Shown piece by piece: positions 1-64,000 of a stretch of DNA of 64,000 nucleotides (within the stretch, counting starts at the first letter, position 1; each line of letters begins with the position of its first letter). Source of the stretch: Flavihumibacter fluminis (lineage in GTDB: Bacteria; Bacteroidota; Bacteroidia; Chitinophagales; Chitinophagaceae); NCBI RefSeq assembly GCF_021491375.1, contig NZ_JAKEVY010000001.1:434001-498000 (forward strand). The letters run 5' to 3'. The notes beneath the pieces are model-generated. The model did not search any database. It was not told the DNA's origin and saw only the letters and a list, made by a program, of their open reading frames with translations. Both the position numbers and the translations under genes were made by a program.

Positions 1-1
1 C

Positions 2-457
2 GCTATTCTGAAAATTGAAGATCCCCGTTTTGAGCCGGTTCGCCATCTGCCTTATGGCATCCGCAAAGCAAAAGCGGACCTGGGTGAACAGATCTTTACA
101 TTAGGTTATCCCCGTACCGAGATCGTATACAATGAAGGATATCTGAGTGCCAAAACCGGTTACAATGGTGATACGGTTACCTATCAGATAGCTATTTCTG
201 CCAACCCGGGTAACTCTGGTGGCCCCATCTTCAACCAGCACGGTGAAGTGATCGGTGTACTTAGCGGTAAACAGGTTACTGCGGAGGGAGTAGTTTTTAG
301 CAGCCAGAGTAAGAACATTTTCAGAGCTCTGGACTCACTCAAACAGGATAGCAGCACCACTATCCGCATTCAGAGCAACTCCTCCGTAAAAGGAATTGAC
401 CGGGTAATGCAGATCAAAAGAATCGAGGAGTGTATTTACAATGTAATGAGTTATTGA
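2..457 (+). CDS. Trypsin-like serine protease, C-terminal part (5' end outside window)
   Basis: Only the last 151 codons are visible; the frame is open from base 2. The block ANPGNSGGPIF (serine codon at 215-217) is the active-site signature of trypsin-like (S1C, Deg/HtrA-like) proteases, and the preceding stretch with LGYPR and the following GEVIGVLSGKQ fit the second beta-barrel. The catalytic His and Asp would lie upstream of the window. No PDZ domain follows the protease barrel: after about 45 further residues the protein ends, so it is either a PDZ-less protease or carries its other domains at the N-terminus. The stop overlaps the convergent DUF1080 gene by 7 bp. The family is clear; the substrate is unknown. 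Confidence 0.85.
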   Translation, partial: AILKIEDPRFEPVRHLPYGIRKAKADLGEQIFTLGYPRTEIVYNEGYLSAKTGYNGDTVTYQIAISANPGNSGGPIFNQHGEVIGVLSGKQVTAEGVVFSSQSKNIFRALDSLKQDSSTTIRIQSNSSVKGIDRVMQIKRIEECIYNVMSY

Positions 458-1173
458 GCCGGAAGTAATTTCAGCCTGATATTACGGTACTGAACCCACA
501 TTTGTGGTGCAACGTGCAGTTGCAATCCCAGTAACCCTTTGACTGATCTGTTGACTGAATCAGCATCCAGCAATGCGCTCATTTTTTTTCCATTGATAAA
601 GTGCTCATATCGGAAACCTGCAGCTTTGATCACTAACTCATTCCAATCATTGGTTTTTATTGCATTCCGGAGTTCGTCCTGTGAACCAAGGCTATCCAGT
701 ACAATTGGCCCGGCGCCTGTCTTAAATTCAACAGACTCTCCTCTTTTAGCCAAAAAGCCACGCCCTCTCTCTTCATAGTTTTGTCCTGTATAGGTATTGG
801 CGCCATCAATATCTGCCTGATATCCTTTTAGTGCATAGCGCAAACCAGGCACTTCCTGGCTCCGGTATTGAACCCCACTATTCCCCTGCTCACTTATTCT
901 GTATTCCAATGTCAACTCAAAGTCTGATGGTAATTCACCGGTATAAACAAGAAATGTATTGTATTCCAACGGATGTTCCGGAGTTACTTCTCCGAAAATA
1001 GAACTATCCCTGATTTTCCAGTAGCTGGTATCTCCTTCCCAATTGGTAAAACTGACTCCATCAAAGAGTACATTCGTCTTTTCCTCTTTTGCAGCTGGTG
1101 TAGCACATCCTGCCAAAGCAACCATCCCGATTATAAATCCTACAGCTGCGCACGATCCGATTCTATTGTTCAT
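451..1173 (-). CDS. DUF1080 (3-keto-disaccharide hydrolase-like) lipoprotein
   Basis: A 240-residue lipoprotein: a hydrophobic signal ends in the lipobox ALAGC with the lipidated Cys at residue 23. The rest is a DUF1080 jelly-roll domain, recognisable from NVLFDGVSFTNW, EYRISEQGNSGVQYRS, GYQADID and the TGQNYEERGRG loop. Characterised members of this family act on 3-keto-glycosides or sit in glycan-degrading secretomes; activity here is inferred. It is the last gene of a four-gene leftward operon and begins 7 bp after the stop of the heme-containing dehydrogenase-like protein, so it probably acts at the cell surface or in the periplasm on a product of that protein. Confidence 0.85.
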   Translation of the reverse strand: MNNRIGSCAAVGFIIGMVALAGCATPAAKEEKTNVLFDGVSFTNWEGDTSYWKIRDSSIFGEVTPEHPLEYNTFLVYTGELPSDFELTLEYRISEQGNSGVQYRSQEVPGLRYALKGYQADIDGANTYTGQNYEERGRGFLAKRGESVEFKTGAGPIVLDSLGSQDELRNAIKTNDWNELVIKAAGFRYEHFINGKKMSALLDADSVNRSVKGLLGLQLHVAPQMWVQYRNIRLKLLPAQ

Positions 1174-1180
1174 CTGCCTA

Positions 1181-3826
1181 TTATTTTTTTCTGAATAAAC
1201 TATCCTCCCGGTTTCCTCCTGCTTTCAGGTACGCCAGTAAATCCTTTAATTCTTCCGGATTCAGGCGGTTTATCATATTGGGCAACATAGGAGAAATCTC
1301 CGACAACCGGGTTCGAACCACATCTGATTTGGCGAGCATCCGATGTTCCTGCGGCGCAAAAGGATTCTGTGCAATCGTGTAGCCCTTTTCATCCTCATCA
1401 ATCAATCTTCCCATTACAGTTTTGCCGGTTCGGAGATAGAAAACGGTTGCACCATACTGATCAGAGATGGATTTATTGGGTTCAATAATGGCTTCCAGCA
1501 TATCATGGTAGGAGAATCGGGTACCCAACTGCGTTAGATCGGGACCGCTTACGCCTCCCTCTCCTTTCATAGTATGACAGGAAGCGCATAAACTGGTTAC
1601 GAAGAGTCCCTGTCCTCTTTCAAAATTCCGATTGCTCATTCCGCTATCTACATACTTCATAGCATCTTCCACTGTCCAATCGCGGCCTGGTCCCTTGGGC
1701 TGCACTGCTTTTCCGGATTGCGCCACCACGGGCCGATTGGCAATAGAATCGCCGGATAAATCATTAAAGTAGGTAAATCTATTTTGAGGAACACCACTTA
1801 ATGCCTGCTTCCTGGCCAGGTTGATAAAACCAGCATAACTATGTCCGCCCTGGAACTGGAAAGCCTTTGTAAACCAGGCGAAATACTCCTTTTGCTGGGG
1901 TTCGTTCATTCCAGAACGGACCTGGCTGAGCACAGTAGCATAATAGGTTTGATTTTGCGGCGGAAATTTAGCCAGCGTACCTGCTATTCCCATTCCATAA
2001 TCCGGGTTGCGCATGATCAGGTCTTCCGAACTGGTCAGATTTTCTTCTTCCACCCATCCCTCTTCCTTTGGTTCAAGCATTAATTTCAGCGTATGCTGAA
2101 TCGCGGTAGTATCCCCCAGGTAAACCAGCACTTTGCTGAGCTGACGATTGAAAAGCGGTTCTTTTGGTAATGGAAAAGCAGATGCAAAATAAGCGGCCAA
2201 TTCTTTCCTGGTTGCCTCACCAGGTTTTGCTGATCGGCTTAAAAACAGTTCAACTGCCCGGATCATGTCCAGTTGTTGCTGGCGATCAAGTTCCCTGAAC
2301 GGAATTTTATTCAGTGTATTTTTTACAAGGGTCCAATCGGTGGCGCTACCAGCCTTTTTGGATAGGGCAAGAGTAGCCTGCACCAGTTTGGAACTTTGGG
2401 TGGTTGCATTCAGGTTTGGTAACCAGCTTGCCTTAGGAGATTGCTCCAGGATTTTCCTGGCTGCAAACCGGATTCCGGCATCCGCATGATCCAGGTTTGT
2501 CCAGGCAAGGGCTCTGCCCTTCTCATCCGGATTCACGTGAAAAGCTTCCAGTTCGCGACGCAGCTCATTTTCCGGGGAAATTACTGGTTTGGCAGCTGGC
2601 TCCTTTTTCAGGTGACCATCACCGTAATAAACCCTGTAGAGATCAGACTCAAGACGCCGGCCGCCGGTTAGAAAATACAGCGCACCATCCGGACCAATAA
2701 CACCATCGGTTAATGGTAATGGAGAACCGGAAAGAAATTCTTCCCCTTTTGCCGTATAACTGCTACCTGATGGCGTTGGCCAGATCGCATAAATAATTCC
2801 AAAACTCCAGTCGAAGGCAAACAACGCGTCGCGGTATTTTTCAGGGAATGCAGCATCCTTACCAGATACGATATTAGTGGGTGAACCCTGTCCAATGTTC
2901 AGCACAGCAGGGCGTCCATCAGAAAAAGAAGGGTGCCATTTGGCGGTGCCAGGCCGCCAGCCAAATTCACTGCCACTGGTTACATGGCAGACTCTTGTTG
3001 GTCTGTACCAGGGTGTACCCATATCCCATTCCATATCAGAATCATAGGTAAACATATCACCTGCCTCATTAAAGGCAAGGTCAAAGGGATTTCTGAAACC
3101 GGATGCATAGAGTTCCCAGTCAGTACCGGTTGAATCAACTTTAGCAATCCATCCCCCAAGCATGCCTACCGAATTATCGTGACCATTTGGATCCCGCAGC
3201 AAAGGAATCAGATTATCCAGCTGTGCATCCGGGGAACTGCGATAGGTTTTCATCTCCGGCAGTTTGGTGAAATTCCCGGCAATAACATAAAGCGATTGCT
3301 GATCCGGACCCAGTACTATGGAATGGGGACCATGTTCTCCCTCTCCTTCCAATGCTTTCAATAAGGTAACGGAATCATACTGATCATCGTTATTGGTATC
3401 CCTGAGCCGATACAGACCACTGCTTTTGGGATAACTGCTATCACCGCCATGATTCACCATTACGTACAAACTGTTAAATGCATAGAGTAACCCATGCGCA
3501 TAGCCGAAATTGAAATTGTCGACACGCAAGGGTTCTGCCACTACTTTACTGACCGTATCACCAATAGCGGGAATGGTCATACGATACAAACCACCATACT
3601 GATCGGAAGCAATCAATCGTCCTTTGTCATCAAAGGTCATGGCAACCCAGGAACCTTCTCCTTTTTCAGAGGGACCAAATAAACGTTCCGCCCGAAACCC
3701 TTCAGGCAATTGTAAGCTTGCCAGTTTGGGATCAGATGGAGTAACATATTCGGGAGTCTTTTCTTTACAGGCTCCAAATCCTAACAATACAACTAGCAAT
3801 ACGAATAAACCGGTACGGTTATACAT
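1181..3826 (-). CDS. PVC-type dehydrogenase-like lipoprotein with C-terminal heme c domain
   Basis: An 881-residue exported protein with a lipoprotein signal (LLGFGAC, Cys about residue 20). Residues about 30-420 form a beta-propeller of the glucose/sorbosone dehydrogenase type (membrane-bound dehydrogenase domain of planctomycetes). Residues about 430-690 are alpha-helical and HEAT-like. A cytochrome c domain follows, with the heme motif CASCH at about 747-751 and the sequence GVSGPDLTQLG typical of the 'putative heme-binding domain, Pirellula/Verrucomicrobium type'. A single-heme electron outlet suggests oxidation of a small molecule, possibly a sugar, outside the cytoplasm. Third gene of the operon, 14 bp behind the DUF1501 gene. 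The substrate cannot be read from sequence. Confidence 0.85.
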   Translation of the reverse strand: MYNRTGLFVLLVVLLGFGACKEKTPEYVTPSDPKLASLQLPEGFRAERLFGPSEKGEGSWVAMTFDDKGRLIASDQYGGLYRMTIPAIGDTVSKVVAEPLRVDNFNFGYAHGLLYAFNSLYVMVNHGGDSSYPKSSGLYRLRDTNNDDQYDSVTLLKALEGEGEHGPHSIVLGPDQQSLYVIAGNFTKLPEMKTYRSSPDAQLDNLIPLLRDPNGHDNSVGMLGGWIAKVDSTGTDWELYASGFRNPFDLAFNEAGDMFTYDSDMEWDMGTPWYRPTRVCHVTSGSEFGWRPGTAKWHPSFSDGRPAVLNIGQGSPTNIVSGKDAAFPEKYRDALFAFDWSFGIIYAIWPTPSGSSYTAKGEEFLSGSPLPLTDGVIGPDGALYFLTGGRRLESDLYRVYYGDGHLKKEPAAKPVISPENELRRELEAFHVNPDEKGRALAWTNLDHADAGIRFAARKILEQSPKASWLPNLNATTQSSKLVQATLALSKKAGSATDWTLVKNTLNKIPFRELDRQQQLDMIRAVELFLSRSAKPGEATRKELAAYFASAFPLPKEPLFNRQLSKVLVYLGDTTAIQHTLKLMLEPKEEGWVEEENLTSSEDLIMRNPDYGMGIAGTLAKFPPQNQTYYATVLSQVRSGMNEPQQKEYFAWFTKAFQFQGGHSYAGFINLARKQALSGVPQNRFTYFNDLSGDSIANRPVVAQSGKAVQPKGPGRDWTVEDAMKYVDSGMSNRNFERGQGLFVTSLCASCHTMKGEGGVSGPDLTQLGTRFSYHDMLEAIIEPNKSISDQYGATVFYLRTGKTVMGRLIDEDEKGYTIAQNPFAPQEHRMLAKSDVVRTRLSEISPMLPNMINRLNPEELKDLLAYLKAGGNREDSLFRKK

Positions 3827-3840
3827 TTATAAAAAAATTT

Positions 3841-5280
3841 TCAGGCGTTTTTAATTAATAGTTCTGGAATCGCTTTCCCTTTACCGTCGGGAGTGGTGTA
3901 AAATGGTCGTTGCTCTATCTCGACCTGTGTTTCTTCAGGAATTCCAAGGCAATGGTAAATGGTCTGATGCAACTGATCAATTCGGACAGGATTTTCAATG
4001 GTCTTGCAGGGACGCTCATCAGCGGTTTTTCCATACACGAATCCTTTTTTGATGCCACCTCCGAAAAGCAATACTGAACCGGCATCTGTAAAATGACGGT
4101 GCATGCCATAAAACTTCATATCATGCAATACATCCGGCTGATCCACCTGCTCCTGAACTTTGAAATCAGGCTTGCCTTCCACCATCATATCCCTGCTGAA
4201 TTCACTTGCCAGAATGATCAGGGTACGGTCTAAGTGCCCCGACTGCTCCAGGTCTTTTATCAGTTGTGCAATAGGAGCATCGATCATTTTTTTCATATCA
4301 ACCATCCGGGTATGACCGTTTTCATGGGTATCAAAACCAAAAAAAGGTTCATATTCCGTAGTTACACTGATGAAGCGCGCCCCCTGCTGGGTGAGTCGTT
4401 TGGCCATTAGACAACCCAGCCCAAATCTGCCGGTGTTATAGATATCGTAAGATTCTTTGGGTTCAAGACTCAGATTAAAAGCTTTTGCCTCCGGAGAATT
4501 GAGCAACCGGTACGATTGCTCCATGGATCGCTTCAGGGATTCTTTCTGATAGTCACTTCCAAATTCACCAAGCGGACTTTGATTGACCAGTTCTGTGTAG
4601 AGCTGGTTTCTTTTTTCAAAACGTTTTGCATCCATACCAACCGGCGGACGAACAGCATCCAGTCCCTGCGATGGGTCAGGTATTATGAAAGGTCCAAATT
4701 CATTGCCTAAGAATCCGGCTGTATGGAACGCTTTTAATTCTTCAGCCTCTCCAACTGTAAATCGTTGGCCAATATCAATAAAAGCTGGGATCACCGGATT
4801 TTTTGGTCCCTGCAGATAGGCTATCCATGCACCAATATGTGGAGCTGCTACTGTTTGAGGAGGTTCATAACAGGTATGCCAGTGATATTGGTGGCGTGCA
4901 TGCAGTATATGGCCCATATCCGCCGCTGTATAGGATCGAATCAGGGTGCCTTTGTCCATCACCTGTCCTATTTTTTCCAGTCCCTCCGAAAAATAGATAC
5001 CGTCCAGTTTGGTTGGAACTGCCGGGAAAGTGCTTAATACCCGGTTGGCATCCATCCCTTTTTCAAATGGGCTATATCTTTTGGGATCGAAGGTTTCAGT
5101 ATGAGCCACACCTCCCGCCATCCAGAGCAGAATGACTGTATCAGCGGAGGAATTGATTTTGTTGACCGGCTTACAACCAGGTAACCATCCGGCAATAGGG
5201 GCACCTGCTGCCATAGCAGCCAAACTGGCACCTGAACATTGTTTTAGAAATCTACGCCTGTTCCATTTTGAATTTGACAT
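3841..5280 (-). CDS. DUF1501 protein with Tat signal, probable lipoprotein
   Basis: The ATG at 5280 is chosen because it places the twin-arginine motif NRRRFLK at residues 7-13 and lies just behind the stop of the preceding gene; a further 19 upstream codons are open but would overlap that gene and spoil the signal. The protein is then 479 residues. The signal ends in a lipobox-like WLPGC, so a Tat-exported lipoprotein is likely. The body is DUF1501, a family related to the alkaline phosphatase/sulfatase fold, with the block STFPAVPTKLDGIYFSEGL and the late segment LIILASEFSRDMMVEGKPD. DUF1501 genes nearly always sit beside DUF1549/DUF1553 genes, as here. Catalytic activity is unproven for the family. 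Confidence 0.85.
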   Translation of the reverse strand: MSNSKWNRRRFLKQCSGASLAAMAAGAPIAGWLPGCKPVNKINSSADTVILLWMAGGVAHTETFDPKRYSPFEKGMDANRVLSTFPAVPTKLDGIYFSEGLEKIGQVMDKGTLIRSYTAADMGHILHARHQYHWHTCYEPPQTVAAPHIGAWIAYLQGPKNPVIPAFIDIGQRFTVGEAEELKAFHTAGFLGNEFGPFIIPDPSQGLDAVRPPVGMDAKRFEKRNQLYTELVNQSPLGEFGSDYQKESLKRSMEQSYRLLNSPEAKAFNLSLEPKESYDIYNTGRFGLGCLMAKRLTQQGARFISVTTEYEPFFGFDTHENGHTRMVDMKKMIDAPIAQLIKDLEQSGHLDRTLIILASEFSRDMMVEGKPDFKVQEQVDQPDVLHDMKFYGMHRHFTDAGSVLLFGGGIKKGFVYGKTADERPCKTIENPVRIDQLHQTIYHCLGIPEETQVEIEQRPFYTTPDGKGKAIPELLIKNA

Positions 5281-5294
5281 GGTGGTGGGCTTGA

Positions 5295-7709
5295 CTAGTA
5301 AATTAATTGAAATTCCGGATGCATCGCCATAATCCATAAAAAGTCCATAATAGCATCCTGATCGGGTTTATTTCCAAGAGCCTTGGTGGCCAGTTTCATT
5401 TCATCGGCCATCGGTTTTCTTCCCAATGCGCTTTTATATACTTCATCAATAAGTACAGAAGTGGCAGCATTTCGACGAACCCAATTTGCAGCAGCTCTTT
5501 TGATGCCTTCATGAAATACGGAACCGTTGGTTAGTTCAAGCGCCTGTATCAGGTTGGCCTGTGAACTTCGGCTAGTCGTAACCGTTTCACGTGCCGGCCT
5601 TCCCAATGCAGTGAGAAAAGGATCGTTTTTGACCAGGGCAGCCCTGGCAAAAGACATAATTGTGCTCACAGAATCCGGTAGCAGGTTAGCAACGATCACG
5701 CTATCCGGGTACAGCGGTTCAAACGCCGTTGCTACTGCATCTGCAAATTGCTCAGCTGTCATGCGTTTCCGGATCATGCCACCGAATTTGAAATCCTTTG
5801 CCAGCAACATTTCAGGCTCTTTCACGGAAACACTGGGTAGCTGGTAGGCTTCCGAACTCATGATAGTAAACAATAGTTTTTTCAGATCCGCGCCGGAGTT
5901 AGCAAAGTCATAAGCCAGCCAGTCGAGCAAATCCTGGTTCCAGGGTTCATTGTCCATAACATCTACCGGTTCCACTAATCCTCTGCCAAAAAGCTGGGCC
6001 CAGATCCGGTTTACAAGTGTGCGGTACAAGCGACCGTCTTTGGGTTGAACCAGTTTATCTGCCAGCTGCTCCAGTCTTTTTTGTTTGGGAAGTGTTTTAT
6101 CAATTTCTCCAAGCTGGGGATATAACATTCTGGTATCTGCCCATTTGCCTGTAGGCACATCACAACGCGCTATTTGAAGAATGGTATCAGAGAAGAGGTT
6201 GGCAAAGCCATAGGCGTCTTCCAGTTTCCAATCACTGATAAAACTATCATGGCAACTGGCACATTTCAAATTCAATCCGAGGAATACCTGTGCAACATTC
6301 TGGGCTGCCTGCATTTCTGTACTCTGACTCGAGTTAATGGTACCGCGCCACTGTATTCCTCTTATGAATCCTTGTGAAGCAGGTCCCGGATTCACCAGTT
6401 CTTTTACCATCTGATCGTATGACTTATTCTCATACAAGGATTGATACAACCATTTGGTGATATCAAAGCGTCCGCCTGTAATGTAACCGGTTCCGGTATA
6501 ATCGTTTCGCAACAAATCATTCCAGAAGCTCAGCCAGTGCTGAGTATAATCATGTTTTCGATCCAGCAGGGATGTTATCAGGCGTTCTCTTTTATCCGGA
6601 TGAGTATCAGCGAGAAAAGCATCAACAGAATCAGGAGTTGGCAAAAGACCAACCAGGTCGAGGTAGACCCGTTTCATAAAGAGGCGATCGTCAATACGGG
6701 TAGGCCATTTTTGCTTTGTCTGTTTAAAATAAGCATTCAGCAACCGATCTACCGGGTGTTTATAAGTTCCCTCAACCGGGGGCAATTCAGGGAGCCTGGG
6801 TTCCAGGGAAGCTACCCGGTAAAGACTTTTCAAAGGACCATCGGGCCAGGGAGCACCTTTGTTAATCCAGAATTCCAGCAGGTTGATTTCTTCTGCCGAA
6901 AGGGCTTTACCCTTTCCTGGCATGGCATCCTTGTGAGATCTTGGCAATTTGATCCGGCGGATCATTTCCGATGCGCTGGCATTTCCAGGCTGAATGACCG
7001 GACCGTTTTCACCACCCTGAAATACAAATTCTTTTTTGTCCAGCCTAAGTTCTCCTTTCACTTTTGCTGCACCATGACAACTGTAACAATGATGCGCAAG
7101 GATGCTGCGTACCTGGAAATTTAACTCAGCGGTGCTGGCTTCATCCAGCGGGCCATTAAAGGAGGCAAAATTAATGCCGGCCGGAGCTTCAACACCGGGT
7201 TCATCCTCTTTACCTGGCAGAACGCTGGTCAGATAATCTTCACCGTGAGTAAGCGAAGCACCAAAATGGCCGGCTACCGCCATGCTGAAAAAAGTAACAG
7301 CTAGCAACACAGAGCCCATGCGCTGTTTGCCATTGTAAAATAAACCTGCGGCCAGCAGGCATAAAAGAAGTGTGGAGATGCCGGTCCACTGATGTATATC
7401 CAATACTTCGCCGCCATAGGATTCAGCACTGGCCAATAACAGGCCGGCAATTACAGCTAACACCGAACTAATTGCTGCCACTGCAAGAATGATTCGAATG
7501 GCGGGGATGAATTCTGTTTTTTTTCTAACTACCCTTAGCAGGTCCAGCAAAAAAGCAATTGCAATCAAACCGATTGGAAAATGGACCAGGAGGGGATGAA
7601 GCCGACCAATCAATACCCAATACCAGGCAGTTGAACTGGATTCGGCAACCGGATCTGCCAATAAATAAAAAGGCAGGAAGAGAAACAATAAAAGGGATAC
7701 TACTTTCAT
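5295..7709 (-). CDS. Membrane protein with PSCyt1, DUF1549 and DUF1553 domains
   Basis: An 804-residue protein from the ATG at 7709. The N-terminal 170 residues hold a signal anchor and about four membrane helices with LHPLLVHFPIGL, the mark of a DUF2231-like heme-associated membrane module. Next come a planctomycete-type cytochrome c motif HHCYSCHG near residue 210 (PSCyt1), DUF1549 from about 330 (VDRLLNAYF, VYLDLVGLLPTPD), a second CxxCH (LKCASCH) near 485, and DUF1553 to the end (YRTLVNRIWAQLFGRGLVEPVD). It is first in the four-gene operon. Two potential c-type hemes plus a membrane module suggest that it passes electrons from the periplasm to the membrane. This is inference from the domains. 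Confidence 0.88.
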   Translation of the reverse strand: MKVVSLLLFLFLPFYLLADPVAESSSTAWYWVLIGRLHPLLVHFPIGLIAIAFLLDLLRVVRKKTEFIPAIRIILAVAAISSVLAVIAGLLLASAESYGGEVLDIHQWTGISTLLLCLLAAGLFYNGKQRMGSVLLAVTFFSMAVAGHFGASLTHGEDYLTSVLPGKEDEPGVEAPAGINFASFNGPLDEASTAELNFQVRSILAHHCYSCHGAAKVKGELRLDKKEFVFQGGENGPVIQPGNASASEMIRRIKLPRSHKDAMPGKGKALSAEEINLLEFWINKGAPWPDGPLKSLYRVASLEPRLPELPPVEGTYKHPVDRLLNAYFKQTKQKWPTRIDDRLFMKRVYLDLVGLLPTPDSVDAFLADTHPDKRERLITSLLDRKHDYTQHWLSFWNDLLRNDYTGTGYITGGRFDITKWLYQSLYENKSYDQMVKELVNPGPASQGFIRGIQWRGTINSSQSTEMQAAQNVAQVFLGLNLKCASCHDSFISDWKLEDAYGFANLFSDTILQIARCDVPTGKWADTRMLYPQLGEIDKTLPKQKRLEQLADKLVQPKDGRLYRTLVNRIWAQLFGRGLVEPVDVMDNEPWNQDLLDWLAYDFANSGADLKKLLFTIMSSEAYQLPSVSVKEPEMLLAKDFKFGGMIRKRMTAEQFADAVATAFEPLYPDSVIVANLLPDSVSTIMSFARAALVKNDPFLTALGRPARETVTTSRSSQANLIQALELTNGSVFHEGIKRAAANWVRRNAATSVLIDEVYKSALGRKPMADEMKLATKALGNKPDQDAIMDFLWIMAMHPEFQLIY

Positions 7710-7741
7710 TACTGGCAATCAATTGGCGCTTAACTTAAGAA

Positions 7742-7794
7742 GGGAAAGCGGATTCACTGTCCTGTTCTGTTCTGAACAACGAATCTGCTTTCCC
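7742..7794 (-). terminator. Dyad between the nucleotidyltransferase gene region and the DUF1553 operon
   Basis: GGGAAAGCGGATTC (7742-7755) pairs with GAATCTGCTTTCCC (7781-7794) with one wobble position. The loop holds a smaller dyad GTTC/GAAC. There is no clean T-run on either side, so it may be an operator or 5' UTR structure of the leftward operon starting at 7709 rather than a terminator. Confidence 0.4.
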
Positions 7795-7844
7795 TTATAA
7801 CGTTACAATTTAGTGCCGCTTGTAATGACTTTTCTGCCTAGCTA

Positions 7845-8744
7845 TTATTGCCAAAGATTATTTGGATATTCACCTGCTGCCACCAAAGCATCCAGGCTTG
7901 CCTGTACACTTGGAGCATCTTCTTTATAAGTAACGCCGAACCAGCTGGAACTGGTCTGAATAACAGGGATAACGCCTTTACCGGATTTTATAAAGTCATC
8001 TGCCACTATCGGAATGAAAAATTCTGCCTTGGGTTCCTGGTAATGTTTCTTTACAAAATCATTGAACATTTCCTGACTTATAGAGAATACAGAAGGATGG
8101 AAACACCAGAAATTCATGGACACACTGGAGTCAAGGGGAAGTTCCTCCGGCTCCTGGTTATCATCACATACAATTTTTCCATCTTTCATAGCAATATTCA
8201 GTCGCTCTGCAATGGACTCCAGGTTTCCGGCAGCATCAACGCGACAAACACCCCGGTTTACCGTACCATGTTCACTAAGGGTTTTCAGGAGTTCGTAACC
8301 AATGATAGCGTATTTATCGGGACTGCAAGCTGTTGTCAGGAAATCATACGCTTTTGCAAATGCATCGCGGCCATAAAAATCGTCTGCATTGATCACAGCA
8401 AATGGTTCCTGCACCGCATTTTTGGCACAGAGAACAGCATGTGCCGTACCCCAGGGTTTGGTCCTTCCATCCGGAACAGTTACATCCGGCAGGAAAGCAT
8501 CCAGACTCTGAAACACATAATCAACAGCAACTTTTCCATCCAGCTTGGAACCAAATACTTCTTTAAAATCATTCACAAATTCTTCCCGGATAATAAAGAC
8601 AACTTTGCCAAATCCGGCACGAATCGCATCATAGATGGAATATTCCATAATGGTTTCACCACTTGGACCAAACGACTGAATTTGTTTTAAACTTCCATAC
8701 CTGGATGCCATACCTGCTGCCAGAATTACTAAGGTTGGTTGCAT
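7845..8744 (-). CDS. Sugar nucleotidyltransferase family protein
   Basis: A 299-residue cytoplasmic nucleotidyltransferase. The start at 8744 gives the typical N-terminus MQPTLVILAAGMASRYGSLK, containing the nucleotide-binding GxxSR loop; the longer open frame upstream would collide with the divergent gene at 8785. INADDFYGRDAF near residue 120 holds the metal-binding Asp residues. Members of this family (COG1208-like) transfer a nucleotide to a sugar phosphate. It differs from RmlA and GalU in its spacing and lacks an acyltransferase tail, so the exact sugar is not assignable. It stands alone, with no glycosyltransferase neighbours. Confidence 0.85.
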   Translation of the reverse strand: MQPTLVILAAGMASRYGSLKQIQSFGPSGETIMEYSIYDAIRAGFGKVVFIIREEFVNDFKEVFGSKLDGKVAVDYVFQSLDAFLPDVTVPDGRTKPWGTAHAVLCAKNAVQEPFAVINADDFYGRDAFAKAYDFLTTACSPDKYAIIGYELLKTLSEHGTVNRGVCRVDAAGNLESIAERLNIAMKDGKIVCDDNQEPEELPLDSSVSMNFWCFHPSVFSISQEMFNDFVKKHYQEPKAEFFIPIVADDFIKSGKGVIPVIQTSSSWFGVTYKEDAPSVQASLDALVAAGEYPNNLWQ

Positions 8745-8784
8745 TCTTCTATTTTTGTTTCGGGCACGAATATAAATCATAAGA

Positions 8785-9684
8785 ATGACTTTATCCATTG
8801 ATACCGACCTCGTTACAATTGATAAAATCCAACTGTTTGCTGATCAGCAGGTGGAAACGGATATGCTGCGACTTGACAAAATCCACCCGCAAATCAGTGG
8901 TAACAAGTGGTTTAAGTTGAAATATTACCTTGAACAGGCTGTCCTGGAAAACCGTTCGGGCCTGATCAGTTTGGGTGGCCCCTGGTCTAACCATTTGCTG
9001 GCAGTGGCCGCCGCTGCCCGGGAAACTGGTCTAAAAAGCATTGGTATTATTCGGGGCGAAGCCCCTGCTCAACCTAGCGAAACCTTAGAAGAGCTAAAGT
9101 CCCTGGGCATGGAACTGGTTTTTGTTAGCCGGACTGCTTACCGGAACCGGGTCCAATTAGTAACTGACCTGAATACCAACTATCCTGATTATTTGGTTGT
9201 GGATGCGGGTGGTGAGGGTCCCACCGGTGCAAAAGGAGCAGCAGAAATACTTAGCTATGTTCCCGACCAGGATAGGTATACGCATATATTCTGTGCAGTT
9301 GGCACCGGAACGATGCTGGCAGGAATAGCCCTGGCAGCCGGAAAAGAACAACATGTGATCGGAATTTGCAGCCTTAAGGAGAAGGAAGAACAAACAGCTT
9401 CGATCCTGCAATGGTTTCCAACATTAGAAGACAGATTTGAAATTAATACAGCCTTTCATTTTGGGGGATTTGCGCGCCACACTGCTGAACTAACGGATTT
9501 TATGAACCTGTTCTACCGACAAACCGGTGTACCTACAGATATTGTATACACAGCAAAATTGTGTTATGCCTGGAAGCAGTTATATCTCGATAATTTTTTT
9601 CAACCCGGTTCGCGGGTGCTTTTAATTCACAGTGGCGGCTTACAGGGAAACCGGTCACTTGCTCCCGGTATTTTGACATTTTAA
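8785..9684 (+). CDS. PLP-dependent ACC deaminase / D-cysteine desulfhydrase family enzyme
   Basis: A 299-residue fold-type II PLP enzyme. SGNKWFKLKYYLEQA near residue 40 carries the Schiff-base lysine, LGGPWSNHLLA is the substrate-binding block, and CAVGTGTMLAGIAL is the glycine-rich phosphate loop. In this family the split between D-cysteine desulfhydrase and ACC deaminase depends on a few residues; most free-living bacterial members act on D-cysteine (pyruvate, sulfide and ammonia), which I favour. Start ATG is 40 bp from the divergent nucleotidyltransferase start, so the two share a promoter region. Single gene. Confidence 0.85.
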   Translation: MTLSIDTDLVTIDKIQLFADQQVETDMLRLDKIHPQISGNKWFKLKYYLEQAVLENRSGLISLGGPWSNHLLAVAAAARETGLKSIGIIRGEAPAQPSETLEELKSLGMELVFVSRTAYRNRVQLVTDLNTNYPDYLVVDAGGEGPTGAKGAAEILSYVPDQDRYTHIFCAVGTGTMLAGIALAAGKEQHVIGICSLKEKEEQTASILQWFPTLEDRFEINTAFHFGGFARHTAELTDFMNLFYRQTGVPTDIVYTAKLCYAWKQLYLDNFFQPGSRVLLIHSGGLQGNRSLAPGILTF

Positions 9685-9718
9685 TTGTTTTTAAAGCATG
9701 ACGACTGCCTTATATTTG
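9685..9718 (+). promoter_or_regulatory. Bacteroidota-type promoter, nearly leaderless
   Basis: TTG at 9685-9687, a 23-bp spacer and TATATTTG at 9711-9718 fit the TTG/TAnnTTTG consensus. Only 5 nt separate the -7 box from the ATG at 9724, so the transcript should start at or next to the start codon. Confidence 0.55.
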
Positions 9719-9723
9719 TTCCG

Positions 9724-10638
9724 ATGATGCATCCACAACGCTTATTATTCCGGCTTTGTCCGACTCTACTATTACTTTTCATTTCATTGGCCGGGAGCGC
9801 ACAGGATACCCTGCCAGCTTTTTCGGCAGAGATCAAATCAAAAAACAGGATCATCATCAGTTGGACCAATCCCTACGGAACTAAAATAAAGCAGCTTAGC
9901 ATCCAGCGTTCCAGGGACAGTAGCAGATTGTTCAAAACCATCATCAGTATACCGGATCCAACAGTTTTAAAAAACGGATTTGTAGACCAGAATTTACCTG
10001 ATACCAATTTTTATTACCGGGTTTATATTATGCTGGATGGTGGCGATTATGCTTTCAGTCAGGTTCGAAAAGCCCGGAGCTTACCTCCTCCTCCAAAACA
10101 CGAACCGGTTACCCGAAAGCCGGAACCTCCTGCAAAAGTGGAACCAATAAAGCAGGAGCCGGTGCAAAAACCCAAACCGGTTGAACCGGAAAAACCTAAA
10201 CTTCCCCTACCTCAACCTGAAAAATATCTCGTAATCAAAAAAGGAGATGAAATTGTAGGTGAACTCAACGAACGATTCCTGCAAAGATTTCGGGATTCCG
10301 TGAGTATGCGAACCAAAGACACCATTCTGTTAACCAGCAGAGATACGCTATTGATTAAGCCCTTTCAGCCCAAAGAAGTTTACGGTGTTTCTAAATATGT
10401 GTTCATTGATAAAGCCGGACTGGTTCATATTGAATTACCCTGGTATGCCAGAAGAAAATATATTGTAAAGTTTTTTGAAGAAGACCGCTCCCCTCTTTTT
10501 GAAATTAAAGAGGTACGGGATGCGGTACTCCTGCTGGACAAAGCTAATTTTATGCAGGCTGGCTGGTATCTTTTTGAAATCTATGAAGACGGAAAACTGC
10601 TGGAGAAAAACAAATTGTTTGTTGGAAAAGATTTCTGA
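9724..10638 (+). CDS. Secreted hypothetical protein with proline/lysine-rich linker
   Basis: A 304-residue exported protein of unknown function. The ATG at 9724 starts a clear signal peptide (MMHPQRLLFRLC then a leucine-rich core, cleavage near AGSAQD). Residues about 30-120 look like a fibronectin III-type beta domain (IISWTNPYGTKIKQLSIQRS, FYYRVYIMLDGGDYAFSQ). A Pro/Lys/Glu-rich linker with repeated KPEP/VEPIKQEP units spans about 125-170. The C-terminal half is a second, unrecognised domain, beta-rich in appearance. The linker resembles those crossing the peptidoglycan or periplasm. The gene ends 2 bp before the convergent lipB stop. Confidence 0.75.
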   Translation: MMHPQRLLFRLCPTLLLLFISLAGSAQDTLPAFSAEIKSKNRIIISWTNPYGTKIKQLSIQRSRDSSRLFKTIISIPDPTVLKNGFVDQNLPDTNFYYRVYIMLDGGDYAFSQVRKARSLPPPPKHEPVTRKPEPPAKVEPIKQEPVQKPKPVEPEKPKLPLPQPEKYLVIKKGDEIVGELNERFLQRFRDSVSMRTKDTILLTSRDTLLIKPFQPKEVYGVSKYVFIDKAGLVHIELPWYARRKYIVKFFEEDRSPLFEIKEVRDAVLLLDKANFMQAGWYLFEIYEDGKLLEKNKLFVGKDF

Positions 10639-10640
10639 GT

Positions 10641-11342
10641 TCAGAAAGTAGGCCAATTCCTGTTTGCTTCCAGTTGAAATACCTCTTCAAATTCCCCGAT
10701 GAGTACCTGTTTCACTTCCTCCATATCCAGTTTCTTACCCAACTCCTTTTCCAAAGAGGTAACAGACTTCTGACGAATCCCGCAAGGGATAATCATATCA
10801 AAATAAGAAAGATCCGTATTCACATTAAAGGCAAAGCCATGCATGGTAACCCATCTGCTGCAACGAACCCCCATGGCGCAGATCTTTCTCTCCTGTCCCG
10901 ATATGGATGGATCTAACCATACACCTGTTTCACCCGAAGAGCGCTCTCCCTTTAATCCATAATGGGCCATCGTGCGAATGATTACTTCTTCCAGGTTCCG
11001 AAGGTATTTGCCAATATCCGTGTAAATTTTCTCAAGGTCAAGTATGGGATAACCAACTATTTGTCCGGGACCATGATAAGTAATATCCCCTCCCCGGTTG
11101 GTTTTAAAGAATTCAATTCCTTTCTGTATTCGGGTAGCATCATCAATCAGGACATGTTCCATCAGGCCACTTTTACCTAGTGTATAAACCGGAGGATGTT
11201 CTACCAGCAGGAAATAATGCCGGGTGGCATCCGGATTACCTGAAGCTTTCAGGGCCAGGTTCTCCTGCAGGAGTTTTTCCTGGTAATCCCAGGCGGGTTG
11301 ATAAGACATGTTACCTAAATCACGAAGGAAGAATGGCTGCAT
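10641..11342 (-). CDS. lipB: Octanoyl-[acyl-carrier-protein]:protein N-octanoyltransferase
   Basis: LipB moves octanoate from acyl carrier protein onto the lipoyl domains of 2-oxoacid dehydrogenases and GcvH, the first step of lipoate synthesis. The 233-residue form from the ATG at 11342 (MQPFFLRDLG) is normal in length. Diagnostic blocks: HPPVYTLGKSG at 49-59, RGGDITYHGPGQ at 83-94, the lysine in KICAMGVRC and IIPCGI, whose Cys is the acyl-thioester nucleophile. lipA is not in the window. It is a single gene, divergent from rluD, with a promoter box only 4 nt before the start. Confidence 0.95.
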   Translation of the reverse strand: MQPFFLRDLGNMSYQPAWDYQEKLLQENLALKASGNPDATRHYFLLVEHPPVYTLGKSGLMEHVLIDDATRIQKGIEFFKTNRGGDITYHGPGQIVGYPILDLEKIYTDIGKYLRNLEEVIIRTMAHYGLKGERSSGETGVWLDPSISGQERKICAMGVRCSRWVTMHGFAFNVNTDLSYFDMIIPCGIRQKSVTSLEKELGKKLDMEEVKQVLIGEFEEVFQLEANRNWPTF

Positions 11343-11346
11343 TTTG

Positions 11347-11354
11347 CAAATGTA
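11347..11354 (-). promoter_or_regulatory. -7 box of lipB, leaderless arrangement
   Basis: On the minus strand this reads TACATTTG, a full match to TAnnTTTG, followed by CAAA and then the lipB ATG. No good -33 TTG is present at 17-23 bp. Confidence 0.5.
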
Positions 11355-11376
11355 CAACGGACTGCAGCGGGAATTG

Positions 11377-11384
11377 TATTTTTG
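11377..11384 (+). promoter_or_regulatory. -7 box of rluD
   Basis: TATTTTTG matches TAnnTTTG and lies 15 nt before the ATG at 11400. It is opposite to and about 25 bp from the lipB box, so the two divergent promoters overlap back to back. Confidence 0.45.
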
Positions 11385-11399
11385 CGAAAATTTGAGCAC

Positions 11400-12476
11400 A
11401 TGGCGATGGATCCGGCAGAAGATGAACTGGAAGACCAGGCGGAAAGTTCTGACGAGTTATATGAACAGCATTTCCTGAAAATAGACGGAGGACAGGAACC
11501 TTTACGGATCGATAAATTCCTGGTAGCACGTATTGAATATGCTACCCGCAATAAAGTTCAGAAAGCAATTGATGCAGGCAGGGTGTTGGTGAATGGTAAA
11601 CCTACCCAGTCCAATTATAAAATCAAACCAGGGGATGAAATCGTGGTGTATTCACACCGCGAAAAAAGAGGGGAACATATTGATCCGCAGGCCATGCCCC
11701 TGAATATTGTTTTTGAGGATCCGGATATTATGATCATCAACAAACCTGCCGGGCTTGTTGTGCATCCCGGATCAGGCAACCCCGATGGAACCCTGATCAA
11801 TGGAGTTGCCTGGTACCTGCAGCAGCAGAACCCGGGAATTACGGAAGAAAACCTGCCTCGCTTTGGACTCATCCACCGAATTGATAAAAACACCAGTGGA
11901 TTAATGGTGCTGGCCAAAACTGATACTGCTGTTACCTCACTGGCCAAACAGTTTTTCAATCACACCGTATACCGCAGGTATATTGCCCTGGTCTGGGGTG
12001 ATCCCGCCGAAGATGAGGGAACAGTAATTGCGCATATTGGCCGGCATAAACGTTTCAGAAAATTATTTGATGCCTACCCCGAAGGTGAATATGGTAAGGA
12101 TGCCATCACACATTACACCGTACTGGAACGTTTCGGTTATGTATCCCTGGTAGAATGCCGGCTTGAGACAGGAAGAACACATCAGATCAGGGTGCATATG
12201 CAGCATATCGGGCATCCCCTCTTCAATGACGATTTTTATGGTGGAGACCGAATCGTGAAAGGCACGGTTTACACCAAATACAAGCAGTTTATTGATAATT
12301 GCTTTGCAGTTTGTCCCCGGCATGCTTTACACGCCAAAAGTATCGGCTTTCAGCATCCGCGCACTGGTGAAGCCATGAAGTTTGAATCGGAACTGCCTGC
12401 AGACATGCAGGAACTGATTGAAAAATGGAGGCGGTATGTAAAATCCAAAGGAGATCTAATTTCCGAAACCAAATAA
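11400..12476 (+). CDS. rluD: 23S rRNA pseudouridine synthase, RluD type
   Basis: A 358-residue RluA-family pseudouridine synthase. An acidic N-terminal leader precedes an S4 RNA-binding domain (residues about 35-95: LRIDKFLVARIEYATRNKV, then GDEIVVYS). The catalytic block GLIHRIDKNTSGLMVLAKT places the nucleophilic Asp at 162, and RLETGRTHQIRVHMQHIGHP is the second family signature. S4 plus this active site indicates RluD-like modification of the helix 69 loop of 23S rRNA. The ATG at 11400 is used; a TTG further up is open but would overlap the promoter box. Its last 21 bp overlap the convergent secreted-protein gene. Confidence 0.92.
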   Translation: MAMDPAEDELEDQAESSDELYEQHFLKIDGGQEPLRIDKFLVARIEYATRNKVQKAIDAGRVLVNGKPTQSNYKIKPGDEIVVYSHREKRGEHIDPQAMPLNIVFEDPDIMIINKPAGLVVHPGSGNPDGTLINGVAWYLQQQNPGITEENLPRFGLIHRIDKNTSGLMVLAKTDTAVTSLAKQFFNHTVYRRYIALVWGDPAEDEGTVIAHIGRHKRFRKLFDAYPEGEYGKDAITHYTVLERFGYVSLVECRLETGRTHQIRVHMQHIGHPLFNDDFYGGDRIVKGTVYTKYKQFIDNCFAVCPRHALHAKSIGFQHPRTGEAMKFESELPADMQELIEKWRRYVKSKGDLISETK

Positions 12477-13403
12477 GGTGGCGGTAAAAATCCCCCGTTC
12501 TCTTTTTTTGAAAGCAACTTTCCAATCCCCGGTATAACGAAGCAGGGAGGGAACCAGCAAGTCTCCCAACCTTGTCATTTCCACTTCCATGCGCACATCA
12601 AAATCGTATACCCCTGCCCGGTAGCTAAGATCATAGCGGCGGGCGAGTATGCGCATATCCGAAGGATGAAACCAGGTATCCACCCGGTTCAGCACAATAT
12701 CAGAACGCTTTCCGGCTGGTAAGTCAGGCAAGGACGCTATACGAAACACGTATGCATTTTCGCCTTTGTAGTTTTCCATATCGAGCACAAATTCATAGAG
12801 CTCCGACATCGGTGGTTCATAAATATTGATCTTATCTCCAATAAAAGGAATACCCGGTATTTTTCTTCCCGGGTTAAAAAAAAGCATCTTTAATTGCTCC
12901 TTGTGCTTTTCCAGTCCCCGTTTATTTTTCAGACTAAGCTCTGCCTGCGATACAGAATTGTTTTCACCACAGATTTTTCCATTCGTAAAAAACAAACTGG
13001 CATACATTTCCATCGTGGTGTAGTTCCAGTCGCCATTTTTATCCTTGATATCTCCTGCTAGTTTTTCCTCCTGAACCTGCATTTCTCTACATCCATTCTC
13101 GAAACTTTGTATAGTACGACTTTGCAGGGAACCACTAACCTTTCCTTTTTTATCCATCATACGGACATCATTTAATGCCGTATAATTGATCTCCCGCAGG
13201 TTTTTAAACGCGCGGTAAAAACTGGTATCGAGCTGGATTCTACGCACAAAACCGGGCACATCCAGGTTGGATAGTACCACTACTTCTTTGAGGGTAACGA
13301 TTTTATCATCTATTGTAAGCAGGGAATCCTGGGCTCTTGCCGTAAAAGAAGAACCAAACAAAAGCAACCCAAAATACAGCAGGGAGGATAAGGATAATTT
13401 CAA
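12456..13403 (-). CDS. Secreted hypothetical protein, TTG start
   Basis: A 315-residue exported protein that I do not recognise. The first codon is TTG: there is no in-frame ATG upstream, and the next internal Met would remove the obvious signal peptide (KLSLSSLLYFGLLLF, cleavage near TARAQD). The start lies 12 bp behind def, so it is probably the last gene of the trmH-ubiA-ruvX-def operon. The mature part is mixed alpha/beta with KEVVVLSNLDVPGFVRRI near the N-terminus and a beta-rich C-terminus (DTWFHPSDMRILARRYDL). It could be an outer-membrane-associated protein of the plug-like kind, but there is no domain I can name. Confidence 0.75.
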   Translation of the reverse strand: MKLSLSSLLYFGLLLFGSSFTARAQDSLLTIDDKIVTLKEVVVLSNLDVPGFVRRIQLDTSFYRAFKNLREINYTALNDVRMMDKKGKVSGSLQSRTIQSFENGCREMQVQEEKLAGDIKDKNGDWNYTTMEMYASLFFTNGKICGENNSVSQAELSLKNKRGLEKHKEQLKMLFFNPGRKIPGIPFIGDKINIYEPPMSELYEFVLDMENYKGENAYVFRIASLPDLPAGKRSDIVLNRVDTWFHPSDMRILARRYDLSYRAGVYDFDVRMEVEMTRLGDLLVPSLLRYTGDWKVAFKKRERGIFTATLFGFGN

Positions 13404-13415
13404 GTGGATGCGATC

Positions 13416-13994
13416 TTATTTAGGAAATAACATTCTGTAATCAACCCGGATTTTTCCTTTGGAAATATCATCCAGTTTCCGTTTCAGCAAGGTCCTTTTC
13501 AGAGGCTTGATATGATCAATGAAAAGTTTTCCCTCAATATGATCATATTCATGAAGAATGACCCTTGCTGTAATTCCAGTGAAGGTTTTTTCCTGGGGTT
13601 CAAATGCATCATTCAGGTAGGTGAGGGTAACCGTTTCTTTACGCATGACATCTTCCCGAACCTTGGGTATGCTCAAACAGCCTTCATTGTAGGCCCATTC
13701 CTCTCCATCCAGGTCCTTAATTTGTGCATTGATGAAAACTTCGCGGATACCTTCATCTCCGGGGTATTCTTTCTTTTCATCTTCATCCAGGTTATGAATG
13801 ATTTGAAGACTGTCCACCACAAATAAACGAATGGGACGATTGATTTGAGGCGCAGCAAGACCTACCCCATTGCTATTGTACATGGTCTCCCACATATCCG
13901 CAATCAGTTGCTCCAGTCCCGGATACTCTTTATCAATCTCTGTGCCCACTGCCCGTAGAACCGGATGGCCATATGCTACAATAGGTAATATCAT
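13416..13994 (-). CDS. def: Peptide deformylase
   Basis: Removes the formyl group from the N-terminal Met of new proteins, using a metal held by one Cys and two His. All three family motifs are present in 192 residues: GVGLAAPQI, EGCLSIP (metal Cys) and HEYDH at 148-152 (metal His plus catalytic Glu; Tyr replaces the more common Phe or Leu). The start at 13994 (MILPIVAYGHPVLR) is the normal N-terminus. It follows ruvX by 26 bp in the same operon. The formyltransferase gene fmt is not in the window. Confidence 0.96.
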   Translation of the reverse strand: MILPIVAYGHPVLRAVGTEIDKEYPGLEQLIADMWETMYNSNGVGLAAPQINRPIRLFVVDSLQIIHNLDEDEKKEYPGDEGIREVFINAQIKDLDGEEWAYNEGCLSIPKVREDVMRKETVTLTYLNDAFEPQEKTFTGITARVILHEYDHIEGKLFIDHIKPLKRTLLKRKLDDISKGKIRVDYRMLFPK

Positions 13995-14020
13995 GAATTT
14001 TAAACGATTAGCGGGCAAAG

Positions 14021-14434
14021 TTACGAAATCCGGCCCAACCATTCCTGCAATAAGATGGTAGCTGCAATTTCATCTACCAGGGCTTTATTCTGGCGGGCTT
14101 TCTTTTTTAATCCCGATTGCAGCATGGTTTGCTTTGCCATTACGGAAGTATAGCGTTCATCTACCTTTTCAATTGGCAATTGCGGGAAGTTTTTCTGGAT
14201 TTCCTTTATGGCAGCTGCAACAAGGGGCGTTGCATGTGTTTCGGAATCATCCCAATTGCGGGGATCTCCTATGATGATACGCTCCACCTGCTCTGCCGCC
14301 AGGTATTTCTTCAGGAAGGGAATCAATTCTTTGGATTCAATGGTAGTAAGTCCGGTTGCAATGATCTGCAAAGGATCCGTGACTGCGATTCCGGTTCTTT
14401 TTCCGCCATAATCAATGGCCATTATTCTGGGCAT
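14021..14434 (-). CDS. ruvX: RuvX/YqgF family RNase H-fold nuclease
   Basis: A 137-residue protein of the YqgF family, known as a putative Holliday junction resolvase and in some bacteria as a 16S rRNA 5'-end processing nuclease. The RNase H fold shows as RIMAIDYGGKRTGIAVTD (first catalytic Asp), IIIGDP, KVDERYTSVMAKQTM (catalytic Glu) and KALVDEIAATILLQEWL (last Asp). Length is typical. It lies between ubiA (11 bp) and def (26 bp) in a leftward operon; the ruvX-def neighbourhood fits a role in ribosome maturation as well as in DNA repair. Confidence 0.93.
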   Translation of the reverse strand: MPRIMAIDYGGKRTGIAVTDPLQIIATGLTTIESKELIPFLKKYLAAEQVERIIIGDPRNWDDSETHATPLVAAAIKEIQKNFPQLPIEKVDERYTSVMAKQTMLQSGLKKKARQNKALVDEIAATILLQEWLGRIS

Positions 14435-14445
14435 GGTTATCTATT

Positions 14446-15333
14446 TTAACGGACCAGTAAATCCGCAATCACAAAAAGGGCAAATACTACACTCGCAATA
14501 CCATTGGCCGTCATGAAGGCAAGGTTTACCCTGCTGAGATCATTTGGCTTCACGATGGAATGCTGATAGATGAGCATCCCGGTAAATACCAACACCCCTA
14601 TCCAGTACCAGGCACCAAAATGTCCTTCCAAACCAGCCAGTACCACACTGGTAGTACTTAGTAAGTGAAGCAGTTCTGAAACCCTGAGCGCTTTCTTTTT
14701 TCCCAATGCTGCCGGTATAGAGTGCAACTGGTTGGAGCGATCAAATTCTTCATCCTGCAAAGCATAAATAATATCAAAGCCACTCACCCAGAAAATCACG
14801 GCAAAAGAAAACAGCACAGGCAGCCAGTCGAAGTAACCTGTAACAGCCAGGTAAGCACCAATGGGCGCGAGGGACAATCCAAGTCCCAATACCAGGTGAC
14901 AGAGTGCTGTAAAACGTTTGGTATAACTATACCCCAGCACTACGAGCAATGCAACCGGGGATAAATAAAAGCAAAGCGGATTGATAAAATAAGTAGCCGC
15001 GATAAAGAGTACTGCATTGGCAATCGTAAACCAGAGTGCCCGGTCTGCACTGATGATTCCAGCTGGAATCTCGCGGATTGCGGTCCTTGGGTTTTTTGCA
15101 TCAAACTGGCGGTCGAGGTACCGGTTGAAGGCCATCGCCGCACTTCTCGCAAAGATCATACAGGCGATTACCAGCAGAAACTTCAGAATAACCAGGCGGT
15201 AATCCTGGGTTAATAAACCAAAATACCCGGTGGAACCGGTAGCAGCCAGGAAAAAACCAATCATCGCAAAAGGCATGGCGAAGATGGTATGACTAAATTT
15301 GATCAGGCTCAGGTAATTCTTTACGGTTGACAT
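14446..15333 (-). CDS. UbiA-family polyprenyltransferase (4-hydroxybenzoate/MqnP type)
   Basis: A 295-residue integral membrane prenyltransferase with about eight helices. Both Asp-rich motifs are visible: FNRYLDRQFDAKNPRT and YALQDEEFDRSNQLHSIP, which bind the Mg-diphosphate of the polyprenyl donor. The N-terminus MSTVKNYLSLIKFSHTIFA and the IPAGIIS segment fit the UbiA-like group often called 4-hydroxybenzoate octaprenyltransferase. Bacteroidota do not make ubiquinone, so a role in menaquinone formation by the futalosine route (MqnP) is more likely; this is inference and the other mqn genes are not here. Start chosen 5 bp after the stop of the upstream methyltransferase. Confidence 0.87.
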   Translation of the reverse strand: MSTVKNYLSLIKFSHTIFAMPFAMIGFFLAATGSTGYFGLLTQDYRLVILKFLLVIACMIFARSAAMAFNRYLDRQFDAKNPRTAIREIPAGIISADRALWFTIANAVLFIAATYFINPLCFYLSPVALLVVLGYSYTKRFTALCHLVLGLGLSLAPIGAYLAVTGYFDWLPVLFSFAVIFWVSGFDIIYALQDEEFDRSNQLHSIPAALGKKKALRVSELLHLLSTTSVVLAGLEGHFGAWYWIGVLVFTGMLIYQHSIVKPNDLSRVNLAFMTANGIASVVFALFVIADLLVR

Positions 15334-15338
15334 CGATC

Positions 15339-15866
15339 TTATATTTTTTTTCGTACCAGCTCCCACAATACGATTCCTGCTGCAATGGAAACATTCAGAG
15401 AATGTTTCATCCCAAACTGGGGAATTTCGATGGATCCCTTGCACATCGGTAATACTGCTGCATCAACGCCATTTACTTCATTGCCAAAAATCAGGGCAAT
15501 TTTCTCATTGGGTTCCTGGTAAAGCTGGTTCAGGGGTATGCTGTCTGTCACCTGCTCTACCGCGAAAACCTCATAGTCCTGGTTCCGCAATTCCTCTACT
15601 GCTTCACTGGTTGTAGCATAATAACGCCAATGAACGGTTTCGGTTGCACCCAGCGCTGTTTTATGAATATCCCGGTGGGGCGGCTGCGGGGTATAACCAC
15701 AGAGATAAATAGCTTCGATCAGGAAAGCATCTGCGGTTCGGAATACACTCCCCACATTATGCATACTTCTAATATTATCCAGCACCACCACAATGGGAAT
15801 TTTCTCGGATTGTTTGAACTCATCTACTGATTTTCTTCCCAGTTCCTCCAGGCGAAGTTTACGCAT
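15339..15866 (-). CDS. TrmH/SpoU-family RNA 2'-O-methyltransferase
   Basis: A 175-residue SPOUT methyltransferase. The three family motifs are present: VLDNIRSMHNVGSVFRTADAF (motif 1, Asn and Arg), IALIFGNEVNGVD (motif 2) and IPQFGMKHSLNVSIAAGIVLWEL (motif 3, SAM-binding knot). The protein lacks the N-terminal L30e-like domain of RlmB, so the target may be a tRNA or an rRNA site; it is close in size to TrmL/TrmH-like proteins. Start ATG at 15866 lies 4 nt behind a promoter box. It is first in the operon with ubiA, ruvX and def, and divergent from mutS. Confidence 0.88.
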   Translation of the reverse strand: MRKLRLEELGRKSVDEFKQSEKIPIVVVLDNIRSMHNVGSVFRTADAFLIEAIYLCGYTPQPPHRDIHKTALGATETVHWRYYATTSEAVEELRNQDYEVFAVEQVTDSIPLNQLYQEPNEKIALIFGNEVNGVDAAVLPMCKGSIEIPQFGMKHSLNVSIAAGIVLWELVRKKI

Positions 15867-15870
15867 GCTG

Positions 15871-15878
15871 CAAATATA
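15871..15878 (-). promoter_or_regulatory. -7 box of the trmH-ubiA-ruvX-def operon, leaderless
   Basis: Reads TATATTTG on the minus strand, 4 nt before the ATG at 15866. A TTG occurs 14 bp upstream, somewhat short for a -33 box. Confidence 0.5.
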
Positions 15879-15943
15879 CAAAGATTGATTCCCAACTTTT
15901 CCCCACCGTGATTTCACCCGGAGGGGCATCTAAGGGAAGACCC

Positions 15944-15951
15944 TATATTTG
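15944..15951 (+). promoter_or_regulatory. -7 box of mutS, leaderless
   Basis: TATATTTG, a perfect TAnnTTTG, ends 6 nt before the ATG at 15958. The expected transcription start would fall on the start codon. Confidence 0.5.
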
Positions 15952-15957
15952 CTGCCT

Positions 15958-18585
15958 ATGTCGAAATCGAGTGCAGACACCCCTTTGATGCAACAGCATA
16001 AAGCAATTAAACAGCGTTATCCGGATGCGGTTTTGTTGTTCCGGGTGGGGGATTTTTATGAAACATTCGGACAGGATGCCATCATCGCCTCCCAGGTATT
16101 GGGCATCACCTTGACCAAGCGAAACAACGGGGCCGCTTCCTCATTGGAGCTGGCGGGCTTTCCCCATCATGCACTGGACACCTACCTGCACAAACTGGTT
16201 AAAGCAGGTTACCGGGTTGCCATTTGTGATCAGCTCGAAGATCCCAAACAGGCAAAAGGGATTGTGAAGAGAGGAGTAACGGAGATGGTTACCCCGGGAA
16301 CCACGACCAACGAAAAACTACTGGAACATCATAGCAATAATTTCCTAGGTGCCTTGTTCTTTGCAGACCAGGATCAGTTTGGTATTGCCTTCCTGGATAT
16401 TTCTACAGGTGAGTTTTTCCTGGCACAGGGAGATAAAGAATATGCCGACAAACTCCTGCAAAGCTTTCAGCCTGCGGAAGTGCTCTTTCAACGCAACAAA
16501 CAGAAAACATTCAAGGAAAATTTCGGCAGCCGCTTTTATACCTACACCCTGGATGAGTGGATCTTCCAGGATACCTATGCGCAGGAAACCCTGCTCAAAC
16601 ATTTCCAGACCCATTCCCTGAAAGGATTCGGGGTGGAGGAACTGACATTAGGATTGGTAGCAGCAGGTGCAATCCTGCATTACCTGCGGGATACAGAGCA
16701 TCCGAACCTGCAGCATATTTCCTCCATGCAACGGATCGACCGGGATGATTTTTTATGGATGGACCGGTTCACGATACGCAACCTGGAATTACTGGGGGCA
16801 CCTAACAGTGAAGCACATTCGCTATTGAAGGTGCTGGATCATACCGTATCTCCAATGGGGGCGCGCTTATTGAAAAGATGGATGGTATTCCCCTTGAAAG
16901 ATCTCTCCAGGATCCAGGAGCGCCTTGGACTTGTAGAATTTTTCATCGCCCAGGTGGAGGATCGCAATCAGACCAGCCATCGTATCAAGTTATGTGGTGA
17001 TGTAGAGCGTTTGGTAAGCAAGATCCCTTTAAAAAAGATTGGTCCCAGGGAACTGATCCACCTGGCAAAAGGATTGCAACAGGTAAAAGAAATCCAGGCA
17101 TCCTGTTCAGATGCTGCCAATGAATACCTGCGAAGGCTCGCCAATGCATTGAATCCATGTACCTATATCGCTGATAAGATTTTGCGGGAAATCATGGAGA
17201 ACCCTGCTCCTACCACTGCCAAGGGAAATTATATAGCAGATGGTGTGCATACGGAGCTCGATGAGTTGCGATCCATCGCCAGTTCCGGTAAGGAGTACCT
17301 GGTGAAACTGCAACAGGAAGAGGCTGCTAAAACAGGTATACCATCGCTCAAGATTGGTTTCAATAATGTGTTTGGATATTACCTGGAAGTAACCAACACG
17401 CACAAAAACAAAGTGCCGGAAAGCTGGACCAGAAAACAGACCCTCGCCAATGCAGAGCGATACATTACTCCCGAACTAAAAGAGTACGAAGAAAAAATAA
17501 CAGGGGCCGAGGATAAAATCCTGGCACTGGAGTTTTCGATATTTGAATCTCTGCTGAATGAGTTGCAGGATTTTCTGGCACCGATTCAGACCAACGGAAA
17601 TATCCTGGCCATCCTGGATTGCCTGATCTGTTTCGCGAACAATGCGATTCAGTTTGGCTATAAGAAACCCGAACTCAGCGAGCAGGTAGATTTATACATT
17701 GAAGAAGGTCGCCACCCGGTTATTGAACGTTACCTGAACCCCGGTGATCAATATGTATCCAATACGATTACCTTAAATAAAACAGATCAGCAGGTCATTA
17801 TCCTGACGGGTCCCAATATGTCGGGTAAAAGTGCCCTACTCAGGCAGGTGGCGCTGATTACCCTGATGGCGCATATGGGAAGTTTTGTGCCTGCAACCAG
17901 GGCTAGTCTGCCACTAACGGATAAGATCTTTACGCGGGTAGGTGCATCCGATAACCTAAGCGGCGGGGAATCCACCTTCATGGTAGAGATGAATGAAACT
18001 GCCAGCATCCTGAACAATGTAACCCAACGCAGCCTGATCCTGCTGGATGAAATCGGAAGAGGCACATCTACCTATGATGGTATTTCCATTGCCTGGAGTA
18101 TGGTGGAACATTTACACCAGATTCCACAGCAGCCGCTGACCTTATTTGCTACGCATTATCATGAACTGAATGAACTCGAAAACAACCTGGAGCGAGTTCG
18201 GAATTATCATATCACCAACAAAGAGGTAGGTAATAAAATCATCTTCCTGCGCAAACTGGCTCCGGGTGGCAGTACGCATAGTTTTGGTATCCATGTGGCA
18301 AGGATGGCAGGAATGCCTGCATCTCTTATCCGCCGGGCGAATGAAATTTTATCCCAACTGGAAACACAGCATATTCAGTCGATTGATGAAAAAACACCGA
18401 GAGTACATGCACTGGATGAAAAAGTGAAGGAGATCGGTGGCCCCAAAATGCAGCTTTCCATCTTTGATGTACACAGTCAGACATTTGAAAGTATCCGAAC
18501 CCTGCTGGAAGGACTGGATATCAATCGCCTTACTCCAGTTGAAGCTTTATTAAAATTGCAGGAAATTAAAAACATGATCCGCTGA
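15958..18585 (+). CDS. mutS: DNA mismatch repair protein MutS
   Basis: An 875-residue MutS1-type mismatch sensor. The N-terminal domain carries the mismatch-intercalating Phe-x-Glu in LFRVGDFYETFGQ. The ATPase has Walker A GPNMSGKS at 618-625 and Walker B LILLDEIGRGTSTYDG near 700. The LARMAGMPASLIRRA helix-turn-helix closes the ATPase, and an approximately 80-residue tail follows. Length and domain order are those of MutS1, not MutS2. The start is the ATG at 15958; a TTG three codons upstream lies inside the promoter box. mutL is not in the window. Confidence 0.97.
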   Translation: MSKSSADTPLMQQHKAIKQRYPDAVLLFRVGDFYETFGQDAIIASQVLGITLTKRNNGAASSLELAGFPHHALDTYLHKLVKAGYRVAICDQLEDPKQAKGIVKRGVTEMVTPGTTTNEKLLEHHSNNFLGALFFADQDQFGIAFLDISTGEFFLAQGDKEYADKLLQSFQPAEVLFQRNKQKTFKENFGSRFYTYTLDEWIFQDTYAQETLLKHFQTHSLKGFGVEELTLGLVAAGAILHYLRDTEHPNLQHISSMQRIDRDDFLWMDRFTIRNLELLGAPNSEAHSLLKVLDHTVSPMGARLLKRWMVFPLKDLSRIQERLGLVEFFIAQVEDRNQTSHRIKLCGDVERLVSKIPLKKIGPRELIHLAKGLQQVKEIQASCSDAANEYLRRLANALNPCTYIADKILREIMENPAPTTAKGNYIADGVHTELDELRSIASSGKEYLVKLQQEEAAKTGIPSLKIGFNNVFGYYLEVTNTHKNKVPESWTRKQTLANAERYITPELKEYEEKITGAEDKILALEFSIFESLLNELQDFLAPIQTNGNILAILDCLICFANNAIQFGYKKPELSEQVDLYIEEGRHPVIERYLNPGDQYVSNTITLNKTDQQVIILTGPNMSGKSALLRQVALITLMAHMGSFVPATRASLPLTDKIFTRVGASDNLSGGESTFMVEMNETASILNNVTQRSLILLDEIGRGTSTYDGISIAWSMVEHLHQIPQQPLTLFATHYHELNELENNLERVRNYHITNKEVGNKIIFLRKLAPGGSTHSFGIHVARMAGMPASLIRRANEILSQLETQHIQSIDEKTPRVHALDEKVKEIGGPKMQLSIFDVHSQTFESIRTLLEGLDINRLTPVEALLKLQEIKNMIR

Positions 18586-18602
18586 TTGGTTAACTTCCCT
18601 GT

Positions 18603-19646
18603 ATGAAAAAAGTTCTCCTTGGTATTGCCACACTCTTGCTGACAGTAGCAGGCAAAGCCACCACAACACCGGCAACGATGGTAACACTTTCCAATTATAC
18701 GTACAGTGGTAAAGCAGAAATCGGCAAGCTGATCAATGGTGTAATTGAAAAAGTGGAAGTGGTATCCAACCGCGACCATTTCTCCTGGAAAAAAGGGCAG
18801 TTGCAGCTAACCAAAAAAGGAGAACAAGCCATCCGGGAAAAGAAAGAACTGACAGTAGAACTGGCCTACCTGCTGAATGGAAAGCCGGAAAAGAAAACCT
18901 TCCGGATTTTACATGATCAGTTTCATCGCAATCCGGTTATTGCACACCGGGGTGCCTGGAAAACACTGCCTACTACTGAAAATTCCATCAAAGCCCTGCA
19001 GGAGGCAGTAACATTGGGATGTGCAGGTTCTGAGTTTGATGTGCATATGACAAAGGATGATAGCCTGGTGGTAAATCATGATGCGCATTTTAAAGGAAAA
19101 GCAATAGAAGATTATACCTATGCAGAGTTAGCCAAAGACAGGTTGGACAATGGAGAAATGCTTCCAACACTCCGCTCCTACCTGGAAGAAGGCATGAAAC
19201 AATATAGCACCAAACTGATTGTGGAAATCAAACCTACAGACAAGGGTGCTGAACGTGCGGTTATCCGTGCCCGTAAGACAGTGGAACTGGTACATGAACT
19301 GGGGGCACAGGCATGGGCCAATAATATCAGTTTCGATTACAACATCCTCCTGACTGTGCGGCAACTGGACCCAACAGCGCATGTGCAGTTTTTGAATGGC
19401 AATAAATCACCGGATGAATTGAAAAAAGATGGCATGCCCGGACTTGATTATCATTATTCCGTGTTTCAGAAAAATGAAAACTGGATAACAGATGCCAAAA
19501 AACAGGGCATGGTGCTGAATGTATGGACCGTAAACGATGAAAAAACACTCCGGTATTTCCTTGAAAAAGGGTTTCCCATGATCACTACCAATGAACCGGA
19601 ATTATTATTCCGGCTTCTTAAAACATCCCCTTCAGTTTCGCAATAA
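18603..19646 (+). CDS. Secreted glycerophosphodiester phosphodiesterase
   Basis: A 347-residue exported protein with a signal peptide (MKKVLLGIATLLLTVAG). Residues about 25-105 form an extra beta-rich domain with a pattern like immunoglobulin-fold modules (LTKKGEQAIREKKELTVELAY). The catalytic GDPD barrel starts at IAHRGAW: His115-Arg116, then Glu144 and Asp146 in SEFDVHMTKDD, and His159 in VVNHD. These are the metal ligands and acid/base of glycerophosphodiester phosphodiesterases, which release sn-glycerol 3-phosphate. Located 17 bp after mutS, so possibly co-transcribed. The last 29 bp overlap the convergent cysteine desulfurase gene. Confidence 0.9.
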   Translation: MKKVLLGIATLLLTVAGKATTTPATMVTLSNYTYSGKAEIGKLINGVIEKVEVVSNRDHFSWKKGQLQLTKKGEQAIREKKELTVELAYLLNGKPEKKTFRILHDQFHRNPVIAHRGAWKTLPTTENSIKALQEAVTLGCAGSEFDVHMTKDDSLVVNHDAHFKGKAIEDYTYAELAKDRLDNGEMLPTLRSYLEEGMKQYSTKLIVEIKPTDKGAERAVIRARKTVELVHELGAQAWANNISFDYNILLTVRQLDPTAHVQFLNGNKSPDELKKDGMPGLDYHYSVFQKNENWITDAKKQGMVLNVWTVNDEKTLRYFLEKGFPMITTNEPELLFRLLKTSPSVSQ

Positions 19647-20745
19647 CCTGGTCGATTTCCACTGTAGTATTGTGTTTGGAGAAAGAAAAGCGAACCGCCA
19701 CTTTATTGGGGTCGTTGTTGAAAGCACGTATCACATGTGATCCCAAATCAGCACCACTGGTACAGGCACTTCCACCGGAAGCACAGATACCATTGATATC
19801 AAGATTAAAGAGTAACATTTCAGATTTCTCTGTTTTGGGGAATGCCACATTCAGGACTGTATACAAACTCTGGCCAAAACAATCGCCATTTAGGGAGGTC
19901 TCCGGAATTTCTTTCAGCAATTGCTGCGCCATATAGGCTTTCAATTCCCCGATATTGGCACTGTCTTTTTCATAGTTGGTCATCGCCAGTTCAAGGGCTT
20001 TGGCAAACCCAACAATACCATAGAGGTTTTCAGTACCCGCCCGCATGTTGCGCTCCTGTGATCCGCCATGAATAAAGGGTTTGATCTGCACATTTTCATT
20101 GATGTACAAAATGCCTACCCCTTTGGGACCATGAAATTTATGTCCGGCTCCTGTAATGAAATGAACAGGAGTATTGCGCAGGTCAAAAGGATAATGTCCT
20201 ACTGTCTGTACCGTATCCGAATGAAAAATGGCATTGAACTCTTTACAGATCTCCCCTACCTGGTGAATATCAGTCAGGTTGCCAATTTCATTATTCGCAT
20301 GCATCAGCGTTACCAGGGATTTTCCATTATGGGCTGCGAGTAAATCTCTGAGTTGGCTGAGATCTACATGTCCGTCTGGCAGTACTCTTATCAAACTAAC
20401 CGGTATACCATGCTGTTGCTGAAAATATTCCACCGTATGCAAGGTTGCATGGTGTTCTATAGGAGAACTGATGATATGCGTACAGCCAAGGTCCAGAATG
20501 GCAGCATGGATGGCCGTATTACTGCTTTCCGTGCCCCCGGAAGTGAAAAAAATCTCAGCAGGATGTGCGCCCAGCAATTTGGCCACGGTTTTGCGGGCAT
20601 TTTCAATAGCCAGCCGGCTTTCTCTTCCGTAGGAATAAATAGAGGATGGATTACCAAATTTCTCTGTCAGGTAAGGCATCATCGCTTCCAGAACAAGCGG
20701 ATCGAGGGCCGTGGTAGCTGCGTTATCCAGGTATATGCGTTGCAC
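19618..20745 (-). CDS. Cysteine desulfurase (NifS/IscS family), GTG start
   Basis: A 375-residue class V aminotransferase fold enzyme that takes sulfur from L-cysteine. MQRIYLDNAATTALDP is the standard N-terminus, with GTG as first codon (no in-frame ATG upstream). His202-Lys203 in GAGHKFHGPKG is the PLP lysine, and Cys328 in GGSACTSG is the persulfide-forming residue on a short IscS/NifS-like loop. No iscU, iscA or sufE is adjacent, so the sulfur acceptor (Fe-S scaffold or tRNA thiolation) is unknown. A strong terminator lies just upstream, closing the glmM transcript, so this gene has its own promoter. Confidence 0.93.
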   Translation of the reverse strand: MQRIYLDNAATTALDPLVLEAMMPYLTEKFGNPSSIYSYGRESRLAIENARKTVAKLLGAHPAEIFFTSGGTESSNTAIHAAILDLGCTHIISSPIEHHATLHTVEYFQQQHGIPVSLIRVLPDGHVDLSQLRDLLAAHNGKSLVTLMHANNEIGNLTDIHQVGEICKEFNAIFHSDTVQTVGHYPFDLRNTPVHFITGAGHKFHGPKGVGILYINENVQIKPFIHGGSQERNMRAGTENLYGIVGFAKALELAMTNYEKDSANIGELKAYMAQQLLKEIPETSLNGDCFGQSLYTVLNVAFPKTEKSEMLLFNLDINGICASGGSACTSGADLGSHVIRAFNNDPNKVAVRFSFSKHNTTVEIDQVIAKLKGMF

Positions 20746-20756
20746 AAGAATGATTT

Positions 20757-20788
20757 AAATAAAAAAGGCTCGCTAGTACCAGCGAGCC
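20757..20788 (-). terminator. Intrinsic terminator of the glmM transcript
   Basis: GGCTCGCT (20767-20774) and AGCGAGCC (20781-20788) form an 8-bp perfect stem. Read leftward the stem is followed by six T and then ATTT, a classic terminator for the leftward gene ending at 20829. Confidence 0.9.
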
Positions 20789-20828
20789 GCAAATTTCCTA
20801 AATTATTCTGATTAATCCCTATTCGGGT

Positions 20829-22211
20829 TTATTGAATGAATTCTTTGATGTCCTGCATCAGGCGTAAAGCGATATTATTGGCAGTAGTTTCAAAATTACT
20901 TTCCGCGTAAATCCGGATGATGGGTTCGGTATTAGAGGTCCGCAGATGTACCCAATCGGATTCAAATTCAATCTTCAATCCATCCTCCGTATTAATCGGC
21001 TGCTTTTTGTATTTCTTCTGAATCTGCTCAAAAATATCCTTCACATTGATTCCTTTTTCCAGCTCAATCTTATTCTTGGAGATGAAATAATCCGGATATC
21101 TGTTACGGAAAGATTTGATGCCGTTTTTGTGTTGTGCAAGCGCACTCAGGAAAAGTCCGATTCCGATGAGTGCATCGCGGCCATAATGAAAATCAGGCAC
21201 GATGATTCCACCATTTCCTTCTCCACCAATCACAGCTTTCACTTCTTTCATCTTCTTCACCACATTCACTTCACCTACTGCGGAAGGAAAATACTCACCA
21301 CCATGCTGCAGGGTAATTTCCTTAAGCGCTTTGGTGGATGACATATTGGAAACCGTGTTTCCTTTCCGATGCGAAAGCACATAATCAGCAACAGCCACCA
21401 GGGTGAATTCTTCCCCGAACATGCTACCATCTTCACAAACGAAACAGAGCCTGTCCACATCCGGATCAACGGCAATACCTAAAGAAGCGCCTTGTTTTTT
21501 TACTTCTGCACTTAAGGCAGATAAATTTTCTGGTAAAGGCTCGGGGTTGTGAGCAAAACGTCCGTTTACTTCTGAATTCAGAACAATCACGTCTTCAACT
21601 CCCAAAGCATTTAACAGCTGTGGAACTGCCAGTGCACCAGTAGAATTGATGGCATCTACCACCACTTTAAACTGCTTTTTGGCAATGGCCTCACGATTCA
21701 CAAGAGGATAGTCCAGTACCGCCTGGATATGTTTCTCGAAATAGCTGGTATTGGTAGTAACTGAACCCAGTTTATCAACCGATGCAAACTGAAATTTTTC
21801 ATTAGCTGCCAGTTCCAGCACGCGTGCTCCGAGTTCAGCGGATATGAATTCACCATCACTGTTCAGGAGCTTCAATGCATTCCATTCTTTGGGATTGTGA
21901 CTGGCAGTCAGAATGATGCCACCATCCGCCTTTTCCCAAACCACCGCCATTTCTACAGTTGGAGTAGTACTCAGTCCCAGGTCTACTACCTGTATACCCA
22001 GTCCCACCAGGGTTTGAGTTACCAGCTGACTTACCATTTCGCCGGAAATTCGTCCGTCTCTGCCTATAACAACCCTGGCAGTTTTTTGATTCTCTAATAA
22101 AACACTGCCATAGGCGGCAGCAAAGCGAACAATATCAAGAGGTGTTAAGTTTTCAGTAGGATTACCGCCGATCGTTCCTCTAATTCCAGAAATACTTTTT
22201 ATCAATGCCAC
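20829..22211 (-). CDS. glmM: Phosphoglucosamine mutase / phosphohexomutase
   Basis: A 460-residue alpha-D-phosphohexomutase. The phosphoserine loop TASHNP places the catalytic Ser at 104. The metal loop is DPDVDRLCFV, the sugar-binding loop is IGGEGNGGI, and the phosphate loop is RTSNTEPIIRIYAES. The N-terminus MALIKSISGIRGTIGG is that of Bacteroidota GlmM proteins, which convert glucosamine-6-P to glucosamine-1-P for peptidoglycan; a phosphomannomutase/phosphoglucomutase activity cannot be excluded. The start codon is GTG, with no in-frame ATG above it. Single gene with its own promoter and terminator. Confidence 0.88.
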   Translation of the reverse strand: MALIKSISGIRGTIGGNPTENLTPLDIVRFAAAYGSVLLENQKTARVVIGRDGRISGEMVSQLVTQTLVGLGIQVVDLGLSTTPTVEMAVVWEKADGGIILTASHNPKEWNALKLLNSDGEFISAELGARVLELAANEKFQFASVDKLGSVTTNTSYFEKHIQAVLDYPLVNREAIAKKQFKVVVDAINSTGALAVPQLLNALGVEDVIVLNSEVNGRFAHNPEPLPENLSALSAEVKKQGASLGIAVDPDVDRLCFVCEDGSMFGEEFTLVAVADYVLSHRKGNTVSNMSSTKALKEITLQHGGEYFPSAVGEVNVVKKMKEVKAVIGGEGNGGIIVPDFHYGRDALIGIGLFLSALAQHKNGIKSFRNRYPDYFISKNKIELEKGINVKDIFEQIQKKYKKQPINTEDGLKIEFESDWVHLRTSNTEPIIRIYAESNFETTANNIALRLMQDIKEFIQ

Positions 22212-22231
22212 GGTTCAAAGGTTTGTGGATT

Positions 22232-22239
22232 CAAAAATA
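22232..22239 (-). promoter_or_regulatory. -7 box of glmM
   Basis: Reads TATTTTTG on the minus strand, 20 bp before the GTG start, giving a leader of roughly 13-15 nt. No matching TTG upstream. Confidence 0.4.
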
Positions 22240-22305
22240 AGCGTTTCTGCCTTGTGGCGAGCAGCCTAATTCCTGAAGATTTATCAAAAATTGGCCAGCT
22301 CCGAT

Positions 22306-22313
22306 TACATTTG
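22306..22313 (+). promoter_or_regulatory. -7 box of the methyltransferase gene
   Basis: TACATTTG fits TAnnTTTG and lies 14 nt before the ATG at 22328. A TTG at 22291 is only 12 bp upstream, too close to be a normal -33 box. Confidence 0.4.
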
Positions 22314-22327
22314 ATAAAAATATTCTA

Positions 22328-23086
22328 ATGGCAGCGGTAGAATGGTTCGAAAAATGGTTCGACTCCCCTTACTATCCGGTACTGTATCACCAGCGGGATG
22401 AAGCAGAAGCGGATGCATTTGTGGATCGGCTGATCAACCATTTAGATCCTTTGCCTGCCGGCTCCAGACTGCTGGATATTGCCTGTGGCCGGGGTCGTCA
22501 TGCGCAACACCTGGCCAGTAAAGGATTTGATGTTACCGGAATTGATTTATCTCCCCGCAGTATTGAAGCAGCCCAACAATACGCTTCCGACACCCTTCAT
22601 TTTTATTTACATGATATGCGTTTGCCTTTTTGGGTGAACTATTTTGATTATGCTTTTAATTTCTTTACCAGTTTTGGATATTTCCGAACGGAAAGAGAAA
22701 ATTACAATGCCATCCGAACCATGGCCAATGCCCTGAAACCCGGAGGCACCCTGGTTATTGATTATTTAAATACCCATTACACGGAAGATAACCTGCAGTA
22801 CACGCAAGAAGAAGAATACAGGGGTGTCAAATTCTATATCACCAAATGGTTTGATGAAACGCATTTTCATAAGAAAATCGAGATTATGGATGAGCAGCTC
22901 AGTGAACCATTGGTATTTACTGAACAGGTTGCCAAATATTCACTCGGAGATATGACTGATATGCTGGCCTTTCACAATCTCCAGGTTCAGGAAGTGTATG
23001 GAGATTATTTCTTCGGGCACTATGATGTAAAAAAATCGCCCCGTATGATCGTGCTGGCGAAAAAATTCCTGCCTCCTAATTCGTAA
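22328..23086 (+). CDS. Class I SAM-dependent methyltransferase
   Basis: A 252-residue Rossmann-fold methyltransferase. Motif I is LLDIACGRGRHAQHLASKG, followed by the acidic residue in VTGIDLS, then a LPFWVNYFDYAFNFFTSFGYF motif and LKPGGTLVIDYLN. The N-terminal helix (WFEKWFDSPYYPVLYHQRDEAEA) is typical of a methyltransferase group widespread in Bacteroidota whose substrate is unknown. Its 3' end overlaps the LTA synthase-like gene by 11 bp, tail to tail. Confidence 0.85.
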   Translation: MAAVEWFEKWFDSPYYPVLYHQRDEAEADAFVDRLINHLDPLPAGSRLLDIACGRGRHAQHLASKGFDVTGIDLSPRSIEAAQQYASDTLHFYLHDMRLPFWVNYFDYAFNFFTSFGYFRTERENYNAIRTMANALKPGGTLVIDYLNTHYTEDNLQYTQEEEYRGVKFYITKWFDETHFHKKIEIMDEQLSEPLVFTEQVAKYSLGDMTDMLAFHNLQVQEVYGDYFFGHYDVKKSPRMIVLAKKFLPPNS

Positions 23087-25076
23087 TTGTTTTCTTGTTG
23101 TGTAACAAGAGATAGCGGGCCGTTTCAAAATAAGCCTGCGACCACCATTCATACCAGTCAACCGGTGGCTCCTGTTTGTCTTGCGCTTTATTAAAATCAG
23201 CCCAAGCAAGACTCTGCACATTACCCTGCAGTGATTTGGAATAATAAAACTGATCGTAAATAATACCCCTGTTTTTATTATTGATATCCAGAATAAAGGC
23301 CCTGCTTTCAGCTCCTTTTCCAGAAAAATGCATGTTGGCCAGGTCTCTGCCCATTGTTGAATTCCGGTAGGGAATATTTGCAATGCCGGCAATGGTTGGG
23401 AGTACATCCACCTGGGAAGCAAGATCATGCACCCGCTTTACCGGAATTTTTCCTGGTGCATAAAACAACAGGGGCACATGGTTGGAAGAGAGGGAGTTTT
23501 TTGTCCAGGATTCAGGGAATAAAGGCCCCGCATTTCCTGCGATACCATGATCACCTACAAATACAAAAAGCGTATTCTCAAAATAGGGAGCCGTTTTTGC
23601 CTGTTCCATGAAGGCTTTGAAACAATAATCAGTATAGCGGAATGCATTCAGTTCCTCATTGGATTCGAATCCATACTTGCGCAAACTATCCAGGGGGAAA
23701 TTTACCACACCCAGCGCTTCGCGGTCTTCTTCCGGTATCGTGTAGGGGCGATGGTTATCGGCAGTTTGTATGACTGCAAAAAAAGGATGTTGTTCGGTGC
23801 GCAGGATTTTATCAGCCTGTAAAAAAAGATGCTTATCGCTGATACCCCAAACATCAATTTTGGGTGCATCGTAATCCTGTTCTTCGAATATTTTCAAGCC
23901 TGCGATATTATTATTCAGTATGCCTCTGATATTCGCCCAGCTGGTGCTGCCCCCAATGAAATAATATTTGCTGTGGTCTTTAAAATCGTTTACGATCATG
24001 TGCTGATCCACCATCATGGGATTGCGACTGGAAGTTTTAACCAGTTCCACATCCGGGATGCCGGTTAAGGTAGCCCATACACCGCGCGCAGTGGCGATCG
24101 TTGGGGTAAAACAGTTATCGAAAAACAATCCGTTTTTACAGAGCTCCGCAAAATAGGGAGTCGTATTGAGGGGATTGCCCCACATGGAACTTTTATACCC
24201 GCTGAAACTTTCACAAATCACTAATACTATGTTGGGTGTTTGAGTGCCTGCCCAGTTCGCAATTGAATCTGGCTGAACCTGTCGGGAAAATGTAAGCGCT
24301 GTGCTATCCTTTTCAGTTACTCCCAGCCAATCCGCCATCTGGTTATAGGAAGCCCGGACTTTCGCAAGGTCATAAGAAGTGGACCTGAAACTAAATGAAC
24401 TGAAAAAAGACTGAATGGGGTTCAATGCGATATTGGCTTTGAAATCGGAACCCAGGTTAAAGGCATCACTCCAGCGAAGGGGGTACTGCCCTACCCGGCC
24501 AAAAATTCCAATCGCAAATAGTATCCCCAATAGCAGCGGATACATCCATTTGAAAGGAGATACTATTGGTTGAGCTGGCTTTTCTGTCCATTTGAACATG
24601 CGTCGCAGGCTTAAAACCATGAGCCAGGTAAGCACAATTATAGCCAGCAGCAATTGAATAACCGGATAGGTCTGCCACACCATGGTGGCTGAAATACCGG
24701 CATCCTGCAGGAAACTTAAGGCACTGGCATTGAGGCGTTGGTTCAGGTAGCGGAAATGCAGAAAATCAATGATATAGAAAATGATCAGCAGTAAAAAAAC
24801 GAGGCCCAATATCCATGTCCAGCCTTTTTTAGCAGCCTTGTTTTGAAAGGGATTTAATGGCTTAACACTCCCCAGGACTAACAGTACCAGTCCAATAACA
24901 GATACCAATCTAAGATCATACCGTACTCCCAGCCAGAAAACCGGCCAATTGGAACCGTCTTCTTGTCCGGGTATGGCAAAGATCATATAGGTAAACAACC
25001 TGGCCACACTCATGGTGACCAACAAAAAAATAAGTACCAGTAAAATCCATCGAATCAGTGGGGACAATCGAAACAT
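23076..25076 (-). CDS. LTA synthase-like membrane sulfatase-fold protein
   Basis: A 666-residue polytopic protein: five or so N-terminal membrane helices (residues 8-175), then a periplasmic sulfatase-fold domain. NIVLVICESFSGY carries the metal-binding Glu, TIATARGVWATLTG near 329 the probable nucleophilic Thr, and FVGDHGIAG the late metal-binding Asp-His pair. This architecture is that of LtaS/OpgB/EptA-like phosphotransferases, which move glycerol-phosphate or phosphoethanolamine groups onto lipids or glycans. Bacteroidota lack lipoteichoic acid, so a phospholipid-derived decoration of a periplasmic glycan or lipid A is more likely; this is inference. Confidence 0.87.
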   Translation of the reverse strand: MFRLSPLIRWILLVLIFLLVTMSVARLFTYMIFAIPGQEDGSNWPVFWLGVRYDLRLVSVIGLVLLVLGSVKPLNPFQNKAAKKGWTWILGLVFLLLIIFYIIDFLHFRYLNQRLNASALSFLQDAGISATMVWQTYPVIQLLLAIIVLTWLMVLSLRRMFKWTEKPAQPIVSPFKWMYPLLLGILFAIGIFGRVGQYPLRWSDAFNLGSDFKANIALNPIQSFFSSFSFRSTSYDLAKVRASYNQMADWLGVTEKDSTALTFSRQVQPDSIANWAGTQTPNIVLVICESFSGYKSSMWGNPLNTTPYFAELCKNGLFFDNCFTPTIATARGVWATLTGIPDVELVKTSSRNPMMVDQHMIVNDFKDHSKYYFIGGSTSWANIRGILNNNIAGLKIFEEQDYDAPKIDVWGISDKHLFLQADKILRTEQHPFFAVIQTADNHRPYTIPEEDREALGVVNFPLDSLRKYGFESNEELNAFRYTDYCFKAFMEQAKTAPYFENTLFVFVGDHGIAGNAGPLFPESWTKNSLSSNHVPLLFYAPGKIPVKRVHDLASQVDVLPTIAGIANIPYRNSTMGRDLANMHFSGKGAESRAFILDINNKNRGIIYDQFYYSKSLQGNVQSLAWADFNKAQDKQEPPVDWYEWWSQAYFETARYLLLHNKKTITN

Positions 25077-25130
25077 GTGCGCGAATTTCGCAATTATTTA
25101 CACATACCGGTTTTATTCTTGCTAACTACT

Positions 25131-25138
25131 TATTTTTG
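25131..25138 (+). promoter_or_regulatory. -7 box of the PAP2 gene
   Basis: TATTTTTG matches TAnnTTTG, 17 nt before the ATG at 25156. No TTG at the right distance. Confidence 0.4.
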
Positions 25139-25155
25139 TGTAAGTTGTAAGAGAT

Positions 25156-25743
25156 ATGGAATTTTTTAAACGGCTGGTGGAATGGGACAAGCACCTGCTT
25201 CTTGAGATCAATACCCACTGGCAGTATCCGGTGCTGGATTTCCTTTTCCAGCATATTCGGGAAACTTATTTCTGGATACCCTTGTACCTGTTCTTCATTG
25301 TTCTGGCGATTCAGAATTTTGGAAGAAAGGGTTGGTGGTGGATTCTATTCGCCATTTGCACCATCGCGCTCACGGATCAATTCAGCAGCAACCTGATTAA
25401 AAATAATATCATTCGTTTACGTCCCTGCAGGGATCCCGAATTAATGGACCAGTTGCGGTTTTATGTAAGATATTGTCCCCGCAGCAGCAGTTTTACTTCT
25501 TCTCACGCGACCAATCATTTTGGATTTGCCACTTTTGTAGCTACCACCCTGCGTCCTTACCTGGGCAGTTGGATCAATTGCCTGTTTGTATTTGCCGGCA
25601 TGGTGGCATTCGCACAGGTGTATGTAGCTGTGCACTACCCACTGGATGTACTGGCAGGCGGTTTGCTTGGATTCCTGCTGGGTATGCTGATGAGTAGTAT
25701 CTTCAATAAAAATATTGGCCTGCCCAAACTGGCTGGAAGCTGA
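25156..25743 (+). CDS. PAP2-family membrane phosphatase
   Basis: A 195-residue membrane phosphatase with five or six helices. All three PAP2 signature motifs are present: KNNIIRLRP (82-90), SSHA with the catalytic-type His117, and VAVHYPLD with His160 and Asp164. Such enzymes dephosphorylate undecaprenyl diphosphate, phosphatidate, PGP or lipid A; the size and the motif form SFTSSHATNHFGFA are common in Bacteroidota members without a known substrate. It lies 11 bp before the CNNM/CorC gene and probably shares its transcript. Confidence 0.9.
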   Translation: MEFFKRLVEWDKHLLLEINTHWQYPVLDFLFQHIRETYFWIPLYLFFIVLAIQNFGRKGWWWILFAICTIALTDQFSSNLIKNNIIRLRPCRDPELMDQLRFYVRYCPRSSSFTSSHATNHFGFATFVATTLRPYLGSWINCLFVFAGMVAFAQVYVAVHYPLDVLAGGLLGFLLGMLMSSIFNKNIGLPKLAGS

Positions 25744-25754
25744 ACTAAGCAATC

Positions 25755-27056
25755 ATGATAGAGATCTTTATAATATTTGGTTTAATACTGTTGAATGGCC
25801 TTTTTTCAATGGCCGAAATAGCACTGGTTTCAGCAAGAAAAGCAAGGTTGGAGGCACAGGCTCAGAAAGGGGATTTAAGGGCGAAAGAAGCATTGGCACT
25901 GGCCAACCATCCCGACACGTTTTTATCTACCGTACAGATTGGTATTACCCTAATTGGAATCTTAACCGGTATTTTCTCCGGCGATACGGTAACATCTGAT
26001 GTGGCCGCCTTTTTTAAAGACATCCCCTTCTTAAGTGATTACGCAAATGGATTAGCTACAGCGGTTGTCGTGATTGTGCTTACCTATTTCAGCATGGTGC
26101 TGGGTGAATTATTACCCAAACGAATCGGTTTATCCAATCCGGAAAAAATCGCGAAGCTGGCAGCGGGCCCGATGCGCATCATCAGTTTGGCAACGCACCC
26201 TTTTATCTGGCTCTTAAGCAAATCGACTTATTTATTAACTCGTTTGCTGGGTGTAAAACCGAATGACTCGCAGGTAACAGAAGAAGAGATCAAGGCGATC
26301 ATCAGTGAGGGTACGGAACAGGGAACCATTGAAGAAGCAGAACAGGAAATCATTGAACGGGTGTTTCATTTGGGTGACCGGAATATTACTTCCCTGATGA
26401 CACACCGGAGTGATATCGTCTGGTTTGATGTGAATGACAACGAACAAAGCATTAAAGAGAAAATTGTTAAGGAACCGCACAGCATCTATCCCATTTGCGA
26501 TGGGGATATAGATGATATCAAAGGGGTAGTATCCATCAAGGACCTCTATATCACCAGTGATCTCACCCTGTTCAAACATATTATGAAACCAGCTATGTTT
26601 GTTCCGGAGAACAACACTGCGTATAGGGTGCTGGAGAAATTCAAGGAAACACAGCTCCATTCCTGTTTTATCGTGGATGAATATGGATCAGTATTGGGCA
26701 TGATCACCCTGAATGATATCCTCGAAGCAATTGTGGGCGATTTACCTCAGCCCGATATTGAAGATTATGAAATCATCAAACGCGATGATGGTTCCTATCT
26801 GGTAGATGCGCAGATTCCTTTCTATGATTTCCTTTCCCGCTTTGAAATGACCGACTGGATGCACGAGGGAGAACAGGAATTCAATACACTTGCCGGGTTT
26901 ATTTTACACAAACTGGAACGGATTCCACATACTGGCGATACGCTTGAATGGAAAGGATTCCGGTTTGAAATTATCGATATGGACTCCCTACGTATTGATA
27001 AAATTCTGGTAACAATTTCCCAGGATATCCGGGAAGGAATGGATGATGAGGATTAA
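25755..27056 (+). CDS. CNNM/CorC family membrane protein (DUF21, CBS pair, CorC_HlyC)
   Basis: A 433-residue protein in the family once called hemolysin-like. Residues 1-190 form the DUF21/CNNM membrane domain (LLNGLFSMAEIALVSARKARL, GILTGIFSGDT, GELLPKRIGLSNPEKIA). Two CBS domains occupy about 205-330 (SLMTHRSDIVWFD, MKPAMFVPENNTAYRVLEKF, CFIVDEYGSVLGMITLNDIL). The CorC_HlyC domain closes the protein (FETLAGF-type block EFNTLAGFILHKLERIP). Characterised CNNM/CorC proteins export Mg2+ with ATP sensed by the CBS pair, so Mg2+ or Co2+ efflux is the likely role. The stop overlaps the convergent DUF6702 gene by 4 bp. Confidence 0.92.
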   Translation: MIEIFIIFGLILLNGLFSMAEIALVSARKARLEAQAQKGDLRAKEALALANHPDTFLSTVQIGITLIGILTGIFSGDTVTSDVAAFFKDIPFLSDYANGLATAVVVIVLTYFSMVLGELLPKRIGLSNPEKIAKLAAGPMRIISLATHPFIWLLSKSTYLLTRLLGVKPNDSQVTEEEIKAIISEGTEQGTIEEAEQEIIERVFHLGDRNITSLMTHRSDIVWFDVNDNEQSIKEKIVKEPHSIYPICDGDIDDIKGVVSIKDLYITSDLTLFKHIMKPAMFVPENNTAYRVLEKFKETQLHSCFIVDEYGSVLGMITLNDILEAIVGDLPQPDIEDYEIIKRDDGSYLVDAQIPFYDFLSRFEMTDWMHEGEQEFNTLAGFILHKLERIPHTGDTLEWKGFRFEIIDMDSLRIDKILVTISQDIREGMDDED

Positions 27057-27541
27057 AAACTGGCGCTGAACTGTCTTTCCGGATTCATTACCTTTCCACT
27101 TTTTCGCTGGCCGTTTGCATTCAGGTGCATAATATGGATTTGCTGATCCAGTACATTGTACAAGAGTGAATTTTCAATGGCCAATTGTTTTACATCTGCA
27201 ACATTGGAGACCTGGACATAACACCAGGCAGCTTCTCTTTCTTTTTCATATCCAACATATTCCAGTGTGACCGGCTTGCCGTTTACTTTTAAATGAACAT
27301 TATTCTGAATATATTGAAAAATCCAGGCATCTGTCTGCTTGGGGTCTTTAGGATTGGTCAGGTCTACAGTTGTTTTGTATTGTGCTGAAAGACCCCTTTC
27401 AAAATCATCAATAAATAACTTGATACTGATCTCCAGCGTCTGGTCGGTTTTATTGTGTTGCACTTCGGTTACTCCCACATAAAATGGATGCATCCAGCTC
27501 ATCCAGGAAACCAACATCCATTTAAACAAAATTGCAGCCAT
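27053..27541 (-). CDS. DUF6702 family exported protein
   Basis: A 162-residue protein with a short N-terminal hydrophobic segment (MAAILFKWMLVSWMSWMHPFYV). The HPFYVGVTEVQHN and ISIKLFIDDFERGL blocks are those of DUF6702, a family common in Bacteroidota and often next to HupE-like genes or secreted peptidases. Here it is divergent from HupE, 58 bp away. The mature part looks beta-rich. No function is known for the family; the gene context suggests a link to metal (nickel/cobalt-type) handling or to the exported M1 peptidase. Confidence 0.78.
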   Translation of the reverse strand: MAAILFKWMLVSWMSWMHPFYVGVTEVQHNKTDQTLEISIKLFIDDFERGLSAQYKTTVDLTNPKDPKQTDAWIFQYIQNNVHLKVNGKPVTLEYVGYEKEREAAWCYVQVSNVADVKQLAIENSLLYNVLDQQIHIMHLNANGQRKSGKVMNPERQFSASF

Positions 27542-27599
27542 TGAACATTTTTATTTTTCCAGCACAAAACTCTGTTTTATTTTGGTAGCTTACGAATTT

Positions 27600-28220
27600 A
27601 TGCAGGATTTTAACCTTTACTTCGGGCTCGGTGTAGAACATATCCTAACTTGGGATGCGTTGGATCACATATTATTTGTTTCTGCACTTTGTCTGCGGTA
27701 CAAACTGGAAGACTGGAAGAAAGTGGCAATCCTGGTAACAGCTTTTACCATTGGTCATAGCCTTACGCTGATATTAAGCGTTTTTGGATATGTAACTGTT
27801 TCCGTTCCATTGATTGAGTTTCTGATTGCACTTACCATTGCCGGTACTGCAGGCATAAACCTGTTTTTCAAACCAAATGGAAAGCGTGAGAAATTGCCGG
27901 TTATTTATTTCTTCGCGCTGTTTTTCGGCATGATACATGGTTTGGCATATGCCAATCTCCTGCTTGACCTCGAAGGCGGAGAAAACCTGACCAGTCATTT
28001 ACTGGCCTTCAACCTCGGAATTGAAGTAGCACAATTATTAGTGGTAGCGGTTGTCTTGGCGCTATCCTTTATTTTTGTAGAGAAGTTGAACATTCCTCAA
28101 CTGTGGTGGATCCGGGTTTGGTCATTACTGATTCTGCTATTCGCCCTTAAGATTGCCTGGGAAAGATTCCCGGAATTATTAAATAAAACACAAACAGCAA
28201 TAATAACAACAAAGCAATGA
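27600..28220 (+). CDS. HupE/UreJ-like membrane protein
   Basis: A 206-residue protein with six or seven membrane helices. GVEHILTWDALDHILFV carries His14 and His23 (the HupE-type H-x(8)-H signature), FTIGHSLTL adds His53, and FFGMIHGLAYANLL a fourth. In other bacteria HupE and UreJ are nickel permeases tied to hydrogenase or urease, but neither enzyme is here, so the substrate is uncertain. The ATG at 27600 is used; an upstream TTG adds six codons of no clear value. The last 4 bases overlap the M1 peptidase start (ATGA), so the two are translationally coupled. Confidence 0.85.
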   Translation: MQDFNLYFGLGVEHILTWDALDHILFVSALCLRYKLEDWKKVAILVTAFTIGHSLTLILSVFGYVTVSVPLIEFLIALTIAGTAGINLFFKPNGKREKLPVIYFFALFFGMIHGLAYANLLLDLEGGENLTSHLLAFNLGIEVAQLLVVAVVLALSFIFVEKLNIPQLWWIRVWSLLILLFALKIAWERFPELLNKTQTAIITTKQ

Positions 28221-30580
28221 GAAATCTCCTACTTGCATGCCTGGGTTTATTGTCAGGTTCGGCAATGGCTCAGAACCTTCAAAACAACCCCGGCTCCAAT
28301 CACGGGAACAAATTCGAGCAGTTGGGCACAATCCTGCCAACACCGAATGAGTACCGTACCGCCAGTGGTGCACCTGGTCCGAAATACTGGCAACAGCGCG
28401 CGGATTATGACATCAAGTGTGAACTGGATGAAGAAAAACTACGGTTAAATGGTAGTGAAACCATTACCTATTACAACAACTCACCGGATATATTATCCTA
28501 TCTCTGGTTTCAGCTCGACGAGAATGAGCACAGCTCTGATAAAAATGCCAACTACCAGGATGCGAGCACCATGGGCAGACAGACCGTTGACATGCAACTG
28601 GACCGTATGGTACCAGAGAAAAATGACAACGGTGTGAATATCCTGAAACTCACTGATGCATTGGGTAAACCAATGAAGTATACCATCAATAAAACCATGA
28701 TGCGCGTTGATCTGGCAACACCCCTGAAGCCTGGTCAAAAGATCATCCTAAAAATTGACTGGAATTACAAGATCACGGATCGCATGAAAGAAGGCGGCAG
28801 AGGTGGTTATGAATTCTTCCCTGAAGATGGCAACCATCTTTTCACCATCACGCAGTGGTATCCCCGCTTGTGTGTGTACAGTGATTTCCAGGGCTGGCAG
28901 AACCACCAGTTTACTGGTCGCGGTGAATTTGCCCTCACATTTGGCAACTTCAAAGTACAGATGACTGTACCGGCTGACCACGTGGTGGGTTCAACCGGTG
29001 AGTGTCTGAACTATGCACAGGTATTGACTCCAACGCAAATGGCCCGTTATCAGAAAGCGCAAACTGCAAAAGATGTAGTTGAAATCGTAACCCTGGAGGA
29101 AGCTAAAAAAGCGGAGAAGGCAAAAAGCAAAGCCAAAAAAACCTGGATTTATAAGGCAGATAACGTACGTGATTTCGCCTGGACATCCAGTCGCAAGTTT
29201 GTATGGGATGCCATGCCTGCAAACGTTGAAGGCAAGAAGGTAATGTGTATGAGTTTTTATGGAAAAGAGGCATATGGACTGTATCGCCCTTATTCCACCA
29301 AAGCGGTAGCACATACCATCAAATCCTACAGCAAATTCTCTATCCCCTACCCTTATCCGGTTGCTCAGAGTGTAGAAGCTTCCAACGGTATGGAATACCC
29401 GATGATCTGTTTCAACTACGGACGTACGGCTCCTGATGGAACCTATAGCGAGGGCACCAAATATGGCATGCTGGGTGTAATCATCCATGAAGTGGGACAT
29501 AACTTCTTCCCGATGATTGTAAACAGTGATGAGCGTCAGTGGAGCTGGATGGATGAAGGTTTGAACACTTTCGTAGAATACCTGACAGAAGAATTGTGGG
29601 ATAATAAGTTTCCGAGCCGCCGTGGTCCGGCAGTAGGCATTGTAGATTACATGAAGCTGCCAAAAGACCAGCTGGAGCCGATCATGACCAACAGCGAAAA
29701 TATCATTCAGTTTGGTCCGAATGCGTATTCCAAGCCAGCAACCGGATTGAATATCCTGCGTGAAACCATCATGGGCAGAGAGCTGTTTGATTTTGCCTTT
29801 AAAGAGTATTCACGTCGTTGGGCGTTCAAGCATCCAACACCTGCAGACCTGTTCCGTACCATGGAAGATGCGAGTGGAGAAGATCTGGACTGGTTCTGGA
29901 GAGGTTGGTTCTACAGCACAGATGCAACTGATATTGCAATTGATACGGTTAAATACCTGACACCTGAGTTTGCTGATCTGCCAGCACAGGCAAGTGGTAC
30001 ACGTAAGATTAAACTGGCAAAACCCCAGGTGAATGAATTTGAGGATATCTCCAAGATTCGCAACCGGGAAGATAAGAGCATCGTATTTGAAACCGATCGG
30101 GATACCTCACTGCGTGATTTTTATTGGAGATATGCACGCGGACTGGAGCCTTATGACACGACTACCTACGAAGTACCAAGCAATGTAAATGTGGAGAAAG
30201 CAGATGCAGCCCTTCAGGCGAAGTACGGCAGCAAACACATTTATGAGGTTGCATTTGCCAACAAAGGCGGACTGGTAATGCCCATCATTGTTGAGTTTAC
30301 GTATGAAGATGGCACCAAGGAAGTGGATCGCATTCCTGCCCAGATCTGGAGAAAGAATGAGAACCGCGTAACCAAGGTATACGTGAAGGATAAGAAAGTG
30401 AAATCCATCCAGCTGGATCCGATGAAGGAAACTGCTGATATCAACGAAGGCAACAACAGCTGGGGTACTATCGCTGCTCCAAGCAAGTTCCAGTTGTACA
30501 AGTTCAAGCAGGCTGCACGCGGACAAAGCACTGGTATTACGCCAATGCAGAAAGCGATGGAGAAGAAGAAGGCGTTTTAA
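28217..30580 (+). CDS. Secreted M1-family zinc metallopeptidase
   Basis: A 787-residue exported aminopeptidase-type enzyme. A signal peptide (MRNLLLACLGLLSGSAMAQN) precedes a beta-rich N-terminal domain. The gluzincin motif HEVGH is at 424-428 with the third zinc ligand Glu447 in WMDEGLNTF; the substrate block reads NGMEYPMICF in place of the GxMEN consensus. The C-terminal 250 residues include beta-sandwich modules (YEDGTKEVDRIPAQIWRKNENRVTKVYV) as in Bacteroidota M1 proteins. It is coupled to HupE by a 4-bp overlap. Its terminator lies about 100 bp downstream, beyond an inserted-looking repeat. Confidence 0.93.
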   Translation: MRNLLLACLGLLSGSAMAQNLQNNPGSNHGNKFEQLGTILPTPNEYRTASGAPGPKYWQQRADYDIKCELDEEKLRLNGSETITYYNNSPDILSYLWFQLDENEHSSDKNANYQDASTMGRQTVDMQLDRMVPEKNDNGVNILKLTDALGKPMKYTINKTMMRVDLATPLKPGQKIILKIDWNYKITDRMKEGGRGGYEFFPEDGNHLFTITQWYPRLCVYSDFQGWQNHQFTGRGEFALTFGNFKVQMTVPADHVVGSTGECLNYAQVLTPTQMARYQKAQTAKDVVEIVTLEEAKKAEKAKSKAKKTWIYKADNVRDFAWTSSRKFVWDAMPANVEGKKVMCMSFYGKEAYGLYRPYSTKAVAHTIKSYSKFSIPYPYPVAQSVEASNGMEYPMICFNYGRTAPDGTYSEGTKYGMLGVIIHEVGHNFFPMIVNSDERQWSWMDEGLNTFVEYLTEELWDNKFPSRRGPAVGIVDYMKLPKDQLEPIMTNSENIIQFGPNAYSKPATGLNILRETIMGRELFDFAFKEYSRRWAFKHPTPADLFRTMEDASGEDLDWFWRGWFYSTDATDIAIDTVKYLTPEFADLPAQASGTRKIKLAKPQVNEFEDISKIRNREDKSIVFETDRDTSLRDFYWRYARGLEPYDTTTYEVPSNVNVEKADAALQAKYGSKHIYEVAFANKGGLVMPIIVEFTYEDGTKEVDRIPAQIWRKNENRVTKVYVKDKKVKSIQLDPMKETADINEGNNSWGTIAAPSKFQLYKFKQAARGQSTGITPMQKAMEKKKAF

Positions 30581-30584
30581 GAAA

Positions 30585-30612
30585 GTGAGACGTCAGACGT
30601 GAGACGTGAGAA
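30585..30612 (+). repeat. Heptamer array, 4 copies (GTGAGAC family)
   Basis: Units GTGAGAC, GTCAGAC, GTGAGAC, GTGAGAA. The array begins 5 bp after the M1 peptidase stop and is followed at once by a polypurine tract. Confidence 0.9.
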
Positions 30613-30656
30613 GGGAATGGAAGAGGGAGGAATGGAGGAATGGAGGATGGAGCAAA
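30613..30656 (+). repeat. Polypurine tract, left-type
   Basis: Units of the type GGAATGGA/GGAGGAATGG/GGATGGAG. It shares a near-identical GATGGAGCAAAGG with the complement of the tract at 52267-52350. A polypyrimidine tract lies to the right at 31045-31110. Confidence 0.8.
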
Positions 30657-30681
30657 GGAAGACGTGATCACTGATTTATAG

Positions 30682-30719
30682 AGAAGTGGGTACCAGAGGT
30701 CTGGTACCCACTTCTTTTT
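30682..30719 (+). terminator. Intrinsic terminator of the HupE-M1 peptidase operon
   Basis: A 15-bp perfect stem, AGAAGTGGGTACCAG (30682-30696) with CTGGTACCCACTTCT (30701-30715), loop AGGT, then a T-run. It sits about 100 bp behind the stop codon because the heptamer/polypurine repeat lies between. Confidence 0.92.
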
Positions 30720-30728
30720 GGTGTAGGC

Positions 30729-30844
30729 TGAGCCAAATGCGGCTAGTTGTGAGCCAATTAAGGATGTTTCTGAGCCAATTAATGCGATTTTCAGGCCGAT
30801 TTTCGAGTAGTATGAGCCAATTCAGACTTTTCATGAGCCAATTA
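30729..30844. repeat. Six boxes with exact 21-bp period (TGAGCCAATT)
   Basis: Boxes start at 30729, 30750, 30771, 30792, 30813 and 30834. Five are TGAGCCAA(T/A)T with at most one change; the fourth (CAGGCCGATT) is degenerate. The 11-bp spacers all differ from each other. The period is exactly two helical turns and exactly seven codons. Confidence 0.85.
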
Positions 30845-30952
30845 CGCATGGCTTACCAAATTGAAACCGGCAGCCCGGAATTGCTTTAGCAGTGGGGTTT
30901 TCAAGGCAAAATAAGGTTTGGATCAGCCTTCTCTTCAGATCAATTTTTTTAA

Positions 30953-30995
30953 TTCATCCTACCTAATCCTACGCAATCCTACGTCATCCTACGTC
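30953..30995. repeat. Four-copy 10-bp tandem repeat
   Basis: ATCCTAC begins at 30956, 30966, 30976 and 30986; the unit is close to ATCCTACGTC. The function is unknown. Confidence 0.8.
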
Positions 30996-31043
30996 TTTCA
31001 TATGACCCACTTGCATCCCAACACCCTCCCAGGACCGCTACTC

Positions 31044-31247
31044 TTATACTCCTTCATCCTTTCCTCCTTTTCTCCCCTTTTCCTTTCCTCCTTCCTTCCC
31101 CGCCATCCTACCCGCGGCACGGAGCTGCTGGTGTATAATCCACTCCAGCTGCCCGTTTACACTGCGGAATTCATCAGCGGCCCATTTCTCCAGAAGCTTA
31201 TATACATCTGCATCCAGGCGTAGTATGAAATTCTTTTTATCTGCCAC
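31044..31247 (-). CDS. Arc-type ribbon-helix-helix DNA-binding protein, GTG start
   Basis: A 67-residue protein. NFILRLDADVYKLLEKWAADEF and the helix NGQLEWIIHQQL match the ribbon-helix-helix (Arc/CopG-like) fold for its first 45 residues. The tail, from about residue 48, is a lysine/glycine-rich run (MAGKEGGKEKGRKGGKDEGV) encoded by a repeat-type polypurine tract. The start is GTG: an in-frame stop lies just upstream. It is the second gene of a leftward operon, 19 bp behind the SPFH gene, a pairing seen in many Bacteroidota. It probably represses its own operon (see the operator at 32137-32156). Confidence 0.85.
   Translation of the reverse strand: MADKKNFILRLDADVYKLLEKWAADEFRSVNGQLEWIIHQQLRAAGRMAGKEGGKEKGRKGGKDEGV
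31045..31110 (-). repeat. Polypyrimidine tract, right-type, inside the RHH gene
   Basis: On the plus strand CTCCTTCATCC, TTTCCTCC and TTCCTTCC type units. It is the reverse complement type of the polypurine tract at 30613-30656 and forms the coding sequence of the Lys/Gly tail of the ribbon-helix-helix protein. Confidence 0.7.
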
Positions 31248-31266
31248 AATGGTTTATTTCATTGAA

Positions 31267-32130
31267 TTATTGATACAGTGTTCCTGTATTTAGAATGGGT
31301 GTCGCGGCTTTTTCTGCGCACAGCACCACCATAAGATTGCTGACCATCGCAGCTTTTTTCTCCTCATCCAGGTGTACGATTTCCTTTTTAGACAACTGCT
31401 CCAGGGCAAGTTCTACCATGCCCACAGCTCCTTCCACAATTTTGGTACGAGCCGCAACAATGGCTGTGGCCTGCTGACGCTGCAACATGGCTCCGGCTAT
31501 CTCCTGCGCATAAGCGAGGTGACTGATACGTGCCTCAATGATCTGAATACCTGCAGGTGCCAACCGGTCTGACAATTCTTTCTCCAGTAACTCATTCACT
31601 TTCTCACCCCCACCCCTAAGGGTAATGGTGGCGTGTTCATCTTCAAACTGGTCATAAGGAAAACTGGTGGCCAGATGACGGATCGCCGCCTCGCTTTGCA
31701 CTTTCACATACTGCTCGTAATCCTCCACTTCAAAAGCCGCCTTATACGTATCAGCAACCCGCCAAACAATTACCGCCGCAATTTCAATAGGGTTACCCAT
31801 ACTGTCATTCACTTTGAGGCGTGAACTTTCCAGGTTCTCCGCCCTTAAAGAAATTTTTTGTTTGGTGTACAACGGATTCACAAACAACAACCCGTTTTCC
31901 TTGGCAGTTCCTACATATTTACCAAAGAAGGTAAGCACCCTGGAGTGGTTGGGCGAAATCACAATCAGTCCTGCTGAGAGGAAAAACGCCGATAATGTCA
32001 GGATCACCCCTATTGTAATCATCCAGCCATTTCCCTGGCTGTTTACAAACAGGGCAATGCTTACTGCCAAAAAAACCAGTGTGAGGATCAGCGTTAAATA
32101 ACCAGACATCGGTTTAATGATCTTTTCCAT
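31267..32130 (-). CDS. SPFH (stomatin/prohibitin) domain protein
   Basis: A 287-residue membrane-associated protein. Two close hydrophobic segments (residues 10-32 and 36-58) anchor it, then a SPFH/band 7 domain: VISPNHSRVLTFFGKYVGT, VIWRVADTYKAAFEVEDYEQYV and the long helical part LLEKELSDRLAPAGIQIIEARISHLAYAQEIAGAMLQRQQ. Proteins of this type oligomerise into membrane rafts or cages that hold proteases or signalling proteins. The QRQQA block at the end of the helix is typical of stomatin-like members. The partner gene encodes a ribbon-helix-helix protein. No NfeD or FtsH gene is adjacent. Confidence 0.88.
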   Translation of the reverse strand: MEKIIKPMSGYLTLILTLVFLAVSIALFVNSQGNGWMITIGVILTLSAFFLSAGLIVISPNHSRVLTFFGKYVGTAKENGLLFVNPLYTKQKISLRAENLESSRLKVNDSMGNPIEIAAVIVWRVADTYKAAFEVEDYEQYVKVQSEAAIRHLATSFPYDQFEDEHATITLRGGGEKVNELLEKELSDRLAPAGIQIIEARISHLAYAQEIAGAMLQRQQATAIVAARTKIVEGAVGMVELALEQLSKKEIVHLDEEKKAAMVSNLMVVLCAEKAATPILNTGTLYQ

Positions 32131-32136
32131 ATTGTT

Positions 32137-32156
32137 ATGATATTAAAATGATATCA
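32137..32156. promoter_or_regulatory. Candidate operator of the SPFH-RHH operon
   Basis: TGATAT (32138-32143) and ATATCA (32151-32156) form an inverted repeat with a 7-bp spacer; ATGATAT also occurs as a direct repeat at 32137 and 32148, 11 bp apart. It abuts the -7 promoter box, a natural place for autoregulation by the RHH protein. This assignment is inference. Confidence 0.5.
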
Positions 32157-32185
32157 AATTTAGGCAAATAAAAGCAGGCTTCAAA
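32155..32185 (-). promoter_or_regulatory. Promoter of the SPFH-RHH operon (TTTG-N19-TAAATTTG)
   Basis: On the minus strand TTTG (32185-32182), a 19-bp spacer and TAAATTTG (32162-32155) match the Bacteroidota consensus in both boxes and in spacing. It is the best full promoter in the window. Confidence 0.75.
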
Positions 32186-32257
32186 ATTTCTTTATCATTT
32201 ATTTGTGAACCAGATCGGGTAATTTTCAGTTAATTTCTTCAACCTATTGTTGACGCT

Positions 32258-33106
32258 ATGCGGATTTCTTACTGGCTTCGTTCCCTATTGGTAGTAGTAC
32301 TGCTCTTCCTCCAGGCTTCCCTGATGGCCGGAAAAGTGGACACCCTGAGTTTATACAGTCCGGCTATGAAAAAGGACATGAAATTCATTGTCGTTCAGCC
32401 GGTTACAAAAGCACCCGAAAAGGGATTCCCGGTTTTGTACCTCCTGCACGGCATGGGCGGCAGCTATAATTTATGGATTACAAAAGTACCGGAGCTGCAG
32501 GCTGCTGCAGACCGTTACAATTGCCTGATTGTTTGTCCCGACGGAGGACGCACCACCCTCTATTTCAATAACCCCCTGGACAGCTCCTATCGTTTTGAGT
32601 CGCATTTTATTAAGGAACTCATCCCCTACATAGATAAAACCTACCCCACAGCCAAAGACCGCCGGTTCCGGGCTGTTGCCGGACTCAGCATGGGAGGATT
32701 TGGCGCTTTATTCATGGCATCACATTATCCTGAACTATTCGCCGCTGCAGGCAGTATGAGTGGTGCATTGATGGTGGATCCGATCGCCAAAGCAGTGATT
32801 GCAAGGTCCGCAGATAAGTCGGTGGACTCCAGCTGCTGCCAGATCAACTGGGATCGGCTGAAAGCATTCAATGCGGGAGATACCACCTTAAAGGAAACCG
32901 TTGCCCTGGTACTGGAATGCGGTACCGATGATTACCTGTTAATGGCGAACCGCTCTGCCCGCAAAAGGCTGACTGAAATGAATATCGCGCATGATTATAC
33001 CGAACGCCCGGGAAGGCACAACTGGGATTACTGGCAGAATGCCATCGATTATCAGCTGTTGTTTTTCAGAAAGCGCTGGGACCGGTTTGAGCAAAAGGAT
33101 CAATAA
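32258..33106 (+). CDS. Secreted alpha/beta-hydrolase (esterase D-like)
   Basis: A 282-residue exported hydrolase of the putative-esterase family (esterase D, S-formylglutathione hydrolase, mycolyltransferase-like). A signal peptide (MRISYWLRSLLVVVLLFLQ) leads into FPVLYLLHGMGGSYNLW (oxyanion loop). The nucleophile elbow AGLSMGGFG places Ser144. The catalytic Asp is likely in ECGTDDYLL and the His in ERPGRHNWDYW near 258. Export argues against a formaldehyde-detoxification role and for acyl or feruloyl esterase activity on polymers; the substrate is unknown. The 3' end overlaps the convergent gene by 7 bp. Confidence 0.88.
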   Translation: MRISYWLRSLLVVVLLFLQASLMAGKVDTLSLYSPAMKKDMKFIVVQPVTKAPEKGFPVLYLLHGMGGSYNLWITKVPELQAAADRYNCLIVCPDGGRTTLYFNNPLDSSYRFESHFIKELIPYIDKTYPTAKDRRFRAVAGLSMGGFGALFMASHYPELFAAAGSMSGALMVDPIAKAVIARSADKSVDSSCCQINWDRLKAFNAGDTTLKETVALVLECGTDDYLLMANRSARKRLTEMNIAHDYTERPGRHNWDYWQNAIDYQLLFFRKRWDRFEQKDQ

Positions 33107-33765
33107 CCAACAGATCCGTCTCTCACTTTCACCTTTTTCTTGCCGGCATTTTTCTTTTCAAACTCCAGCACTTCTTTCGGCTTGGGTACTTTTTTCGCGC
33201 CCATAGACAGGGTATCCGTACCCAGAGTTGAAGGGTTGTTATTTTTCTCGATCTTACCTAAAGTATAGGTTTCGGTTTTGACAATCAGTCCGCTTGCAGG
33301 ATCAAAGTAATTCCAGGTTCCATGTTTTACGGAAGCCCCTTCATTTTTTACGATCACCTGTTTGAAATTGCCGGGTAACAGAACATCTTCCACATCAATC
33401 GTATCATACACTTTATCCGGATTAAAGGCTCTCCAGGATTCTTCCCGGAATACGTTGCCGGCATTATTAAAGTATTGCGCCTTCCCATCCAGAAATCCCC
33501 AGCGAAAATTTTCAATAGCCATCAGATCACCCATCAGGCTGTATTTGCGCCACATGCCTTCTTTGCGATCATCCACATATTCGCCCTCTTCTTCAAAACC
33601 TCTTTCTCCCCGGATGGTCTCATAACGATGTACCCAAGGCCCCTGTTTTCTACCCTGCAGGTCCACTTTGTTCAGGGTATCACCCTTCACACCAATGATA
33701 TAATCCTTCCACTGCGCTGCAGCAGGTAAGGAAATCAGCAGGGATATGATCAAAATCCAACGCAT
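33100..33765 (-). CDS. Secreted YwqK/MORN-like repeat protein
   Basis: A 221-residue protein with a signal peptide (MRWILIISLLISLPAAAQ). The middle carries repeats of the YwqK/MORN-variant type (GRKQGPWVHRYETIRGERGFEEEGEYVDDRKEGMW is split here as QGPW, EGEY, EGMW and LDGKAQYFNNAGN units). Such repeats are often annotated as YwqK-family antitoxins, but a secreted single copy without a toxin neighbour does not support that role. The C-terminus is Lys-rich (KKVPKPKEVLEF). Function unknown. Confidence 0.72.
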   Translation of the reverse strand: MRWILIISLLISLPAAAQWKDYIIGVKGDTLNKVDLQGRKQGPWVHRYETIRGERGFEEEGEYVDDRKEGMWRKYSLMGDLMAIENFRWGFLDGKAQYFNNAGNVFREESWRAFNPDKVYDTIDVEDVLLPGNFKQVIVKNEGASVKHGTWNYFDPASGLIVKTETYTLGKIEKNNNPSTLGTDTLSMGAKKVPKPKEVLEFEKKNAGKKKVKVRDGSVGY

Positions 33766-33771
33766 TGTTGT

Positions 33772-33779
33772 TATGTTTG
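33772..33779 (+). promoter_or_regulatory. -7 box of the BNR-propeller gene
   Basis: TATGTTTG matches TAnnTTTG, 29 nt before the ATG at 33809. No TTG at a fitting distance. Confidence 0.35.
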
Positions 33780-33808
33780 ATTTTAACTAAAACGTAAACT
33801 CGACTGCC

Positions 33809-36337
33809 ATGGTATTTTCAGGCTCTGTTATCCGTCCCAATAAATATGCCGGAATCCTTTGTCTTTTCCTGGCTCTACAAAGCTATGCACAAATCCGCCC
33901 AACCAGTGGCGATGAACGTCTTAAAGCTTTGCAAAAGCGGCAGGAAGTCAGGAACAACAGCCCTTTAAAGGACATCGCCTTCCGGAATGTTGGACCAGCC
34001 ATCATGGGGGGACGGGTAGTTGACATCGAAGTCAATCCTGAAGATCCGACTGAATTCTACCTGGCGTATGCCACCGGAGGACTCTGGCATACCAAGAACA
34101 ACGGGCTCTCCTTTACGCCCATTTTCGACCAGGAAATGGTGATCGGGATTGGTGATATCGCCATTAACTGGAACAGTCCAAAACGCACTATCTGGCTGGG
34201 TACAGGGGAAGTGAACAGCAGTCGCTCTACCTATGCCGGCATCGGGATGTATAAATCATCCGATAATGGAGCCAGCTGGACCTATCTCGGTCTTTCTGAT
34301 TCGCATCATATCGGGGAAGTGGTATTGCATCCAACAGATAGCCTGACTGCCTGGGTGGCGGTAATGGGACATTTATACAGTCCAAATAAGGAACGCGGAA
34401 TTTATAAAACTACGGATGGCGGCAAAAGCTGGAAGCAGACCTTATACATTGATGAAACCACAGGCGCAATAGACCTTCAGCTCAATCCGCAGCAGCCGGA
34501 TGAACTCTATGCAGCAATGTGGTACCGGACCCGCTCTGCCTGGAATTTTGAAGAAAGTGGCAAAACCAGTGGCATTTATAAATCTACGGATGGTGGTACC
34601 AACTGGCAGCTCATCAGCGATGAAGAATCCGGCTTTGTGACAGGTGCGGGAACAGGAAGAATTGGATTGGCAGTATATCCCAAACAACCCAGCATTGTGT
34701 ATGCAGTAGTAGACAACCAGGATTCAAGAGAAGTGGTGGCTAAAAAAGAGAATGATTCTACCTATCAGCTGGCAGCCTTGAAAAACCTCGACAAGGCAGC
34801 TTTTCAGCAACTCGACAGCAGCCAGCTTAAAAAATTCCTCAGCACCAACCGGGTGCCTGCAGAATATACAGTTGATCGTTTGAAGCGGATGGTGGCTATG
34901 GACTCCATTGCCCCAACAGCACTGTATAATTTCCTGTTTGTGGACGATGGCTTCCAGAATAAATCAGTGAAGGGTTGTGAAGTGTATCGTTCGGATGATG
35001 CAGGCAAGAGCTGGACAAAAACCAACCTGAAGCCCATTGACAATTATAGCAGCTATGGTTATTATTTCGGTAAGATCTATGTATCTCCTTCTAACCCGGA
35101 GCGCGTTTTTATTCTTGGAATTGACCTGATGGTATCGGAAGACGGAGGCAAATCATTCGTATCTATTGATAAGCCAAACGTGCATTCGGATCATCATGCG
35201 TTGTGGATTAATCCGCGTAAGCATGATCATATCATCAATGGCAATGACGGCGGCTGCAATATCAGTTATGATCGCGGTTCGGAATGGTTCAAGGTGCAGG
35301 CGCCATCCGTTGGTCAGTATTATGCCATCACAGTAGATAAAGCAAAGCCTTATAACATTTACGGAGGCTTGCAGGATAATGGAAGCTGGTATGGTCCATC
35401 GAATCACAAGGAGAATACATACTGGACAGAAAGGGGTGAGTATGCGTACAAGCGCATTGGAGGAGGAGATGGTATGCAGGCCCAGGTAGATACCCGAACC
35501 AACCAGGTCGTATATACAGGTTCTCAATTTGGATTTTATACCCGGATCAACCTCGCTACCCGCGAGCGTAAAATGATTCGTCCGCTTCATAAAATGGGAG
35601 AATATCCACTGCGGTTTAACTGGCAGACGCCCATCTTATTAAGTTCACACAACCAGGATATCCTGTATTATGGATCCAGTAAGTTTCATCGTTCGCTCAA
35701 TCGTGGGGAAGAGCTGCAAACCATGAGTGCTGATCTTACCAATGGGGCTAAAACCGGCGATGTGCCATTTGGAACCATCACCACTATTTCAGAATCACCC
35801 CTGCGTTTCGGATTGATCTATATCGGTACGGATGATGGGAATGTGCAGGTGAGTAAGGATGGGGGTAACACCTGGACGAAAGTTGGTCAGCCTGCAAAGA
35901 AGCAACCGGGACTGCCACAGGGATTGTATGTATCGAGAGTAGTAGCGAGCAAGTGGAAAGAAGGCCGGGTGTATGTAACGCTGAACGGTTATCGCAATGA
36001 TCATTTTACTGCGTATATCTATGTCAGTGAGGATTATGGTCAAACCTGGAAACAGCTGGGAATGAACCTGCCTGCTGAGCCAGTAAATGTTCTCAGGGAA
36101 GATCCTAAAGCAGAAGGTATATTATATGCAGGAACAGATGGAGGATTGTATGCAAGTCTGGATAATGGTATCAGCTTTCATGCCTTCACCAAAGATTTGC
36201 CAGCCGCAATTCCGGTTCATGACCTGGCCATACAGGAAGAGGCGAATGAGCTCGTAGTGGGTACGCATGGCAGAAGTATTTATATCTGCTCACTCAGCGG
36301 AATTCAAAAACTGGTGCCTGCGGATGCAAAAAAATAA
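33809..36337 (+). CDS. Exported VPS10/BNR-type beta-propeller protein
   Basis: An 842-residue exported protein. The N-terminus holds a hydrophobic export signal (YAGILCLFLALQSYAQ). Along the body lie Asp-box/sortilin-like units such as YKSSDNGASWTYLG, YKTTDGGKSWKQTL, YKSTDGGTNWQLIS, VSKDGGNTWTKVG and VSEDYGQTWKQLG. Two propellers are probable. Bacteroidota proteins of this kind are annotated as glycosyl hydrolase or photosynthesis-like BNR proteins without biochemical support, so I keep only the fold. No SusC/SusD neighbours. The stop codon touches the convergent aroQ stop. Confidence 0.85.
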   Translation: MVFSGSVIRPNKYAGILCLFLALQSYAQIRPTSGDERLKALQKRQEVRNNSPLKDIAFRNVGPAIMGGRVVDIEVNPEDPTEFYLAYATGGLWHTKNNGLSFTPIFDQEMVIGIGDIAINWNSPKRTIWLGTGEVNSSRSTYAGIGMYKSSDNGASWTYLGLSDSHHIGEVVLHPTDSLTAWVAVMGHLYSPNKERGIYKTTDGGKSWKQTLYIDETTGAIDLQLNPQQPDELYAAMWYRTRSAWNFEESGKTSGIYKSTDGGTNWQLISDEESGFVTGAGTGRIGLAVYPKQPSIVYAVVDNQDSREVVAKKENDSTYQLAALKNLDKAAFQQLDSSQLKKFLSTNRVPAEYTVDRLKRMVAMDSIAPTALYNFLFVDDGFQNKSVKGCEVYRSDDAGKSWTKTNLKPIDNYSSYGYYFGKIYVSPSNPERVFILGIDLMVSEDGGKSFVSIDKPNVHSDHHALWINPRKHDHIINGNDGGCNISYDRGSEWFKVQAPSVGQYYAITVDKAKPYNIYGGLQDNGSWYGPSNHKENTYWTERGEYAYKRIGGGDGMQAQVDTRTNQVVYTGSQFGFYTRINLATRERKMIRPLHKMGEYPLRFNWQTPILLSSHNQDILYYGSSKFHRSLNRGEELQTMSADLTNGAKTGDVPFGTITTISESPLRFGLIYIGTDDGNVQVSKDGGNTWTKVGQPAKKQPGLPQGLYVSRVVASKWKEGRVYVTLNGYRNDHFTAYIYVSEDYGQTWKQLGMNLPAEPVNVLREDPKAEGILYAGTDGGLYASLDNGISFHAFTKDLPAAIPVHDLAIQEEANELVVGTHGRSIYICSLSGIQKLVPADAKK

Positions 36338-36754
36338 TCAGGGTAAGAAGTACTGAAGGGCTAACTCATAGCCTTTCAGTCCCAACCCTGCAATCGTTCC
36401 TTTTGCTTTGGCACTGATATGGGATATTTTTCTGAAGTCCTCACGGGCATGCACATTGCTTATATGCACTTCAATCACCGGGCTGGTAATGGCCGCGATG
36501 GTATCACCGAGGGCAACAGAAGTATGGGTATAACCTCCGGGGTTCAGGATAATGCCATCCACTGAAAAGCCCACGCGCTGAAGTTCATCAATTAATTCCC
36601 CTTCCACATTGGATTGAAAATAACTAATGCTGATGGCGGGATATTTAGCCTGCAGACTTTGAAGGAAACTTTCAAAATCCTGCGAGCCGTAGATACCGGG
36701 CTCGCGTTTTCCCAGCAGATTGAGATTGGGTCCGTTTATGATGGCAATATTCAT
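36338..36754 (-). CDS. aroQ: Type II 3-dehydroquinate dehydratase
   Basis: Third step of the shikimate pathway: 3-dehydroquinate to 3-dehydroshikimate. The 138-residue length and the blocks IINGPNLNLLGKREPGIYG (catalytic Arg/Tyr loop), ILNPGGYTHTSVAL and EVHISNVHAREDFR (catalytic His) are those of the dodecameric type II enzyme. The gene is 3 bp behind the GNAT gene and likely in one transcript with it. No other aro genes are in the window. Confidence 0.96.
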   Translation of the reverse strand: MNIAIINGPNLNLLGKREPGIYGSQDFESFLQSLQAKYPAISISYFQSNVEGELIDELQRVGFSVDGIILNPGGYTHTSVALGDTIAAITSPVIEVHISNVHAREDFRKISHISAKAKGTIAGLGLKGYELALQYFLP

Positions 36755-36757
36755 AAT

Positions 36758-37291
36758 TCAGTTAGCTAACAATAAGGAATATACGAAAAGACTGATTCGC
36801 TTTCCATTTTTGATTTCGTAATCGCGCAGCAGTCCCTCTTGTACAAAGCCTGTTTTTTCAAGGAGCCGGCAACTGGCCAGGTTTTCTGATTCAACGGTAG
36901 CTTCCAGCCGGTGCAGTTTAAATAAGGTTTGCAATTGCTGCAGGAAAACAGGAAGCACTGTTTGGAGTATTCCTTTGCCCTGGTATTCCGGCAGCAACCA
37001 GAAGCCGATTTCCAATTTTTCATGCTGGGGTTGATAGTCATAACCGGCAAGCACACCAACAGGTTGTTGGTTCAGCCCATCCACAATTTTCCAGGCAGCA
37101 CCTCGCTCCTCTTTAACCAGGTTTTCATAGAAATCCATTTGTTCTGCAGTAGCCTCCAATGAATCGTATGAAACCCCATAGAATTTAATTACGGCAGGAT
37201 CACTCAGTCCTTTGAAAACAAAAGGCTGATCGTCTCTGACAATAGGTTCCAGTAAAAAATCGCCTGCTATACAAGCACTGAGCTGCAGCAT
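36758..37291 (-). CDS. GNAT N-acetyltransferase, RimJ/RimL-like
   Basis: A 177-residue acetyltransferase. The core runs from VRDDQPFVFKGLSDP to the acetyl-CoA loop GFWLLPEYQGKGILQTVLP (with the Q-x-x-G-x-G/A type P-loop) and ends with ATVESENLASCRLLEKTGF, the signature of the RimJ/RimL/SpeG branch. The acceptor is not predictable. It lies between carA (16 bp) and aroQ (3 bp), so it may be carried on a carA-GNAT-aroQ transcript. Confidence 0.87.
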   Translation of the reverse strand: MLQLSACIAGDFLLEPIVRDDQPFVFKGLSDPAVIKFYGVSYDSLEATAEQMDFYENLVKEERGAAWKIVDGLNQQPVGVLAGYDYQPQHEKLEIGFWLLPEYQGKGILQTVLPVFLQQLQTLFKLHRLEATVESENLASCRLLEKTGFVQEGLLRDYEIKNGKRISLFVYSLLLAN

Positions 37292-37307
37292 GCATTAAAA
37301 CTACGAA

Positions 37308-38417
37308 TTAATTCTTCGAAGCCTTAATCATACCAATGAACTCATCAAACAGGTAACGGCTGTCATGAGGTCCCGGGGTGCTTTCCGGATGGTATTGAAC
37401 TGAGAAAGCAGGTTTGCCTTTGACACGGATACCTTCAATGGAATGGTCATTCAGGTTCACGTGCGTGATCTCGATATGATCGGCTTTTTTCACTGCTTCC
37501 GGATCCACACCAAAGCCATGGTTCTGGGTAGTGATTTCACATTTACCCGTGATCAGGTTTTTAACCGGGTGGTTTAAACCGCGATGACCATGGTGCATTT
37601 TAAAAGTCGGGATGCCATTGGCAAGAGCCAGGAGCTGGTGCCCGAGGCAGATACCGAACATGGGTTTATTTGTTTCCAGAATGGATTGAACTGTTTTAAC
37701 TGCATAGTCCATAGGTGCAGGGTCACCGGGACCATTACTGATGAAGTAACCATCGGGAGCAAATTGCTGCAGTTCTTCGAAGGAAGTTTTGGCAGGATAT
37801 ACGCGAACAAAAGCACCGCGATCTACCATGCACTGCAGGATATGTTTCTTCACACCGTAATCGAGGACAGCAATACGTAGGTCGCTGTTGGGATCCCCCA
37901 TTTCGTAGGGTTCAGTGGTGCTCACTACGCTGGCCAGTTCCAGTCCGTTCATGGAAGGCACCTGGCTCAGTTGTTTCTTTAATTCTTCCACATCAAAGAT
38001 CTCTGAAGAGATGATGCAGTTCATGGCACCTTCGGTGCGGACTTTGGCAGTGAGCGCCCGGGTATCCACCCCTTCAATAGCAACAATATTATTCTCTTTG
38101 AGGTATTCATCCAGGGAACCTTTTGCAAGGCGGCGACTGAAATGTTCTTCGAGGTTACGGCTGACAATACCACGCACTTTAACAGAACCGGACTCCACAT
38201 CTTCGTCCTTAACGCCATAGTTACCAATATGCACAGAGTTCATAATAATCACCTGGCCATAGTAACTGGGGTCTGTAAACACTTCCTGATAACCGGTCAT
38301 ACCTGTATTAAAACAAAGCTCACCGGTAGTTGTACCGATTTTACCAAATGCCTTACCATGGTGAACCGAGCCATCCTGCAGAACGAGGATAGCTTTTTGT
38401 TGAGGAGTTTGTTGCAT
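37308..38417 (-). CDS. carA: Carbamoyl-phosphate synthase small subunit
   Basis: Glutamine amidotransferase subunit that feeds ammonia to CarB for arginine and pyrimidine synthesis. The ATG at 38417 gives MQQTPQQKAILVLQDGS, the usual N-terminus; 27 more open codons upstream run through a terminator and are rejected. The N-terminal domain has NTGMTGYQEVFTDPSYYGQ. The class I amidotransferase domain has YFISNGPGDP, the nucleophile in FGICLGHQLLA and the catalytic His/Glu in QYHPESTPGPHDS. 369 residues is normal. It follows rplQ, as in many Bacteroidota; carB is not here. Confidence 0.96.
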   Translation of the reverse strand: MQQTPQQKAILVLQDGSVHHGKAFGKIGTTTGELCFNTGMTGYQEVFTDPSYYGQVIIMNSVHIGNYGVKDEDVESGSVKVRGIVSRNLEEHFSRRLAKGSLDEYLKENNIVAIEGVDTRALTAKVRTEGAMNCIISSEIFDVEELKKQLSQVPSMNGLELASVVSTTEPYEMGDPNSDLRIAVLDYGVKKHILQCMVDRGAFVRVYPAKTSFEELQQFAPDGYFISNGPGDPAPMDYAVKTVQSILETNKPMFGICLGHQLLALANGIPTFKMHHGHRGLNHPVKNLITGKCEITTQNHGFGVDPEAVKKADHIEITHVNLNDHSIEGIRVKGKPAFSVQYHPESTPGPHDSRYLFDEFIGMIKASKN

Positions 38418-38450
38418 GTGTATTGGGAAAAAGTTTTGCAAATATCCGTA

Positions 38451-38482
38451 AAAAAAAGGCAGAATGGAAAAACCATTCTGCC
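38451..38482 (-). terminator. Intrinsic terminator of the ribosomal operon (behind rplQ)
   Basis: GGCAGAATGG (38458-38467) and CCATTCTGCC (38473-38482) form a perfect 10-bp stem with a 5-base loop. Read leftward it is followed by eight T. It separates rplQ from carA. Confidence 0.92.
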
Positions 38483-38508
38483 CATTATTGAGAATCAATC
38501 ATTCATCC

Positions 38509-39015
38509 TTATTCAGCCGCTTTTTCAGGGGTTGATTCAGCGGGTGTTTCAGTGGCTGCAGCTGGAGCTTCAGCTTTCGCATCAGCCGCTTTTTTACCAC
38601 CACGACGAGTTCTCTTAGCTGGTTCAGCTTTCGCTTCAGCAGCCTTACCGTATACTTCGTTAAAGTCTACGAGTTCAATCAGAGCCTGCTCTGCGTTATC
38701 ACCAGGACGTGCGCCCAGTTTGATGATACGGGTATAACCACCGGGGCGACCACCAACCTTATCAGCGATCGTGCTGAAAAGTTCAGTAACAGCTTCCTTG
38801 TTTTGCAGGTAGCTGAACACTACGCGGCGATTGTGGGTATCATTTGATTTAGCCTTTGTAATCAGTGGCTCGATGAACACACGCAGTGCCTTGGCTTTAG
38901 CCAGGGTAGTCACAATACGCTTGTGCTCAATGAGATTGATACTAAGGTTAGCCAGCAGGGCTTCTCTGTGGGCTTTCTTACGACCCAGGTTGTTAATTTT
39001 GTCTCCGTGACGCAT
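38509..39015 (-). CDS. rplQ: 50S ribosomal protein L17
   Basis: The first 120 residues are a complete L17 ([24 protein letters not shown], then [19 protein letters not shown]-type region, [26 protein letters not shown]). The last 50 residues are an Ala/Lys/Glu-rich tail ([20 protein letters not shown]), as is usual in Bacteroidota; it is disordered and absent from E. coli L17. It is the last gene of the alpha operon, separated from rpoA by an unusual 166-bp spacer that contains repeats. Confidence 0.97.
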
Positions 39016-39065
39016 GACTTGTTGTTTTACGGCTGCACCGTGTCAGGAATTGCAGCCTTTGTTAA

Positions 39066-39093
39066 GTGAGATGTGAGACGTGAGATGTGAGAC
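39066..39093 (+). repeat. Heptamer array, 4 copies, between rpoA and rplQ
   Basis: Units GTGAGAT, GTGAGAC, GTGAGAT, GTGAGAC. It faces the TTCTTAC array at 39143-39177 in inverted orientation. Confidence 0.9.
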
Positions 39094-39142
39094 GAACGCC
39101 TACCACCCCATATGCTTCACCAAACTCACTTTGAAATATTAA

Positions 39143-39177
39143 TTCCTACTTCTTACTTCAAAGTTCTTACTTCTTAC
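39143..39177 (-). repeat. Related heptamer array (TTCTTAC) between rpoA and rplQ
   Basis: Units TTCCTAC, TTCTTAC, TTCAAAG, TTCTTAC, TTCTTAC. Their complement is GTAAGAA, one base from the GTGAGAA variant of the main family. With 39066-39093 it forms the ends of a 112-bp insertion-like segment. Confidence 0.7.
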
Positions 39178-39181
39178 TTCC

Positions 39182-40180
39182 TTAGTCTTCCTTGTCGATT
39201 CCCAGTTTTGCCAGGTCCATACCGAAGCTGAGGCCACGCTCATGTAAAACCTGCTCGATTTCAGCCAGCGATTTCTGACCGAAGTTGCGGAATTTCATGA
39301 GGTCTTCTTGCTCGTACTGAACGAGTTCGCTGAGGGAATTGATCTTGGCAGCTTTCAGGCAGTTGAATGCACGAACGCTGAGGTCGAGATCTTCCAGTGG
39401 AGTCTTCAGTACCTTGCGCAGTTGCAGGGTCTGTTCGTCTACCAGGTCTTCTTTTTTCTCTTCCTTGTTATCGAAGGTGATGTTCTCATCAGTGATGATC
39501 ATCAGGTGCTGAATCAGGATACGGGAAGCCTGCTTCACTGCCTCTTCAGGGTGAATGGTTCCGTCAGTAGCCACATCCATGATCAGTTTTTCGAAATCGG
39601 TTCTCTGTTCAACCCGGGTATTCTCAACGCTGTATTTAACGTTTTTGATGGGGGTATAAATAGAGTCGATTGGAATATAACCAAGAGGAGCATCTTTCAG
39701 CTTGTTTTCTTCTGCAGGAACATAACCGCGGCCTTTACCTATGGTCAGTTCAATCTCCAGTTTCGCGGAAGGATCCATAGTACAGATCAGGAGTTCCGGA
39801 TTCATAATCTGGAAGCTCTGTGTACCGTCCTGGATCATACCGGCAGTAAACTCGCTTTTACCTTTGATATGAAGTACAACCTTTTCGTTGGTAACTTCTG
39901 TGTCAACCACCTTCTTAAAACGAACCTGCTTCAGGTTCAGAATGATTTCTGTCAGATCTTCTGTAACCCCTTTGATGGTAGCAAATTCATGTTCAGCCCC
40001 TTCAATTCTGATACCCACGATCGCAAAACCTTCCAGAGAGCTGAGCAGTACCCGGCGAAGGGCGTTGCCAATGGTTACACCATAACCTGGCTCTAAGGGA
40101 CGGAATTCGAATTGTGCTTCAAAATCATTTGCTTTCTGCAAAACGATTTTGTCGGGTTTCTGAAAGTTTAAAATGGCCAT
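39182..40180 (-). CDS. rpoA: DNA-directed RNA polymerase subunit alpha
   Basis: A 332-residue alpha subunit. The N-terminal assembly domain shows FEFRPLEPGYGVTIGNALRRVLLSSLEG and GVTEDLTEIILNLKQV; the C-terminal domain shows LDLSVRAFNCLKAAKINSLSEL and LMKFRNFGQKSLAEIEQVL, used for activator and UP-element contact. Length and order are normal. It lies between rpsD (46 bp) and rplQ; the spacer before rplQ carries repeats that may make a stem in the transcript. Confidence 0.98.
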   Translation of the reverse strand: MAILNFQKPDKIVLQKANDFEAQFEFRPLEPGYGVTIGNALRRVLLSSLEGFAIVGIRIEGAEHEFATIKGVTEDLTEIILNLKQVRFKKVVDTEVTNEKVVLHIKGKSEFTAGMIQDGTQSFQIMNPELLICTMDPSAKLEIELTIGKGRGYVPAEENKLKDAPLGYIPIDSIYTPIKNVKYSVENTRVEQRTDFEKLIMDVATDGTIHPEEAVKQASRILIQHLMIITDENITFDNKEEKKEDLVDEQTLQLRKVLKTPLEDLDLSVRAFNCLKAAKINSLSELVQYEQEDLMKFRNFGQKSLAEIEQVLHERGLSFGMDLAKLGIDKED

Positions 40181-40226
40181 TTGTATGTTCGATTTACGTT
40201 TTGTATGGGTTATTTACTCGACTCTA

Positions 40227-40832
40227 TTACTTAGAGTACAATTCCACGATCAGTTGCTCCTTAATGTTTTCAGGAACACTTTCCCTTTCAGGATACGTGA
40301 TGAAAGTACCAGTCATAGTAGTCTCATTCCAATCGATCCAGCTAAACTTTTGATTCTTACCACGAACCTGGCTGGTCAGACCTGTTTTTTCGTCTGATCC
40401 TGGTTTGAAGGTAATGATATCTCCAGCTTTCAGTTGGAAAGAAGGTACGTTTACCACTTCACCATTCACCATGATGTGTTTGTGGCTAACCAGCTGGCGG
40501 GCAGCAGGACGGGAAGGTGCAATACCCATACGGAAAACCGTATTATCAAGGCGCGCTTCCAGTAATTTAATCAGGTTTTCACCAGTAACACCTTTACGGC
40601 GGGCAGCCTCTTCGAAGGTTTTACGGAATTGCTTCTCCAGTACGCCGTATGTGTACTTGGCTTTTTGTTTTTCGCGCAGCTGCAGGGCGTATTCACCCAG
40701 GCTCTTACGTTTGCGGGCAGCACCATGCTGACCGGGAGGATTGCTGTTCTTGTTCAGCCATTTCCCATTACCGAGAATGGGCTCACCGAAGATTCTTGAA
40801 ATTTTGGTCTTTGGACCAGTGTAACGTGCCAT
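40227..40832 (-). CDS. rpsD: 30S ribosomal protein S4
   Basis: A 201-residue S4: MARYTGPKTKISRIFGEP at the N-terminus and an S4 RNA-binding domain with RLDNTVFRMGIAPSRPAARQLVSHKHIMVNG. S4 nucleates 30S assembly and in some bacteria represses its own operon. The N-terminal part has no zinc-binding Cys cluster. It is preceded by a 130-bp gap from rpsK that contains a terminator-like hairpin, so its expression may be partly uncoupled from rpsK. Confidence 0.98.
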   Translation of the reverse strand: MARYTGPKTKISRIFGEPILGNGKWLNKNSNPPGQHGAARKRKSLGEYALQLREKQKAKYTYGVLEKQFRKTFEEAARRKGVTGENLIKLLEARLDNTVFRMGIAPSRPAARQLVSHKHIMVNGEVVNVPSFQLKAGDIITFKPGSDEKTGLTSQVRGKNQKFSWIDWNETTMTGTFITYPERESVPENIKEQLIVELYSK

Positions 40833-40914
40833 ATCAACTTGATTTTTTAGTTGCGATGTACAATCGGTAAAAATCTTAAAATAAATTGTACACCCATGTT
40901 AGAAAATACAAAAT

Positions 40915-40949
40915 CCGAAACCCAAAGCCGGTTGGGCCTTGGGTTTCGG
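40915..40949 (-). terminator. Terminator-like hairpin between rpsK and rpsD
   Basis: CCGAAACCCAA (40915-40925) pairs perfectly with TTGGGTTTCGG (40939-40949). Read leftward the stem is followed by ATTTTGTATTTTC, a weak T-rich run. It may be an attenuator or a processing site inside the ribosomal operon. Confidence 0.6.
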
Positions 40950-40962
40950 TATATAAAAACAA

Positions 40963-41364
40963 TTATACGCGGCGTTTTTTCGGAGGACGACAACCGTTAT
41001 GTGGTAACGGAGTAACGTCTTTGATCATTACCACTTCGATACCTGATTGACTCAGGGAGCGGATAGCTCCTTCACGGCCGGAACCAGGACCTTTCACGAA
41101 TACGTCAACACGCTTCAAACCGGCATCCAGAGCGGTTTTGGCAGCATCAGCAGCAGCCATCTGAGCAGCATAGGGAGTGTTCTTTTTAGAACCTTTGAAT
41201 CCCATTTTACCGGCAGAAGACCAGGAAATAACCTGACCATTTTTGTTTGTCAGGGAGATAATGATGTTGTTGAAAGTGGCTGAGATATGAGCATCACCAT
41301 ATGCATCCACCTTCACTACTCTTTTTTTGGCAGCGGCTTTTGCGCTGTTTTGTTGTTTTGCCAT
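40963..41364 (-). CDS. rpsK: 30S ribosomal protein S11
   Basis: A 133-residue S11 with the core block [20 protein letters not shown] and the conserved end [19 protein letters not shown]. The N-terminal 20 residues are a basic, Ala/Lys-rich extension. S11 forms part of the 30S platform near the E site. Flanked on both sides by hairpins, between rpsM and rpsD. Confidence 0.98.
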
Positions 41365-41388
41365 TACTTAGATAATGAGGTAATCTTT

Positions 41389-41418
41389 AAAAAAATTTCC
41401 TGGTTCACCTGAGCCAGG
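41389..41418 (-). terminator. Terminator-like hairpin between rpsM and rpsK
   Basis: CCTGGTTCA (41399-41407) and TGAGCCAGG (41410-41418) pair with one wobble position. Read leftward the stem is followed by AAATTTTTTTAAAG. The 2-base loop is small, so the real loop may open by a base pair. Possible attenuator. Confidence 0.55.
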
Positions 41419-41473
41419 ACGGCACCGCTCCTCCCCCTCCTAAGACCGGATCCGGTAGCGGTAGCTCTATGTC

Positions 41474-41854
41474 TTACTTCTTAGGAGCTTTTTTCTTACC
41501 AGCAACTGTTCTACGCTTTCCTTTACGGGTGCGGCTGTTCGTTTTGGTACGCTGACCACGAAGCGGCAACCCTTTACGGTGACGTAAACCACGGTAGCAG
41601 GCGATATCAAGCAAACGCTTGATGCTCATCTGAACCTCAGAACGCAACTGGCCTTCCACTTTCAGTTCATCGGTAATGAAGTTACGGATAGCCGCTAATT
41701 CATCATCGTTCCACTCATGCACCTTCTTATCATGACTGATTCCAGCCTGATCAAGAATTTGCTTGGCGGTAGAACGACCGATTCCGAAGATGTAGGTCAG
41801 GCCTATTTCGCCTCTTTTGTTTTTTGGTAAGTCAACACCGGCAATACGAGCCAT
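41474..41854 (-). CDS. rpsM: 30S ribosomal protein S13
   Basis: A 126-residue S13: [26 protein letters not shown] at the start, the helix-two-turn-helix [17 protein letters not shown], and the basic tail [27 protein letters not shown] that reaches the P-site tRNA. Between rpmJ (52 bp) and rpsK in the alpha operon. Confidence 0.98.
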
Positions 41855-41906
41855 AATCTGATTCTATTTTCAATTTTACAAATGACTGACAAATGCAAAG
41901 CTGGGA

Positions 41907-42023
41907 TTAACCTTGTCTCTGCTTGTAACGTGGGTTCTTCTTGTTAATCACATACAGCCTTCCCTTCCGACGCACTATTTTGCAATCGGCGCTGCGCTTT
42001 TTGATGGATGCACGAACTTTCAT
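41907..42023 (-). CDS. rpmJ: 50S ribosomal protein L36
   Basis: A 38-residue protein read directly from the minus strand: [21 protein letters not shown] and ending [10 protein letters not shown]. It is the single-copy L36 form of Bacteroidota. Only one of the four zinc-ribbon Cys positions is a Cys, so it is the zinc-free (C-minus) type. It lies 10 bp behind infA, its usual position. Confidence 0.97.
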
Positions 42024-42033
42024 GATGCTTATG

Positions 42034-42252
42034 TTATTTATATCTAAAAATAATCCTGCCTCTTGTCAAATCGTACGGACTCATCTCCACACCTACCTTA
42101 TCACCAGGCAGAATCCGGATATAGTGCATTCTCATTTTTCCTGAAATAGTTGCCAGAATTTCGTGTTCATTCTGAAGCTTCACTTTGAACATCGCGTTCG
42201 AAAGTGCTTCCACAATAATTCCATCCTGTTTAATGAGTGCTTGTTTTGCCAT
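42034..42252 (-). CDS. infA: Translation initiation factor IF-1
   Basis: A 72-residue OB-fold protein ([31 protein letters not shown] and [13 protein letters not shown]). IF-1 binds the A site of the 30S subunit during initiation. It is the first gene of the alpha operon here. In most Bacteroidota secY and map stand just upstream, but here the next gene is an unrelated hypothetical protein, so infA has its own promoter. Confidence 0.98.
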
Positions 42253-42268
42253 ACAGATTTTGGGAGCG

Positions 42269-42276
42269 CAAAGATA
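42269..42276 (-). promoter_or_regulatory. -7 box of the infA ribosomal operon
   Basis: Reads TATCTTTG on the minus strand, 16 nt before the infA ATG, with a T-rich element about 17-20 bp further upstream. Confidence 0.45.
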
Positions 42277-42336
42277 GTATTAATATTAGTTAAAATGAAA
42301 AAAATGGGGAAAAATCCACAATTTGTTGAAAATAAA

Positions 42337-42420
42337 GGAGGAATGGAAGACGGAAAAATGGAAATAAGGACATTTTTTGTCCAGTATTCCATTCCCCCCT
42401 CCTCCATTCCTCCCTCCTCC
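42337..42420. repeat. Polypurine/polypyrimidine inverted pair upstream of infA
   Basis: GGAGGAATGGA (42337-42347) is complementary to TCCATTCCTCC (42403-42413). Inside lies a small hairpin GGACA/TGTCC (42368-42382). The rest to 42420 is polypyrimidine. It sits between infA and a leftward gene and has the same left-purine, right-pyrimidine order as the other pairs. Confidence 0.75.
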
Positions 42421-42428
42421 TTTCTTCC

Positions 42429-42824
42429 CTATCTTCCCAACTCCACCTTCGTCATATCATAATAATGATTCTGAAGTTCGTGCACGAAGAGTGGCTGCTT
42501 GATATGGCGGCGGTCTTCGCGGTACCAGATCTCAAAATCCTGGAAACCATCTTTTTCTGTCATCAGGATCCGGAAAGGGCCTTTTTTATACTTGATCCAG
42601 CCGTCGCCCGGAATCTCTTTCTCAAATCCAAATTTTGTCAACTGGTTTTCGTCCAGTGGAATCGGACGAAGCTCTTCCGGCTTAAACCAAAAATCCTGCA
42701 CCTCGGTCTGAACACAGACCTCCTTGTCTTCCCTGTTTACTTCATTTACGATTCCTTCCCAAAGTTCCCCCTCATATTCCGCCAGCACATAATCTCCTGG
42801 TTTGATTTGATTGAATTTGATCAT
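42429..42824 (-). CDS. Hypothetical protein, 131 residues
   Basis: A cytoplasmic protein without signal or membrane segments that I do not recognise. MIKFNQIKPGDYVLAEYEGELWEGIVNEVNREDKEV looks like an SH3-like or KOW-type small beta barrel; the C-terminal half is acidic and aromatic (PLFVHELQNHYYDMTKVEL). Acidic and basic residues are balanced and codon use looks normal, so it is probably expressed. It is enclosed by two repeat clusters, the heptamer element upstream and the purine pair downstream. Confidence 0.75.
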   Translation of the reverse strand: MIKFNQIKPGDYVLAEYEGELWEGIVNEVNREDKEVCVQTEVQDFWFKPEELRPIPLDENQLTKFGFEKEIPGDGWIKYKKGPFRILMTEKDGFQDFEIWYREDRRHIKQPLFVHELQNHYYDMTKVELGR

Positions 42825-42858
42825 ATGGCAGATAATTTAGGAGTAATATAAGGAAAAA

Positions 42859-42886
42859 GTGAGAAGTGAGACGTGAGAAGTGAGAC
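42859..42886 (+). repeat. Heptamer array, 4 copies
   Basis: Units GTGAGAA, GTGAGAC, GTGAGAA, GTGAGAC. It forms the left end of a 117-bp segment whose right end is the inverted array at 42948-42975. Confidence 0.9.
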
Positions 42887-42912
42887 GAAATTTCACAAAT
42901 CCATACCCCGTA

Positions 42913-42947
42913 TCCCTTCTTCCTTCCTCCATTCTTCCCTCCTCCCC
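42913..42947 (-). repeat. Polypyrimidine tract, right-type
   Basis: Shares the 14-mer TCCATTCTTCCCTC (42928-42941) with 52314-52327. It lies directly inside the heptamer array at 42948-42975, the mirror image of the heptamer-then-purine order at 30585-30656. Confidence 0.8.
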
Positions 42948-42975
42948 GTCTCACGTCTCACGTCTGACGTCTCAC
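42948..42975 (-). repeat. Heptamer array, 4 copies, inverted
   Basis: Units GTCTCAC, GTCTCAC, GTCTGAC, GTCTCAC. A 13-bp perfect inverted repeat with the left array (42866-42878 against 42949-42961). Confidence 0.9.
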
Positions 42976-42984
42976 ATCCACGCT

Positions 42985-44142
42985 TCATTCCGCCCAGCTC
43001 ATTGTATACCCCTGGTTTTCGATTTCCAGGGCGGTTTTGGTGAGCTGGAGGGGATGAAAGGTATCTACCATTACAGCCAGTTCCCCGGTTTCCTTTTTGC
43101 CGATGCTTTTTTCCACAGCTCCGGGGTGCGGGCCATGCGGGATGCCGGCCGGATGCAGGGTGATCATCCCCCTGGTAACATTTTTTCGGCTCATAAAATC
43201 ACCGTCTACATAATAAAGCAACTCATCCGAGTCGATATTACTATGGTTATAAGGAGCCGGGATAGCTTCCGGATGGTAATCATACAACCTTGGCACAAAG
43301 GAACAAACCACAAAATTGTGTGCTTCAAAGGTCTGGTGAACCGGCGGCGGCTGGTGAACCCGACCGGTTATGGGTTCGAAATCGTGGATACTGAAAATGA
43401 AAGGATAACAACATCCATCCCAACCTACCACATCGAAAGGATGATGCCCGTAATGTAATCCATACAGGATCCCCTTCTTTTTGGCTTTGATCAGGAAATC
43501 ACCTGACTCATCAATGGTAACCAGGTCCTGGGGCGGCCGGATATCGCGCTCACAAAAAGGTGAATGCTCCAGCAATTGACCATATTTGGACAAATAACGT
43601 TTGGGGTAGCGAATCGGACTAAAGGACTCGACTATAAAGAGCCGGTTGTCTGTTGAGGCAAACTCAATCTGGTAAATGGTACCCCGGGGAAGCAGGATAT
43701 AATCGCCATAAGAAAAAGGCAGTTTGCCATATTGGGTCAGTACAACGCCGGAACCTTCGTGCACAAAAATCAGTTCATCGGCATCCGTATTCTTGAAAAA
43801 ATAACCGGTTGTGCCTTTCCGGGGAGCAGCCAGCACCACATGGCAATCGTTGTTCACCAGGATGGCTTTCCGGCTTTCCAGGTAATCATCTGCAGGAGGA
43901 ATTTTAAACCCCTCAAAGCTGCGATGTTGCAGCATTTTTTCTTCTGCTATTTCCGGCATCACTGAAACAGGTGGATCTGTGCGGATGATCTGGGTTGGCG
44001 GATGACAATGATATAAGATGGAATAATCGTTGGAGAATCCTTCCGTTGAAAAAAGTTGCTCAGAATAGAGGGTTCCATCCGGCTTTCTGAACTGTGTATG
44101 ACGTTTATGGGGAATTGTTCCCAGTGTATGATAATGTGGCAT
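42985..44142 (-). CDS. hmgA: Homogentisate 1,2-dioxygenase
   Basis: A 385-residue cupin enzyme that opens the ring of homogentisate to maleylacetoacetate in tyrosine and phenylalanine breakdown. MPHYHTLGTIPHKRHTQFRKPDG is the family N-terminus. The Fe(II) ligands lie in the C-terminal part: VHQPPPVHQTFEAHNFVVC, the carboxylate in FDVVGWDGCCYP region and HPAGIPHGPHPGAVEKSIG. It is shorter than the mammalian enzyme, as are the Bacteroidota forms. No other tyrosine-degradation gene (hppD, fahA) is adjacent. Confidence 0.92.
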   Translation of the reverse strand: MPHYHTLGTIPHKRHTQFRKPDGTLYSEQLFSTEGFSNDYSILYHCHPPTQIIRTDPPVSVMPEIAEEKMLQHRSFEGFKIPPADDYLESRKAILVNNDCHVVLAAPRKGTTGYFFKNTDADELIFVHEGSGVVLTQYGKLPFSYGDYILLPRGTIYQIEFASTDNRLFIVESFSPIRYPKRYLSKYGQLLEHSPFCERDIRPPQDLVTIDESGDFLIKAKKKGILYGLHYGHHPFDVVGWDGCCYPFIFSIHDFEPITGRVHQPPPVHQTFEAHNFVVCSFVPRLYDYHPEAIPAPYNHSNIDSDELLYYVDGDFMSRKNVTRGMITLHPAGIPHGPHPGAVEKSIGKKETGELAVMVDTFHPLQLTKTALEIENQGYTMSWAE

Positions 44143-44184
44143 AAATCAATCGTGGTACGAAAGTACAAAATCCTATTTTTACCC

Positions 44185-44688
44185 ATGACCCGAATTGCGC
44201 TTTTGTCTGACACCCATGGTTATCTCGATCCCCAGGTATTTACACATCTTTCCAACTGCGACCAGGTTTGGCATGCTGGAGATTTCGGCAATCTTCAATT
44301 GGCCAGGGACCTGGAGCAGCAATCCGGCCTTCCGCTTACAGGAGTATTTGGCAATATTGACGGTACTGATATCCGCTCGGTTTATCCGGTAGAAAACTGC
44401 TTTACCTGTGAACAGCTGGTGGTTTTTATGAAACATATTGGTGGGTATCCGGGGCGCTATGCACCAGGAGTAAAAGCAAGATTGAAGGAAACAAAGGCCG
44501 GTTTATTTATCTCCGGACATTCACATATTTTAAAAGTGCAATTTGATCCGGAATTGAACTGCCTGCATATGAATCCGGGTGCTGCGGGCAAACTGGGATG
44601 GCACCAGGTGAGGACAATGATCCGGTTTGAAATCCACGACAAAGAGATGCGAAATTGTGAAGTGATCGAACTCGGCAAGCGCGGCTGA
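44185..44688 (+). CDS. YfcE/MJ0936-type metallophosphoesterase
   Basis: A 167-residue calcineurin-like phosphodiesterase. The metal motifs are complete: LLSDTHGYLD, WHAGDFGN, VFGNIDGTD and FISGHSHILK. The start at 44185 is right before the first motif; a longer open frame runs antisense through hmgA and is rejected. Small stand-alone members like YfcE hydrolyse phosphodiesters with Mn2+, but the physiological substrate is unknown. Divergent from hmgA by 42 bp. Confidence 0.9.
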   Translation: MTRIALLSDTHGYLDPQVFTHLSNCDQVWHAGDFGNLQLARDLEQQSGLPLTGVFGNIDGTDIRSVYPVENCFTCEQLVVFMKHIGGYPGRYAPGVKARLKETKAGLFISGHSHILKVQFDPELNCLHMNPGAAGKLGWHQVRTMIRFEIHDKEMRNCEVIELGKRG

Positions 44689-44734
44689 TCTCCGGAATTT
44701 GATGTAACTTTTACACCAAACTAACAGCTATTCT

Positions 44735-45886
44735 ATGTCTAACAGTATCAACCGGCGAAACTGGCTGAAACAGTCCACACTGGCAGCACTGGGCCTTACT
44801 GCTTCCCTTAACAGCCTGGGTGGTGAAGATTACCTGCCCAAAGACCTTGGCCAACTCCTGCCTAATTCCAACCCATCGTTGATCAACCTCGGTTCCAATG
44901 AGAATCCTTATGGGTTGTCACCCCTGGCCAAAAAAGCGATCAGTGAATTAATCGGGCAGGCCCACCGCTATCAGTATAATATTCCGCATGTACAGGAGTT
45001 CAGAAAACAGCTGGCTGATTATTATGGGGTAACGACAGATCACCTGCTGCTGACACCCGGCTCCGGCGAAGCGCTCAACCTGCTTGCCCGTCATTATTCC
45101 AAAGGCAACCTGGTTACCGCTACACCAACATTTGGAATCCTGCCCAATACGGCGAAGAAAATTGGTGTCCAGGTAAAGGAAATTCCACTGGATGGTCAAC
45201 AGGTGCACGACCTGGAAGCCTTTTCAAAAGCAATCGACCCGGATACTGCGCAGGTGTATATCTGTAATCCGGCGAACCCCACCGGCACTGTTTTACATCC
45301 GGACAAACTCAGAGCATTTTGTGAAGAAGCAAGTAAGAAAACGGTAGTCACGATAGATGAAGCTTATATTGATTTCCTGGATGCGCCCTATAATGAGTCT
45401 ATGCTTTCCCTGGTAAAAAAAGGGAATAAAAACATTGTCATCATCCGGACCTTCTCCAAAATTCACGCCATGGCGGGCATGCGGGTAGGCTTCATATTGG
45501 CAGATCCATCGACGATCAAATCCTTACAGGAAAACTATTTTGGTAACAGTAATTTTTGCATGAGTGCGCTTTCACTGACTGCGGCGATGGCCAGCCTGAA
45601 AGACACCAGTCACAGTATTCAATCCAAAAAACTAAATGCGGCAGCCAGACAGTATACAGAAGATGCGTTAAAGCGTTCAGGCTTTACCGTTATACCTTCC
45701 TACACCAATTTTATTTTCTTTCACTTAAAGCAATACAAAGGAGATTTTGCTGCAGATATGCTGGCGAAGAACATTGTATTACGATCCAGCGAATTGCCGG
45801 ATGGCAAATATTGCAGGGTAAGTATAGGTACGCTGGAAGAAATGAAAGCCTTCCTCAAAACCATGGAAAGCATGAAATTCACCTAA
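44735..45886 (+). CDS. Histidinol-phosphate aminotransferase-like PLP enzyme with Tat-like signal
   Basis: A 383-residue fold-type I aminotransferase close to HisC: LGSNENPYG near 53, CNPANPTGTV near 178, DEAYIDF with the PLP Asp208, and the Schiff-base Lys242 in RTFSKIHAMAGMR. The first 30 residues carry a twin-arginine motif (RRNWLKQ, 7-13) and an Ala/Leu-rich core (STLAALGLTASL), as in a Tat export signal. An exported aminotransferase is unusual. It is not in the his cluster found at 60-63 kb. A strong terminator follows. Whether it is the working HisC or a periplasmic enzyme is open. Confidence 0.87.
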   Translation: MSNSINRRNWLKQSTLAALGLTASLNSLGGEDYLPKDLGQLLPNSNPSLINLGSNENPYGLSPLAKKAISELIGQAHRYQYNIPHVQEFRKQLADYYGVTTDHLLLTPGSGEALNLLARHYSKGNLVTATPTFGILPNTAKKIGVQVKEIPLDGQQVHDLEAFSKAIDPDTAQVYICNPANPTGTVLHPDKLRAFCEEASKKTVVTIDEAYIDFLDAPYNESMLSLVKKGNKNIVIIRTFSKIHAMAGMRVGFILADPSTIKSLQENYFGNSNFCMSALSLTAAMASLKDTSHSIQSKKLNAAARQYTEDALKRSGFTVIPSYTNFIFFHLKQYKGDFAADMLAKNIVLRSSELPDGKYCRVSIGTLEEMKAFLKTMESMKFT

Positions 45887-45891
45887 CTAAA

Positions 45892-45924
45892 AAGCCCCCG
45901 ATCACATCGTAATCGGGGGCTTTT
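45892..45924 (+). terminator. Intrinsic terminator behind the HisC-like gene
   Basis: GCCCCCGAT (45894-45902) and ATCGGGGGC (45912-45920) form a 9-bp GC-rich stem with T-run on the right and A-run on the left, so it can stop transcription in both directions. Confidence 0.93.
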
Positions 45925-45927
45925 CAC

Positions 45928-45962
45928 TTCTCACTTCTCACGTCTCACGTCTCACTTCTCAT
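45928..45962 (-). repeat. Heptamer array, 5 copies, inverted
   Basis: Units TTCTCAC, TTCTCAC, GTCTCAC, GTCTCAC, TTCTCAT, right behind the terminator and 3 bp before the stop of the next convergent gene. Confidence 0.9.
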
Positions 45963-45965
45963 TTC

Positions 45966-46433
45966 TTAATTGGCCAACCATCCTCTTCCCAGTTCTTCCC
46001 GGAATGGCCAGGGAACAAGGAGCAGAATCAGCAGCAGGGCTGCAACGAAAAGGCCAAAAGCTTTTTTATGTTCTACAGCGCCGGCAGTTGCAGGCTTTCC
46101 TTTAGAGCGTCCAACAGTGATCAGTGCAATCACCACCAGCATTCCCACCATGTGTTCAACCGCGAAGAAACGTTCCGCGGAAGATTTCATCACTTCACCA
46201 AAACCTTTGGCCTGGATGAGTTTTAATCCCCATGGACCTACAAACCACTGGTACAAACCAACCAGCAGGGTGATATGCGCTGAGATCATTAAGAACAGAT
46301 CTACTTTTCTGTCTGCGGCAGTATAACCTGCTTTTTTGCTCATGCCGGTATAATGGCGATAAATGGCAACCAGCAACAGGATCAGGATGATCCAACGTAA
46401 AAAACTGTGTAAATGCAAAAGTCCCGTGTACAT
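45966..46433 (-). CDS. Conserved membrane protein with four helices
   Basis: A 155-residue protein with four hydrophobic segments (FLRWIILILLLVAIY, LMISAHITLLVGLYQWF, MVGMLVVIALITV, GLFVAALLLILLLVPW). MYTGLLHLHSFLRW opens with two His close to the membrane, and VEHMVGM and SAHIT add more His, a pattern that could bind heme or metal. I know no function. It is 23 bp behind the TolB-like gene and probably co-transcribed with it. Confidence 0.75.
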   Translation of the reverse strand: MYTGLLHLHSFLRWIILILLLVAIYRHYTGMSKKAGYTAADRKVDLFLMISAHITLLVGLYQWFVGPWGLKLIQAKGFGEVMKSSAERFFAVEHMVGMLVVIALITVGRSKGKPATAGAVEHKKAFGLFVAALLLILLLVPWPFREELGRGWLAN

Positions 46434-46456
46434 ATTCTTTGGTTTTGATGATTCAA

Positions 46457-47563
46457 TTATTCCACCCAGTCTGCTACAAATATATTCGTATCGCGCGTAC
46501 CACCATTATTTCGGTTACTGCAGAATACAATTTTTTTACCATCATAGCTGAACATGGCGAAGGCGTCAAAGCCTTTATCGCGACTAATTTTGACCCGGTT
46601 GCTGCCATCGCCATTCATCATGTACAGGTTAAAAGGAAATCCCCTGCGATATTCATGATTGGAAGCAAAGAGAATGCGTTTGCTATCGGGCATAAAGATG
46701 GGTGCCCAGTTGGCTTGTCCCAGGCTGGTAATTTGTTTAATATCGGAACCATCTGCGTTAGCAGTAAACACTTCCATATTGGTAGGTGCTACCAGGTGTT
46801 CGGCCAGCAATTCTTTATAGGAAGTAATTTCTTCGGCTGTTTTCGGGCGGCTAGCTCTCCAGATGATTTTTTTACCATCCGGACTGAACCAGGCTCCCCC
46901 ATCGTATCCGATATCATGGGTGATGCGCTTTTCTTTACCGGTCTTCAGATCCATGATATAAAGTTCCAGATCGCCATCCTTATCGCTGGTATAAATCATT
47001 TTTTTACCATCCGGTGAAATGGTGGCTTCTGCATCATATCCTTTGGCATTGGTCAGTTGTTTTACAATAACGCCATTAGTGTCTGCCAGGAAAATATCAT
47101 AGGAAGGGTATAAAGGCCAGATATATTTGTTGCCATATTTGGAACGGTCCGGAACCGGGGGGCAATCTTTTGACCCCAGGTGCGTGGATGCATACACGAA
47201 ATGTTTACCATCGGGTAACCAGTAGGCACAGGTGGTTCTGCCTGTTCCGGTACTAACCAGTTTGGGCACAAAAGGCTCTTCCGGTTTTGTGGGGATTTTA
47301 GCAATATAAATCTGATCACAGGGAATACCCTCTTTTGCATAGGTTTTCTGAAAAATCAGGTAGTTGCCATCGTAACTGAAATAGGCCTCGGCATTGTCAC
47401 CGCCGAAAGTCAGTTGACGAAGATTTTTAAAATGTGTCTCTTCCGGATAATGTAAGGTATCAGCAATTGGTGCAGGCTGATTCCTGACGGGGGTACTTTC
47501 TTTTGAAAAAAATCCAGAAATAACCGCCAATAAACCTGCGGTGATCCACGAAATCGAACTCAT
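46457..47563 (-). CDS. Exported TolB-like (PD40) beta-propeller protein
   Basis: A 368-residue protein with an N-terminal hydrophobic segment (ISWITAGLLAVISGFF). The body is a run of WD40-like/PD40 repeats of the TolB type: ISPDGKKMIYTSDKDGDLELYIMD, FSPDGKKIIWRASR, FMPDSKRILFASNHEY and FSYDGKKIVFCSNRNN. Related domains precede peptidases (DPP4/tricorn), but no protease domain is present, so it is a free-standing propeller. Upstream of the membrane gene in the same transcript; promoter box 21 bp before the start. Confidence 0.85.
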   Translation of the reverse strand: MSSISWITAGLLAVISGFFSKESTPVRNQPAPIADTLHYPEETHFKNLRQLTFGGDNAEAYFSYDGNYLIFQKTYAKEGIPCDQIYIAKIPTKPEEPFVPKLVSTGTGRTTCAYWLPDGKHFVYASTHLGSKDCPPVPDRSKYGNKYIWPLYPSYDIFLADTNGVIVKQLTNAKGYDAEATISPDGKKMIYTSDKDGDLELYIMDLKTGKEKRITHDIGYDGGAWFSPDGKKIIWRASRPKTAEEITSYKELLAEHLVAPTNMEVFTANADGSDIKQITSLGQANWAPIFMPDSKRILFASNHEYRRGFPFNLYMMNGDGSNRVKISRDKGFDAFAMFSYDGKKIVFCSNRNNGGTRDTNIFVADWVE

Positions 47564-47583
47564 AATAGCAAGTATTTACCCGG

Positions 47584-47591
47584 CAAATGTA
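47584..47591 (-). promoter_or_regulatory. -7 box of the TolB-like operon
   Basis: Reads TACATTTG on the minus strand, 20 nt before the ATG at 47563. Confidence 0.4.
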
Positions 47592-47621
47592 TTGGTATAA
47601 ACTCATTTTTACTGAAAACCA

Positions 47622-47629
47622 TAGATTTG
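47622..47629 (+). promoter_or_regulatory. -7 box of the TPR lipoprotein gene, leaderless
   Basis: TAGATTTG matches TAnnTTTG, with only ACAG before the ATG at 47634. No TTG at the right distance. Confidence 0.45.
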
Positions 47630-47633
47630 ACAG

Positions 47634-48644
47634 ATGAAATCATGGTTTGCCAGGTTACTATTGGGTGTTTGGGCAGTCAGCGCAGCCTGTAACAATTCGA
47701 ATACTGAAAAGGAGGAAGTTGCTACCATCCTGACCCATCCACCCTATCAAAATATTACAGATAGTATTAATGAAGATCCAGACAATACAGCGTTATACCA
47801 GCGCCGGGCAGCCTTATTGCTGCAACAGGATGAACTTCAGCTGGCCCTGTCTGATCTGGCAAAAGCATGGGAGCTTCAACCATCAGAAGCCAGTGCTGAA
47901 CAATTGGTGAATGTACTTTTTATGCTTGGAAACAATCGGGAAGCCGTCCGTTTCCTGGAGGAACTGATTAAAAAATATCCGGAAAACACAGGCTTTCAGC
48001 GACGGTTAAGCGAAGCATTGGTAAACAATGGAGCTACGAATGAAGCTATCCTGGCATACAACAACTTAATAGCCGAAGATTCTGCCAATTTCGAAGCCTG
48101 GTATGAGCGCGGATTGCTCTACCTGGAGCAAACAGATACGGCAGCGGCTATACGCGACCTGGAAAATTCCTATAGGTTGCAGCCCTTACTAATAACCGGA
48201 CTAACGCTGGCCAATATATATGCAGAAAAGAAGAATGACCGCGCATTGCTGTTGGCTGACCAGGCAATAGCCCGCGACAGTTTAGGTGAAATGGCCGACC
48301 CTTATTTCATCAAGGGAGTGTATTATGTAAATACAGGCAACAAAACAAAAGCGCTGGATCTTTTCAACAACTGTATCCGGATAAACTGGAAATTCCAGGA
48401 AGCCTATGTGGAAAAAGGCATTATATATTATGAAGCCAAGAACCTGGATGAGGCTTTGCAGCAATTTAAGCTGGCCGCCACCGTTACTAACACTTATCCG
48501 GAAGCCTATTACTGGCAGGGCCGGTGTTATGAAGCACTTGGCATGAAACAGGAGGCATTGCTCAATTATGGACGAGCCTATTCACTGGATAAATCCTTTA
48601 AAGAAGCCATAGAAGGTGCTGAAAGGGTTGAAGGAAAAGAATAA
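47634..48644 (+). CDS. TPR-repeat lipoprotein
   Basis: A 336-residue lipoprotein (lipobox VSAAC, Cys near residue 19). The rest consists of about eight tetratricopeptide repeats: NTALYQRRAALLLQQDELQLALSDLAKAW, NREAVRFLEELIKKYPENTGF, ANFEAWYERGLLYLEQTDTAAA, PYFIKGVYYVNTGNKTKALDLF and AYYWQGRCYEALGMKQEALLNYG are separate units. It likely scaffolds protein-protein contacts in the periplasm or at the inner side of the outer membrane. rpe follows 25 bp behind and may share the transcript. Confidence 0.88.
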   Translation: MKSWFARLLLGVWAVSAACNNSNTEKEEVATILTHPPYQNITDSINEDPDNTALYQRRAALLLQQDELQLALSDLAKAWELQPSEASAEQLVNVLFMLGNNREAVRFLEELIKKYPENTGFQRRLSEALVNNGATNEAILAYNNLIAEDSANFEAWYERGLLYLEQTDTAAAIRDLENSYRLQPLLITGLTLANIYAEKKNDRALLLADQAIARDSLGEMADPYFIKGVYYVNTGNKTKALDLFNNCIRINWKFQEAYVEKGIIYYEAKNLDEALQQFKLAATVTNTYPEAYYWQGRCYEALGMKQEALLNYGRAYSLDKSFKEAIEGAERVEGKE

Positions 48645-48669
48645 ATTTACTTACGGAATATTAATCAAG

Positions 48670-49320
48670 ATGATCGTAGCCCCCTCTTTATTAGCCTCCA
48701 ACTTTCTCCACCTGGAAGCAGAAGCACGTATGTTGAATGAAAGTGAAGCAGATTGGTTTCATCTGGATGTAATGGATGGACGATTTGTAAACAACATCAG
48801 TTTCGGGCTACCCATCATACAACAACTTCGAAAAACAACGCAGAAATTATTCGATGTACACCTGATGATCGAAGAGCCCGAAAAGTATGCAGAAGCTTTT
48901 GCCCGGGCCGGGGCCGATATTCTTACAGTACATTATGAAGCCTGCCGGCATTTGCACAGGAATATTCAACAGATCCGCGACCTGGGGATGATTCCCGGTG
49001 TGGCCATCAACCCGCATACACCGGTTCAGCTCCTGCAGGATATACTTCCCGATATCGGAATGGTGCTGGTGATGAGTGTCAATCCCGGTTTTGGCGGGCA
49101 GTCATTCATCCCGCATACCTATCAAAAAGTAAAAACCTTAAGACAGCGGATTGACCAGTTTGGATTGGATGTGAAAATTGAAATTGACGGAGGTGTTGAT
49201 CTCTCTAATGCCAGGCAGCTAAGTGAAGCAGGCGCCCATGTACTGGTTGCCGGCAGCGCTGTATTTCATGCACCTGATCCCCGCCAGGTAATTTCATCGC
49301 TTAAGCATTGTGACGCCTGA
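48670..49320 (+). CDS. rpe: Ribulose-phosphate 3-epimerase
   Basis: Interconverts ribulose-5-P and xylulose-5-P in the pentose phosphate pathway. The 216-residue TIM barrel has the family start MIVAPSLLASNFLHLEAE, the metal ligands in HLDVMDGRFVNNISFG (His, Asp) and FDVHLMI (His), the phosphate loop VMSVNPGFGGQSFI and EIDGGVDLSNA (catalytic Asp). The ATG at 48670 is chosen over 18 further open codons upstream that overlap the TPR gene. The last base of its TGA is the first base of the next ATG. Confidence 0.96.
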   Translation: MIVAPSLLASNFLHLEAEARMLNESEADWFHLDVMDGRFVNNISFGLPIIQQLRKTTQKLFDVHLMIEEPEKYAEAFARAGADILTVHYEACRHLHRNIQQIRDLGMIPGVAINPHTPVQLLQDILPDIGMVLVMSVNPGFGGQSFIPHTYQKVKTLRQRIDQFGLDVKIEIDGGVDLSNARQLSEAGAHVLVAGSAVFHAPDPRQVISSLKHCDA

Positions 49321-51806
49321 TGAAGTGGCTGCCATTCATTTCTTTCCTGGTACTATTCCTGGTTTGCGGTTCCAACCTGCAGGCACAGGTAAAAACAGCA
49401 CAGCTGAGCGGCAGAATTATTGACCAGGATGACAAGCCTTTAGCTGCAGTGACCATCACGGTACTTGGGAAAAAACAAGCAGTTCAGTCAAACGACAGTG
49501 GCTATTTTCAACTAACGGTTCCGGCTAACCGTGCATTTGCACTGGTATTCAGTCACGCAGGATTTAGCACTGTCCAGCGGAATTTCCTATTGAATGCGGG
49601 CGAAAATGAATTCATTCCCATCCGGATGCTGCCAGGAAAAACAGAACTTGAAGAAGTAACGGTAACGGATGAACGCAGCAGAAGAGAATCCGGTCTTGTT
49701 ACCATCAATCCCAAACAAGCTATCAATATTCCATCTCCGGGAGGAGGAATTGAAAGCCTTATTAAAGTATTTGTAGGATCCAACAATGAACTGACATCCA
49801 ATTATAATGTAAGGGGTGGCAGTTACGATGAGAACCTGATTTACATAAATGATTTTGAAATCTTTCGGCCTTACCTGGTCAGGAATGGGCAGCAGGAAGG
49901 ACTTAGTTTTATCAACCCGGAAATGACCCGATCGGTTCAGTTTTACAATGGGGGTTTTCAAGCGCGCTATGGCGATAAACTCTCATCCGTTCTGGACATC
50001 CAATACAAAAAACCGAAGGAGCATGGCGGTTCTGCCTACATAGGGTTATTGGAGCAGGGATTACAGTTGGAAGGCAGTGGTAAGAAAAAGCCCTTTACCT
50101 ATTTAATCGGAGTGAGAAACCGCAACAACCGGAACCTGCTGAGCAGCCAGGAAACAAAGGGAAATTATGTTCCCTCTTCTGCGGATCTGCAGGGCTTGTT
50201 TACCTGGAAGTTTTCAGAAAAATGGTCGGCCGAGTTTTTTGGGAATCTTTCCAGGACCCGTTTTGAACTGGAACCCTCTTTCAGTCAGCCGAGCACTTCT
50301 GTCTTCTCTCCTTTTTTCACTAGTAATATTGGATTGGATATTTATTTTGAAGGACGTGAGAAGGATCGGTATTCAACCAGTATGGCTGGCTTATCGGTAA
50401 CCAAACAGGTAAATAAAAACCTGCGACTGAAATGGCTGGCTTCCTGGTTTGAAAACAAGGAAGTCGAATCCATAGATATTACGGGTGCGTATTTATTTGG
50501 CGAGCGATCCTTTGACCGCAGCCGGCCGGAATTTGGTTTAATCGTGAATCCACTGGGTGCTGGAGTATTTCAGCAATATGCCCGCAATCAACTTACAATT
50601 GGCGTACTTAACCTCAGTCACAAAGGAACACTGACAAGGGGCAAGCATTTTCACCAATGGGGCGTATCGGTTGACAGGCAACAGGTGCGGGATCAGTTGA
50701 GGGAATTTGAGTATCAGGATTCCGCAGGATACAGCTTGCCTTATCAGCCGGGCAACCTTTCCTTGTTTAAAAGCCTTCGCTCCGATGCCAATCTGGATAT
50801 TCACCGGGTGGCTGCTTATTGGCAGGATAATATTTCACTGGGAGATTCATCGGGCACCATTCTTCAATTGGGAGCCCGGATCAATTACAATGATCTGAAT
50901 AAAGAATGGTTGGTATCACCCCGTGCAGGCATCAGCTGGAAACCTTCCCGCTGGGAAAAGGATATCATCTTCCGCGCGAGTGCGGGCATATACATGCAAC
51001 CAGCTTTTTACCGCGAATTGCGACGATATGACGGCAGTCTGAATACCGATGTAAAAGCCCAAAAAAGCTGGCAGGTAAGTGGTGGATTTGATTATCATTT
51101 TCCTGCTTTTAACCAGGTATTGCGATTGAGCACCGAAGCTTATTTTAAATCTTTATGGGATGTTGTGCCCTATGATATTGACAATGTGCGATTGCGTTAT
51201 TTTGGAGAGAACAATGCGCGCGCCTATGCAACCGGCCTGGAAGCGAGACTCTATGGAGAATTGGTAAAAGATGCTGAGAGTTACCTGAGTATCGGGTTCA
51301 TGCGCACCCGTGAAGACATCAAGGATGATTTCTATTACAAGTACACACTCAATGAACAGAACCAGCCTGTTGACAGCACCCTTACACAGAATGGTTACCT
51401 GCGCAGACCAACTGACCGCCTGCTGACAATCGGAATGTTCTTTCAGGATTATTTGTCCACCAATAAAAATATCAAGGTCTACATCAATGGTCTTTATGGT
51501 TCCAACCTTCCTTATAACATTCCAAATTCTGTGCGGTACCGGAATGCGCTGTTCATTGATCCTTATATCCGGGTTGACCTGGGCTTCAGCGCCCTGCTGC
51601 TGAATAGTGATCGGTCGCGCCGCCGCCGCCATGCCCCTTTCCGGGAATTCGAAAACATCTGGCTCTCACTTGAAGTATTCAACCTGATCGACCGCGCCAA
51701 CACAATCTCCTATTTGCTCATTAAGGATTTTTCCAACACCACCTATGCAATTCCCAATCGACTCACGCCAAGGTTGTTGAATGTGAAGTTGGTGGGGAGG
51801 TGGTAG
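49320..51806 (+). CDS. TonB-dependent receptor with N-terminal carboxypeptidase-like domain
   Basis: An 828-residue outer membrane receptor. Signal peptide (FISFLVLFLVCGSNLQAQ), a carboxypeptidase-like regulatory domain at about 25-105 (SGRIIDQDDKPLAAVTITVLG), a plug domain (TSNYNVRGGSYDENLIYINDFEIFRP) and a 22-strand-type barrel to the end. The C-terminus is a Trp (KLVGRW) rather than the usual Phe. No SusD partner and no TonB box I can read with confidence. It starts on the last base of rpe, but the Bacteroidota often join unrelated genes. Substrate unknown. Confidence 0.9.
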   Translation: MKWLPFISFLVLFLVCGSNLQAQVKTAQLSGRIIDQDDKPLAAVTITVLGKKQAVQSNDSGYFQLTVPANRAFALVFSHAGFSTVQRNFLLNAGENEFIPIRMLPGKTELEEVTVTDERSRRESGLVTINPKQAINIPSPGGGIESLIKVFVGSNNELTSNYNVRGGSYDENLIYINDFEIFRPYLVRNGQQEGLSFINPEMTRSVQFYNGGFQARYGDKLSSVLDIQYKKPKEHGGSAYIGLLEQGLQLEGSGKKKPFTYLIGVRNRNNRNLLSSQETKGNYVPSSADLQGLFTWKFSEKWSAEFFGNLSRTRFELEPSFSQPSTSVFSPFFTSNIGLDIYFEGREKDRYSTSMAGLSVTKQVNKNLRLKWLASWFENKEVESIDITGAYLFGERSFDRSRPEFGLIVNPLGAGVFQQYARNQLTIGVLNLSHKGTLTRGKHFHQWGVSVDRQQVRDQLREFEYQDSAGYSLPYQPGNLSLFKSLRSDANLDIHRVAAYWQDNISLGDSSGTILQLGARINYNDLNKEWLVSPRAGISWKPSRWEKDIIFRASAGIYMQPAFYRELRRYDGSLNTDVKAQKSWQVSGGFDYHFPAFNQVLRLSTEAYFKSLWDVVPYDIDNVRLRYFGENNARAYATGLEARLYGELVKDAESYLSIGFMRTREDIKDDFYYKYTLNEQNQPVDSTLTQNGYLRRPTDRLLTIGMFFQDYLSTNKNIKVYINGLYGSNLPYNIPNSVRYRNALFIDPYIRVDLGFSALLLNSDRSRRRRHAPFREFENIWLSLEVFNLIDRANTISYLLIKDFSNTTYAIPNRLTPRLLNVKLVGRW

Positions 51807-51857
51807 GGAATGGAAGATGGAGGAAAGGAAGATGGAGGAAGGGAAGAGGGACAAAGG
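51806..51857 (+). repeat. Polypurine tract, left arm around the four-helix-bundle gene
   Basis: Begins right after the receptor stop. Its segment 51810-51832 is the perfect inverted copy, 23 bp, of 52326-52348. Confidence 0.9.
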
Positions 51858-51868
51858 GAGATCTAGGA

Positions 51869-52222
51869 TTACCAGTTTTTATAGAGACGATAGAGTTGGG
51901 CCGCGATTTTTCTATAATTACCAAGAAGAAGTTCATATTTTTCTGAAGGAATATAGCCACAATCCATCGAAATTTTAAGTGCGGAAATAGTTTCCTCTGT
52001 TGATCCCAAAGCATACACAAATGCCTTCTTTGTTTCATTTGGATAAAAACGTCTGCCCCATCCTTCTGCAATATTCAAAGAAACTGATCTGGCAGCGCGA
52101 TTTAATTGAGAACATAACGAATATAGCTCCGGAGCAGGAAATTGTTTCGTCAAAGCAAATACTTCCATTGCCAATTCCAGAGAGCTCACGTAAACATCCA
52201 TATCCTCAAGTTTTGCAATCAT
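51869..52222 (-). CDS. Four-helix-bundle protein (23S rRNA intervening-sequence protein family)
   Basis: A 117-residue, all-helical protein. DVYVSSLELAMEVFALTKQFPAPELYSLCSQLNRAARSVSLNIAEG with YALGSTEETISALKISMDCGYI and LLLGNYRKIAAQLYRLYKNW is the four-helix family first found inside 23S rRNA intervening sequences and related to Avd of diversity-generating retroelements. The known family members are thought to bind nucleic acid; function is unproven. Here it is outside rRNA, alone, leftward, and enclosed by purine/pyrimidine tracts with a 23-bp perfect inverted repeat. No reverse transcriptase is near. Confidence 0.9.
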   Translation of the reverse strand: MIAKLEDMDVYVSSLELAMEVFALTKQFPAPELYSLCSQLNRAARSVSLNIAEGWGRRFYPNETKKAFVYALGSTEETISALKISMDCGYIPSEKYELLLGNYRKIAAQLYRLYKNW

Positions 52223-52266
52223 GCAGTTAATTTAAATCCTGCAATTGCTACAAAAAACAGTTTTTC

Positions 52267-52350
52267 CACCCATCTTTCCTTGTCTTGTTTTCCTTGCCTC
52301 CATTGCTCCATCTTCCATTCTTCCCTCTTCCTTTCCTCCATCTTCCATAC
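52267..52350 (-). repeat. Polypyrimidine tract, right arm around the four-helix-bundle gene
   Basis: Contains TCTTCCTTTCCTCCATCTTCCAT (split: 52326-52337 and 52338-52348), the inverted mate of 51810-51832, and the 14-mer TCCATTCTTCCCTC shared with 42928-42941. It ends 10 bp before the pdxJ start and supplies its leader. Confidence 0.9.
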
Positions 52351-52359
52351 CTTTGCCCC

Positions 52360-53079
52360 ATGACAAAACTCTCAGTCAACATCAATAAACTTGCAACGAT
52401 CCGGAATAGCCGCGGGGGGAATAATCCAGATGTGGTGAAGGCAGCAAAGGATGTACAATTATTTGGAGCTGATGGTGTAACTGTGCACCCGAGGCCCGAT
52501 GAAAGACATATACGTTATGCGGATGTTCGGGCTATCAAACCGATCATTACAACAGAGTTTAATATTGAAGGGAATTGCAGGGAAGCAAAATTTATAGATC
52601 TCGTATTAGAGGTAAAACCGCACCAGGTGACGCTGGTGCCGGATGCAGAGGGACAAATCACTTCTGACCATGGCTGGAATACAATTGAGCACAAGGAATA
52701 CCTGAAGGAAATGATCCGGATTTTTAAACAGGCCGGTATCCGTACTTCCATTTTTGTGGATCCGGTTGTAGAGATGGTGGAAGGCGCTGTTGAAACCGGA
52801 ACCGACAGAATCGAATTATATACAGAAGGATATGCCCGACACTTTCCGGAAGACAAAGAAAAAGCGGTTGGCCCTTATGTGCAGGCAGCCAATCGGGCGA
52901 AGGAACTGGGACTGGGAATTAATGCCGGTCACGATCTTGATCTCCATAACCTGGGCTATTTTTCCAAGCAGATTCCTTTCCTGGATGAAGTTTCTATTGG
53001 GCATGCACTGATCTGTGACGCCATCTACCTGGGACTGGAAAATACCATCCAGTTGTACCGCCGGCAACTGCAACCATAA
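52360..53079 (+). CDS. pdxJ: Pyridoxine 5'-phosphate synthase
   Basis: Last step of the DXP-dependent vitamin B6 pathway: 3-amino-2-oxopropyl phosphate plus deoxyxylulose-5-P to pyridoxine 5'-phosphate. The start at 52360 gives MTKLSVNINKLATIRNSRGGN, the family N-terminus; the longer open frame above it is only the pyrimidine repeat. Diagnostic blocks: GADGVTVHPRPDERHI (active-site His and Arg), TTEFNIEGN (Glu) and GINAGHDLDLHNL (His). 239 residues is normal. pdxA is not in the window. Confidence 0.96.
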   Translation: MTKLSVNINKLATIRNSRGGNNPDVVKAAKDVQLFGADGVTVHPRPDERHIRYADVRAIKPIITTEFNIEGNCREAKFIDLVLEVKPHQVTLVPDAEGQITSDHGWNTIEHKEYLKEMIRIFKQAGIRTSIFVDPVVEMVEGAVETGTDRIELYTEGYARHFPEDKEKAVGPYVQAANRAKELGLGINAGHDLDLHNLGYFSKQIPFLDEVSIGHALICDAIYLGLENTIQLYRRQLQP

Positions 53080-53149
53080 TTTTTTTCAAAAAATTAAATC
53101 CGGCAGAAATCCTTTCTCGTAGATATCCAAAACCAATAAACTGGATACC

Positions 53150-54673
53150 ATGAAAAGGACAACAACACATTTAGTTGCCTGTGCAGCAATGGCAACACTC
53201 ATCAGCTTTAGTTCCTGTAAAAAAGAAGATAGTCCGGGTATGGAACCCAAAGGACCAGACATTGAATTTCTTGTATTGGATGAAGGCAATAAACTGGTTC
53301 GATTTAATGCAGCCACTCCACGGATGCCAATCAGTACTGTTGCGATTAATGGATTACAGGAAGGTGAATCCCTGTTGGCAATTGATTTTCGTCCGGCTAC
53401 CGGTCAGCTATATGCGCTGAGTAATACAAGCCGGCTACTGGTAATCAATCAAAGTACAGGCAATACTAACGCCATCGGTACCATGCCCTTTAGTCCGGTA
53501 TTAGCGAGTACGATTGCAGGATTCGATTTCAATCCTACTGTTGATCGTATCCGCATTGTTACAGGCAATGGCCAGAACCTGCGGGTACATCCTGAGACTG
53601 GCTCAGTGGTGGCTACTGATGGGGCTATTAATGGCGTGAGTAATGCAATGGTTACAGCAGTTGCCTATACCGATAGCAAAGCCGGAACCAGCACCACTAC
53701 CCTATTTGACATTGATACCGAAACCGACATGCTGTACAAGCAGGATCCACCCAACAATGGAACCCTGGTAGCGGTTGGAAAACTGAACAATGATTTCAGC
53801 GGTGAGGTTGGATTTGATATTAGTCCGGATAACAGCGCTGCATTGGCTGTCAACAATAAAAACGGCAAAGCAGAGCTGTACCGGATTGATCTGACCACAG
53901 GTAAATCAATGAAAATTGGTGAATTAATGGGAGTAAACAATGCAATGGGATTGGCCATCCCTACAGATCCTGTAGCATATGCAATCGGTGGTGGCACCAA
54001 CCTGCTCATTTTTGATCCTACAGATCCTATGCCTGTAACAAAAGCAATAAACGGACTTCAACCAGATGAAACCATTGTAGGAATCGATTTCAGGCCAGCT
54101 AACGGTGCGCTATATGCGCTGGGTAGTACTAGCAGACTTTATGTATTGAACACTTCCAATGGAGCAGCAACGGCGGTAGGTACTGCAGCGTTCAGCACTG
54201 CATTATCCGGAATGCACTTTGGATTTGATTTTAATCCAACTGTAGACAGAATCAGGGTGGTAAGTAATACCGGACAGAACCTGAGACTCAATCCAAATGA
54301 TGGTACCGTTGCGGCTGTAGATGGTAATCTTAATCCCGGTAGTCCATCGATAAGTGGTGCTGCTCATACTAATAATATTCCAGGAGCTACGGCTACCATA
54401 TTGTTCGATCTGGATTGTGGAACTGATAAACTTTACAAGCAGGATCCTCCCAACAATGGAACATTAGTGGAAGTTGGATCAACCGGAATCAATTTCGAAA
54501 ACGCGGATGGATTTGATATTGGCGGAGAGTCGGAAAAAGCCTGGGCCATCCTGACTGTAAACGGAAGCTCAAAACTCTATGAAATCAATCTCAATACAGG
54601 GGCAGCCACCCCATCAGGCAATTACAGTTTTAACGAAACCGTCCATGGTTTTACGGTAGGACTGGGTTTCTAA
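53150..54673 (+). CDS. DUF4394 lipoprotein with two internal repeats
   Basis: A 507-residue lipoprotein (signal ends in SFSSC, Cys near residue 24). Two DUF4394 copies stand in tandem: the segments FNPTVDRIRIVTGNGQNLRVHP and FNPTVDRIRVVSNTGQNLRLNP, and LYKQDPPNNGTLVAVG and LYKQDPPNNGTLVEVG, repeat about 245 residues apart. Both look like beta-propeller blades of the kind used for surface binding. Function unknown. It has its own terminator, shared with the convergent DUF5916 gene. Confidence 0.85.
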   Translation: MKRTTTHLVACAAMATLISFSSCKKEDSPGMEPKGPDIEFLVLDEGNKLVRFNAATPRMPISTVAINGLQEGESLLAIDFRPATGQLYALSNTSRLLVINQSTGNTNAIGTMPFSPVLASTIAGFDFNPTVDRIRIVTGNGQNLRVHPETGSVVATDGAINGVSNAMVTAVAYTDSKAGTSTTTLFDIDTETDMLYKQDPPNNGTLVAVGKLNNDFSGEVGFDISPDNSAALAVNNKNGKAELYRIDLTTGKSMKIGELMGVNNAMGLAIPTDPVAYAIGGGTNLLIFDPTDPMPVTKAINGLQPDETIVGIDFRPANGALYALGSTSRLYVLNTSNGAATAVGTAAFSTALSGMHFGFDFNPTVDRIRVVSNTGQNLRLNPNDGTVAAVDGNLNPGSPSISGAAHTNNIPGATATILFDLDCGTDKLYKQDPPNNGTLVEVGSTGINFENADGFDIGGESEKAWAILTVNGSSKLYEINLNTGAATPSGNYSFNETVHGFTVGLGF

Positions 54674-54699
54674 GCACTTACACTGATACCACAACCAAG

Positions 54700-54727
54700 G
54701 CCGGTTCATTCCTGAACCGGCATTTTT
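54700..54727 (+). terminator. Bidirectional terminator between the DUF4394 and DUF5916 genes
   Basis: GCCGGTTCA (54700-54708), loop TTCC, TGAACCGGC (54713-54721), then ATTTTTATA. A 9-bp perfect stem; it serves the rightward gene and partly overlaps the stop codon of the leftward one. Confidence 0.88.
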
Positions 54728-56909
54728 ATAAACTGAACCAATAGGTGAATTTTGCGACAAGAGCGCGGTTCTTTACTGACATGTATTCTGGCAGGTAGTT
54801 GTCCGTATATACAATGAAAAAATCGGATGCAGGTTTATAACGCCACTGCAAACGTGTATTCAGATTGACATTTTTGGTTTGCTCATTATACTGTCCGAAT
54901 GCAGTAAAGTAAAAATTATTGGTGAGTGTGACATCCACGCGTGGTCCGACCAGCCAGAAACTTCTCCTTCCCCAGGTACCCGGCACCCGAATATCATTAT
55001 AAGTGCTGCTCATCGTGATGCCCACATAAGGTTGAAAGCGATAACCAAATTCACCGGTCAGTTGGAGTCTGCTTCCATCATTGTAATAGCCACCGTATCG
55101 AACATTCGCAGCATAGGTAAACAGGCTCTTGGGTTTGGAAATATATTCGATATAAGCAGTATTGAAATGGTGCTGTGTGCCGGTTGCCAATGAGTCAGAT
55201 CCCGTGTTGGTCGGATCAAAAGGCATCAGCAATTCAATATAGGTTTTCGATACATAGGCATTGAGCACTGCCTGGTTCCGAAAATTGGTGCGATACGTCA
55301 GACTGTGTTCATAATCTGTTTTTCGTCCCTGTTCATTGGTATAATAAATGGTTTGAAGCAAAGGACCATGACTGAGCACAGGAGATTTTTTCGGAAAAAA
55401 CAAATAACCGGCCTGCGGATTAAACTTGAGATATCCTGTCCTTGGCACATATCCAACTTCCGCCTGGAAATCCTTGCCAACATATTCGTGCTGCCAGGAA
55501 AGAAACAATTGGCGACTGGTATAATTCAGATTGGCAGCCGTTGTGATGGTGCGGTTGCCACCAACCGGACTAAATGATTTCAACACCAGGGCCTTTCCAG
55601 TCCAGTAGTTACCGGGAGATGCCAGGTTGTATTCCAATCCCAAGGTTCTGTTGTATTGCCGGTGCTCCGGGGTTACCGGATCCTTATCAGGTTCATAATT
55701 GATGGATTGCTTATTGACAAAAAGGAACCCGATATTGGATCGTGAAAAGACTTTACGCTGAAGCGATAACACTGCAAAATTCTGAACCGGCAAATCTCTT
55801 TCCGGAACAGATTTGGTTTGCATATCCATAAGGCCAATGCGCCAGTCCTTATTCAGTTTGCCACTGAGGCGTGCACCAAACTGGATGGGTACATTCAGAC
55901 CAATTCGTCTCGAGAAAAACGGGCGGATGTTTGCATAACCGAAGTTTCCGAAGATGTCTGCATTCTCTAAAAAGAATTGCCTTCGTTCCGGAAAAAACAA
56001 TTCAAATCGATCCAGGTTGGTGACCTGCCGGTCCACTTCCACCTGGGAGAAATCCGGGTTAACGGTAAGGTCCAGGTTGAGTGAAGACGTAATACTGATC
56101 TTGGCATCAGCTCCAATATCTTTTCTGTAATCCGTAGGCGTGCCTTTATCATAATCTTTGGACAGGCCTCCCAGCACATAGGGAATCAATGAAATATTGG
56201 CACCTGTGGAAGGAGGAGGTGCATCCCAGACAAGATTTCCCGTATAAGCCAAAGAAACAGTTGGAAATTGCCTGGGAACTGGTGCCCAGCTGCTCTTTTC
56301 AAAGGCATGCAAATCATTCCGGCTAAAATTGATTCCCCAGTTGGTAATTCCTTTTTTGTAGCGAATCGTTTTAAAAGGAACAGCTGCTTCAAATACCCAG
56401 CGATCCTCGTAGTTGACTACTTTGGAAATCCATTTATGATCCCAGCTAAGATCCATTTTACCACCTTCGTAAATAAAGCCATCCCACTGCGCACCTGCAG
56501 CATTGGCGCCAAATGAAAATCCGCTGGTCTGATCTTCAAAGGGATCAAAGAAAAACAGGAAGTTGTCATTTTTCTGAAAAGCAAAATCCCGTCTTAAAGA
56601 TTCCACCACATAGTTGCCATTACGGCCATGATAACAAACTGCCACCAGGTAAATAAAATGATCATCGTAGCTCATCTGTACTTCCGTTTTGATATTGGCA
56701 AAACTGGTATCCATGGGAAGTACCATGAAAAAATCACGCGCCTTGTCAGCTTCCTGCCAGGCTGCATCATTTACAATGCCATCGATCTGTACGGGTTGGG
56801 AAGTTTTACGAATGGAAAGATTGTACTTGTTATTAACCTTTTGTGCGAAAACAACATTTGTCAATAGTAAACAGCTGCCTGCTAACTGGAGCCACCTTAA
56901 AAATTTCAT
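54726..56909 (-). CDS. DUF5916 exported protein with CBM9-like N-terminal domain
   Basis: A 727-residue exported protein. Signal peptide (LRWLQLAGSCLLLTNVVFAQ), a CBM9-like beta-sandwich at about 30-220 (SQPVQIDGIVNDAAWQEADKA), then the DUF5916 region, which by its alternating aromatic-polar strands (TYRTNFRNQAVLNAYVSK, NFYFTAFGQYNEQTKNVNLNTRLQWRYKP) is an outer membrane beta-barrel ending in a Phe-Ser-Leu. The FFLENADIFG and ISTSLNLDLTVNPDFSQVEVD-type blocks are typical. Barrel and sugar-binding-like domain suggest a surface role with carbohydrate or cell-wall material, unproven. Confidence 0.87.
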   Translation of the reverse strand: MKFLRWLQLAGSCLLLTNVVFAQKVNNKYNLSIRKTSQPVQIDGIVNDAAWQEADKARDFFMVLPMDTSFANIKTEVQMSYDDHFIYLVAVCYHGRNGNYVVESLRRDFAFQKNDNFLFFFDPFEDQTSGFSFGANAAGAQWDGFIYEGGKMDLSWDHKWISKVVNYEDRWVFEAAVPFKTIRYKKGITNWGINFSRNDLHAFEKSSWAPVPRQFPTVSLAYTGNLVWDAPPPSTGANISLIPYVLGGLSKDYDKGTPTDYRKDIGADAKISITSSLNLDLTVNPDFSQVEVDRQVTNLDRFELFFPERRQFFLENADIFGNFGYANIRPFFSRRIGLNVPIQFGARLSGKLNKDWRIGLMDMQTKSVPERDLPVQNFAVLSLQRKVFSRSNIGFLFVNKQSINYEPDKDPVTPEHRQYNRTLGLEYNLASPGNYWTGKALVLKSFSPVGGNRTITTAANLNYTSRQLFLSWQHEYVGKDFQAEVGYVPRTGYLKFNPQAGYLFFPKKSPVLSHGPLLQTIYYTNEQGRKTDYEHSLTYRTNFRNQAVLNAYVSKTYIELLMPFDPTNTGSDSLATGTQHHFNTAYIEYISKPKSLFTYAANVRYGGYYNDGSRLQLTGEFGYRFQPYVGITMSSTYNDIRVPGTWGRRSFWLVGPRVDVTLTNNFYFTAFGQYNEQTKNVNLNTRLQWRYKPASDFFIVYTDNYLPEYMSVKNRALVAKFTYWFSL

Positions 56910-57061
56910 GCCGGGTTGTAATTATTCTGGTACAGGAATCCTGTGTATTTGCAGCGTTTGCCTGAAATTAGGACAAATCCTGAAATTCAGCAACTTGGAT
57001 GCTATTTGTTGAACTTAATCCATGCCGGATTGTTGTTTGACTCAGATTATTATATTTTGAT

Positions 57062-59515
57062 ATGAAACTATGCTTTCCTATGCGTATTTATTTGAGCTTA
57101 TTATGTTGTCTTTTGATTTCTAATACAGTAATGGCTCAAACAACCGGTTCCATCAGTGGTACCATCCTGGACCGAAATACGCAAAAGCCTGTAATCGGGG
57201 CATCGGTTGAAGTACAACCTTCCAAAACAGGAACCATTACAGATTCACTCGGAAGATTCAGGATTACCGGCTTAACACCCGGCTCTTATTCTCTCAGCAT
57301 TACTGCCATAGGATTTGCGGATAAAACCCTGACCAACCTGGTAATCACATCCGGAAACGAAAACAACCTGAATATAGAATTAGACCCTGCAGGAACCAAT
57401 TTGAGTGAAGTAGTGGTAAGTGGCAAACGCGCTTCTGCCCGTGCAACCAGCCTCGAATCGCCCTTAAGCATACAAAGATTAACCACAGAGGAAATCAAGG
57501 CCAACCCTGGTGGAAACTTTGATATCAGTCGGGTTATTCAGTCCCTGCCCGGAGTAGGTGGAGGAGTTGGAGGAGGAGGTTTCCGTAATGATATCATCAT
57601 CCGTGGCGGCGCTCCTAGTGAGAATGTATTTTATCTCGATGGAATTGAAGTCCCGCTGATAAACCATTTTGGCACACAGGGAAGCGGTGGTGGTCCGCAG
57701 GGAATTCTGAATGTGAGTTTTATTGAGGATGTCAAGCTCAGCAGCTCGGCTTTTGATGCCAGGTATGATAATGCTCTGAGCAGTGTGTTTCAATTCAAAC
57801 AGAAGAATGGCAACCCCAACCGGCTGCAGGGAAATATCAGACTAAGTGCAACTGAACTGGCTGCCACTTTTGATGGTCCGATCAGTCCAAAAACAACCTT
57901 CCTGGCAAGTGCCCGCAGAAGTTATCTGCAATTGTTATTCCAGGCATTGGACCTTCCGATCCGACCCAATTACTGGGATTTTCAATTCAAGACCAATACC
58001 CGGATCAATGACAAAACCACTTTGCAGGTATTGGGCATAGGAGCCATTGATGAGTTCCGATTTGCTGCACCCAAAGAGGCTACACCAGAAAAACTCTATG
58101 CTGTAAACAGCAGCCCGTTGATCAATCAATGGAATTATACCGTTGGAGCCAGCTTAAAGCGATTGACAGATCGTGGCTTCTGGACGCTTTCCCTGAGCCG
58201 GAATACCCTCAATAACCGGGCTGACAAGTACGAAGACAATGACAACCCATCAGAGGGAACCCGCACGTTCCGGATCAATAGCCAGGAAACGGAGAACAAA
58301 CTTCGGTTCGACCAGACCGTTAGTATTGATAAATGGAAAATTACGTATGGCGCTTCTGCCCAGTATGTACAGTTCGGTAATGATTTTTACCAGCTGTTCC
58401 GTCCGGCTCTGACGGATGAGCAGGGCAACCAGATTCAGCCTGCTGAAGAACTGCGAACGGATACACAGTTAGACTTTCTGCGTTATGGTGCCTTCGTTCA
58501 AACTGGCCGCAGATTTTGGGAAGACCGCCTGGCAATCAGTGCCGGTATGCGGGTAGATGGAAACTCAGCTGACAACAGTGTAGCAAATCCATTGAAACAA
58601 TGGAGTCCGCGCATCAGTGCGAGTCTGGCCCTGGCACCCGACTGGAATTTCAGTGCCAGTTATGGTTTATATTATCGGCTGCCAAGTTATACCCAACTCG
58701 CATTTGAAGCAAGCCAGACAGGTATGATGAACCCGGGGGATTATATCCGAAGCAGACACCTGGTAGCTGGCTTTGAATGGCTGCCCTCCAACAATACCCG
58801 TTTTACGCTGGAAGGATTTTATAAAAAATATTCCAATTACCCGATCAGCATTCTGGATGGAATCAGTTTGGCCAACAAGGGAACAGAGTTTGGTGCCGTA
58901 GGAAACGAACCGGTTGTGCAGGATGGTGAAGGAAAAGCTTATGGCATTGAGTTTTTTGCACAGCAAAAACTAAGCAAACGATTCTTTGGAGTGCTGAGTT
59001 ATACTTTTTACCGTTCTGAGTTTACCGGACTTAATTCAGAATGGATACGATCCAGTTGGGATAACCGCCACCTCTTAAGTTTGACAGCAGGATATAAACT
59101 CAATCGAAACTGGGAGATTGGCTTAAAATTCCGTTACCAGGGTGCGGCACCCTATACGCCCTTCGACCTAACCGCAAGCCAATTGAATTATTTAACATTG
59201 GGAACAGGTGTTTTTGATTTCAGTCAAACCAATACGTTGGAACTTCCTGCCTTTCATGCAAGTGATATCCGGATTGATAAAAAATGGAACCTGCGCCGGT
59301 TCACACTGGATTTGTACCTTGATATCCAGAACTGGTACAATTCAAAAAACCCGGGCATTCCACAATATACTTTCCAAAGAACTGCTGACAACAGTGGTTT
59401 CCAGACAACAGATGGGCAACCGATCCGGCAAAATGGAAGCAATGGCATTCCAGTAATACTGGCTAATAATGACGGCAGGTTATTGCCAACACTTGGGTTT
59501 ATTGTGGAGTTTTGA
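57062..59515 (+). CDS. TonB-dependent receptor, second copy type
   Basis: An 817-residue outer membrane receptor. A signal peptide (IYLSLLCCLLISNTVMAQ) precedes a carboxypeptidase-like domain (SGTILDRNTQKPVIGASVEVQ), the plug (FRNDIIIRGGAPSENVFYLDGIEVP) and a barrel ending in TLGFIVEF with the C-terminal Phe. The plug sequence is of the common FecA-like/OMR type, not SusC. No SusD or ABC transporter genes are near. A second ATG six codons in would also give a good signal. The stop leads directly into a purine tract and an 18-bp stem. Confidence 0.9.
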   Translation: MKLCFPMRIYLSLLCCLLISNTVMAQTTGSISGTILDRNTQKPVIGASVEVQPSKTGTITDSLGRFRITGLTPGSYSLSITAIGFADKTLTNLVITSGNENNLNIELDPAGTNLSEVVVSGKRASARATSLESPLSIQRLTTEEIKANPGGNFDISRVIQSLPGVGGGVGGGGFRNDIIIRGGAPSENVFYLDGIEVPLINHFGTQGSGGGPQGILNVSFIEDVKLSSSAFDARYDNALSSVFQFKQKNGNPNRLQGNIRLSATELAATFDGPISPKTTFLASARRSYLQLLFQALDLPIRPNYWDFQFKTNTRINDKTTLQVLGIGAIDEFRFAAPKEATPEKLYAVNSSPLINQWNYTVGASLKRLTDRGFWTLSLSRNTLNNRADKYEDNDNPSEGTRTFRINSQETENKLRFDQTVSIDKWKITYGASAQYVQFGNDFYQLFRPALTDEQGNQIQPAEELRTDTQLDFLRYGAFVQTGRRFWEDRLAISAGMRVDGNSADNSVANPLKQWSPRISASLALAPDWNFSASYGLYYRLPSYTQLAFEASQTGMMNPGDYIRSRHLVAGFEWLPSNNTRFTLEGFYKKYSNYPISILDGISLANKGTEFGAVGNEPVVQDGEGKAYGIEFFAQQKLSKRFFGVLSYTFYRSEFTGLNSEWIRSSWDNRHLLSLTAGYKLNRNWEIGLKFRYQGAAPYTPFDLTASQLNYLTLGTGVFDFSQTNTLELPAFHASDIRIDKKWNLRRFTLDLYLDIQNWYNSKNPGIPQYTFQRTADNSGFQTTDGQPIRQNGSNGIPVILANNDGRLLPTLGFIVEF

Positions 59516-59598
59516 GGAAGGGGGGAAAGGAAGAAAGGAAGAAAGGAGGAAAGGAAGAGGGTAAGATAGTCTTCCATTCCACCCTCTTCCTTTCCTCC
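59516..59598. repeat. Polypurine/polypyrimidine tracts forming an 18-bp perfect stem
   Basis: GGAGGAAAGGAAGAGGGT (59545-59562) is perfectly complementary to ACCCTCTTCCTTTCCTCC (59581-59598), with an 18-nt loop. It begins at the receptor stop and ends 5 bp before the convergent TlpA stop, so it can serve as a terminator for both. Confidence 0.88.
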
Positions 59599-59603
59599 CG
59601 AAT

Positions 59604-60701
59604 TTACTGCTCCTTGCACCCCAACACCTCACACAACTTACTCTGCAATTCTTCTCCGCGGAGGTTTTTGCCAATGATGATACCATTGGGGTCGATCAGC
59701 AGGTTTTGTGGGATCGATTGAATTTTATACTGAAGGGCTACTTCATTTTGCCAGTATTTGAGATCACTGACTTGTGTCCAGTCGAGCTTATCATCTTTGA
59801 TTGCTTTCAACCATTTCTCCTTGTTATTATCAAGGGAAACACCCAATACGGTGAAATTTTTATTTTTAAAGCGATCATGCGCCAATACAACATTCGGGTT
59901 TTCCTGTCTGCAGGGTCCACACCAGCTGGCCCAGAAATCAATCAAAACATATTTGCCACGGAAAGAAGACAAACTAACAGGAGTACCGGAAGGGTCATTT
60001 TGTGTGAACTCAAGAGCAGGTGAACCAATCCGGCCAATCTTGCTGTCTGCAATTCTGGCTTCCAGGAAACGTCCATAAAAACTGGACTTTACCTCAGGTG
60101 TAAATCCGGCAAAACTTTTTTCAACCAGGTCAGGATTTTCAACTACCTGCATGATGGTTGCCCACATAAAGGGAGCCACCACCTGGTCTTTCTTTTCCGC
60201 TGCAAATCTTTCACCGGCTGCTGCAAGGTTGTCAACCAGCTGCCGATACAACTGCATCAGACTGTCTGTAACGCCAGACTTGTTAGCGGCCTGCGAGAGC
60301 TCCCCATATTTTCTAAAATAGGGTTCGAATTGTTGCTGAAAGGCGATAAATCCATCCTGCGCAACAGATCCCTCCAATTTCAGCTGCTGAATTGCATTGA
60401 CATCTCCGGAGAGTTTCATTTTTTTATTTTCCAGGAAAAGCAACCCTTTTTTATCAGAAGGCAGGAAGGAAATATTGTACAATTTCACATCTACAACAGC
60501 TCCATTTAATTTGAACTGGTTTTGCCGGGAAACAGCTTTTGCCAGGGTATCCGATGGATTGTCGGGATCAGTAATGACAACTACAGATTTATCAGGTAGG
60601 CCTGTAATGGTTCCTTCAATCTGAAAACCCTGCTGGGAAATGCCTTCAAAGCTTCCCATAACCAGGGCTACCATAGGCACTATACGGAATAACAAATTCA
60701 T
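59604..60701 (-). CDS. TlpA-family thiol:disulfide protein with DUF4369 domain
   Basis: A 365-residue exported protein. Signal peptide (LFRIVPMVALVMGSFEGIS), a DUF4369 beta domain at about 25-125 (IEGTITGLPDKSVVVITDP), a helical linker, and a thioredoxin fold from about 230 with the redox pair in WASWCGPCRQE (Cys261, Cys264). This layout (DUF4369 then TlpA) is common in Bacteroidota and typically keeps periplasmic thiols reduced; the partner is unknown. It is 9 bp behind hisIE, a loose link to histidine synthesis. Confidence 0.9.
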   Translation of the reverse strand: MNLLFRIVPMVALVMGSFEGISQQGFQIEGTITGLPDKSVVVITDPDNPSDTLAKAVSRQNQFKLNGAVVDVKLYNISFLPSDKKGLLFLENKKMKLSGDVNAIQQLKLEGSVAQDGFIAFQQQFEPYFRKYGELSQAANKSGVTDSLMQLYRQLVDNLAAAGERFAAEKKDQVVAPFMWATIMQVVENPDLVEKSFAGFTPEVKSSFYGRFLEARIADSKIGRIGSPALEFTQNDPSGTPVSLSSFRGKYVLIDFWASWCGPCRQENPNVVLAHDRFKNKNFTVLGVSLDNNKEKWLKAIKDDKLDWTQVSDLKYWQNEVALQYKIQSIPQNLLIDPNGIIIGKNLRGEELQSKLCEVLGCKEQ

Positions 60702-60710
60702 ACGAGTACT

Positions 60711-61307
60711 TTATTTAGCGTGACGATCCTTCAAAATATCAATCACATCCTGCAGCTTAAAACCTTTCGCATTTAGCAGAATGAGATAATGGAAAAGCAG
60801 ATCCGCCGATTCATTTAAGAACAGGGCATCGTTATCATCCTTGGCTTCAATTACCGTTTCCACAGCTTCCTCTCCCACTTTTTGGGCAATCTTATTCAAG
60901 CCTTTTGAGAAGAGTTTCGCTACATAGGAGGAATCCGGAGAAGCCTGCTTGCGCAGATCGATAATATCTTCCAGGTAAAAGAGAAAATCTTCAGCGTGAT
61001 TTCGTTCACTCCAGCAGGTATCTGCACCGGTATGGCAAGTTGGTCCCAGGGGATTTGCCTTAATCAGCAAGGTATCCTGATCACAATCCACTGCCATGGA
61101 TTTTAATTCCAGGAAATGACCACTCTCCTCTCCTTTTGTCCAAAGCCTGTTTTTAGTGCGGCTGAAAAAAGTCACTTTTCCGGTCTCCTCTGTTCTCCGG
61201 AGGGCCTCTTCGTTCATGAAACCCAGCATCAATACCTTTTGGGTAGTATGATCCTGAATAATTGCCGGAACCAATCCATCTGCATATTTCTGAAAATCAA
61301 CTTTCAT
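60711..61307 (-). CDS. hisIE: Bifunctional phosphoribosyl-AMP cyclohydrolase / phosphoribosyl-ATP pyrophosphatase
   Basis: Catalyses steps 2 and 3 of histidine synthesis in one chain. The N-terminal HisI half has VLMLGFMNEEALRRTEETG, KGEESGHFLEL and the zinc Cys in CDQD and GPTCHTGADTCW. The C-terminal HisE half has KGLNKIAQKVGEEAVETVIEAKD and LLFHYLILL. The ATG at 61307 is used; the open TTG six codons above it overlaps nothing useful. 198 residues is normal for fused HisIE. Sits 26 bp behind hisF, in the order hisA-hisF-hisIE. Confidence 0.95.
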   Translation of the reverse strand: MKVDFQKYADGLVPAIIQDHTTQKVLMLGFMNEEALRRTEETGKVTFFSRTKNRLWTKGEESGHFLELKSMAVDCDQDTLLIKANPLGPTCHTGADTCWSERNHAEDFLFYLEDIIDLRKQASPDSSYVAKLFSKGLNKIAQKVGEEAVETVIEAKDDNDALFLNESADLLFHYLILLNAKGFKLQDVIDILKDRHAK

Positions 61308-61333
61308 ACCTTCAAATGTACTCAATTTTAAAG

Positions 61334-62095
61334 CTACCCGATTCGAACCGGGATTCCAGAAGCAGCCAGGCTGTTTTTTAAATCCGGGATAGCCACTTCT
61401 TTAAAATGAAAAATACTGGCCGCCAGGGCAGCATCTGCCTGGGCCTTTTGAAACACATCCACGAAATGCTCCACAGTTCCACCTCCACCGCTTGCGATCA
61501 CAGGAACTGGTAACCGGTTTGCCAGTGTTCCGGTAATATCCAATGCAAATCCTTGTTTGGTTCCATCGTGATTCATGGACGTGAGCAGGATTTCGCCCGC
61601 CCCCAAAGCAACTGCCTCTTCCGCCCAGTCAATGCAACGTCGGTCGGTTTTGGTACGCCCCCCATTGAGGTACACATACCATTCTCCATCTTCTTCCAAG
61701 CGGGTATCAATAGCCAGCACCACACACTGGCTGCCAAATTGTTTGGCCAGTTCTGCTATCAAAGCCGGACGTTTAAAAGCTGCTGTATTAACCGAAATTT
61801 TATCGGCCCCGTTTTGCAGGAGCAGGCTTACATCTTCCACACTGCTGATGCCACCACCCACCGTGAAAGGAATATTAATCTGGTGACTGATCCGGTTGAC
61901 CAGTTCGCTTAATGTTTTTCTTTTTTCAACCGTAGCTGTAATGTCCAGGAAAACCAACTCATCGGCACCCTGTTCAGCATAAAGCCTTCCCAGTTCAACC
62001 GGATCCCCGGCATCCCGAAGGTCTACAAAGTTGGTTCCTTTCACAGTGCGACCATCTTTGATATCCAGGCAGGGAATGATACGTTTTGTCAGCAT
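61334..62095 (-). CDS. hisF: Imidazole glycerol phosphate synthase, cyclase subunit
   Basis: HisF takes ammonia from HisH and closes the imidazole ring. The start at 62095 gives [21 protein letters not shown], the family N-terminus with catalytic Asp; an ATG seven codons up overlaps hisA and is less likely. Also visible are [28 protein letters not shown] (second catalytic Asp) and [13 protein letters not shown]. 253 residues. Its partner HisH is not in the window, so hisH and the remaining his genes must lie elsewhere or to the right of the window. Confidence 0.96.
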
Positions 62096-62096
62096 G

Positions 62097-62828
62097 TCAG
62101 TTTCTTTTTTGTTCATTAAACCGGGTCAGTTCAGGCAGTGAGATCCGGTTCTCATAAATGGCTTTCCCTACAATGGCTCCGCTACATCCTATTGCTGCCA
62201 GCGCCTCGAGGTCTTTCATATTGCTTACGCCTCCACTGGCGATCAGCTGCAACTCGGGATACACTGTAAGGATGGATGCATACAGGCTGGTAGCCGGACC
62301 TTCCAATTTACCATCCTTACTCACATCGGTACAGAAAATCTGTTTTACCCCCTTTGACAGATAGTTTCCAATAAACTCACGGATAGGAATATCCGTAGTT
62401 TCCAGCCATCCTGAAATGGCAATTTTTTCTTCCTTCACATCCGCGCCCAATAAAAACTTATCAGCTCCATAAGTATTTATCCATTGTACAAAAAGGGCTT
62501 CCTGTTTTACAGCGAGACTCCCGATTGTTGCCAATGCAGCACCGGATTCAAAAACTATTTTCAGGTCCTCTTGTTTTTTAATACCACCGCCGAAATCAAC
62601 TATCAAGCCTGTTTTTCCGGCCAGTTCTTCCAACACTTTCCAGTTTTTTACAGCGCCTGCCTTCGCACCATCCAGATCAACCAGGTGCAGTCTTTTTAAT
62701 CCCGCATCCTCAAACTGTTTCGCCACTTCCAGCGGTCGTTCGTTGTAAATTGTTTTTTGCGCATAATCACCCTGGGTTAAACGAACACATTTTCCATCTA
62801 TCAAATCTATTGCAGGAATTATTTCCAT
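62097..62828 (-). CDS. hisA: ProFAR isomerase (HisA)
   Basis: Isomerises ProFAR to PRFAR, the step before HisF. A 243-residue half-barrel repeat TIM fold: [19 protein letters not shown] (catalytic Asp), [38 protein letters not shown] (second catalytic Asp) and [16 protein letters not shown]. The start ATG shares its first base with the stop of the upstream GNAT gene (TAATG), so the two are translationally coupled. Confidence 0.96.
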
Positions 62829-63259
62829 TATCGCAGCACTTTTTTTATGATGATATAATCAATTCCATTTTTTTGCCATGCCTCCCCATCCTGACAAAAG
62901 CCAAAACGGTTGTAAAAACCGAGAGCAGAAACCCGTGCGTTACACCAGATAACAGCATAGCCTTGTGATATTCCATAGTCTAGTACTTCCTGCAGCAACC
63001 GTGAACCATAACCCTTTCCCTGATAATCTGCCAGGGTAGCAAATTTCCGGAATTGCAGGGACCTGCCATATTTCAGACTGTTAAAAAGGGAGATAACGGA
63101 CACCAGTTTACCAGTTGCAAAAAGACCCCAATGAATAGCCTCTTCATCGCCTGCAACTTTTGCCAGTTCTGCAGCTTGCCCGGGATACATTACTTCCTGG
63201 CGGATCGGCAGTACTACTTCGAGAGGGACCGATTTAATTTCAAATTCAGGCTTCATCAT
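62828..63259 (-). CDS. GNAT N-acetyltransferase
   Basis: A 143-residue GNAT-fold protein. The acetyl-CoA site is FATLADYQGKGYGSRLLQEVLDYG (Q/RxxGxG/A loop), followed by VIWCNARVSALGFYNRFGF, the typical beta-bulge end of the fold. The acceptor is not predictable; it is among the small ElaA/PhnO-like members. Coupled at both ends: it overlaps the PLP decarboxylase stop by 4 bp and shares a base with the hisA start. Confidence 0.87.
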   Translation of the reverse strand: MMKPEFEIKSVPLEVVLPIRQEVMYPGQAAELAKVAGDEEAIHWGLFATGKLVSVISLFNSLKYGRSLQFRKFATLADYQGKGYGSRLLQEVLDYGISQGYAVIWCNARVSALGFYNRFGFCQDGEAWQKNGIDYIIIKKVLR

Positions 63260-64000
63260 AATGGTGAAGCCTTTTTAAGATTACTTATTTTTTCAACTGC
63301 TTTTACAATTGCAGTTAGGGCGATATCAATATCTTTCGCAGTGGTTCTGTAGTTAACAAGTGCCGCACGAATACAGGACTCACCTTTATATACCGATGGC
63401 GTCATAAAAACCAGGCCATCCCGATTCAATTCATTTAATAATTCTGGAATAGTCAGGCCATTTGTTTTTTGGGGATCCGGCTGAAAGCAAACTGTATTCA
63501 ATCTAACTGGGGCGAGTAACCGAAAATAATCGGTCTCCAAAAGTCTGGAACCAAATTCATTGGCGAGTGTTATGCAATTTTCTACCAACTCCCGGTAACC
63601 GGCTTTACCATAAGCCATCAGACTGAACCAAACCGGCAGGGCTCTGAAGCGCCGGCTATTCTCCGGCACATAATTCAGGTAGGAAAATTGTTCCCATGGA
63701 TTTCCCAGGTAGGGCGCTGCCGAGTTCTGAAAACTCTGCACCTGGTAAACTGCATGCTCTTTCCGGGTAAAGATCATTGCGCTGTCATAGGGAACATTCA
63801 ACCATTTGTGAAAATCTACGGTGATACTATCCGCCAGTTTCCATCCGTTCAACAGGTGTGCATGCTTTTCGGAAAGTGCTGCAAACGCTCCAAAAGCAGC
63901 ATCAATATGAATCCAGCAATTACGGGTTTGTTTAAGTTGCGCAATTGCTGCCAGGTCATCAAAATCCACACTATTCACAGTACCACCGCTGGCAATCAGG
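63256..64000 (-). CDS. PLP-dependent group II decarboxylase (5' end outside window)
   Basis: The C-terminal 247 residues are visible; the start lies to the right of the window. IHIDAAFGAF carries the Asp that contacts the PLP pyridine nitrogen, and TVDFHKWLNVPYDS contains the Schiff-base Lys. This is the pattern of aromatic-L-amino-acid/tryptophan/tyrosine decarboxylases and also of glutamate decarboxylase-like enzymes of group II. The substrate cannot be decided from the C-terminal half. It heads the cluster with the GNAT gene and hisA, by 4-bp overlap, although a role in histidine synthesis is not expected. Confidence 0.88.
   Translation of the reverse strand, partial: LIASGGTVNSVDFDDLAAIAQLKQTRNCWIHIDAAFGAFAALSEKHAHLLNGWKLADSITVDFHKWLNVPYDSAMIFTRKEHAVYQVQSFQNSAAPYLGNPWEQFSYLNYVPENSRRFRALPVWFSLMAYGKAGYRELVENCITLANEFGSRLLETDYFRLLAPVRLNTVCFQPDPQKTNGLTIPELLNELNRDGLVFMTPSVYKGESCIRAALVNYRTTAKDIDIALTAIVKAVEKISNLKKASPL

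Follow-up and report, generated by a model that had tools for sequence, protein, structure and literature searches.

Within the 64,000-nucleotide stretch of Flavihumibacter fluminis DNA analysed here (the window) lies an operon of four genes that draws its parts from large, functionally uncharacterised families, combined here in an unusual fused form. We favor the possibility, at a probability of roughly 45%, that the operon is a periplasmic sugar-processing module, combining oxidation and cleavage, that is wired to the respiratory chain. Our reasoning for a sugar module is that SusC/SusD and sugar enzymes accompany the operon's relatives. In this working model a glycoside or oligosaccharide would be oxidised in the periplasm, the likeliest enzyme being the propeller protein, with its own heme c as the first electron acceptor. 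The first protein would take the electrons over with its two c-type hemes and lead them to its DUF2231 membrane domain, in which heme b is probably bound, or a quinone site lined, by the five invariant histidines; the keto-product would be cleaved by the DUF1080 protein. DUF1501, the standing partner of DUF1549-DUF1553, probably uses a metal in binding or processing this same glycoside or oligosaccharide. The first-pass annotation of this DNA had also proposed oxidation, electron transfer and cleavage; export, the hemes and the link to sugars speak for that model, while a fixed set of four genes does not hold and a PQQ-type propeller is uncertain. Newly seen are the fusion in the heme protein with its conserved DUF2231 histidines, an altered DUF1501 site, a kinship between DUF1553 and DUF1800, and a propeller without the RxRD motif. 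The genes are as follows.

5295..7709, minus strand: fused heme protein gene, 804 aa
3841..5280, minus strand: DUF1501 protein gene, 479 aa
1181..3826, minus strand: beta-propeller and cytochrome c protein gene, 881 aa
451..1173, minus strand: DUF1080 protein gene, 240 aa

The coordinates agree with the intergenic gaps of 14, 14 and 7 bp given earlier. The earlier domain assignments were also borne out by Pfam and NCBIfam scans (judged by curated and by family cut-offs, respectively), the N-terminal DUF2231 domain of the first protein being the one part left unnamed at that time. Export and heme domains, likewise claimed, are seen in a TAT signal, probable lipoproteins and CxxCH sites, of which the first protein has two, the propeller protein one and the DUF1501 and DUF1080 proteins none; the genome encodes TatC as well as proteins for cytochrome c assembly. 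A nucleotidyltransferase and a trypsin-like peptidase flank the operon in the window (three flanking genes were scanned). Several observations count against the sugar-oxidation model: (i) neither a Gfo/Idh nor a GMC dehydrogenase was found among the four operon proteins or the three scanned flanking genes; (ii) there is no SusC/SusD at the Flavihumibacter loci, none adjoining the window operon and SusD being absent beside the operon at 4/4 named loci; and (iii) the profile link between the propeller and glucose/sorbosone dehydrogenases (GSDH) is weak.

The first protein joins two proteins that the genome's five other systems encode as separate genes; DUF1549 genes number six in this genome. 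All domains of the fused protein score over the Pfam cut-off.

Residues 37-155: DUF2231 membrane domain, 46 bits
Residues 208-264: PSCyt1 cytochrome c domain, 50 bits
Residues 319-509: PSCyt2/DUF1549, 160 bits
Residues 547-776: PSD1/DUF1553, 131 bits

DUF2231-PSCyt1 is a separate gene in all five paralogous systems (Pfam checks were made in L056, L059 and L060, phmmer searches alone in the remaining two), and the fused halves therefore belong together. The CxxCH motifs start at residues 208 (PSCyt1) and 483 (DUF1549), and both of them, along with Met263, are invariant in 81/81 aligned rows (78 distinct), as are His38, His43, His106, His148 and His155. That these five histidines are kept in every row suggests that the DUF2231 domain may carry heme b. 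In the predicted structure (pLDDT 76) the DUF2231 part has four helices long enough to span a membrane. With the heme protein as query, a PDB sequence search returned no match at E <= 1 and Foldseek with the 804-residue model none at E <= 0.001; a PDB profile search reached cytochromes, the best being FoxE (E 3.3e-4), and its other matches were chance-like. The VIA-align list for the model consists of helix bundles placed on residues 28-159 (cytochrome b562, CcmF and STEAP1). Since Z values of this size are common for helical bundles, we do not accept homology of the DUF2231 part to STEAP or b562 from these matches.

Only two of the four genes, those for the heme protein and DUF1501, make up the conserved unit. 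They are adjacent in 78/79 named loci, and for this reason the pairing is more than chance. A survey of co-occurrence thus sustained this pair of the four families, but the earlier idea of four genes as a fixed unit fails: the propeller lies downstream of the pair in 38/79 loci (none nearby in 41/79) and DUF1080 is present in 9/79 (not in 70/79), which rules out that the four are always together. With so many loci lacking the propeller or DUF1080, the core pair must function in their absence. Where at least 540 bp could be read beyond the propeller (31 of the 38 loci), DUF1080 or AP_endonuc_2, a xylose-isomerase-like TIM barrel, follows it in 29. SusD is found upstream in 42/79 loci and downstream of the first pair in 32/79, the latter all Dyadobacter or Larkinella. 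Relatives of the operon also carry SusC, AP_endonuc_2, Gfo/Idh, DUF4432 and GH106, and UxuA, GH29 and iolB-C-D are among the sugar genes near some relatives or paralogues. The fused form has relatives in 16/395 genomes of the phylum; of 351 relatives, the best-scoring 80 all come from Bacteroidota, judged by record titles. As far as domains go, the label Planctomycete-type is correct, yet relatives of the fused form occur in several Bacteroidota families. Our search for relatives, which covered Bacteroidota only, gives no support to the idea that an entire Planctomycete operon was imported.

With regard to the propeller protein, a probable lipoprotein, the earlier view of a dehydrogenase with heme c stands for its heme part: Pfam Cytochrom_C scores 41 bits (over cut-off), the TIGR02603 heme-binding domain 82.9 against a cut-off of 68.15, and Cys747, Cys750 and His751 of its CxxCH are invariant in 17/17 sequences. 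A PQQ-type enzyme is uncertain. The PVC-type propeller model TIGR02604 reaches about 70.5-71.4 bits, below its cut-off of 122.2, and there is no match to PF07995 (PQQ glucose/sorbosone dehydrogenase). Comparison with the genome's own GSDH proteins by hhalign gave E 0.0012 at a probability of only 19.5%, and in this weak alignment His165 and Arg245-Asn246 fall on what we take to be the catalytic His and the RN motif of PQQ sugar dehydrogenases. At the position of RxRD, presumably the PQQ-binding motif of PF07995 dehydrogenases, the propeller has PLTD, as opposed to RFRD and RLRD in the genome's two best GSDH proteins. No PqqE scored over cut-off in the genome, and likewise none did in 14 control genomes. 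We regard the propeller as distantly sugar-dehydrogenase-like.

The DUF1080 protein, also a probable lipoprotein, matches PF06439 (3keto-disac_hyd) with 106 bits against a cut-off of 26.8, and its PDB relatives include 4jqt and 8rr2. There is precedent for the link between DUF1080 and 3-keto-glycosides, which thus held up. In the available portion of one report (PMC9007349), the DUF1080 protein BT2157 is tied to 3-keto-trehalose and one beside LacABC to lactose use. Two points weigh against the favored module: the same source lists an endo-xanthanase/lichenase as a family member outside keto-sugar chemistry, and B. thetaiotaomicron mutants deleted for BT2157 or for BT2158 showed no defect on raffinose-family sugars, according to the accessible part of PMC11501099. 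The ordinary 3-keto arrangement, a Gfo/Idh adjoining a double DUF1080 protein, occurs elsewhere in the Flavihumibacter genome.

The DUF1501 protein (PF07394, 236 bits, over cut-off) has a TAT signal (NCBIfam 17.9 against 16.7) and a probable lipobox at Cys36. As modelled, it is of the alkaline-phosphatase-superfamily fold with an altered site, any such activity being putative. A PDB sequence search gave no match at E <= 1, and the structure model has a pLDDT of only 55. With that model Foldseek gave two matches at E <= 0.001 (best LtaP, 3.1e-4; TM-scores about 0.2-0.33) and VIA-align gave ENPP6 (Z 15.2, rmsd 5.3, 240 aligned); LtaS, sulfatases and ENPP are among the matches of the two programs. 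A profile comparison by hhalign with the genome's own sulfatases gave E 1.2e-4 at 55% probability, a value that has no unrelated control beside it. Canonical DUF1501 proteins have the GxPS Ser and the GRDH Asp in 23/23, whereas the operon clade has Ala and Arg at those positions in 85/85; Ser59 and Asp395 are thus lost, and His60, His124, His130, His133 and His394 are gained (a smaller alignment placed the GRDH stretch differently). Of the first-pass view that DUF1501 has no established activity, the lack of a reaction in the literature stands, but a fold class can be assigned. The literature searched, which took in few subscription journals, gave no reaction for DUF1501, DUF1549 or DUF1553, no function for DUF2231 and no DUF1553-DUF1800 relation.

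Profile comparison shows DUF1553 to be distantly related to DUF1800: hhalign gave a score of 57.9 (E 3e-6, probability 88%, 99 columns), against 33.6 for the best of 40 block-shuffled alignments and 17.1 for a reversed one, and the direct Pfam match to DUF1800 reached only E 0.063. A DUF1800-DUF1501 pair and a DUF1549-DUF1553/DUF1501 pair both occur in this genome.

It is conceivable, though in our view unlikely, that the core pair itself oxidises the substrate at a His-rich metal site on DUF1501, the propeller being an optional enzyme or relay. The propeller is still missing in 35/72 loci having at least 8 kb downstream, the five gained histidines and two lost residues of clade DUF1501 would suit such a site, and a clade pair adjoins GH106 (L086) while, of the paralogous triples, one (L072) adjoins a fucosidase and another (L060) inositol genes, with no propeller relative found at any of these places by phmmer. 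However, DUF1800, with CxxCH in 0/30 sequences, also pairs persistently with DUF1501; the core reaction may therefore be other than redox, which counts against the favored module too, and we know of no oxidoreductase within the alkaline-phosphatase superfamily. We also give a low probability to a hydrolytic or transferring glycan module, in which DUF1501 would be an alkaline-phosphatase-type enzyme, DUF1553 or DUF1800 its helper, and the hemes only a tie to respiration or sensing. The resemblance of the DUF1501 fold to LtaS, sulfatases and ENPP argues for this, as does the accessible part of PMC5122149, where DUF1800-DUF1501 keeps company with chitin synthases of bacteria and with a sugar epimerase; the clade's lack of the Ser and Asp that canonical members keep, and the invariance of the heme positions, argue against it. 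More speculatively, DUF1501 and a helical partner (DUF1800 or DUF1549-DUF1553) might be an ancient envelope machine for sugars or cyclitols, of which this branch gained a heme-c/heme-b chain and had its DUF1501 site rebuilt as a His-rich metal centre; we think this improbable, and if true it would be a new redox metalloenzyme class on an alkaline-phosphatase-type fold. Least likely is a chance adjacency of two independent pairs, heme protein with DUF1501 and propeller with DUF1080, for which the loci lacking a propeller and those with SusD downstream of the first pair would speak, but against which stand the short gaps in the window and a strand and gene order that recur in five genera.

The sugar-oxidation module that we favor would be a small, testable version of the PSCyt systems that are numerous in Planctomycetes, with relatives in cultured Bacteroidota; a probable membrane exit for electrons is fused on, sugar enzymes adjoin its relatives, and the DUF1800-DUF1501 pair enters the same frame. 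It has DUF1080 in common with the 3-keto-glycoside pathways (LacABC with DUF1080; BT2156-BT2160), and the AP_endonuc_2 and Gfo/Idh proteins of those pathways are also found in some operon relatives; in contrast, the window operon has a propeller-cytochrome instead of a Gfo/Idh or GMC dehydrogenase. The propeller is shared with the soluble PQQ glucose/sorbosone dehydrogenases, as may be, by a weak alignment, the His and Arg-Asn positions, but the window protein falls outside PF07995, has PLTD for RxRD and has an added cytochrome c domain. The DUF1800-DUF1501 pair has the same DUF1501 partner and a distant relative of DUF1553, whereas the partner in the window has two c-type heme sites and a membrane domain.

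For the Planctomycete and Verrucomicrobia PSCyt1-DUF1549-DUF1553 (PSD1) sets, domains and their order are identical to ours. The available portion of PMC5615132 places PSCyt2 genes beside another family of unknown function, takes their context as a hint that PSCyt genes have a role with carbohydrates and reports a PSCyt density inverse to glycoside-hydrolase density (r = -0.62), which fits such a role only indirectly; R. baltica encodes two PSCyt-protein domains 41 times each, according to the accessible part of PMC2754498. DUF1549 of the window protein is divergent, at 160 bits where the scored paralogues reach 255-295, and so is its DUF1553, at 131 bits where they reach 286-340; the laminin-G-like insert of one paralogue is missing from the window protein. 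What sets the window operon apart from the Planctomycete and Verrucomicrobia sets is the DUF2231 domain fused to the N-terminus of its heme protein and a DUF1501 with a changed site.

The operon is best read as a system in which a sugar compound would be oxidised and cleaved in the periplasm, both substrate and oxidising enzyme being putative, with electrons probably leaving through heme c and then the membrane domain. We favor this reading because of the gene neighbourhood of relatives, the signals for export and the invariance of the heme positions. A carbohydrate role for PSCyt genes, argued from context, is already in print (PMC5615132). Our analysis adds: (i) the fused heme protein with its invariant histidines; (ii) the fold of DUF1501 and its altered site; (iii) a relation between DUF1553 and DUF1800 and (iv) a measured co-occurrence of the operon families. 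The first-pass annotation described a four-gene set with gaps of 14, 14 and 7 bp, and the gene coordinates, all on the minus strand, bear this out; its domain make-up likewise holds, all Pfam matches exceeding their cut-offs, and Tat export of DUF1501 agrees with a Tat signal found in the protein.

Features of the operon and its flanks (window positions)
7709-5295, minus strand: fused heme protein gene; Pfam DUF2231, PSCyt1, PSCyt2 (DUF1549) and PSD1 (DUF1553), each above cut-off
5280-3841, minus strand: DUF1501 gene; Pfam DUF1501 above cut-off, NCBIfam Tat signal
3826-1181, minus strand: propeller-heme gene; Pfam cytochrome c domain above cut-off, NCBIfam TIGR02603 heme domain
1173-451, minus strand: DUF1080 gene; Pfam PF06439 above cut-off
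7845-8798: nucleotidyltransferase gene, flanking the operon
2-457, plus strand: trypsin-like peptidase (Trypsin_2) gene, flanking the operon and cut by the window edge

With these two flanking genes, no sugar-uptake gene lies directly beside the operon in the window. The DUF1080 gene is convergent with the peptidase gene, their coding regions overlapping by 7 bp. About 16 kb from the operon, a 673-aa frame on the minus strand has a PF00884 sulfatase-family match (23373-24236, 135.6 bits). The genome (4.7 Mb, 41 contigs) encodes TatC and cytochrome c assembly proteins.

The link to sugars comes from a hand-picked set of relatives, where Pfam names SusC, SusD, AP_endonuc_2, DUF4432, Gfo/Idh, an arabinose-isomerase-like protein, GH106 and UxuA as neighbours, and GH29 adjoining paralogous systems. 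At one own-genome locus (L060, C11:592000-611999, 1-11648) a paralogous triple, PSCyt1-DUF1549-DUF1553, DUF1501 and DUF2231-PSCyt1, directly precedes co-directional genes for an aldolase, iolB, iolC, iolD and a sodium symporter; beyond these lie genes for aldehyde dehydrogenase, AP_endonuc_2 and Gfo/Idh proteins (L207, 9987-13457). This cluster offers a lead towards a cyclitol substrate for the triple. The usual 3-keto arrangement, a double DUF1080 protein beside a Gfo/Idh protein, is also present in the genome. The tie of DUF1080 to 3-keto-glycosides stands in part. It is based on BT2157 and on Caulobacter lactose-use genetics beside LacABC, where a hydrolase role was proposed (PMC9007349); however, the same source records an endo-xanthanase/lichenase with DUF1080, and xanthan breakdown in a planctomycete has been linked to DUF1080 proteins (PMC5673643), so the presence of the domain does not by itself reveal the activity. 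PMC11300592 describes BT2158 as a glycoside 3-dehydrogenase of the periplasm. Deletion of BT2157 or BT2158 caused no defect on raffinose-family sugars (PMC11501099), which counts against a broad role.

For the propeller protein, proposed earlier as a dehydrogenase-like carrier of heme c, the heme domain stood but kinship to sugar dehydrogenases is weak. There was no match to PF07995 (the GSDH family), and TIGR02604 matched only below cut-off. Profile comparison with three own-genome GSDH proteins gave E 0.0012 over 240 columns at a probability of only 19.5%; in this weak alignment His165 and Arg245-Asn246 fall at GSDH motif positions, and PLTD replaces the RxRD of the two best GSDH proteins, these GSDH motifs being taken to have catalytic or PQQ-site roles. 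No PqqE was found above cut-off in the genome (61 vs 381 bits), nor in 14 control genomes; if the propeller is PQQ-dependent, PQQ would have to come from outside. Solved relatives of its heme domain (7zs0 and others) are deposited as hypothetical diheme protein. The genome encodes two further propellers (C11:1331590-1332498 and C32:651070-651912) in frames of 1139 and 1148 aa; their matches are either TIGR02604-like (119.4 bits, below cut-off) or to GSDH (110 bits), and at least about 94 kb separates them from the DUF1549 genes.

From 351 relatives found by scanning the genome_contigs collection with the window DUF1501 protein, we took the best 80, mostly from Dyadobacter, Larkinella, Runella, Spirosoma, Flavihumibacter and other Chitinophagaceae; the closest named ones are Flavihumibacter (99 and 98%). 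The co-occurrence survey called for by the first-pass annotation, covering 79 of these 80 loci (one omitted), showed a nearly constant pair and a variable remainder: the heme protein adjoins DUF1501 in 78 of 79, whereas the propeller gene comes next in 38, and DUF1080 after it in nine. Where at least 8 kb of downstream sequence was available (72 loci), 35 showed no propeller. Propellers occur in five genera, followed by DUF1080 in three. When at least 540 bp past the propeller was required (a limit chosen after the table was seen; limits from 178 to 548 bp all select the same 31 of 38 loci), DUF1080 (9) or an AP_endonuc_2 TIM barrel (20) followed in 29 of 31; the exceptions are DUF4432 (L084) and a cut-off last frame without a family call (L128). 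SusD is an upstream neighbour in 42 of the 79 and a downstream one in 32, but occurs in none of the four Flavihumibacter loci, and a second DUF1501 follows the pair in 15. As 31 of the 79 are Dyadobacter, the loci are not independent events. Some DUF1501 relative occurs in 29 of 79 own-family genomes, the close type (at least 69% identity) in seven of these, our genome included; the heme protein (E ≤ 1e-60) is found in 16 of 395 genomes of the phylum. In Runella, Aquirufa, Spirosoma and relatives, an unfused triple comes after the fused pair in the same orientation (loci L080, L085, L091, L094, L114, L126, L146 and others; about 9000-16800).

The genome has five further DUF1549 genes, each heading such a triple (Pfam-confirmed for three, phmmer only for two), and the window heme protein is the first and third proteins of the triple joined into one chain. 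Residues 1-184 contain five histidines (His38, 43, 106, 148 and 155); these, both CxxCH motifs and Met263 are unchanged in every one of 81 rows (78 distinct), and the five histidines are also kept in all 19 of the separate DUF2231-PSCyt1 proteins compared. The structure model (pLDDT 76; below 50 at residues 32-37) predicts helices at 38-62, 68-93, 103-125 and 129-155. Because helices 1 and 3 carry His38, His43 and His106 at their beginnings and helix 4 carries His148 and His155 close to its end, all five would lie on the side where the chain enters the cytochrome domain, in other words the periplasmic side. We infer that these histidines bind heme b or line a quinone site.

The DUF1501 model is weak (pLDDT 55, pTM 0.65). 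Judged by their titles, the 50 Foldseek matches listed fall in the alkaline phosphatase superfamily; of those listed, two reach E ≤ 0.001 (best 3.1e-4), with low TM-scores of about 0.2-0.33. VIA-align of residues 46-476 to ENPP6 gave Z 15.2 with 240 residues aligned at an rmsd of 5.3 A. Profile comparison with own-genome sulfatases, run without an unrelated control, gave E 1.2e-4 (probability 55%) for the clade of the window protein and 7.5e-6 (84%) for canonical paralogues; the sulfatase model itself matches a DUF1501 paralogue below cut-off (20.2 bits). Compared with 23 canonical paralogues, the clade that includes the window protein (86 rows, 83 distinct) has Ser59 replaced by Ala and the GRDH Asp (position 395) by Arg in 85 of 85 rows, a smaller alignment having placed the GRDH-region stretch differently. 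Gained are His60, His130 and His394 (85 of 85), His124 (81 of 85) and His133 (80 of 85); His127, Asp317, His319, Glu360, Arg363 and His396 are common to both. The roles of these residues would be those inferred by analogy with the alkaline phosphatase superfamily.

In profile comparison the heme-protein alignment also matched 30 DUF1800 proteins (E 3e-6, probability 88%, 99 columns) with a score of 57.9, against 33.6 for the best of 40 block-shuffled alignments, 17.1 for the reversed and at most 24.0 for unrelated families. The aligned stretch covers residues 507-637 of the window heme protein, densest at 591-637; canonical paralogues match the same place more weakly (E 0.0012, 32 columns), and the DUF1800 Pfam model applied directly gave only E 0.063. 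At another own-genome locus (L073, C32:874000-893999, 5538-8946), a DUF1800-DUF1501 pair and a DUF1080 gene lie convergently on opposite strands, a grouping that repeats the operon's combination of families with DUF1800 substituted for the heme protein. Published examples of such pairs adjoin bacterial chitin synthases and a sugar epimerase (PMC5122149). The pair and the operon share a DUF1501 partner, but CxxCH is absent from all 30 DUF1800 proteins, unlike the heme protein of the operon.
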